IMG/VR virus record: IMGVR_UViG_3300031999_007154
Span: 1-26,410 of that record
Strand: one strand, 5' to 3'
DNA: 26,410 bases
From: a virus
Below are positions 1 to 26,410 of the stretch, piece after piece. The notes under the pieces were generated by a model. That model searched no databases. It was not told the DNA's origin and saw only the letters and a program-made list of their open reading frames with translations. The first letter of the stretch is position 1. The number at the start of each line of letters is the position of its first letter. A program made the translations under genes and the position numbers.

Positions 1-612
1 CGCCGCAGCCGCGCCCGCCACACCGCCGTCCACCGTCTTGGTCTTGTCGCTGCCGTCCATTGCTTCCGTCTCCTTGGCGGCTTCCGCCGCGATGCTGGCG
101 GACGTCTGGTCGTCCGCGCCGTTGCCCACGAAACTCACTTCCTGAAGCGCCGCCCGCCGCGCCACGTTCACCGGCCCGGCGAACTCGCGCCCGTTCACGG
201 TCACCATCTTGCCTTCGCCCACGAACTCGACCTCGCGCACCGAGGCCCCGATGGACGCCTGCCACGGATACCCGTTGTCGGCGTCGGCCGCGACCTCGCG
301 GGCGGCCTGAGTGGTCGAGGAAATCACGCCCGACACCCGCAGGCCCCCGTGCTCAATCTGAATGCCGTCAATGTGACCAACGCGGGCGGCGCGGTCGTGG
401 TCGAGGTAGACTTTGGCGCCGCCGCGCACGGTCAGGCCATTCAGGTCCACGACAACGGGGAACCGCCACCCGGCAATCGCCAGGGCGCCGCCGGTGTAGG
501 CGTCCATGTGGAACCGGCGCGGCCGCGCGGCCTGGGCATCCGGCCCGGCGGCTGCCTCCATGTTGATGGCCGCGATGAACTTGAGTTCACACGGCTCGTC
601 GCTGGTCTTCAC
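1..612 (-). CDS. Phage prohead (capsid maturation) protease, C-terminus off the window
   Basis: The reading frame stays open from a GTG at 612 to the window edge, giving 204 residues. The protein looks like a prohead protease of the HK97/S78 or related type, which trims scaffold and capsid proteins during head maturation. The pattern seen is YLDHDRAARVGHI with a candidate catalytic His near residue 72, then WQASIGAS with a candidate catalytic Ser near residue 120, then LQEVSFVGNGAD near 157-168; this order is typical of the family. After about residue 170 it becomes an Ala/Lys/Glu-rich linker, so it could be fused to a scaffold or capsid part outside the window. The GTG start is chosen because GAGG lies about nine bases upstream. 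It overlaps the end of the portal gene by 26 bases. A start at the later ATG near residue 18 is possible. Confidence 0.8.
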   Translation of the reverse strand, partial: MKTSDEPCELKFIAAINMEAAAGPDAQAARPRRFHMDAYTGGALAIAGWRFPVVVDLNGLTVRGGAKVYLDHDRAARVGHIDGIQIEHGGLRVSGVISSTTQAAREVAADADNGYPWQASIGASVREVEFVGEGKMVTVNGREFAGPVNVARRAALQEVSFVGNGADDQTSASIAAEAAKETEAMDGSDKTKTVDGGVAGAAAA

Positions 613-2056
613 GGTCCGTTTCCTCATCTGCCTGCGGCTGCGAGGGCTTCGGCTGGGCCTCGGCCATCGAGAGGCCGAGTTCCTTCATGAGCGCCACTTC
701 CTTCGCCCGCTGCCTCAGTTCCGTCTCCCAATCCTTGCCTTCCTTGGCGTATTCGCTGGCCAGGGTGGTTGTGTGGCTCGCCAGGCGCGTGGCCTGGGCG
801 TTGGCCTCCTTGGCCGGGTCCACATGCTCCATCCCGTCCCAGAACCACTGGTGGGGGTAATCGAGAAACGTCCGCGCTGACGCCGGCAGAAGGCCCGGCA
901 CACGCACCGCCTCGCGCAGCCAGGCGTCCAGAATGCGGTCAAGCACCGCGTCTTCCAGGTGGACCTGCTCGACGCGGATGCTCTTGAAATACGTCTGGTG
1001 GTCGAGGCGTCCGCTGGCGTAGTTGTAGGCCGACGAATCGCACAGCGCGATGTTGCGCGGCATGTTGAGGCACCGGGCGGCCTCGTTCAGTTTTTCGCGG
1101 ACGAACTCGACGTAGGTGGTTGCCGGCTGCTCGGGCTTAACCTGGCTCATCTTCCACCCGCCGGGCAGGGTCAGGAGCATGTTGCGTTCGAGCTCGATGG
1201 TATCCATCGGGTCGATGGGCTCAGCCTCGCCGTTGGGCGGGGCGTCGGTCTCGACCGTGCCGGAGATGTTGGCGGCCGTTTCGGCGGCATCGAGGACGGC
1301 CGACGTAAAGCGCCGGAGCTGCGCGAAGATCGGCAGCGCGGGCGTCAAGTCCGGGATGCCGCGACGCTGACCAGGCCTGTCGGCGCGGAACCAGTGGAGC
1401 ACCGCCTCTGCCGGCACGCGCTCGTAATCGAGGCCCAGGGACACCGCCGCCCCGGGATGGGTCTTCAAGACGTGGTACTCCACCGGGTTGCCGCTGGCGT
1501 CGAACACGATGCCGTCGACGCCGTTGGGCGTGCCCGCCTTCGCGGAGGCCAGTGCGGGCGAAGCCACCTGGTCGGCCTCGATGAGCCTGATGTCCAACGT
1601 CACCGGGGAGCCGATGTTCTCGTTCGAGATGAGAAGCGCGAAAGCCTCGCCGTCCTGGGCCCGGGCCATCCGCATGGTCCGCAGTTTGGCGGCAAGGCCG
1701 ACACGCGTCGCCCAACGCATGAATTCCTGCTCGATTGCGCGGTTGGCCTCGGCGCCAGCCGTGAGCATCTGGAGCCGCGGCCCCGTGCCAACGACGTCGT
1801 TGGCGAGGGTCAGCACGATCCCGCGGACGTAGGAGTTGTTGGCGACCTCATACCGCGCCCGGTTCCGCAGGACGCGGCGGACCTCGGCGCTTGCTGCGGC
1901 GTCGGCCGACAGGCCATCGGCCCCCGCCCAGTGCTTGCGGTTGCTGTCGGTCGTCTGCGCGGCATCGTACCGGCCCCGCACGAAGCGCACCGCCATCCGT
2001 AGCCCGCCGCCAGCGGGCTTTGCGACAGCACGGATGCGTTTGAGCCAAGCGAACAT
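587..2056 (-). CDS. Phage portal protein, lambda gpB type
   Basis: This protein of about 489 residues matches the lambda-type portal family, the dodecameric ring at the head vertex through which DNA is packaged. Supporting segments are VRRVLRNRARYEVANNSYVRGIV near the N-terminus, LANDVVGTGPRLQ, the RLIEADQV segment, the LHWFRADRPGQRRGIPDL segment (a family hallmark) and RCLNMPRNIALCDSSAYNYASGRLDHQTYFK near residues 340-370. The length fits the family. Either the GTG at 2059 or the ATG at 2056 could be the start; GGGAG lies five or seven bases upstream respectively. The GTG would make a 4-base GTGA overlap with the preceding small gene. The C-terminal tail is Gln/Glu/Asp-rich. Its place between a small head-module gene and the protease is the usual head-gene order. 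Confidence 0.95.
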   Translation of the reverse strand: MFAWLKRIRAVAKPAGGGLRMAVRFVRGRYDAAQTTDSNRKHWAGADGLSADAAASAEVRRVLRNRARYEVANNSYVRGIVLTLANDVVGTGPRLQMLTAGAEANRAIEQEFMRWATRVGLAAKLRTMRMARAQDGEAFALLISNENIGSPVTLDIRLIEADQVASPALASAKAGTPNGVDGIVFDASGNPVEYHVLKTHPGAAVSLGLDYERVPAEAVLHWFRADRPGQRRGIPDLTPALPIFAQLRRFTSAVLDAAETAANISGTVETDAPPNGEAEPIDPMDTIELERNMLLTLPGGWKMSQVKPEQPATTYVEFVREKLNEAARCLNMPRNIALCDSSAYNYASGRLDHQTYFKSIRVEQVHLEDAVLDRILDAWLREAVRVPGLLPASARTFLDYPHQWFWDGMEHVDPAKEANAQATRLASHTTTLASEYAKEGKDWETELRQRAKEVALMKELGLSMAEAQPKPSQPQADEETDREDQRRAV

Positions 2057-2253
2057 CACGCTGCTCCCGGCGGAACCACTTTCGTGAGGCGAACCCCCAG
2101 GCCCTTCGCCCGCGCGGCCTTCTTCGACGCCAGGTACCGGTCCGCCGCGATCTGGTCGGGGATCGAGTGCTGCTGCATGCTCCCCGCATCCCCCGACGCC
2201 GACTTCGGCCCCTCGGCATTCGTCCGAATCGCGTCGTCCAATTCGTCAGCCAC
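2056..2253 (-). CDS. Small head-module protein upstream of portal (gpW-like position)
   Basis: A 65-residue protein starts at GTG 2253 behind GAGGGG and ends in the first bases of the portal gene (GTGATG junction). It starts MADELDDAIRTNAEGP, contains HSIPDQIAADRYLASK in the middle and ends in a basic stretch with KGLGVRLTKVVPPG. No catalytic motif is seen. In lambda-like phages the gene in this position (W) encodes a small head-completion/joining protein, but the match here rests on position and size, not on sequence, so the role is inferred. A truncated second copy lies at 2857-2991 with the same IRTNAEGP and QHS-PDQIAAD core, which shows that this family has been duplicated locally. Confidence 0.7.
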   Translation of the reverse strand: MADELDDAIRTNAEGPKSASGDAGSMQQHSIPDQIAADRYLASKKAARAKGLGVRLTKVVPPGAA

Positions 2254-2263
2254 TTGAGGCCCC

Positions 2264-2470
2264 TCAACCGGCTTGGCAGTCGCTCAGGTTCATCTGCCGG
2301 CGCCGCCTTTCGAGATGGGCAAAGGCGCCCACCGCCCGCACGGGATCGCGGCCGGCAAGGAACGCGACCCATGACTCCTGCGCGGCATCCTCGCGGGCCT
2401 CGGATGGGACCCGTGAAAGTTCCGCCCTCAGGCGGACCGGATCACATACTGGCGGCAATGCGCGGCTCAT
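2264..2470 (-). CDS. Small protein of unknown function, complete copy of a duplicated gene
   Basis: A 68-residue ORF starts at ATG 2470 and ends 10 bases before the next small gene. Its core reads EAREDAAQESWVAFLAGRDP followed by RAVGAFAHLERRRR. The acidic/aromatic pattern around QESW resembles region 2 of sigma-70-like factors, where EDxxQE is common, but the protein is far too short to be a sigma factor. I therefore call it unknown. A second copy at 2597-2746 shares EAREDA-QESWVA-LAGRDPVRAV. Conservation of this core in two diverged copies argues that both were, or are, translated. The Shine-Dalgarno site is weak (AGGG close to the start). Confidence 0.6.
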   Translation of the reverse strand: MSRALPPVCDPVRLRAELSRVPSEAREDAAQESWVAFLAGRDPVRAVGAFAHLERRRRQMNLSDCQAG

Positions 2471-2530
2471 CTACCCTATAGGGACACGAGAACGGCCCTC
2501 CTCGACGCGGAAAATGGCGGGCACAAACAA

Positions 2531-2558
2531 TTGTTACACCGGTAGACAGGGCGGCTCG
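2531..2558 (-). repeat. Conserved leader box, copy 1
   Basis: The segment TTGTTACACCGGTAGACAGG and the bases just after it recur almost unchanged at 2832-2859. Each copy lies about 60-85 bases upstream of a copy of the small duplicated gene. It is either the intergenic part of a tandemly duplicated unit or a shared regulatory leader. No clear -10/-35 pair is seen inside it. Confidence 0.6.
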
Positions 2559-2596
2559 GGGGGGGAGAGGTGCGCTTGCCACCATGTTGACTCTTG

Positions 2597-2746
2597 CTAC
2601 TCGTGTCGCCGCTCACGGTGCGCGAAACTGCTGACCGCCCGGACCGGGTCGCGGCCGGCGAGGTACGCGACCCAGGACTCCTGAACGGCATCTTCCCTTG
2701 CCTCAGGGCGCCTGGCCCAGTTCGGCGAGAAGACGTTCCGGCTCAT
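2597..2746 (-). CDS. Second, shortened copy of the small duplicated gene
   Basis: ATG at 2746 opens a 49-residue frame ending at a TAG at 2597. It reads MSRNVFSPNWARRPEAREDA, then the conserved QESWVAYLAGRDPVRAVSSF core, and stops just after HRERRH. Compared with the copy at 2264-2470 it lacks the C-terminal tail and has a different N-terminal 12 residues. Most base differences between the copies fall in a pattern that keeps the protein core, so the frame was probably under selection. It may still be translated, or it may be decaying. It was found by hand translation. Confidence 0.5.
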   Translation of the reverse strand: MSRNVFSPNWARRPEAREDAVQESWVAYLAGRDPVRAVSSFAHRERRHE

Positions 2747-2831
2747 AGATTGGCGGCGGCGCGCGTGTCATCCACCCTGTACGGACGCACTAAGGCACTT
2801 TTCTGCCGGGCAGAGGAGGCGAATTGTGAGG

Positions 2832-2859
2832 TTGTTCCACCGGTAGACAGGGCGGCTCA
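2832..2859 (-). repeat. Conserved leader box, copy 2
   Basis: This segment reads TTGTTCCACCGGTAGACAGG and then GCGGCTCAG. It matches the box at 2531-2558 with very few changes and sits upstream of the second copy of the small gene. It also forms the breakpoint of the truncated gene at 2857-2991, which runs into the box and ends on a stop codon within it. Confidence 0.6.
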
Positions 2860-2991
2860 GGGTGAGTGGGGCGTCTTGTCCGCCGCGATCTGGTCGGGCA
2901 GGCTGTGCTGCTTCATGCCGCCGGAATCGCCGTGGGCCTCGGCCGGCCCCTCAGCGTTCGTCCGAATCGCTTCCTCAAGATCGTCCGCCAC
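2857..2991 (-). pseudogene. Truncated copy of the gpW-position small gene
   Basis: Starting at GTG 2991 (or ATG 2997) the frame reads VADDLEEAIRTNAEGP, then the QHSLPDQIAADK core. It aligns residue for residue with the gene at 2056-2253. After the core Lys the homology ends abruptly: the conserved YLASKK tail and the basic C-terminus are missing, and the frame runs into the leader box and stops. This looks like a deletion product of an ancestral tandem array, not a functional gene. It shows that the phage region just left of the metabolic island has been rearranged. Confidence 0.6.
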
Positions 2992-3097
2992 TGCCATGCC
3001 CTCAGTCGCAACCGACCGGGCGAGCCGAAAAGAAAAGGCCGCGGGGGTGTGTGGCCCCACATGGCCTCGAATCTTCTCGGCATCCTCCCAACGGTGA

Positions 3098-3271
3098 TCA
3101 GCTGCGGGGCGGTCGTCCAGTCTTGTTGTCGCACACGATCTTCACGCGCAACCCCTGGGCAAGCAAGGCGGTTCCCGCCTGGACTGTGAAACCGTTACGC
3201 ACACAAACGTCGGCCCAGCCAGGAGCACGGGAGAAGGACGAGACGCGCGAACGGCCAAGGAGGAAGCAGCA
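3098..3271 (-). pseudogene. Remnant ORF directly behind the permease stop codon
   Basis: In the same frame as the ABC permease, immediately after its TAG, the sequence stays open for 57 codons to a TGA at 3098. The later part reads GWADVCVRNGFTVQAGTALL followed by AQGLRVKIVCDNKTGRPPRS. It looks like a genuine protein C-terminus, not random coding, but I do not recognise the family. There is no ATG; a GTG within VCVRNG could start a peptide of 34 residues. It may be the tail of a phage gene cut by insertion of the island, or of a tenth island gene. The rest of 2998-3271 shows no other gene and no hairpin terminator. Confidence 0.35.
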
Positions 3272-4018
3272 CTACTTGCCGGCCCAGTGAACCACTCGGC
3301 GTTCCACAAGGACAAACAGCTTGTTGAACAAATAACCGATTATCCCCGCCCATGCTATTGCGCAGTACATCTCTGGAACGTCGAAGACAAGATGGTACTC
3401 GTAGATGCGGTGTCCGAGCCCCTTTGGTGTGCCGAAGAACATCTCACTCACCACCACAAGGACTAAGGCCAAAGACAAAGCGGTCCGCAGGCCCACAATA
3501 ATCTGCGGGAGAGCGTCTGGGAGCACGATTTTCCACAGAATCTCGTATCTGTTCAGCCCAAACGCGCGTCCCACGAACCGCCTCAGACGGGGAGCATGGG
3601 ACACTCCGTAGTCCGCATTTACGATCATAATTAACGTGCATCCATAGATGACGACGGCCAGCTTGGGGCCATCTCCAACACCCATAACAAGAAGAAAGAG
3701 CGGGAACAAGGCGACCGGAGGAATTGACCTGAAGAAGTCGATCAGGAACTCCAAACTGCGCGAGATCCCTTTGAAGGAACCCGTCAGTATACCCACCGGA
3801 ATCCCCACCGCGGCCGAGACGCAGAGCCCCAGGAGCATCCTGCGTACGGTCACGAAGCAGTCAGGCCAGATCTCCCCCGTCTGAAAAGTAAGGCGGATGA
3901 AAGCATCCGCAACCTGAACCGGCGAAGGAAGGAGCAGGGGCGAGGCAACTCCCAGGGCATATATGGCCCACCAAAGGGCTAGGAGGGCGAGCGGGCCGAC
4001 AGTGATCCAGATCCTCAT
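3272..4018 (-). CDS. ABC transporter permease, SsuC/TauC/ThiX-like
   Basis: This inner-membrane protein of 248 residues starts MRIWITVGPLALLALWWAIY and has about six hydrophobic segments. The cytoplasmic EAA loop that contacts the ATPase is visible around residues 160-195: GRAFGLNRYEILWKIVLPDA, then LPQIIVGLRTALS. It belongs to the family of permeases for sulfonate, taurine, nitrate and thiamine-precursor importers (BPD_transp_1). The start at 4018 gives a 4-base ATGA overlap with the ATPase gene and has GGAGGA about 10 bases upstream; a start at 4036 would add six residues. Last gene of the operon. The substrate cannot be read from the permease. Confidence 0.92.
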   Translation of the reverse strand: MRIWITVGPLALLALWWAIYALGVASPLLLPSPVQVADAFIRLTFQTGEIWPDCFVTVRRMLLGLCVSAAVGIPVGILTGSFKGISRSLEFLIDFFRSIPPVALFPLFLLVMGVGDGPKLAVVIYGCTLIMIVNADYGVSHAPRLRRFVGRAFGLNRYEILWKIVLPDALPQIIVGLRTALSLALVLVVVSEMFFGTPKGLGHRIYEYHLVFDVPEMYCAIAWAGIIGYLFNKLFVLVERRVVHWAGK

Positions 4019-4815
4019 GGCGTAAGGTTCCTCCAAAAGGCCTCAATAGCGCGCGCCCGGACACTGAGGAACTCCTCGCTCCCAAGCATGCGTCGGGTTC
4101 TTGGCCGAGGCAGATTGACCTCCAGTGTCTCAACGACAGATGCGGGCAGAGGACTCAGGATGTAAAGCTTGTCTGCCAGGTAAATGGCCTCGTCTATCTC
4201 ATGGGACACGAACAGGGTGGTGATCCGCATGTGATGCCACACCCTAAGGAGCTCGTCGGCCATGCTCAGCCTGGTTTGGTAATCAAGGGCACCAAATGGC
4301 TCGTCCATGAGCAGAATGTGCGGACTCCCTACCAGCGCCCTTGCCAGGGCCGTGAGTTGCTTCTGCCCACCGCTCATCTGGTAGGGGAAATGCCCAAGCG
4401 GAATCCGAATGCCACATCGGACAAGGAACTCCTGCACGCGATGTCGACGGCTACGAACGCTTCCGTCCGTTGCTTCTAGCGGAAGCCCTATGTTGTCAAT
4501 GGCACGTCTCCAAGGGAAGAGGCTTCGCTCGTAATCCTGAAAGACATACCCTGCGCGAAAGGTTCCTGGTGGTTTCCCCCCAACAGAGGCAGTCCCCGAA
4601 TCGAACGGCACCAAACCGGCAACTACGTTCAAGAGTGTTGTCTTTCCACATCCATTCGGGCCGAATATGCTCACAAACTGCCCGGGTGCCGCCGAGATGC
4701 TCAGGTTGTCTATCACGAGCAGGCGAGAGTCGCCGTCCGCATAGCTCTTGCAGAGATGATCGACAACAACCCCCTGCTGGAACACGCTCGTCACCGCGGC
4801 ATCTTCAGTCACCAT
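4015..4815 (-). CDS. ABC transporter ATP-binding protein, SsuB/TauB-like
   Basis: A 266-residue cytoplasmic ATPase that should power the import system made with the neighbouring permease and binding protein. All nucleotide-binding motifs are intact: Walker A GPNGCGKT at 52-59, Q-loop VFQD with Gln 93, signature MSGGQ at 147-151, Walker B ILLMDE ending at 172, D-loop GALD and switch His 205 in FVSHEIDEA. The start at 4815 is chosen because a strong GGAGGC lies nine bases upstream. It overlaps the UbiV-like gene by 11 bases, which suggests translational coupling. A longer frame begins at 4920 but its extra 35 residues lie inside the preceding gene and lack family features. Confidence 0.93.
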   Translation of the reverse strand: MVTEDAAVTSVFQQGVVVDHLCKSYADGDSRLLVIDNLSISAAPGQFVSIFGPNGCGKTTLLNVVAGLVPFDSGTASVGGKPPGTFRAGYVFQDYERSLFPWRRAIDNIGLPLEATDGSVRSRRHRVQEFLVRCGIRIPLGHFPYQMSGGQKQLTALARALVGSPHILLMDEPFGALDYQTRLSMADELLRVWHHMRITTLFVSHEIDEAIYLADKLYILSPLPASVVETLEVNLPRPRTRRMLGSEEFLSVRARAIEAFWRNLTP

Positions 4816-5734
4816 GAACTGCCTCCAGCCCCGCTCGCGAGTAATACCAGCCATTACAGAAGCGCGGGTGCTCTGGCAGAGAAGCCAGTTCCTGATTTCC
4901 CGCACGCGGTGTTCTGCCATACGTTAGGGCCTCTACATAGACCCTTGCGGCCTCACACAGATACTGGAGTGGTCTTCCGAAGCCAGATACTCTGAAGAAA
5001 CCCACACCTCCTTGAACGAGCTCTCCTACCACGGCCAGCAGACACACGTCGGCTTCAGTCAGCAGGGATCGCCCCCAGATGCGGAAGACGGGCCTCTCGG
5101 TCCGGTCATCTGAGAGGACAGGGAGTTCGTGCCGGCCAATACACGTCCCAGCACACGACCACGGGTCCCCCGTCTCAACTTGACTACCGTAGCACCGCCG
5201 CGAAACAGCCGCCACGGCGGAGCCATGAACTAGAATCTCCACCGGAATGCGGGCGTGGGCGACCAGAGCCAGGACCTCCTCCCGACGGAGGTCAACCGGA
5301 AGGCAGACGCGGCTGACGCCAAGCTCGGCAAAGAGGTTTACATCCAGGTGATTGTAAGCATTCAGAAACTGCCCCGCGATGATCTCATACTGCCTCCGCC
5401 AAGATTTTTCAGCAGCATGCAGCATGCCCAGGTTGTTAATCACGATTCGCGTTGCACCCGCCTCGAGGCACTCCGCAGTCAGTTCCATGCACTGCCTCAC
5501 ACCCTCATCGCTCATGAGTAAGGCCGGCGTCGAGACGCTGACACATAGGCCAGCCTCGACACATCGCTTGACGGCATCCAGCAACGCTGACCGACGTAGC
5601 CGCCATCGGTCCATGCAGACGGGTTCACCCAGACGGATCTCATCGACAGCCGCTAAGGCTGCACCGTGCGCTGTCTCGGCATTCAGATCGTCAAGTTCCA
5701 GGACAAGACTCGGGTTTCCTTTCGCCTTAGGCAT
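4805..5734 (-). CDS. UbiV-like U32 family iron-sulfur protein
   Basis: A 309-residue U32 protein. The family was named for peptidases but includes the heterodimeric UbiU-UbiV pair, needed for oxygen-independent hydroxylation in ubiquinone synthesis with prephenate as oxygen donor. Candidate [4Fe-4S] ligands are C40 (in LGEPVCMDR) and C181, C194, C198. E. coli UbiV uses C39, C180, C193 and C197, so the pattern is the same with a one-residue offset. The typical EILVHGSAVAAVSRRCYGSQ segment precedes the cluster. The partner UbiU-like gene is four genes upstream in the same operon, an unusual separation. The gene starts nine bases after the binding-protein gene; its Shine-Dalgarno site is weak. 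A true UbiV role is unlikely because no other quinone gene is present, so a different substrate is inferred. It could also be an RNA-modifying U32 protein. Confidence 0.82.
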   Translation of the reverse strand: MPKAKGNPSLVLELDDLNAETAHGAALAAVDEIRLGEPVCMDRWRLRRSALLDAVKRCVEAGLCVSVSTPALLMSDEGVRQCMELTAECLEAGATRIVINNLGMLHAAEKSWRRQYEIIAGQFLNAYNHLDVNLFAELGVSRVCLPVDLRREEVLALVAHARIPVEILVHGSAVAAVSRRCYGSQVETGDPWSCAGTCIGRHELPVLSDDRTERPVFRIWGRSLLTEADVCLLAVVGELVQGGVGFFRVSGFGRPLQYLCEAARVYVEALTYGRTPRAGNQELASLPEHPRFCNGWYYSRAGLEAVHGD

Positions 5735-5743
5735 GACGCTCGC

Positions 5744-6751
5744 TCACTTCACGCCAAGGTCTTGCGGCGTAAGCACGAGATCCTTAGTGTCGACTCTTGC
5801 GGGCGCTGCCCCACACTCCGCAAACTTGTCGGCCAGTTCCTGCACACGCTTCCGGTCAATCTCCGAGGTCTTCCAGTACTCCGATCGGTTCATCTTCAGG
5901 CTCAACTCGGCAGAGGCCCCCGTGTACTTGGCCACAATCTCAGCGACGTCCTTTTCTGTTCCCGGCTTCCTCATGTACTCAATGGCATCCTCGACGCCTG
6001 CGATGATCCTGCGAGCCTTGTCTGGACCGTCTCTTGTGCCCTTCGACGTGAATGTGAGAGCCGAGATCGGGGTGGGCGGGGGGACCAGCCTTGCCATTGG
6101 GTTAGGCAGCAGCACCTCCGCAACCCCCTTTTCGACCGCAACCGTCGGCACCGGGTCCATGCAGTAGAGTGCGTCCACGCGACCGCTCGCGAGGGCGGCA
6201 TACATTGTGCCCGGCGTGATCTCGATGAACGTGCACTTGTTCGTGTCGATGACAGGCGATAGGACGGCTAGGCAGAACGCCTTGACAGCGGAACCGGGGT
6301 GAAGCCCTATCGTGCGCCCCTCAAGCTCCTTCAGCGACTTAATCCCCGCCTCTTTCCTCGAGATGATATAGTCGGGAAAGGCGTCCTCCTTCCACACCAA
6401 GAACGGGCCAAGTCTCAGCGTTCCGGGCTCTTTGTGCTCGACCGTCAACACGACATTCATGTTGCTCAGCCCTGCGGCATCAATCTGGCCTGCCAAGAGC
6501 GCCTGGAGTTGCTGGTTGGCATCCGCAAACTGGATCAGCTCCACGTCGAGGCCATGCTTCTCGAAGAACCCCTTCTCCTTGGCCACGAAGACGTGGCGGT
6601 ACAACGCGACCTGCTGGTAGCCGACCCGGCAAGTGAGAGCCGAACCAATCGCTTTCGGCCCCCCGTCTGGCCCTAATGCGAACCAGAGGACCAAACCAAG
6701 TACTCCAACAACGCACGCTGCAGCAATACACACTATGCTCTTGGTTGACAT
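5744..6751 (-). CDS. ABC transporter substrate-binding protein, NMT1/THI5/SsuA-like
   Basis: A 335-residue binding protein that would capture the imported compound outside the membrane. The N-terminus has a hydrophobic segment, IVCIAAACVVGVLGLVLWFA, without a good lipobox or an obvious signal-peptidase site, so it may be an uncleaved anchor. The type-2 periplasmic fold is evident: VGYQQVALYRHVFVAKEKGF followed by FEKHGLDVELIQFADANQQL near 43-80, LLAGQIDAAGLSN, SLKELEGRTIGLHPGSAVK, and LASGRVDALYCMDPVPTVAV. These are the standard segments of NMT1-like proteins binding sulfonates, nitrate, pyrimidines or thiamine precursors. The start ATG follows AAGGGGG with good spacing. Hydrolase neighbours make a cyclic amide or ureide ligand the best guess. 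Confidence 0.92.
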   Translation of the reverse strand: MSTKSIVCIAAACVVGVLGLVLWFALGPDGGPKAIGSALTCRVGYQQVALYRHVFVAKEKGFFEKHGLDVELIQFADANQQLQALLAGQIDAAGLSNMNVVLTVEHKEPGTLRLGPFLVWKEDAFPDYIISRKEAGIKSLKELEGRTIGLHPGSAVKAFCLAVLSPVIDTNKCTFIEITPGTMYAALASGRVDALYCMDPVPTVAVEKGVAEVLLPNPMARLVPPPTPISALTFTSKGTRDGPDKARRIIAGVEDAIEYMRKPGTEKDVAEIVAKYTGASAELSLKMNRSEYWKTSEIDRKRVQELADKFAECGAAPARVDTKDLVLTPQDLGVK

Positions 6752-6772
6752 CTCGGCCCCCTTTCATACGGA

Positions 6773-7189
6773 TCAGTACCACCAAAGCAGCAGCACCACA
6801 AGTGCTACTCCCAAGGTGGTGTACACTCCTGCGGCAACGAGCGGTACCCCGAAACTGTCGGCTTTGTTCCTGAGGCCGTCAGAGAGCCTGTCGTCAGCCG
6901 ACTGGCTCGTGTTCACGCCGGCCCCCCCACCGTCGCTCCTGAGAAGAAACGCCTCAAGTTTGCTCAGCTCGCCTTCAGCCATGAATGTGAAGATGGCGGC
7001 GATCAGAAAATACGCCAGAGCCAAGTATAGCCCGGCGGTACGGTGAGGATCGCTTGGCTTGTCCTCGACTACGACTGACACTAGAAGGTTCATGCTTGCA
7101 GCCACCAGGAGAGTTGACAGCATGGCCAGCCGCCGCGAATGCCTAGCCGCGCGGCCTAGCAGGACAACCAGTTTCTCCCAGTGCCCCAT
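6773..7189 (-). CDS. Small membrane protein of unknown function
   Basis: A 138-residue protein starting MGHWEKLVVLLGRAARHSRR. Three hydrophobic segments are predicted by eye: about residues 24-43 (MLSTLLVAASMNLLVSVVV), 54-72 (LYLALAYFLIAAIFTFMA), and the C-terminal 22 residues ending VVLLLWWY. A soluble acidic loop with Ser/Asp-rich DRLSDGLRNKADSF lies between the second and third. No family is recognised. The frame is open far upstream, but the start at 7189 is preferred: GAGGAG lies about nine bases before it and the previous gene stops only 13 bases upstream. Position before the binding-protein gene suggests an accessory membrane part of the importer or a membrane anchor for the operon's enzymes; both are guesses. 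Confidence 0.75.
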   Translation of the reverse strand: MGHWEKLVVLLGRAARHSRRLAMLSTLLVAASMNLLVSVVVEDKPSDPHRTAGLYLALAYFLIAAIFTFMAEGELSKLEAFLLRSDGGGAGVNTSQSADDRLSDGLRNKADSFGVPLVAAGVYTTLGVALVVLLLWWY

Positions 7190-7202
7190 GAGCCAAGGCT
7201 CC

Positions 7203-8468
7203 TCAATGTTTGGTGAGGATTGCCCACTGATCCGTGATTGCCTTCTCGAACGCTCCTCGTTCCTGCCCACGCAGCATCTTCTGGCTTCTCGCTCTTGCCT
7301 TAAGCTCTTCGATGGGGAGATCGAGTGCTGTCTCGGCGGCGTCGCAGAAGCCTTTGACAATCTTTCCACACGCATCCCATCGCTCGCCTGTCTTGTCATC
7401 GGCCAATCCGCAGACGTTGGGCCCGGCAGCCCTAAGACTGTCAAGAAGACGCTTCATCAACCGGGCGTGGTACACTTCCGCCCACCATATGAAGTCCTTC
7501 TCTTCCAGCGGCCTCGCCAGGTTAAGAGTCGGAATATCTCTGAGCATCTGACCCCTCAACGCGACATCGAGCATGTCGTTCGTAAACTGGATAAGCGCCT
7601 CGACCGCGCGTGGGTCTGAAGCAGCGCCGGTCGGACAGGGAGCCTGACGCAGTCGAGAGCTCAGGGCGGTGTCGCTTGGCCCGCGCGCACCTTCGGGATG
7701 ACGCGATGGCTCCGCGGGCTGTCTCGCAGCAAACAGGTTAAACGCCCTCACAAAGTGGGCAACGGCTTCCTGGTCAACCCCTCTCCGATAGAACTCCTCA
7801 AACACTGCGAACACAGCCCGTGGAAAGAAGCGCACACCGTACAGGCTACAGGCCAAACTGTTCAGGTTCACGGCCGCCAGCAAGTCCGGAGAATCAAAGA
7901 GTGAGTGCTCCGTCAGTTCATGGCCCATGAAGACTGCCGCGTCAAGATCGCCCCGAAGGACCATCATTCGTCGCCTGTCGGCAAGCCCCGCTGGCAGATG
8001 GACGGCGCCCGTGATTGGGAAGTCTGAATGACCGTGATCTGGCTGTCTTGCACTGCAGAAAAAGTAGAAATCGGGGCACCAGTGGTGAAGGATGACTCTT
8101 GACAGATTGGTGGTCGTCAACTGGCCTTCGAGGACACCTATGCGAAACGGACCGTTCGGGCCCCTGAGCACTCCTGTGCGCCTAAACACATAGATATCAT
8201 CGCGCGTCTCAAAGGCCGGACCTATGACCCTGAGCCCCTCAGTCGCGACATGCAACGCGCAGTGCGCAACAGGCAGGACTAGAATGGGCACGACACCATC
8301 ACGGGCTCGGCTTCTCACAATGGCATATGCGGCCCCCTGGGAACCGGTCTTCTCAACATCGAGGTGCACCACATGCAGAGTCCAGCCCAATCCGGAGAGG
8401 TGGAAGTTCACACCTCCGTAGACCTCGTCCCACATTGGCGGTAGGAATAGACAGATGGTGGGATTCAT
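7203..8468 (-). CDS. Unknown two-part protein, N-terminal part faintly like a type-2 binding protein
   Basis: A 421-residue protein without signal peptide or membrane segment. The first 220 residues have a pattern reminiscent of type-2 periplasmic-binding folds: FRIGVLEGQLTTTNLSRVIL (the region where such proteins have a first ligand-binding loop) and RRMMVLRGDLDAAVFMGHEL further on. The match is weak, and a cytoplasmic sensor or small-molecule enzyme is as likely. A linker at about 250-285 is rich in Pro, Ser and Arg (see the repeat at 7617-7712). The C-terminal 135 residues are helical and charged, with WWAEVYHARLMKRLLDSLRA and KGFCDAAETALDLPIEELKA. I do not recognise the family. It starts three bases after the UbiU-like gene stops, behind a GAGG site, so it is tightly coupled to it. 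Confidence 0.75.
   Translation of the reverse strand: MNPTICLFLPPMWDEVYGGVNFHLSGLGWTLHVVHLDVEKTGSQGAAYAIVRSRARDGVVPILVLPVAHCALHVATEGLRVIGPAFETRDDIYVFRRTGVLRGPNGPFRIGVLEGQLTTTNLSRVILHHWCPDFYFFCSARQPDHGHSDFPITGAVHLPAGLADRRRMMVLRGDLDAAVFMGHELTEHSLFDSPDLLAAVNLNSLACSLYGVRFFPRAVFAVFEEFYRRGVDQEAVAHFVRAFNLFAARQPAEPSRHPEGARGPSDTALSSRLRQAPCPTGAASDPRAVEALIQFTNDMLDVALRGQMLRDIPTLNLARPLEEKDFIWWAEVYHARLMKRLLDSLRAAGPNVCGLADDKTGERWDACGKIVKGFCDAAETALDLPIEELKARARSQKMLRGQERGAFEKAITDQWAILTKH
7617..7712. repeat. Possible dispersed genomic repeat inserted in frame
   Basis: This stretch encodes the linker SRHPEGARGPSDTALSSRLR and the residues after it, inside the 421-residue unknown protein. The wording, built from CATCCCGAAGGTGCGCG and CAGGCTCCCTGTCCG-like segments on the minus strand, resembles short dispersed palindromic repeats found many times in some environmental genomes. 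It separates the two halves of the protein and does not look like a folded domain. Only one copy is in this window, so the call rests on resemblance. Confidence 0.3.
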
Positions 8469-8471
8469 CCC

Positions 8472-9365
8472 TCAGTCCTCTCTTGGCACTGCGCCAGCCA
8501 AGCAGGCGCGAATGGCAACGATGCTGTCACACAACGGCAGTATGAATCCCGCCCGGCCGTTGACTTTCAGGCCTTCGACGCCGGTCCGCATGATCTCAGA
8601 CAGGTTGACTCGGATCTGCTCGCCGGGAACCTGAAGAAGAAAAGGGCTGCGGTCGCCAGACCTGGACCATCGCACTCTGCAAGGATTGTGGAGGGTCGCG
8701 ACGCTTAGCGTCCCCACGGCGCCAGTAAGTGTAGGGAAGAACGACTGGCGTCGCTCCACGCAGTGAGCGCGGTCACGTGTCGCTGGCCCGCAGCAACCGT
8801 CGGCATGAATCCGCTGAGTGGAGAGAAAGCTGTTCATGTAGCATCTACCGTCAAGGTTCGCACACCAATTGCCAGCAACAAATGTCCTTATCCTTACCTG
8901 ACTGCCGCTGGACGAGACAAGCCGACGGATTTCATCCAGAGTCATCTGCCGGGCCGCAGTTACCTCGCGCGCGCCGATCTCGCCCAACAACCTCGCACCT
9001 CGGGCATTTGATGCACCAGCCCACACCGACGCGATAATCATGACGTCATACTTGCGGGAGACGGCGCTGATGACACCCAGGCTTGAGAGAATCAGGCCGT
9101 CTGGCGAGCATCGGACCACGTGATCCAGAAGGCCGAAGTACGCTTCGATCTGCGGTGTCGTCGGCAGCGTATTCGCGCAGAAGTAGGCGCGCACGCCATG
9201 CTGATGCGCATACTCGATGACGCGAGTGATTTCATCGCGAGGGAAGTTCGCGGCATGGTTTGCCCGGAGGTTGAATTGATCTGACCCGAAGTAGATGGCG
9301 TCGGCACCTGCTGCCACCACTGCCCGCAGCATCTCCCACGAACCTGCTGGCGCCATGATCTCCAT
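8472..9365 (-). CDS. UbiU-like U32 family iron-sulfur protein
   Basis: A 297-residue U32 protein beginning MEIMAPAGSWEMLRAVVAAG and continuing ADAIYFGSDQFNLRA, the classic U32 N-terminal segment. Candidate [4Fe-4S] ligands are C168 and C175 (in GNWCANLDGRCYMNSF), C191 or C192 (GCCGPA) and C229 (NPCRV). In E. coli UbiU they are C169, C176, C193 and C232, almost the same spacing. UbiU forms a heterodimer with UbiV; a UbiV-like protein is encoded at 4805-5734. The protein lacks the extra C-terminal domain of larger U32 proteins such as RlhA or TrhP. ATG at 9365 is chosen because GAGGA lies nine bases upstream; a GTG at 9371 is too close to that site. An oxygen-independent hydroxylase role on an unknown substrate is inferred. 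Confidence 0.85.
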   Translation of the reverse strand: MEIMAPAGSWEMLRAVVAAGADAIYFGSDQFNLRANHAANFPRDEITRVIEYAHQHGVRAYFCANTLPTTPQIEAYFGLLDHVVRCSPDGLILSSLGVISAVSRKYDVMIIASVWAGASNARGARLLGEIGAREVTAARQMTLDEIRRLVSSSGSQVRIRTFVAGNWCANLDGRCYMNSFLSTQRIHADGCCGPATRDRAHCVERRQSFFPTLTGAVGTLSVATLHNPCRVRWSRSGDRSPFLLQVPGEQIRVNLSEIMRTGVEGLKVNGRAGFILPLCDSIVAIRACLAGAVPRED

Positions 9366-9446
9366 AGTCACCTGTCCTCGCTGACCCGCCGCTCGCGGCG
9401 CCCAGCCACGCGATTAGCCAAGTTCCACCGGAAAAGCCTAGGGCGC

Positions 9447-10112
9447 CTAGCCCCCCGATTTGTGTTCCGACCAACGAGTCTGGACCGACACGAGTTGCTC
9501 CGCCAGATCGCGGAGAGACGTCACGTCGCAGTATTTTGCATCCAGATCGGACAGGCTTGCATCGTGTGCGCCTTGCAGTCTGTCCCCAACACAGTCCCGG
9601 ACCACGACGGTGCGGAAGCCGTGCTGCACAGCGTCTACGGCGGTTGCACGAACGCAACCACTAGTTGTGCACCCCGCGATGATCACCGTATCCACCTGTT
9701 GAGCTCGGAGCACCGAGGCGACGATGGTTCCGAAGAAGGCCGAGGCGTATCTCTTCGTCACCAGCAGCTCATGGGAGCGCCTACCAAGAGCAGGCAGTAG
9801 CTCAACGCATCGCCTTCCAACTCTCAACTCGCGGAGAGAAGGCATCTTCGCCAACCACACTCCTGCTTCTGCCTCGGGGTCATCGTACGCCGTGGTGGTG
9901 AATAGTATCGAAAGGTGCATCTCGCGCGCGATACGGAGTAGCCGGGAAGTATTGCGGCAGACCTCTCGGAGATCAAAGCCGAAAGGCTTCTTCGGATCGG
10001 CAAATGCCCTGATCATGTCCACCACCAGCACTGCTGGCCGAGTGCCCAACTCGATCCTGCCGCCAAACACTGCAGATGAGTACGTCTCATGCTTTGGCCG
10101 CGTGATGCTCAC
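9447..10112 (-). CDS. Cysteine hydrolase, N-carbamoylsarcosine amidase/isochorismatase-like
   Basis: A 221-residue isochorismatase-superfamily enzyme. The D-K-C triad is visible: D32 in AVLVVDMIRAF, K120 in LLVTKRYASAF and the nucleophile C153 in AGCTTSGCVRATAVDA. The TTSGCVRATAVDA and VRDCVGDR segments are especially close to N-carbamoylsarcosine amidohydrolases, which release ammonia and CO2 from N-carbamoyl amino acids. The start is a GTG that overlaps the stop of the hydantoinase gene as GTGA, with AGGGA just upstream, so the two are translationally coupled. Coupling fits a two-step route in which the hydantoinase opens a cyclic ureide and this enzyme removes the carbamoyl group. The true substrate could be N-carbamoylsarcosine, N-carbamoyl-beta-alanine, another N-carbamoyl amino acid or a ureidoacrylate. 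Confidence 0.88.
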   Translation of the reverse strand: MSITRPKHETYSSAVFGGRIELGTRPAVLVVDMIRAFADPKKPFGFDLREVCRNTSRLLRIAREMHLSILFTTTAYDDPEAEAGVWLAKMPSLRELRVGRRCVELLPALGRRSHELLVTKRYASAFFGTIVASVLRAQQVDTVIIAGCTTSGCVRATAVDAVQHGFRTVVVRDCVGDRLQGAHDASLSDLDAKYCDVTSLRDLAEQLVSVQTRWSEHKSGG

Positions 10113-11518
10113 GGGGTCCCTATCGGAAGACCGAAGGCCGGGAGGGATCGTCTGAGGAACGTCCCGTACCCCTTTCGTCCACAGAAGGTCCCATTCCTTA
10201 CGAGCGTCTGCCCTCGGAGCAGCGTGACCTCCGGCCACCCGCAAAGCTCCATGCCCTCGTACACGACATGGTCAACGTTCATGTGAAGCCCGCCAGCCCT
10301 GACCGTTTTCTTCACCTTAGGGTCGATCACCACCAGGTCCGCGTCGCTTCCCGGGAGGATCGCCCCTTTCCTGGGATAGAGCCCGAACAGGCGCGCCGGC
10401 CCAGAACTCATCCGAGAGACAAGGTTCTCCAGAGTGATACGCTTCCCAAGGACACCGCATGTATACAGAAGAGGCAAACTAAGTTCAATCCCCGCCAAGC
10501 CGTTTGGCACTTCTGCAAAGCTCTTGGCTTGCGCTTTCTGATCGGAGTTCAATGGGGCATGATCTGTGGCTACCACCGAGATTGTTCCGTCGGCCAGGCC
10601 TTCCCACAGCGCATCCTGTTCATGCTTCGGCCGCAGGGGCGGGCTAACTATGAAGCGCGCCCCGTCCGGCCCTGCGTATACCTCACTGTCCAGCAAGAGG
10701 TAATGCGGACAGGTTTCTGCGAACACGCGCTGGCCCGCGCTTCTTGCGGTACGGATTTCGCGAGCCCCTCCGGCCGTGGACATGTGGAACACGTAGAGCG
10801 CGCAGCCTACACTCCCGGCCAAGAAGGTAGCCCTTCGTATCGCCTCAACCTCAACGAAACTCGGCTTTGACTTGGGGAATGACTCTGGGCCTATGGCTCC
10901 GCCACGACAGAGGGAGGTCGTCAAGTGCTCAGCAATTGCGTCGTTCTCTGCGTGGACACCCGCTAGAGCGCCTGTCTCGCAAGCGGCTTCCATTACGCTC
11001 AGAAGGTGGCCATCATCTATCATGAGGCCGTGACGCCCGTAGGTCATGAATAGTTTGAAGGACGTGAGCCCCGCGTCAACTGCTTCTCTAACAGCCCTCG
11101 CGATACGTGGAGTTGACGGCAGTATGCACGGGTGAAAACCGAAATCCACTACGCAGGAGCCATCCGCGAGCCGCATCTCTTTGTCTATCGCGGCGGCAAG
11201 TTCTTCACCGGGCCCGGGGAAAACGAAATCAATGATGGTCGTTGTCCCATTGAAGGCGGCAGCGACTGACCCGGTGTAGTAATCATCCCGGTATGCAACT
11301 CCCCCGAAGTGTATCTGCAGATGGGTGTGCGCGTCAACCAGACCGGGAAGAACGAACTTCCCTTGTGCGTCAATCACTCGCTTTGCTGGGGGGGCCGTTC
11401 CTGGCAAGAACAAGCCCGCAACACGACCGTCTCGGATGGCGATGTCACAGCAAGTCCTGCCGCTTTCCGTGACGACCGTTCCGCCCTCGACGATGATGTC
11501 GACCTCACTACCCACCAT
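10109..11518 (-). CDS. D-hydantoinase / dihydropyrimidinase-type amidohydrolase
   Basis: A 469-residue cytoplasmic metalloenzyme of the cyclic-amidohydrolase group (D-hydantoinase, dihydropyrimidinase, allantoinase). All expected ligands of the two-metal site are present: H64 and H66 in VDAHTHLQ, the Lys to be carboxylated K155 in FKLFMTYG, H189 in GVHAEN, H245 in FHMSTAG and D319 in ATDHAPLN. The FKLFMTYG segment with a Tyr is more like hydantoinase/dihydropyrimidinase than dihydroorotase or allantoinase. It should open a hydantoin or dihydropyrimidine ring to an N-carbamoyl amino acid. First gene of the operon, starting at ATG 11518 with GGGGA five bases upstream and about 36 bases from the predicted transcription start. 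Confidence 0.92.
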   Translation of the reverse strand: MVGSEVDIIVEGGTVVTESGRTCCDIAIRDGRVAGLFLPGTAPPAKRVIDAQGKFVLPGLVDAHTHLQIHFGGVAYRDDYYTGSVAAAFNGTTTIIDFVFPGPGEELAAAIDKEMRLADGSCVVDFGFHPCILPSTPRIARAVREAVDAGLTSFKLFMTYGRHGLMIDDGHLLSVMEAACETGALAGVHAENDAIAEHLTTSLCRGGAIGPESFPKSKPSFVEVEAIRRATFLAGSVGCALYVFHMSTAGGAREIRTARSAGQRVFAETCPHYLLLDSEVYAGPDGARFIVSPPLRPKHEQDALWEGLADGTISVVATDHAPLNSDQKAQAKSFAEVPNGLAGIELSLPLLYTCGVLGKRITLENLVSRMSSGPARLFGLYPRKGAILPGSDADLVVIDPKVKKTVRAGGLHMNVDHVVYEGMELCGWPEVTLLRGQTLVRNGTFCGRKGYGTFLRRSLPAFGLPIGTP

Positions 11519-11553
11519 TTGTTCCCCACAAGGCCGCGAGAGAAAGAGGATGC

Positions 11554-11589
11554 GTTCGATAGGCTACTACTGCACAAGGGACTCGTCAA
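11554..11589 (-). promoter_or_regulatory. Predicted promoter of the nine-gene operon
   Basis: On the minus strand a -35-like TTGACG (11589-11584) is followed after exactly 17 bases by TAGCCT (11566-11561). The -35 box matches five of six consensus bases, the -10 only three, as is common in activator-dependent promoters. Transcription would start near 11554, leaving a short leader of roughly 36 bases before the hydantoinase ATG. No other promoter is evident inside the operon, whose genes are mostly overlapping or within 25 bases of each other; the largest gap is 81 bases after the carbamoyl hydrolase. Confidence 0.5.
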
Positions 11590-11634
11590 GGACTTCTTTC
11601 TATCCAGGACTTCTTTCTATCCTTCTTTCTATCC
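11589..11634 (-). promoter_or_regulatory. Three tandem operator-like repeats abutting the -35 box
   Basis: Read on the minus strand, GGATAGAAAGAA occurs three times in a row. Copies two and three extend to a perfect 17-base direct repeat, GGATAGAAAGAAGTCCT, at 11622-11606 and 11605-11589; the first copy at 11634-11623 is 12 bases long. The last copy overlaps the TTGACG -35 box by one base. Direct repeats directly upstream of a weak promoter are the usual geometry for a transcription activator. No regulator gene is present in the operon, so it would be encoded elsewhere. Replication slippage is the alternative explanation. Confidence 0.5.
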
Positions 11635-11799
11635 AGCCAGGCACAGACCCCGCGACACGGCTTGTCCGCGGCGTGAACGGCCCTCAGAGTCGGCTAAGCG
11701 GAGCAGACCCTCGGAACCGGCACAGAAGCCAGTGCAAATCGGGCACTTGCACGTCCGGTGTGAGCCGAAGTCTGCTGGATTCGCTCGCTGAGCGTCCTT

Positions 11800-11998
11800 T
11801 CACCGCGAGAGGTCGCCGATCCGGTTGGTCAGACTGCCGGAGATCTCCCAGGTTATCATCCGCCCGCCGCAATGGCGGCACTCGCGGCGGCGCCGGATGC
11901 GGCCGCCCCAGGCGGGGCGGGCGTAGATGACGCGGAAATGCCTGCAGCCGCGGTGGCGGCAGCGAGGCCCGACAGGCCGGACAGACGCCCAGGCACAT
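11800..11998 (-). pseudogene. Frameshifted zinc-ribbon gene remnant (paralog of the gene after the terminase)
   Basis: Translated in one frame to a TGA at 11800, this reads RCRHRGCRHFRVIYARPAWG, then GRIRRRRECRHCGGRMITWE. It aligns with the zinc ribbon at 14995-15213 (VCRKCGCGHFYTIYTRAKPG, LKECRHCGHRMTT). That frame has an upstream stop and no start codon. The only nearby ATG, at 11998, is in another frame and reads MCLGVCPACRAS, itself a CxxC half-site. One frameshift near 11965 would join them. I take it as a decayed gene, but programmed frameshifting cannot be excluded. It marks the phage-side edge of the island; 11635-11799 shows no gene. Confidence 0.45.
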
Positions 11999-12025
11999 AT
12001 GGCCTGGGCGTCTTGGGAGGTACGG

Positions 12026-12898
12026 CTACTGGCGGACGGCGGCGGTCAGTTCGAAGTACCCCCGCAGGCTGACAGCCTTGCCGCCCTTCGTTTCCTTGAC
12101 CTGGGCGCGGCGGAACCGGGCCTTCGCGCCCTTGGCGGCGCACTCGCGGATGATTGCGGCGTAAAGCGTGGCGGCAGGCGTCGCGCCCTTGGTCTGCCAG
12201 TAGCCCTTCGCCAGGGCTTCCTTGACGATGTCCTGGCAGCCCATCGGCTTGCCCGCCTCCTGGAGGACGCGGACGGCCGCATCGAGGACCCCGCCCTTAC
12301 GCTCGCCCTTGGGCTTGGCGGCCTTGGCCTTCTTCGCCTTGCGGCCTTCCTCGGCGGCCTTGACGGCGGCGTCGAGTTCCGGGTCGGGCTTGCCGGCCTT
12401 GTCGGCGATCTCCTTCCGCCAGGCGGCGACCTTAGCGGCCTTCTCCGTCTTGGCGACGTCCTTCTGCGCCCGGTAGTGGGCCTCCAGGGGGTTGGTGGCT
12501 TCGCCCCCGGCGGCCACGGGCGCGGTCTTGGCATCCTTGGCCACTTCGGCCGCCGGTTTGGCCCCCACGGCAACGTGGGCCGCCGGGGCGGCCTTGCGGC
12601 CGGCCTCGGCCCGCAGCCGCTGGGCGGACTTGATGCGGACCGCCTTCTTCGTGGCCAGGTTCGTCGCGTCCCAACCGCCGTGGGGGTTCTCGCGGTCGAT
12701 GCGGACATGGGGGAGTTTGTCCGACACGCGGGCGATGTACTCGCCACCCAGTTTCACGTCGTGCTTCTTCATGACTCGACTCCTTCTCTGGTGCTGCGGT
12801 TCTGTTCGTGCGGCCGCTTGCCGGATGGCATCGTGCTTCGCCGCGATCCTCGCGGCGCGACGTGCGGCCCGCTCTTGTCTCTGCTTCAGCGTCAACAT
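12026..12898 (-). CDS. HARE-HTH domain protein
   Basis: A 290-residue, strongly basic protein in three parts. Residues 1-42 are Arg/Ala-rich. Residues 43-100 form a small domain (KKHDVKLGGEYIARVSDKLP and WDATNLATKKAVRIKSAQRL). A long Ala/Lys linker follows, then a C-terminal HARE-HTH winged helix at about 203-285 (GVLDAAVRVLQEAGKPMGCQ, KGYWQTKGATPAATLYAAII, GYFEL). HARE-HTH domains occur in restriction enzymes, RNA polymerase delta and chromatin proteins and are thought to sense DNA or modified bases. ATG 12898 has a perfect AGGAGGT. An in-frame ATG at 12772 has AAGGAG eight bases upstream, so a shorter second product is possible. Its association with a phage that carries DNA-modification genes is noteworthy. 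Confidence 0.8.
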   Translation of the reverse strand: MLTLKQRQERAARRAARIAAKHDAIRQAAARTEPQHQRRSRVMKKHDVKLGGEYIARVSDKLPHVRIDRENPHGGWDATNLATKKAVRIKSAQRLRAEAGRKAAPAAHVAVGAKPAAEVAKDAKTAPVAAGGEATNPLEAHYRAQKDVAKTEKAAKVAAWRKEIADKAGKPDPELDAAVKAAEEGRKAKKAKAAKPKGERKGGVLDAAVRVLQEAGKPMGCQDIVKEALAKGYWQTKGATPAATLYAAIIRECAAKGAKARFRRAQVKETKGGKAVSLRGYFELTAAVRQ

Positions 12899-12907
12899 GG
12901 CGACCTC

Positions 12908-13255
12908 CTACTTGCTCGGCGGCCGATACCGCATGCCGCACGTGCTGCACTTCACCTTGCCGTTATCCTGCCAGACCAGGTTGTCCACGTTTCGCTCGCG
13001 GCACTTCGGGCAGGCGTCGGCCTCGGCCACCAGTTCGTCCGCTTGGGCATTGATGGCGTCGCGGACGTAGTCCACATCGATGGACTCGGGGTCGTCCAGG
13101 CCCGCCGCCATGTCCTGGATGACGCCTTCTAGGCCGTCGAGGTCGCGGCCGATGGCCCGCTCGACCTCGCGGCATTTCTCCCAGACCTCGTGCAGGGCGG
13201 CGACGGCGGCCCGCATGGTCGGGAGGATCGTCTCGGCTTGCTTCGTGGTGATCAC
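12908..13255 (-). CDS. Small protein with C-terminal zinc ribbon
   Basis: A 115-residue protein with a helical N-terminal two thirds (TMRAAVAALHEVWEKCREVE, then an acidic stretch with DDPESIDVDYVRDAINAQAD) and a C-terminal zinc ribbon: CPKC near residue 83 and CSTCGMRY near residue 103. The function is unknown. It starts at GTG 13255 behind a near-perfect AAAGGAGGAG and ends nine bases before the HARE-HTH gene, so the two are probably co-expressed. Confidence 0.75.
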   Translation of the reverse strand: MITTKQAETILPTMRAAVAALHEVWEKCREVERAIGRDLDGLEGVIQDMAAGLDDPESIDVDYVRDAINAQADELVAEADACPKCRERNVDNLVWQDNGKVKCSTCGMRYRPPSK

Positions 13256-13279
13256 AGATCTCCTCCTTTCTGTTTGGCG

Positions 13280-13756
13280 CTACAGCGAGCGCTCGATGTC
13301 CGCAATCTCGACACCTCGCAGGGCGGCCAGGACCTCCAGGAGGCCGCTGCGAACGCGGTACAGGTCGCCTGTCCGAGACCAGTCCTTGGGCTCGGCCTTG
13401 GCCTGCTTGGCGTGCTTCGCCAGTGCCTGCCCGAGCCAGTCCAGCAGGCGGTCGATGTCGCGCCGGCGCTCGGCGTACATCTCGGCGGCCGTCTGCCCGT
13501 CCTTCGTCGGCGCGGCTACGCCCGTCTCAAGGAACGCCAAGAACGCCTCGCGCGTCATCGGCTCGTGGGCCTGGACGCTGCCGGGCCGCTCGACGCACCA
13601 CAGGCGGGCGTCTTCGGGGTCCACGCTCACCTTCACGCGGCCCTGCGCCAGGCGGTTCGCCTCACGGACCGTCAGCGGCCACCAGGCCTCGTGCTGGGCC
13701 TTCTGGGCGGCCGAGAGGTCGATGTACCCGTCCGTCTTCTTCGCCTTCTTCGCCAT
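13280..13756 (-). CDS. Phage protein of unknown function
   Basis: A 158-residue soluble protein starting MAKKAKKTDGYIDLSAAQKA. It contains WWPLTVREANRLAQGRVKVS, SVDPEDARLWCVERPGSVQA and a helical C-terminus with RRDIDRLLDWLGQALAKHAK. No known motif is seen. The start at 13756 is fixed by AAAGGAG; the frame extends 24 codons further upstream, through the conserved leader repeat at 13799-13856, but without a ribosome site. Confidence 0.7.
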   Translation of the reverse strand: MAKKAKKTDGYIDLSAAQKAQHEAWWPLTVREANRLAQGRVKVSVDPEDARLWCVERPGSVQAHEPMTREAFLAFLETGVAAPTKDGQTAAEMYAERRRDIDRLLDWLGQALAKHAKQAKAEPKDWSRTGDLYRVRSGLLEVLAALRGVEIADIERSL

Positions 13757-13798
13757 CGCGTTCTCCTTTCTTGGTTTACATGCCCATGCGTCTATGCT

Positions 13799-13856
13799 GA
13801 TCAGGGCATGCAATTCGCCCCGATGCAAGGCGGATTCCGGAATATTCCGGCAACCG
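13799..13856 (-). repeat. Leader repeat, copy 1
   Basis: This segment begins GATCAGGGCATG and continues with CGCCCC, GCAAGGCG and a later GCAAC. It recurs in the same order at 14904-14956. Each copy lies about 40-100 bases upstream of a good start codon (13756 and 14863) in otherwise tightly packed phage DNA. This copy also holds the palindrome ATTCCGGAAT (13834-13843). It is a promoter, operator or leader peptide, or a duplicated remnant; the sequence does not decide. Confidence 0.5.
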
Positions 13857-13858
13857 CC

Positions 13859-14086
13859 CTACCGGCCGAGGGGCGTCACCTCGAAGTCCCAAAACCAGTA
13901 CTCGCCCTCCTTGTTCCTGGCGACGGCCGGCGCGACGCCCGCCGTTACCTTGACCCGGTATAGCCACCCGCCGTCGAACTCGCCCATCGTGACGACGCCG
14001 TCGCACTCCTCGCCGAAGTGGTCGCTCTTGATGTGGACCCGCGTGCCGTTCGCCAGGCGCGGCGGGCGTTTCTGCTTCGTGGCCAT
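13859..14086 (-). CDS. Small beta-rich protein, possibly KOW/SH3-like
   Basis: A 75-residue protein starting MATKQKRPPRLANGTRVHIK and continuing SDHFGEECDGVVTMGEFDGG, then WLYRVKV and a WFWDFEVTPLG end. The spacing of Gly and hydrophobic residues (GTRV-I, G-V-MGEFDGGWLYRVKV) fits a small beta barrel of the KOW or SH3 kind, such as bind nucleic acid, but this is inferred from the pattern only. Good AAGGAG before the ATG. Confidence 0.65.
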   Translation of the reverse strand: MATKQKRPPRLANGTRVHIKSDHFGEECDGVVTMGEFDGGWLYRVKVTAGVAPAVARNKEGEYWFWDFEVTPLGR

Positions 14087-14155
14087 AGCATCTCTCCTTG
14101 CGGCGGAATTGCCGGGCTAGGGGTCGCCTGCGGGCGGCCCGTCGCCGGGCACCTC

Positions 14156-14584
14156 CTACCGGCCCGTCCACTCCACCAGGACGCCGCCGTCGATGAGGTT
14201 CCAGCCCCACTGGTCACCCCATGCAGCCGGCGGCCGGATGGTCGCCAGCAGCGCGTCGGTTCCGGTCTGGCGGAGTTCCACCTTGCAGCCGACCTGGGTG
14301 GCGTACCACGCGGGGGCGTCGGTGCGGCAGACGAGGCGGCGGGGCTTCGGGTTCACCACCCGCGTCCAGGGGATGTCGTCGCGCTGGGCGGTGTCGAAGT
14401 TGTTGTTGAAGAACTGCGGGTCCGCCCCGTTGCCGGACCAGTGGCAGGTGCAGACGTGGCGCGGGAAGTCCGGCTCGAAGGTAATCCGGTCGATGACCCA
14501 CTCGTAACCGCCGCGGATGACCACGTCATTCACCCGCAGGTCTTTGCCCAACACGTTCTCGGTCTTGCGTGCTGCCGTCTTCAT
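14156..14584 (-). CDS. Phage protein of unknown function
   Basis: A 142-residue protein starting MKTAARKTENVLGKDLRVND. It contains VVIRGGYEWVIDRITFEPDF, HVCTCHWSGNGADPQFFNNN and a WGWNLIDGGVLVEWTG end. Many Trp and Gly residues suggest a beta-rich fold. No family is recognised. AAGGAG stands before the ATG, and the gene begins 24 bases after the previous one stops. Confidence 0.7.
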   Translation of the reverse strand: MKTAARKTENVLGKDLRVNDVVIRGGYEWVIDRITFEPDFPRHVCTCHWSGNGADPQFFNNNFDTAQRDDIPWTRVVNPKPRRLVCRTDAPAWYATQVGCKVELRQTGTDALLATIRPPAAWGDQWGWNLIDGGVLVEWTGR

Positions 14585-14608
14585 GGTCTGCTCCTTGTTC
14601 TGGTCGCC

Positions 14609-14863
14609 TCAGTCGGCGAAGGTCTGGATGGCCCGCAGGTAGTCGGCCACGTCGCCTGCGGTCCCCTGGTATCCGTCGAGTTCCCGCTGGAGGCGGGCGG
14701 CGGCATACTGCTGGCTGCGCTCGTCTCGGGTGTCGACGTTCAGGTCGAAGATGCCCGCCGCCCCGTCGCCGCGGATGCCGATGACCGCCTTCCCCGCCAC
14801 CTCGCGGGGGGCGATGTTCGCCCAGCCCTTCGTGCCCTCGACCGTCATTCGCGTCACTTTCAT
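14609..14863 (-). CDS. Small phage protein of unknown function
   Basis: An 84-residue protein with a beta-rich first half (MKVTRMTVEGTKGWANIAPR, VIGIRGDGAAGIFDLNVDTR) and a helical second half ending LRAIQTFAD. No catalytic motif. A perfect GAAGGAG precedes the ATG. The leader repeat at 14904-14956 lies directly upstream. Its function is unknown. Confidence 0.7.
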   Translation of the reverse strand: MKVTRMTVEGTKGWANIAPREVAGKAVIGIRGDGAAGIFDLNVDTRDERSQQYAAARLQRELDGYQGTAGDVADYLRAIQTFAD

Positions 14864-14903
14864 CTTGTTCTCCTTCGCGTTGCGTGTTCGCCCCCACCAC
14901 GTG

Positions 14904-14956
14904 GATCAGGGCATGTTTTCGGCCCCAAAGCAAGGCGAATAATGGAGGCAACTGCA
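14904..14956 (-). repeat. Leader repeat, copy 2
   Basis: GATCAGGGCATG, then GGCCCC, GCAAGGCG and GCAAC in the same order as at 13799-13856. It lies 41-93 bases before the start of the 84-residue gene. On the minus strand both copies can be read as IRLA-G----CPD, so a small leader peptide is possible, but no clear start and Shine-Dalgarno site is present for one. Confidence 0.5.
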
Positions 14957-14994
14957 TAATTCTTAATGGCCTACCGGAAGCCTGACGACGGCCT

Positions 14995-15213
14995 TTACCC
15001 AGCCCGCTCGCGGGTGGTCATGCGGTGTCCGCAGTGGCGGCATTCCTTGAGGCGCAGGATGCAGCCGGGCTTGGCACGCGTGTAGATGGTGTAGAAGTGC
15101 CCGCAGCCGCACTTGCGGCAGACGAGGCCCCGGCCGTCGCGGCCCTGGAGGTCCGACAGGCGCAGCGGCTCCTGGCGATCCCCCGCAACCGGCGGATTCA
15201 GGTTCTCGGTCAT
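14995..15213 (-). CDS. Zinc-ribbon protein (Ogr/NrdR-like finger)
   Basis: A 72-residue protein with a zinc ribbon of four cysteines, C32-C35 (VCRKCGCGHF) and C58-C61 (KECRHCGHRMTT), plus extra Cys at 37 and 51. The finger resembles those of phage late activators (Ogr/Delta) and of NrdR, so a transcription role is plausible but not shown. ATG 15213 overlaps the terminase stop as ATGA, so it is translated with the terminase. A decayed paralog lies at 11800-11998. Confidence 0.7.
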   Translation of the reverse strand: MTENLNPPVAGDRQEPLRLSDLQGRDGRGLVCRKCGCGHFYTIYTRAKPGCILRLKECRHCGHRMTTRERAG

Positions 15214-17342
15214 CGCCGATTCCTCTGAAGGTCGCTCAGGCGGATGGCCTTTCGCAGCCGCCGGTCCCTGGCAATCGTCTGGTCCATGCCGGGCAGGGCC
15301 ACGCCGCACATCGACGCCGCCACGGCGCTGCCCACCAGGCAGTCGAACCAGTGGTTGTCGAACGCCCCGGCCCGCGGCTTCCATTCATCTACCCATCGGC
15401 CGCGCCCTTGAGTCTTGATGGGCACCTCGGCCGTCAGGTGCTCGGCGAACAGGCGGTGCTGGTTGGCCTTGCGACCCCAGAGCGAGAGGCACCCGCGGTC
15501 GCCCTTGGCCACAGCGAGCCGCTCGTGGACGAAGGTCTTCCAGTAGTTGGTGTCGTACATGACGTGGCGGGGCATCTTCTTGCCGCGCACGCTTGGGATG
15601 CGCCAGTTGTGGCCGACCTCGTCGCCGGCCTTGCGGCGATAGTCGGCGAACGGGATGTTCGATGCAGTGACGCCGCGTCCGTGGCTCGGCACCAGGATCG
15701 GCGCCCAGGCCGACTCGCGGCAGAAGTGGTACACGGTGTCGGTGGACTTCCCCCAGTTGGCGTCCACCAGGCAGCGGCCGATGCGCATGACGGCCCCGTC
15801 ATCGCGTTCCCACTCGCGGCCGAGCAGTTTCTCCGCCAGAGCGTCGAGGCCGGCGCGGATGGCGCCGCCGAGGTCGGCCCTGGGCGAAGCGCGGCTGAGG
15901 GTGTTTCGGGCGTCCCGCAAGGAGAAGAACGCGCGCTCCTGGTCGGGGTGCGCCCCATAGTCGATGACGTAGCCGGTGAAGTCGTTCCGCCAGGCGGCGA
16001 CCACATAGAACAAGAGTTCCTTCTGCACATCGATGAAGGCCGTCAGGTGCGTGCAGCCGACCGGCACTTCGCCGCGTGCCAAGCCGCTCGTCTTGGCGGC
16101 GATCTGGTCGGCCGAGAGCATCTCCTCGATGCCTTGGTCGTCCACGAGCGGCTCGTTCTGGTACTCCGCGAAGAAGGCGGCCTCGTCGCGGAGTTTCAGG
16201 TTCATCGCGTGCTGGATGGCCGATAGTTCGTCCTCGTTGTGCCGCGCGGGCCAGGCGATGCACGCGCCGCGGTCCATGTCGGCGCGGTGGAGGCGGTAGA
16301 ATTCGGTGGCCTCATCGCCCTTGCGGCTGGCCTTCAGGCTCTCGGCGCGCAACTTGGCGTACTCGTCCCACAACTTCTCGTCGGTGGGGAACGAGTACAT
16401 CATCTTCGTGCGTTCGCCCTGCCACTCGGGGTGCTTGTCGCGGTTGAGGATGGAGTCGGCCATGTCGCCGGGGCGGATGACCGTGCAGCACATGATGGCG
16501 GCGATCTTCTGCCCCGGCCCGGCCATGCCGAGGACATCGCCCGCCAGCACCCGCTCGCGCCGGTATGACTGTGAGACGGACCACGCCGACTCGGTCGTCT
16601 GCGGATCGTCAACCAGGGCCAGCGACGGCCGCAGCACCCGCCCATCCGGCAGCGCGTGGTGTTGGCCGCGGATGTCGCTGGCCTTCAGGCCCGCCGTGGT
16701 GATCACGGCCCCAGCGGCGGCGCTGCCGGGGATGATCGGCAGAACGACACGGTCGGTGTTCCACTCGATGCGGGTGGCCTCGCCCTTGTACGTCTGGCCC
16801 TTCTGGCGGTTGACGATGCGGCCGAGTTTGCGGATGGGATAGACGACCTCCGGCCAGTCCTCAAGCAGCAGGTCGTTGGTCTCCAGCCAGGTCTTCAGGA
16901 CGCCCAGGAGTTCCACGGCCCGCTCGGCCGAGGCGGCCACCAGGCACACGAACGGCCGAGCACCGATGAGGACCGACCACAGGCAGGCGGCCTCGGCGAT
17001 GACCGTCTTGCCGCTGCCGCGCGGCATGGCGTGGGCGAAAAGGCCGCCCTCGCGGACGGCCCGCTCGATCTTCTCGATGGCCCGCAGGTGGTCGGCGGAC
17101 CATTCCAGGTAGAAGACCCGCGACAGATACGTGGTGCAGAAGAACCGGAAGTCGGCGGCGGCGCGGGCCTTTCGATCCGCGTCCACGACCGCAGGAATCT
17201 CGCCGATGTCCTGGGCCTCGGCGGCAATCTGCCGCTGGCGGGCCGCCACGCGGGCCTTGTGCCGTGCGTACCCGCCAACCGAAAGGCGGCGGCTACGACC
17301 GGCCAGGGCCGTCCTGAATTGTTCCAGCACCGAGATCGGCAA
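15210..17342 (-). CDS. Phage terminase large subunit, GpA type
   Basis: A 710-residue packaging motor and nuclease. The N-terminal ATPase shows a Walker-A-like AMPRGSGKT at 105-113 and a Walker-B-like LALVDDPQT at 241-249. The nuclease part has candidate acidic metal ligands at D438 in TAFIDVQKELLFYVVAAW and in the CLVDANWGKST segment. PSHGRGVTASNIPF and YWKTFVHERL also fit GpA-type proteins, which cut phage DNA and push it into the prohead. The usual family size is about 600-700 residues. The start is uncertain: the TTG at 17342 has a GGGGGA upstream and lies inside the preceding ORF, so translation may be coupled. The portal gene would normally follow closely; here it is 13 kb away. Confidence 0.92.
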   Translation of the reverse strand: MPISVLEQFRTALAGRSRRLSVGGYARHKARVAARQRQIAAEAQDIGEIPAVVDADRKARAAADFRFFCTTYLSRVFYLEWSADHLRAIEKIERAVREGGLFAHAMPRGSGKTVIAEAACLWSVLIGARPFVCLVAASAERAVELLGVLKTWLETNDLLLEDWPEVVYPIRKLGRIVNRQKGQTYKGEATRIEWNTDRVVLPIIPGSAAAGAVITTAGLKASDIRGQHHALPDGRVLRPSLALVDDPQTTESAWSVSQSYRRERVLAGDVLGMAGPGQKIAAIMCCTVIRPGDMADSILNRDKHPEWQGERTKMMYSFPTDEKLWDEYAKLRAESLKASRKGDEATEFYRLHRADMDRGACIAWPARHNEDELSAIQHAMNLKLRDEAAFFAEYQNEPLVDDQGIEEMLSADQIAAKTSGLARGEVPVGCTHLTAFIDVQKELLFYVVAAWRNDFTGYVIDYGAHPDQERAFFSLRDARNTLSRASPRADLGGAIRAGLDALAEKLLGREWERDDGAVMRIGRCLVDANWGKSTDTVYHFCRESAWAPILVPSHGRGVTASNIPFADYRRKAGDEVGHNWRIPSVRGKKMPRHVMYDTNYWKTFVHERLAVAKGDRGCLSLWGRKANQHRLFAEHLTAEVPIKTQGRGRWVDEWKPRAGAFDNHWFDCLVGSAVAASMCGVALPGMDQTIARDRRLRKAIRLSDLQRNRR

Positions 17343-17595
17343 CGCGGTCCATCCCCCGCATGATGCGTTCCATCATCCCTTCGCCGCATGTCTCGCCGCA
17401 GTCGAGGGCCAGGTCCTCAAGCACCTGCATCAGGCGGCCGATGAGCGCCTTCACTTCGGCCTGCGTCACCCGCTCGCCGCGCGGGATGTAGCCGGCCCGG
17501 CGGATGGCGTCGTCGATCCACGCGGCGTCGGGCTTGCCGGCAGCGGCAGCCGCAATGAGCGCTTCGACGGTCTTTCGGACGTCGGGGGCGGTCAC
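17293..17595 (-). CDS. Possible terminase small subunit
   Basis: A 100-residue ORF starting MTAPDVRKTVEALIAAAAAG. It is mostly helical, with VTQAEVKALIGRLMQVLEDL and a Gly/Met-rich tail. It begins at an ATGA overlap with the methyltransferase stop and overlaps the terminase start by 50 bases. Position directly before the large subunit suggests the small terminase subunit, which recognises the packaging site, but no helix-turn-helix is obvious, so the role is inferred from place and size. Confidence 0.55.
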   Translation of the reverse strand: MTAPDVRKTVEALIAAAAAGKPDAAWIDDAIRRAGYIPRGERVTQAEVKALIGRLMQVLEDLALDCGETCGEGMMERIMRGMDRVADLGAGTIQDGPGRS

Positions 17596-18950
17596 TCAGC
17601 GGCCTCCGGCGTCAGCGCCTCCCAGTCGCACCCCTGGCCATGCACGAACTCAGCCCAGCGCTGGCGGATGACGTCGCAGTAGAGGGTGTCGAGTTCCATG
17701 AGGTAGGCCCGGCGGCCGGTCTTCTCGCAGCCGATGAGCGTCGAGCCGCTGCCGCCGAAGAGGTCCAGGACATTCTCCCCCGGGCGCGAGGAGTAACCGA
17801 TGGCGCGGACGGCAAGTTCCACAGGCTTTTCGGTAAGGTGAATCATGCTGGCGGGGTTGACTTTCTTGACGGACCAGACGTCGGTCGCGTTCGCGGGGCC
17901 GAAGAACTCGTGCCCCGCCCCCTCGCGCCAGCCGTAGAAACACCACTCGTGGTTGCCCATGAAGTCCTTGCGCGTGAGGACCGGGTGCTCTTTCACCCAG
18001 ATGATGGCCTGCGAGAAGTAGAGTTCGCACTCTTTCAGGACGGGCGGATAGTTGCCGCAGTTCGCGTACCCGCCCCAGATGTAGAAGCAGCGGCCTGGCA
18101 GAAGCACGCGGGCGATATTGCCGAACCAGGCCAAGAGCATCTTCTCAAACGCCTCATCCGAGACGAAATCGTTGACGAGGGGCCGGTCCTTGGGGCGCAA
18201 CTTCTCCGTGGTGGCGGCCTTGACGCCCTGGCGGGCCACGTCGAACGACTGGTGGTGCATCAGGCCACGATGGGCGTCGGACGCCGGGAAGGATGACAGG
18301 CCTGCCGCGATGGCGTTGTTGGACCGCGGCTCGACCTTGACGTTGTACGGCGGGTCGGTGTTCACGAGGTGGATGGGGGCGCCGGCGAGGAGACGATCAA
18401 CATCGGCGGCGCTTGCACTGTCGCCGCACATCAGGCGGTGGTTGCCGAGACGGTAGACCTTGCCCGTCACCGACTTCGCCTCGTCCGGCGGCGCCGGCAC
18501 GGCGTCCTCGTCGGTCTCGCCCTCGTTGACGATCGGCGCAAGGGCGCTGGCCTGCTCGGCCAGGTGCGCGAGGAGCTCCTGCACGCCCGGCTCGCCGCTC
18601 TGGACGTTCTTCAGGAGTTCCGCCAGGGCCACGCCGTCGAGTTCGGCCATCGCCGCCGTGGCGTCGAACGTTGCCAGCAGGTAGTCGGCTTCGGCGTCGT
18701 CCACGTCCAAGATGAGGACGGGCCAGTCGGCGGCGCCGGCCCCGAGGCGGGCATGGCCGTCGATGAGGGTCAACTTCCCGCCGTTGCGCTCGCTGTAGTA
18801 CGCCACCAGGGCCCCGGCGATCCCCACCTCGGCCAGGGCGCCCGCCAGGGCATCCTTCTGGGCCTGCGGGTGGCGGCGGAAGTTGCGGCCGTTCTCCAAG
18901 AGGTCGGCCACGGGCACCCGGCGAAAATCCTTGATGCGGTCACGAATCAT
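17592..18950 (-). CDS. ParB-nuclease-like / DNA methyltransferase fusion
   Basis: A 452-residue protein. The N-terminal 130 residues are a ParB-type domain (VPVADLLENGRNFRRHPQAQ and LIDGHARLGA in place of the usual GHRR/DGHHR box). From about 165 to the end it is a DNA methyltransferase with the motif order of the beta class: catalytic TDPPYNV at 198-204, then the SAM-binding DLFGGSGSTLIGCEKTGRRA at 396-415. DPPY suggests amino-group methylation (N6-adenine, possibly N4-cytosine). Such fusions are common in phages and integrative elements and may protect phage DNA from host restriction. It overlaps the Mom-like gene by 4 bases, so two DNA-modification genes are translated together. Confidence 0.92.
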   Translation of the reverse strand: MIRDRIKDFRRVPVADLLENGRNFRRHPQAQKDALAGALAEVGIAGALVAYYSERNGGKLTLIDGHARLGAGAADWPVLILDVDDAEADYLLATFDATAAMAELDGVALAELLKNVQSGEPGVQELLAHLAEQASALAPIVNEGETDEDAVPAPPDEAKSVTGKVYRLGNHRLMCGDSASAADVDRLLAGAPIHLVNTDPPYNVKVEPRSNNAIAAGLSSFPASDAHRGLMHHQSFDVARQGVKAATTEKLRPKDRPLVNDFVSDEAFEKMLLAWFGNIARVLLPGRCFYIWGGYANCGNYPPVLKECELYFSQAIIWVKEHPVLTRKDFMGNHEWCFYGWREGAGHEFFGPANATDVWSVKKVNPASMIHLTEKPVELAVRAIGYSSRPGENVLDLFGGSGSTLIGCEKTGRRAYLMELDTLYCDVIRQRWAEFVHGQGCDWEALTPEAAE

Positions 18951-19762
18951 TCAGCATCTCCTTTTCTGGCCGCCACTGCGGGCGGTGTTGCGAAGTCGGT
19001 GAAAAGTGGAGCGGCGTCTCGGAACTGCCCCGAGCCCTCGAACCTGGGCGGTTCGCGTGTCTCTCTTGACACCTCCGCCGCTCGCGTTTCCGTTTGACCC
19101 TCGAACGTCCAGACGCAGTCGTCCTTCTTCGGGTAGTCCTGGCCCCAGCGGAACGGCGACTCGCGCAGGAGCCGCTTCCGCAGGCCGTGCCCGCACAAGA
19201 AATGGCAGTACCGGAACTGCCTACCGCGCACGCGCCGGAGGCCCACGCTCAGGGTGAACGCCCGGTCCCGCCGCCCGCAGCGTGTGATCACCTGCCGGGG
19301 ATGCACAACCTCGTTGGCGGCCGTGACGTAGAACTCGGTGCGGATGAACCCGCCGTAAAGCCAGTTGTCGGCCTGGTAGACATAGCCGGGCTTGCCGCGC
19401 ATCCCGTCGGCCCACGAGAAGAGGACCACCCGGCCGGGCTCGCGCTGGCGGATGTACTCGCGGCATAGCCGCAGGAAATGGCTCTCGCCGTTCCTGGGTT
19501 CCGAGTCCAGCATGCACAGGCGGTTCAACTCGTAGTAATCGCTCGTCGTCAGGCTGGGGAACAGCCGCTGGATGGTGTGCCGCGGCCGGACGCCGTAGCC
19601 CCACGACGCCACGCCCACGAGGTCACTGCCCACAAAGCACCCCAGCGACAGCAGGCAGTGCGGCGGCACGCGCACGGCGTAGTGGTGCGCCGCCACAAAC
19701 GCGGCCATGAGGCTTCGCGGCACGGGTTCCACCCGGTATTTCAGGAATCTCTCGGTTTCCAC
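18947..19762 (-). CDS. Mom-like DNA-modification acyltransferase
   Basis: A 271-residue protein whose first 200 residues match the Mom family, GNAT-fold enzymes that put a bulky acyl group on adenines of phage DNA and block restriction (known from phage Mu). Visible family segments are ELNRLCMLDSEPRNGESHFL at 78-97, VVLFSWADG at 112-120, and GKPGYVYQADNWLYGG at 123-138. HHYAVRVP near 26 is the usual N-terminal segment. The last 60 residues are a basic, poorly conserved tail with KKDDCVWTFEGQTE. The start is GTG 19762 behind GGGAG. Mu mom is tightly controlled; the palindrome at 19811-19824 may do something similar here. No Com-like translational activator is seen next to it. Confidence 0.8.
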   Translation of the reverse strand: METERFLKYRVEPVPRSLMAAFVAAHHYAVRVPPHCLLSLGCFVGSDLVGVASWGYGVRPRHTIQRLFPSLTTSDYYELNRLCMLDSEPRNGESHFLRLCREYIRQREPGRVVLFSWADGMRGKPGYVYQADNWLYGGFIRTEFYVTAANEVVHPRQVITRCGRRDRAFTLSVGLRRVRGRQFRYCHFLCGHGLRKRLLRESPFRWGQDYPKKDDCVWTFEGQTETRAAEVSRETREPPRFEGSGQFRDAAPLFTDFATPPAVAARKGDAE

Positions 19763-19810
19763 CGCTATCTCCCTGGGTCGTCAGCCTTGCCCCGCAGTCA
19801 CCACGGCCGT

Positions 19811-19824
19811 TTTCGCGCGCGAAA
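19811..19824. promoter_or_regulatory. Perfect 14-bp palindrome upstream of the Mom-like gene
   Basis: TTTCGCGCGCGAAA is a perfect inverted repeat centred about 56 bases before the GTG start of the Mom-like gene, in a 140-base non-coding gap. It could be an operator for a dimeric regulator. Alternating CGCG may also be a methylation target. No convincing promoter could be fixed around it. Confidence 0.4.
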
Positions 19825-19902
19825 GAATGTGTGTATCCCACCGCGACTCCCTCGCGTGCCCAGTCGCGGCCCAACCGGCGTGGAAGTACCTATTGGCCAT
19901 CG

Positions 19903-20163
19903 TCAATATCTCCGTGGCAGCCCACGTTTGCCCACGTTGGCAACTGCCCGGCTACTTGACGTTGCTCTCGACACGGCTTGCCCTCGCGGCCCCTGCGCCA
20001 ACGTGGGCGCTTCCTTGCCGAACCACTGCCAGACCGGCTCGCCATAGTGGGGCATGACGACCTCGCGACCATTGGCCAGTGTCTCGACCGTCGCCAGGTA
20101 CAGCGCCGCAACGGGCTGCTGCTGTACCGGCAGGTCCAGCGGGATGGCGTCGATGTCGATCAC
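19903..20163 (-). CDS. Small unknown protein, C-terminus doubtful
   Basis: An 86-residue ORF starting MIDIDAIPLDLPVQQQPVAA with ATVETLANGREVVMPHYGEP and VWQWFG. It begins at a GTGA overlap with the RusA stop. The first 55 residues look like a real protein. The last 30 are Ser/Arg/Gly-rich and are encoded by a stretch with repeated GCCCACGTT and its inverse, so the original end may have been lost. Family unknown. Confidence 0.6.
   Translation of the reverse strand: MIDIDAIPLDLPVQQQPVAALYLATVETLANGREVVMPHYGEPVWQWFGKEAPTLAQGPRGQAVSRATSSSRAVANVGKRGLPRRY
19920..20008. repeat. Inverted and direct repeats of GCCCACGTTGGC
   Basis: GCCCACGTTGGC at 19930-19941 has a perfect 12-base inverse, GCCAACGTGGGC, at 19997-20008. 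A further partial direct copy, GCCCACGTT, begins at 19920. The loop is 55 bases. It lies at the 3' end of the small ORF before the Mom-like gene, so it could be a hairpin, a binding-site pair or a rearrangement scar. Confidence 0.4.
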
Positions 20164-20525
20164 GACACGGCCTCCACCACGATCTCGACGCGAGGGTCGG
20201 TGCGGTCCACGTACTGCTCGACGGGCATGTGAATCATGCCAGCGTCGTTGGTGACCACCCGGGCGTCAGCGATGCCGTCGAACGCCGGCTTCAGCGACGC
20301 CAGGAGGTTGTCGCGGTCGCGGCGCCGGCGGGTGCGGAAGAAGAAGCGGGCCGTGACCTTCGCCGCGTGCAATGGGCGACCGGGACGTCCTGCCAAGGCC
20401 GAGAGGTACGCCGCCTCGCGGTAACACCGCACCGCCCTGGCCTTGACCGCCCAGTGCGGCCGGGCATTGGGCGACAACTCCCGCGGCGGCAACGGCAGCA
20501 CGATGACCATCGACGACCCCATCAC
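20160..20525 (-). CDS. rusA: RusA-type Holliday-junction resolvase
   Basis: A 121-residue endonuclease that cuts four-way DNA junctions during phage recombination and before packaging. Features of the family are clear: an N-terminal PLPPRELSPNARPHW segment, acidic active-site residues D70 and D72 in RDRDNLLASLKPAFDGI, the conserved Lys 79 and D94 in RVVTNDAG. E. coli RusA uses D70, D72 and D91. Length is normal (about 120). GGGGAG precedes ATG 20525; ATG at 20510 would give MVIVLPLPP, an equally good N-terminus. Confidence 0.93.
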   Translation of the reverse strand: MMGSSMVIVLPLPPRELSPNARPHWAVKARAVRCYREAAYLSALAGRPGRPLHAAKVTARFFFRTRRRRDRDNLLASLKPAFDGIADARVVTNDAGMIHMPVEQYVDRTDPRVEIVVEAVS

Positions 20526-20544
20526 AACTCCCCTCCCCGGCCAA

Positions 20545-20627
20545 ACATCGAATTACTACTTCTGAATATTTCCTGTTACTCTTCTTCCTGATAACGCCGT
20601 TCTTCTTCTCTTCTGTTCTGTTCTGTG
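20545..20627. other. AT-rich and polypyrimidine tract, candidate origin unwinding region
   Basis: In very GC-rich surroundings, 20545-20573 is AT-rich (TCGAATTACTACTTCTGAAT and following bases). 20598-20627 is an almost pure pyrimidine tract on the plus strand (TTCTTCTTCTCTTCTGTTCT). It adjoins the iteron array at 20628-20687. In lambda, an AT-rich, strand-skewed region next to the gene O iterons is where the duplex opens. The tract overlaps the 3' end of the initiator-like gene, where it encodes a Glu/Arg tail. Confidence 0.45.
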
Positions 20628-21037
20628 GTAGTCGCTTCCGTAGACGCTGGTGTAGACGCCCCTGTAGACGGCCCCGTAGACGCCGCACCCCCCTTGGACC
20701 GCCACCGCCGCTGGCGCTGGGACTTCTGGAGACGTTGCTTCGCCGTCTCCGTGTTCCAGCGGTCGAAGTTGGGGAAGATGAGGCGGCGGTCGTCGGCCTG
20801 GAGCCAGCCGGCGCTCGCCATCGCTGCCCCGAAGCCCGTAATGCGGGCCTGATAGTCCACGTCCTCGATGCCGAGGCCGTCCATGACACCGTCGGTGGTG
20901 TTCTCGTCCACCCACGCCCAGACCATCATGCACGCCAAGACCGCCTCGGCGCGGCTGATGCCGAGCGCACGGCTGATGATGGAGACTTCAGGTTTCGACG
21001 GCAGCGCCTTGTCGAACACAATCCACCCGGTTGCCAC
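20576..21037 (-). CDS. Phage replication initiator-like protein (lambda O-like arrangement)
   Basis: A 153-residue protein starting MATGWIVFDKALPSKPEVSI. The N-terminal 115 residues look like a winged-helix replication domain of the kind found in phage replication proteins: ISRALGISRAEAVLACMMVW, AWVDENTTDGV, and GWLQADDRRLIFPNFDRWN. This is followed by a basic stretch (KQRLQKSQRQRRWRSKGG), a repeat-encoded linker (STGA/STPA/STEA) and a charged tail. GTG 21037 is the start, with GGAG eight bases before it. The linker is encoded by 12-bp iterons, and another iteron array lies just upstream of the gene. This strongly suggests that it binds its own gene region as origin, as lambda O does. It is much shorter than lambda O, and the helicase-loader part is missing. 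Confidence 0.7.
   Translation of the reverse strand: MATGWIVFDKALPSKPEVSIISRALGISRAEAVLACMMVWAWVDENTTDGVMDGLGIEDVDYQARITGFGAAMASAGWLQADDRRLIFPNFDRWNTETAKQRLQKSQRQRRWRSKGGAASTGPSTGASTPASTEATTTEQNRREEERRYQEEE
20628..20687. repeat. 12-bp iteron array inside the initiator-like gene
   Basis: Five consecutive 12-base units on the plus strand: GTAGTCGCTTCC, GTAGACGCTGGT, GTAGACGCCCCT, GTAGACGGCCCC and GTAGACGCCGCA. The core GTAGACGC is kept in most units while the last four bases vary. It encodes the four-residue repeats of the protein linker, but the same core occurs inverted in a non-coding array at 21063-21122, which points to a DNA-level function. Confidence 0.75.
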
Positions 21038-21062
21038 GTCACGTTCTCCGGTGCCGCGCCCT

Positions 21063-21122
21063 GCGTCTTCCAGTGCGCCTTCACTTGCGCCTACAGATGC
21101 GTCTACAGGCGCGTCTACACGC
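21063..21122. repeat. 12-bp iteron array upstream of the initiator-like gene
   Basis: Five consecutive 12-base units on the plus strand: GCGTCTTCCAGT, GCGCCTTCACTT, GCGCCTACAGAT, GCGTCTACAGGC and GCGTCTACACGC. The core is the inverse of the GTAGACGC core at 20628-20687, so the arrays face each other across the gene. It fills the gap between the primase stop and the initiator-like start and is not coding in either gene. Confidence 0.75.
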
Positions 21123-21123
21123 C

Positions 21124-21966
21124 TCAGCCCCGCCAGTGCTGCGCGTTGGCGATCGCGCAGTCCACCACCGCCCGCGTCGCGCCCGCCCGCACCCAGGCGC
21201 GAGCGTCCTTGCCTTGGAGCGGGCGGATGACCTTGGGCCGCCGGCCTGCCTCGGTGAGCGCCCGGGCGAGGCGATCGGCGCCGTCGATGCCGGGGTCATC
21301 GGCATCGGCCACAACCACCACGTCGCGGCGGCGAAGCGCGCGGACGGCCTCGATGACCATCTCGACAGCGCCGGTGCAGGAGGGGCGGCCGAGGGCGTCG
21401 TAGCCGAGGTCCAGGAGGGCCGCCGTGTCGGTCGGGCCTTCGCAGATGAGGAGCGGCCCGGCGCCCGCCAAGTCGCTCGGCCAGAACAGGCCGTTATGGC
21501 TGCCAGCGACGGCCCACTTCCTCCCGTCTTCAGCCCGCAGGCGGATGCCGATGACTTGGCGGGTGGCGTTGAACATCGGGAACGCCCACACGCCGGGCCG
21601 GTCGGAGACCACGGCTCCAAGGCGCTGGAGGCTTGGGGCCGAGACGCCCAGGATGTGAGCGAGCCAGCCGCGCTGGGCAGGCGCGGTGCGCCTGGCCCAC
21701 CGGTCAAGCAGCGCGTGCCAGTCCCGTTCAGGTTCCGGACTGGCGGGCACATACACGCGGCAAGGCGGCCGGGGCGGCGGTGGCACGGCGGCGGTGCGGT
21801 GCAGCCACCCGCCATTGCGGGTCGGGTGGTCGGACTTGACGCGCATGCAGCACACGAGCGTCCCGTCGGTGCTCACGCCGCACCAGTCGGGCTTCCCGCA
21901 GATGGCGCACGGGTGATGCCGCGTAACGCGCACCCACTCGCCCCTTGTCTCACACACCGCGGCCAT
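21124..21966 (-). CDS. Primase-like protein (zinc finger plus TOPRIM)
   Basis: A 280-residue protein that should make RNA primers at the phage origin. An N-terminal zinc finger (C20-C23 in HPCAICGKPDWC, C39/C40 in TLVCCMR) resembles the CHC2/primase finger. The C-terminal half holds a TOPRIM domain: LLICEGPTDTAALL with catalytic Glu 176, and VVVADADDPGIDGADRLARA with metal-binding Asp residues at 221-224. The middle DnaG-type catalytic subdomain is short, so it is smaller than bacterial DnaG and more like the phage and plasmid versions. ATG 21966 follows GGAGGTG and nearly touches the helicase stop. Confidence 0.88.
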   Translation of the reverse strand: MAAVCETRGEWVRVTRHHPCAICGKPDWCGVSTDGTLVCCMRVKSDHPTRNGGWLHRTAAVPPPPRPPCRVYVPASPEPERDWHALLDRWARRTAPAQRGWLAHILGVSAPSLQRLGAVVSDRPGVWAFPMFNATRQVIGIRLRAEDGRKWAVAGSHNGLFWPSDLAGAGPLLICEGPTDTAALLDLGYDALGRPSCTGAVEMVIEAVRALRRRDVVVVADADDPGIDGADRLARALTEAGRRPKVIRPLQGKDARAWVRAGATRAVVDCAIANAQHWRG

Positions 21967-21967
21967 G

Positions 21968-23620
21968 TCAGTACACCTCCACCGGCTCGGCAGGCTCAGG
22001 CCGGCGCCACCCGTTCTTCGCCAGGGCGTCGATGAGGCGGCTGGCCTCGGCGAACGGAACGTCCGTGGGATAGCCGTAGCGGGCGAGCAGGCGGGCCTGC
22101 TTGAAACTGCACTTCCGCTCTTCGTACCGGTGGATGATCTCCCCTACGAGTTGCTTGGCCTGCGTGAACGTCAGGCCCTTGGTGTCGACGCCGTTTCGCT
22201 CGAGGAGCGCGAGCATCTTCTCCGAGGGCTGGCGGCCGGTGTCCCACCCGCGCTCCCGCCACGGCTCGATGTGGAAGACCTCGAACGGGTCGACCACCTG
22301 GCTCGTGTAGCGGGCCTTGACGCGGATGGCGGCCCTGCGGGCCCGCTCGCGCTCCTCGGCCAGTTCGCGCTCGGCATCCACGAGGGCCTCCGCCATGTCG
22401 ACCGGCGCGGCGTTGGCGTCCTCCGCCGCTTTCCGGGCGCGATCGACGACCTCGTCGGAGTAGTTGCCGCCGAGGATGTCGGCGGTGGTGATGAGCTTGT
22501 GGCGACCGGAGTTGCCCACGAAATCGACGATTTCGCAGGCGGGTTTGGCGCTGGCAGCAATTGCCGCACGGCGGGCGTCGGCGGCCTCGGGGCCATCCAC
22601 CAGGCCCGGCAGCGGCCGCGTGCCCCGTCCCGCCATCTGCGCGTAGAGGGCCCGACTCTTGGTGGGCCGGGCCATGACGATGCACACGATGCCCGGCTCG
22701 TCGAAACCTTCAGTGGCCACCCCCACGTTGACGAGCATCTGAAACTTGCCGGCGGCGTAGTCGGCCAGCATCGCCCGGCGCTCGTCCTTTGGCGTCGTGC
22801 CGGTCACGAACCGGGCGCACTCGGTGCGATGGCGGTTGAAGATCTCGCACAACCGCTCGGCATGGGCGACCGAGGCCGCGAACACCAGCGTCTTGCGGCC
22901 GGCCGCCAGTTCAAGCGTCGGCGCGGCGACGGCGTGGAGCGTCTCCTCGTACTCCATCACCCGCGCGAGGTCGGCCCCATTCAGGTCACCAGCCGTGGTG
23001 CGGATGGACGAGTAGTCGAGGCCGTCCACGACCACGCTTCGCTGCTGGATTGGCACGAGCCAACCGTCATGGATGGCGTCGAGAAGTTCATAGTCGTAGG
23101 CCACCGAATCAAATATCTGGCCCAGGGCCTCCTCATCATGGCGGTCGGGGGTGGCAGTACATCCCAGGATTTTGAGGTCGGGGTTCTGGCCGTAGTGCTC
23201 GAGCACCCGCCGGTACGTCGGCGCCGTGGCATGGTGGGCCTCGTCGACCACCAGAAGCCCGAACTCGCGCGGATCGAACCGCTTCATCCGCGCGTCGCCG
23301 TTGCGCCCGGCGCACTGCGTCTGGATGGACGAGACGACCACGCGGGCCTTGCCGAACATCGCATGGTCGGCCCGCATCTCGGCCATCTCGATGTCGGGTT
23401 TCGCGCCCGTGACGGCCTCAATCTTGTCGGCCGCCTGGAAGATGAGTTCCTCACGGTGGGCCAGCACAAGCGCCCGTCCCGTGGGCATCCGGTTGATGAC
23501 GTGGGCGAAGGTGACCGTCTTGCCCGTGCCGGTGGGCTGGACGAGCAGCGTCGATCGCGCCGATCGCCACGCGTCAAAGATGCTGTCGACCGCAGATTGC
23601 TGGTACGGCCTGAGGATCAT
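21968..23620 (-). CDS. Superfamily 2 DEAH helicase
   Basis: A 550-residue helicase of the RecQ/Ssl2-like (ResIII/COG1061) type. Motif I is PTGTGKT at 29-35, motif II DEAH at 126-129, motif III TATPDRHD from 155; the second RecA-like domain has TLVFAASVAHAERL, VGVATEGFDEPGI and motif VI QMAGRGTRPLPG. The first residues RPYQQSAVDSI hold the Q-tip motif. The C-terminal 190 residues carry a helical domain with a KCSFKQARLLARYGYP segment, often seen in phage helicases of this class. ATG 23620 overlaps the ParB-like stop as ATGA. In phages with a primase and initiator but no DnaB-like protein, it probably serves as replicative or recombination helicase. Confidence 0.92.
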   Translation of the reverse strand: MILRPYQQSAVDSIFDAWRSARSTLLVQPTGTGKTVTFAHVINRMPTGRALVLAHREELIFQAADKIEAVTGAKPDIEMAEMRADHAMFGKARVVVSSIQTQCAGRNGDARMKRFDPREFGLLVVDEAHHATAPTYRRVLEHYGQNPDLKILGCTATPDRHDEEALGQIFDSVAYDYELLDAIHDGWLVPIQQRSVVVDGLDYSSIRTTAGDLNGADLARVMEYEETLHAVAAPTLELAAGRKTLVFAASVAHAERLCEIFNRHRTECARFVTGTTPKDERRAMLADYAAGKFQMLVNVGVATEGFDEPGIVCIVMARPTKSRALYAQMAGRGTRPLPGLVDGPEAADARRAAIAASAKPACEIVDFVGNSGRHKLITTADILGGNYSDEVVDRARKAAEDANAAPVDMAEALVDAERELAEERERARRAAIRVKARYTSQVVDPFEVFHIEPWRERGWDTGRQPSEKMLALLERNGVDTKGLTFTQAKQLVGEIIHRYEERKCSFKQARLLARYGYPTDVPFAEASRLIDALAKNGWRRPEPAEPVEVY

Positions 23621-24573
23621 GCCTTCAGTTCCTTGGGTGCACGGTCCCAGGCGAGTTCGCCGATCCAGCCGCGGCCGTGGCAGGCCTTGCACCCGGCGGC
23701 GCGACAGTACGGGCACGCGGCGTAGGGCAAGGCGGCCTTGAGCTGGTGGTAAACGCTGTTGCACTCGGCCTCGAAGCGGCTGGGGTTGATGTCGGCGAAG
23801 AGCAGGTCCTTGGCCTCAATGGCCTTCAGGACGGTCGTCTTGACCTTCGAGACAGCCGTCATCAGGTCCTGAATTTCGCGCCGGCGGCGGAAGGCCTCGG
23901 CCACGGCGCCCTCGATGGGGCGCCCAGTCTCGTCGGTGGCCGTCTCGGACACCGGTGCCTGCCCGCCGCTGGGCTTCTGCGGCATGTCCAGAGGGATGTC
24001 GTCGGGGTCCGGCGGGTCGGGCGACTCGGGCTTCGGCACCGCGGACTTGCCGATGCCGGCGGTGTTGATGGTCCGGCCGTCCCGGCCGGTGCGCTCCGCC
24101 GACTCCGAAACTTTCGGAGTCATCTCCGCCCGGTACTTCGCCACCATGCGGTCGCTGACCCCGACGTGTTCGGCAATCGCGCCGTCGCTCAGTCGGGGCT
24201 TGGCCGCCAGAGCCGCTTTCACGGCGCGGGCCTTGTCGTCGTTGCTGCGCCGCAGACCGTGGTCCTTGTTGGCGGCCAAGGACATCCAGAAGGCGTCATC
24301 GCGCGTGCCTTCCCACACCTCGGCCTGGATGGTCGTCTGCCCGGCTTCAATGGCTGCCTTGACGCGGTGGAAGCCGTCGGAGAGCCAGTGGTCGGTACCG
24401 TCGAAGTACACCTGCACCGGCGGGAAGTGGTCGCCTGCGCGCATCCGCTCGGCATACTCAGCGACCGTCTCGGGGTCGATGGTGGCGCGCGGCTGGGTGC
24501 CGCCGTCGAGGCGTATTGTGCCCAGCGGCAGGTCCTTAAGCGTCGGGAACGGTTCCGGGGTCTTGGCAGCCAT
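23617..24573 (-). CDS. ParB-like nuclease-domain protein with C-terminal zinc finger
   Basis: A 318-residue protein. A ParB N-terminal domain occupies 12-115 (LPLGTIRLDGGTQPRATIDP, the box SDGFHRVKAA at 65-74, and LAANKDHGLRRSNDDKARAV). A helix-turn-helix follows at about 135-160 (LSDGAIAEHVGVSDRMVAKY). A Pro-rich linker leads to a C-terminal segment with CPYCRAAGCKACHGRGW, a zinc-binding DnaJ-like pattern. Such proteins in phages act in DNA binding or partition-like regulation. Start 24573 has GAGGAGG eleven bases upstream. A second ParB-type domain occurs in the methyltransferase at 17592. Confidence 0.9.
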   Translation of the reverse strand: MAAKTPEPFPTLKDLPLGTIRLDGGTQPRATIDPETVAEYAERMRAGDHFPPVQVYFDGTDHWLSDGFHRVKAAIEAGQTTIQAEVWEGTRDDAFWMSLAANKDHGLRRSNDDKARAVKAALAAKPRLSDGAIAEHVGVSDRMVAKYRAEMTPKVSESAERTGRDGRTINTAGIGKSAVPKPESPDPPDPDDIPLDMPQKPSGGQAPVSETATDETGRPIEGAVAEAFRRRREIQDLMTAVSKVKTTVLKAIEAKDLLFADINPSRFEAECNSVYHQLKAALPYAACPYCRAAGCKACHGRGWIGELAWDRAPKELKA

Positions 24574-24589
24574 CGGATTGAGAGCCTCC

Positions 24590-24793
24590 TCATGAGCTAA
24601 GCGTTCGTGCCATCCGTTGCCGCATCTCCCGTGCGTGTGACTGCTCCATCTGGGCCTCGAACGCCTGGGCCGTCGCCGCCTCGGCCATGCGGCCCGCCGC
24701 CAGAAGGTCGGCCGCCAGAACGCCGACATCCTCCATGGCGCGCAGCACCCGCAAGTCGAGGGCCTCTTGGGCCTCCGGCAGCGTTCGAGTCAC
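24590..24793 (-). CDS. Small helical protein of unknown function
   Basis: A 67-residue, mostly helical, charged protein reading from GTG 24793: MTRTLPEAQEALDLRVLRAM, AAGRMAEAATAQAFEAQMEQ and an Arg-rich end. GAGAGG stands six bases before the GTG, which decides the start over the upstream one at 24835 inside the preceding gene. Function unknown. Confidence 0.55.
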   Translation of the reverse strand: MTRTLPEAQEALDLRVLRAMEDVGVLAADLLAAGRMAEAATAQAFEAQMEQSHAREMRQRMARTLSS

Positions 24794-24803
24794 GGACGGC
24801 CTC

Positions 24804-25292
24804 TCAGTAGGGAATGCTGTCCGGGTCCAAGTCATCTTCCGTCGCCGGGGGCTGCGCAGGGCAAGCGGCGGGCCGAGTGCGGATGGGCGTCACGTCGGCA
24901 TACTCCTTGCCGTCGCCGCCGCGCTTGTACTTGAGGTCCACGCGGAGGCGCCGGCCCACGATATTCGCCCGCGCGAACTCCTGGTTGACGAAGTCGCGCG
25001 GCAGGACGCCATCGGCCTTCATCCGCTTCATGTCGGCGCCGGCGGCCGAGAGGAGGCGCGCCAGCACCCACCCCGCCTTCTCCGACAGTGTCACCATCTG
25101 CGAGGCCTCGCGGCCCTCGCGGTCGATGAAGATGAGCATGATCTGCGGGTCGCCGTCGCGGCTCTTGAACGCGCCGCCCTTCTTCGAGCCGAAGAGCACC
25201 CGCCGGATTTCCACGTCGTGCGTGCCTGGCGGAATCCGCTCGGCATAGTCGCTCGCCGCCTGCGTGGATGCCTTCTCCCAGTCGAAAGCCAT
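24804..25292 (-). CDS. DUF669-like phage protein, probable ssDNA-binding partner
   Basis: A 162-residue protein starting MAFDWEKASTQAASDYAERI. The centre has beta-rich segments (THDVEIRRVLFGSKKGG, PQIMLIFIDREGREASQMVT, GRRLRVDLKYKR) and the C-terminus is acidic (EDDLDPDSIPY), as in many single-strand-binding proteins. It fits phage DUF669-like proteins, which usually sit beside a RecA/Sak4-like ATPase and act in recombination. That is the neighbour here, three bases upstream. Confidence 0.75.
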   Translation of the reverse strand: MAFDWEKASTQAASDYAERIPPGTHDVEIRRVLFGSKKGGAFKSRDGDPQIMLIFIDREGREASQMVTLSEKAGWVLARLLSAAGADMKRMKADGVLPRDFVNQEFARANIVGRRLRVDLKYKRGGDGKEYADVTPIRTRPAACPAQPPATEDDLDPDSIPY

Positions 25293-25295
25293 AGG

Positions 25296-26261
25296 TCATG
25301 CTCCTTTCGCAACGGTCTTTTCAATCTTGGCGACGATGCCGTTCACCTCGGCCTGCGTCAGGTCCGCGAGCGTTCGCACGTCCCGCCCCGTCTTGGCCGC
25401 GAAGTGGCTGCACCAGGCCGCCTGCTGCTGGTCGGTGAGATTGTGCTCGGCGATGAGGGCCTTGAGGCGCGAGAGGTCCGGGCCCGCCGGCGGCGTGGGC
25501 GTCGGCGGTTGCGGCGCCGGGGGCGCCGACGGCTTCGGCGATTCCGGCGCCGGCGTGGCCGGCGGCTTGGCCGGCGCTCCCTCGGCCAGCCACTCGGCCA
25601 GCGCCCGGCCGAACGCCTCGTCCGGCTTCTCGATGACCTTGTCCTGGAACTTCCCGGTGCGGTCCTTGATGACGGTGCCGACGTGCTCGGTCGAGAGTTC
25701 CAGCAAGAGGTCAAACTCGTATTCGCAGCCTTTTCCTTGCTCAGGCGCGAGGCCGATCCGCACGGGGCGCAGGCGGCCGGTCTTCTCGTCCGCCTGCTGG
25801 TTCCACTCGGTCTTCGAGCGCATCGTGGCGATGACATGGCCGGGCCAGTCGAGGATGCCGTCGATGAGCCGCCGCTGCTTCGGCGTTCCCTCGGACCACG
25901 CGGCCCACGTGTTGCCGCTGAAGCGGGCCTTGGCCAGCCGGTCGACTTCCTGGAGGAGTTCCTGCCAGGCGTGGGAGAGCGAGTCGATGACGAGGACGTC
26001 GTAACCCGCCTTTGCCGCCGCATCGAGCGTTGCCAGGTAGCCCTCGATGGTGCGGTCCGCCAGTTGGCAGGTGTCGAACCGGAACCGGTCGGCGTACTTC
26101 GAGGCGCTGCCGCGCTCGGTGTCGATGACGGCGGTGCGACCGCCGATGCCGGTGGCCATCCGCAGGGCGGAACAGGTCTTACCGCTGCCGGCGGGGCCGG
26201 TCAGCGCCGCCCTGAGTTTCGCCTGGGCCTTGGTGGCGGGGGTGAAAACAGGTTGAGGCAT
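25296..26261 (-). CDS. RecA-like/Sak4-type phage ATPase
   Basis: A 321-residue P-loop ATPase. Walker A is GPAGSGKT at 22-29, then RTAVIDTERGSASKYAD near 42-58, and Walker B DVLVIDSLSHAWQ near 88-100. VIATMRSKTEW further on fits the sensor region of Sak4/AAA_24-type recombinases, single-strand annealing or RecA-like proteins of phages. A Pro/Ala-rich linker (residues 230-265) leads to a small C-terminal domain with DLTQAEVNGIVAKIE. ATG 26261 has GGAG about seven bases before it; a TTG two codons earlier is less likely. Confidence 0.88.
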   Translation of the reverse strand: MPQPVFTPATKAQAKLRAALTGPAGSGKTCSALRMATGIGGRTAVIDTERGSASKYADRFRFDTCQLADRTIEGYLATLDAAAKAGYDVLVIDSLSHAWQELLQEVDRLAKARFSGNTWAAWSEGTPKQRRLIDGILDWPGHVIATMRSKTEWNQQADEKTGRLRPVRIGLAPEQGKGCEYEFDLLLELSTEHVGTVIKDRTGKFQDKVIEKPDEAFGRALAEWLAEGAPAKPPATPAPESPKPSAPPAPQPPTPTPPAGPDLSRLKALIAEHNLTDQQQAAWCSHFAAKTGRDVRTLADLTQAEVNGIVAKIEKTVAKGA

Positions 26262-26263
26262 GG

Positions 26264-26410
26264 TCAACTCCTCTCCAATGGCTTGATTCCCGGGGACAAT
26301 TGCTGCCTACCCAGTGCGCGTGTCACCCGCTTCTTGTGTGCCCGCATGCGCTCGTCATGCGCTGGGCACCGGTTGCCCTCCGGATGCGGCGACGGCTCGC
26401 CGTGGATGGC
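26264..26410 (-). CDS. C-terminal end of an unknown gene cut by the window edge
   Basis: A frame open from the right edge to a TGA at 26264 gives 48 residues: PHPEGNRCPAHDERMRAHKK, then RVTRALGRQQLSPGIKP. A CPAHDERM pattern could be half of a metal site, but too little is visible for a call. It stops three bases before the Sak4-like start, so it is likely the preceding gene of the same operon. Confidence 0.45.
   Translation of the reverse strand, partial: AIHGEPSPHPEGNRCPAHDERMRAHKKRVTRALGRQQLSPGIKPLERS

Follow-up and report, generated by a model that had tools for sequence, protein, structure and literature searches.

The locus analyzed here raises two questions: how a nine-gene operon that combines ring-opening hydrolases, two U32-family proteins, and an ABC importer came to lie in a virus genome, and which substrate such a gene set could serve. 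The window, that is, the whole stretch of 26,410 bases that was analyzed, is identical with an IMG/VR virus record. An earlier note on this DNA had described nine packed minus-strand genes encoding a hydantoinase, an amidase, two U32 proteins, an NMT1-type importer, and two unknown proteins. ORF calling and family searches confirmed this gene content: nine intact, tightly packed ORFs occupy positions 3272-11518, all on the minus strand (Table 1), and follow one another from 11518 downward in the order HYD, IHase, U32a, two orphan proteins, SBP, U32b, ATPase, and permease.

The called ORF starts are too long for IHase, the 138-aa orphan, the ATPase, and the permease, and the true starts are likely to be at about 10112, 7189, 4815, and 4018, respectively; the permease ATG at 4018 overlaps the stop codon of the ATPase gene. 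With these predicted starts the genes are separated by short gaps or overlap throughout, and therefore we infer from the sequence that they likely form one operon. In all nine genes GC content is higher at the third than at the second codon position, as should be the case for coding sequence. U32a directly follows IHase, and U32b is woven into the import module, since it is placed between SBP and the ATPase. Family searches found no SCP2/UbiT or other quinone gene among the nine, in agreement with the earlier note. Searches of genomes, plasmids, Pfam, PDB, and PADLOC gave no relative for the 421-aa orphan, and its single-sequence AlphaFold model (pLDDT 35) was uninformative.

Table 1. Features of the operon and of its phage surroundings, by position in the window
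Feature	Position	Strand	Family or remark
Portal protein, phage	587..2059	-	
gpW-like small protein, phage, head-tail joining position	2056..2253	-	
Relic copies of two small phage genes	2597..2871	-	91% to L016
Relic second gpW-like copy adjoining the cargo	2857..2992	-	83-85% to other phages, 76% to own gpW
Cargo insertion, whole, ~8.7 kb	3131..11800	-	GC 58-60%, flanks 67-69%
ABC importer permease	3272..4036	-	PF00528
ABC importer ATPase	4015..4920	-	PF00005
U32b, UbiV-like U32 protein	4805..5734	-	PF01136
SBP, NMT1/SsuA-type substrate-binding protein, N-terminal hydrophobic anchor	5744..6751	-	PF09084
Orphan protein, 138 aa, several hydrophobic stretches	6773..7189	-	ORF opens at 7444; without family match
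Orphan protein, 421 aa	7203..8468	-	Without family match
U32a, UbiU-like U32 protein	8472..9371	-	PF01136
IHase, N-carbamoylsarcosine-amidase-like cysteine hydrolase	9447..10244	-	PF00857
HYD, D-hydantoinase/dihydropyrimidinase-type amidohydrolase	10109..11518	-	TIGR02033
Relic second copy of post-terminase zinc-ribbon gene	11800..12000	-	
Small phage gene block	12026..14962	-	Joins gpW directly in L008
Terminase large subunit, phage	15210..17342	-	

The operon is inserted between the terminase and portal genes of a phage, and the phage genes flanking it include, besides these two, genes for a ParB-methyltransferase, a Mom-like protein, a primase, a helicase, and a Sak4-like protein. Its GC content is about 59% (57-61%) versus 66-72% in the phage parts on either side, and third-position GC is 0.62-0.74 in the operon genes versus 0.85-0.90 in the phage genes. 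On the left of the insertion, phage homology stops near 3130; on the right it resumes at 11844, and the reading frame of the zinc-ribbon relic extends to about 11800. Some further features of the phage part were observed. The ParB-methyltransferase fusion adjoins the Mom-like DNA modification gene (17592-19762), which suggests that the phage DNA is modified. A perfect inverted repeat of 12-13 bp at 11983-12013, immediately after the gene at 12026-12898, is probably a terminator hairpin. The small-gene block is inverted and located upstream of the terminase gene in three related contigs (L003, L011, and L012), and downstream of it in the window and in L008.

IMG/VR commonly contains relatives of the portal protein with about 90% identity. 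The operon sequence was absent from the 100 viral loci fetched as relatives of the phage, and no relatives of U32a and HYD were found in viral contigs. In most close relatives with long enough contigs, the distance from the terminase gene or the small-gene block to gpW is 165-440 bp: a few hundred bases separate the zinc-ribbon gene that follows the terminase from the gpW gene that precedes the portal in L003, L006, L010-L013, L017, and L029, and in L008 the same small-gene block as in the window is joined straight to gpW within about 440 bp. Two close relatives, L004 and L016, contain other bacterial-type DNA at the cargo site. These are unusual phage loads, LEPR-XLL and PEP-CTERM proteins in L004 (1-2707) and a repeat-domain protein in L016 (1-465).

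The host phylum is shown to be Planctomycetota; of the 294 Planctomycetota genomes sampled, 26 encode the portal protein at 45-67% identity, with up to five copies per genome. The five and three portal copies in genomes G586 and G508, respectively, suggest several related prophages per host. Across 14 Planctomycetota genome loci, the gap between terminase and gpW is between 86 bp and 2.9 kb long; seven of them hold an extra 0.9-2.9 kb, mostly of lower GC content, that encodes AbiEi/AbiEii pairs, HNH and GIY-YIG nucleases, and candidate defence proteins recognized by PADLOC. The terminase-portal gap in 73 measurable viral contigs is 80-3657 bp. In both collections the accessory site often holds toxin-antitoxin or defence genes. 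By eye, an AAA ATPase with an RloB-like gene (L074, 5000-9751), an AbiE-like pair (L039, 747-2512), and a DprA-like gene (L028, 790-2509) also seem to occupy this site in further viral relatives, and it is likely a defence hotspot of these phages. The 8.7-kb load of the window is the largest seen among the 14 genome loci and 73 viral contigs. The accessory genes of related planctomycete prophages share with the window cargo the insertion site and a GC content below that of the phage, whereas their loads are of 0.9-3.7 kb and mostly defence-type rather than metabolic. The planctomycete virus Phage-ZRK32 (PMC10945688) carries nitrogen-metabolism genes, as does the window; however, these are separate auxiliary metabolic genes for amide and glutathione chemistry and not a nine-gene operon for import and ring opening.

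Taken together, the phage genes on both sides, the sharp GC step, the absence of the operon from close relatives, and the variability of the site make it very probable that a Planctomycetota phage carries a foreign bacterial operon as cargo in its accessory site between terminase and portal. The relics flanking the cargo are copies of the very genes found at the edges of the site, with zinc-ribbon at one end and gpW at the other. As with the gpW-like relic (Table 1), the zinc-ribbon relic is closer to other phages (up to 80%) than to the corresponding gene of the window (73%), and this greater similarity of both flanks to other phages suggests phage-to-phage transfer. The cargo and its borders probably came as one block out of a related phage, through predicted recombination in the zinc-ribbon and gpW genes. 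No convincing terminal repeats or target duplications were found at the junctions, the two junction regions have no common repeat longer than 9 bp, there is no tRNA at the insertion site, and an Rfam search of 11400-12100 for intron or mobile RNA gave nothing above the gathering score. Origins by a group II intron, a transposon, or an integron were dropped, as the junction sequence is without any such signal.

Two alternatives concern the origin of the insertion. A host chromosomal operon could have been trapped in a decaying prophage, or inserted by accident, without any role for the phage; the flanking relic copies do point to rearrangement, and DNA of similarly low GC content and bacterial type lies at the same spot in L004. 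We regard this as improbable, because phage genes, among them those for terminase, portal, and helicase, are intact, the portal and terminase are 90-96% like those of the nearest relatives, and the site is a regular cargo site. Less probable still is an assembly chimera of bacterial and phage contigs: the operon is seen on a single contig only, and its junctions rest on one assembly, but on either side of it the sequence continues in one and the same phage lineage, at the known accessory site, and the junction regions share no repeat longer than 9 bp.

The hydrolase classes assigned in the earlier note are borne out, with catalytic residues complete in both enzymes. HYD scores 464 bits against the TIGR02033 D-hydantoinase model, above its curated cut-off of 393, and the ligands of the binuclear metal site (H64, H66, K155, H189, H245, and D319) are complete and invariant in the alignment; its nearest genome relatives, among the matches listed, are 36-44% identical. 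The best PDB match of IHase is N-carbamoylsarcosine amidohydrolase (CSHase; 185 bits), and the catalytic triad D76, K164, and C197 is in place. The HYD-IHase pairing has a precedent, since the two are adjacent in Sphaerobacter (L121), beside genes of a peptide/solute ABC importer that belongs to a different family from the NMT1-type importer of the window. Both enzyme families, with their catalytic residues, are also those of hydantoin and N-methylhydantoin degradation (D-hydantoinase/dihydropyrimidinase plus N-carbamoylsarcosine amidase); however, the cases of this pathway that were seen are without U32 partners.

U32a and U32b score 79.5 and 86.7 bits against PF01136 (cut-off 22.4) and are encoded in one operon at nonadjacent positions. 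Their best matches are UbiU and UbiV, with 122 and 121.5 bits, far below the equivalog cut-offs of 440 and 275 bits, respectively. In UbiU (CX6CX16CX38C) and UbiV (CXnCX12CX3C), four cysteines each have been shown to bind a [4Fe-4S] cluster (PMC6747719). Counterparts of all eight are present in the window pair: C170, C177, C194, and C231 in U32a by alignment with UbiU, where the last spacing is X36 versus X38 and C231 is two columns off, and C40, C181, C194, and C198 in U32b, in the pattern CXnCX12CX3C. The substrates of the characterized U32 oxidases are ubiquinone precursors or RNA (PMC11574389); TrhP and RlhA hydroxylate C5 of RNA pyrimidines and require prephenate (PMC6599085, PMC11574389), and a Glu essential in both, E162 of TrhP, is needed for tRNA and rRNA hydroxylation (PMC6599085). 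U32b keeps Glu at this position; U32a has R162, in contrast to the Glu of all 31 other U32 proteins in the comparison. This Arg weakens the hydroxylation proposed in the earlier note. The activity may reside in U32b, with U32a as a partner of changed chemistry, or the predicted reaction may be unlike that of the known U32 oxidases.

In a phylogenetic tree, which the earlier note had called for, U32a and U32b lie outside the true UbiU and UbiV clades (clade support 99.8/100 and 97.8/100), and adding a planctomycete UbiU-UbiV pair does not change this placement. U32b groups with UbiV as its sister (support 94/96), and U32a is weakly placed next to UbiU. Like UbiU-UbiV of E. coli (PMC6747719), the window has two U32 proteins in one operon with four cysteines each at equivalent positions; unlike that pair, its proteins (about 23-31% identical to it) fall outside the clades, one of them lacks the catalytic Glu, and their partners are hydrolases and an importer instead of UbiT or quinone genes. 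TrhP and RlhA (PMC6599085) share with the window pair the U32 family, the Fe-S cysteine motif, and the Glu kept in U32b, but they form separate clades, act on RNA, and are single-gene systems.

A search for the same neighbourhood in other genomes, also proposed in the earlier note, returned, within limited searches, no second genome with this gene set or with U32 genes beside these hydrolases. None of 80 fetched hydantoinase loci, taken among the matches listed and covering up to 10 kb on each side, had a U32 gene nearby. No clear ortholog of U32b was found across a sample of about 1,700 genomes, drawn from Chloroflexota, Planctomycetota, Pseudomonadota, Acidobacteriota, Bacillota, Myxococcota, and a Zixibacteria-type phylum, an empty result that shows little. 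The best U32b relative, from a planctomycete-class genome, is a UbiV encoded beside UbiU and an SCP2 gene. A locus in a genome of the same planctomycete class as G586 (L259; G1304 contig 37, 8705-11226) encodes UbiU, UbiV, and a UbiT-like SCP2 protein next to a molybdopterin oxidoreductase, an Fe-S subunit, and NrfD, and could be MAG contamination; no genome outside the alpha-, beta-, and gammaproteobacteria and Acidithiobacillia was reported to have two of UbiU, UbiV, and UbiT (PMC6747719). In Acidobacteriota, two loci (L205 and L206, 447-3416) encode three short tandem U32 proteins, none of them in the UbiU or the UbiV clade. We found no paper joining the terms 'peptidase U32' and 'hydantoinase', and no report of such a metabolic operon as phage cargo.

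From their protein families, the importer genes, HYD, and IHase point to import, ring opening, and deamidation. In the proposed pathway, SBP, the ATPase, and the permease would take up the putative substrate, a small cyclic ureide or pyrimidine, and the Fe-S pair U32a/U32b, with U32b most likely as the catalytic subunit, would modify its ring. By family analogy this step would be an oxygen-independent hydroxylation, for instance at pyrimidine C5, yielding a hydrolysable keto form; on chemical reasoning, tautomerisation of a C5-hydroxylated uracil could give a saturated keto compound whose ring a dihydropyrimidinase could open. HYD would then open the ring to an N-carbamoyl acid, and IHase would split off the carbamoyl or amide nitrogen as ammonia, leaving an acid that the lysogen could use. 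The order of these steps, the U32 reaction, expression of the cargo, and the benefit to the lysogen are what we infer. That the operon serves uptake and hydrolysis of a cyclic ureide or pyrimidine has, in our judgment, an even chance of being right, whereas hydroxylation of the imported compound by the U32 pair is unlikely. The full version, a phage-borne oxygen-independent pathway in which an Fe-S U32 heterodimer would hydroxylate a free imported pyrimidine or cyclic ureide, followed by hydantoinase action without dihydropyrimidine dehydrogenase, is more doubtful again. Against the proposal, the cargo may not be expressed, and the ligand of SBP is not readable from the sequence. Moreover, nothing comparative shows that the genes work together, because no second instance of the set was found.

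The main competing account of the function is plain use of hydantoin or N-methylhydantoin by the known route from hydantoin through an N-carbamoyl compound to an amino acid, with the U32 pair acting elsewhere, on RNA or quinones, or being a bystander. We consider this possible, though clearly short of probable. It agrees with the HYD, IHase, and importer genes found without U32 in Sphaerobacter, with the similarity of IHase to N-carbamoylsarcosine amidases, with the 80 hydantoinase loci (among the matches listed) devoid of U32 neighbours, and with the loss of the catalytic Glu in U32a. However, U32b lies inside the transporter module and U32a right after IHase, and the retention of two intact U32 genes with all their cysteines in a size-limited phage genome suggests that they are used. 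Given the position of U32b within the transporter module, we judged a view limited to the hydantoinase incomplete and retain it as a rival. A divergent ubiquinone system for anaerobic conditions that just happens to be located among transport genes would account for the best matches to UbiU and UbiV and for the conserved cysteines, but the scores far under the equivalog cut-offs, the placement of both proteins outside the clades, the lack of UbiT in the operon, and the missing Glu of U32a make it very unlikely.

As a whole, the explanation that we favor, phage cargo genes by which a cyclic ureide or pyrimidine would be taken up, opened by hydrolysis, and deamidated, is in our estimate evenly balanced between right and wrong, and the metabolic operon as phage cargo is its better supported part compared with the chemistry. 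Of the uptake, hydroxylation, and hydrolysis hypothesis in the earlier note, the enzyme classes and their residues stand, hydroxylation is weakened, and the phage cargo setting had been missed. The window presents a planctomycete phage with a whole uptake-and-degradation operon at a site where its relatives keep small, often defence-type cargo. With its link to an importer and to hydrolases that open rings, the U32 pair offers a concrete, testable case for a third type of U32 substrate; if the proposal is true, U32 oxidases would act on a small molecule outside RNA and quinones.
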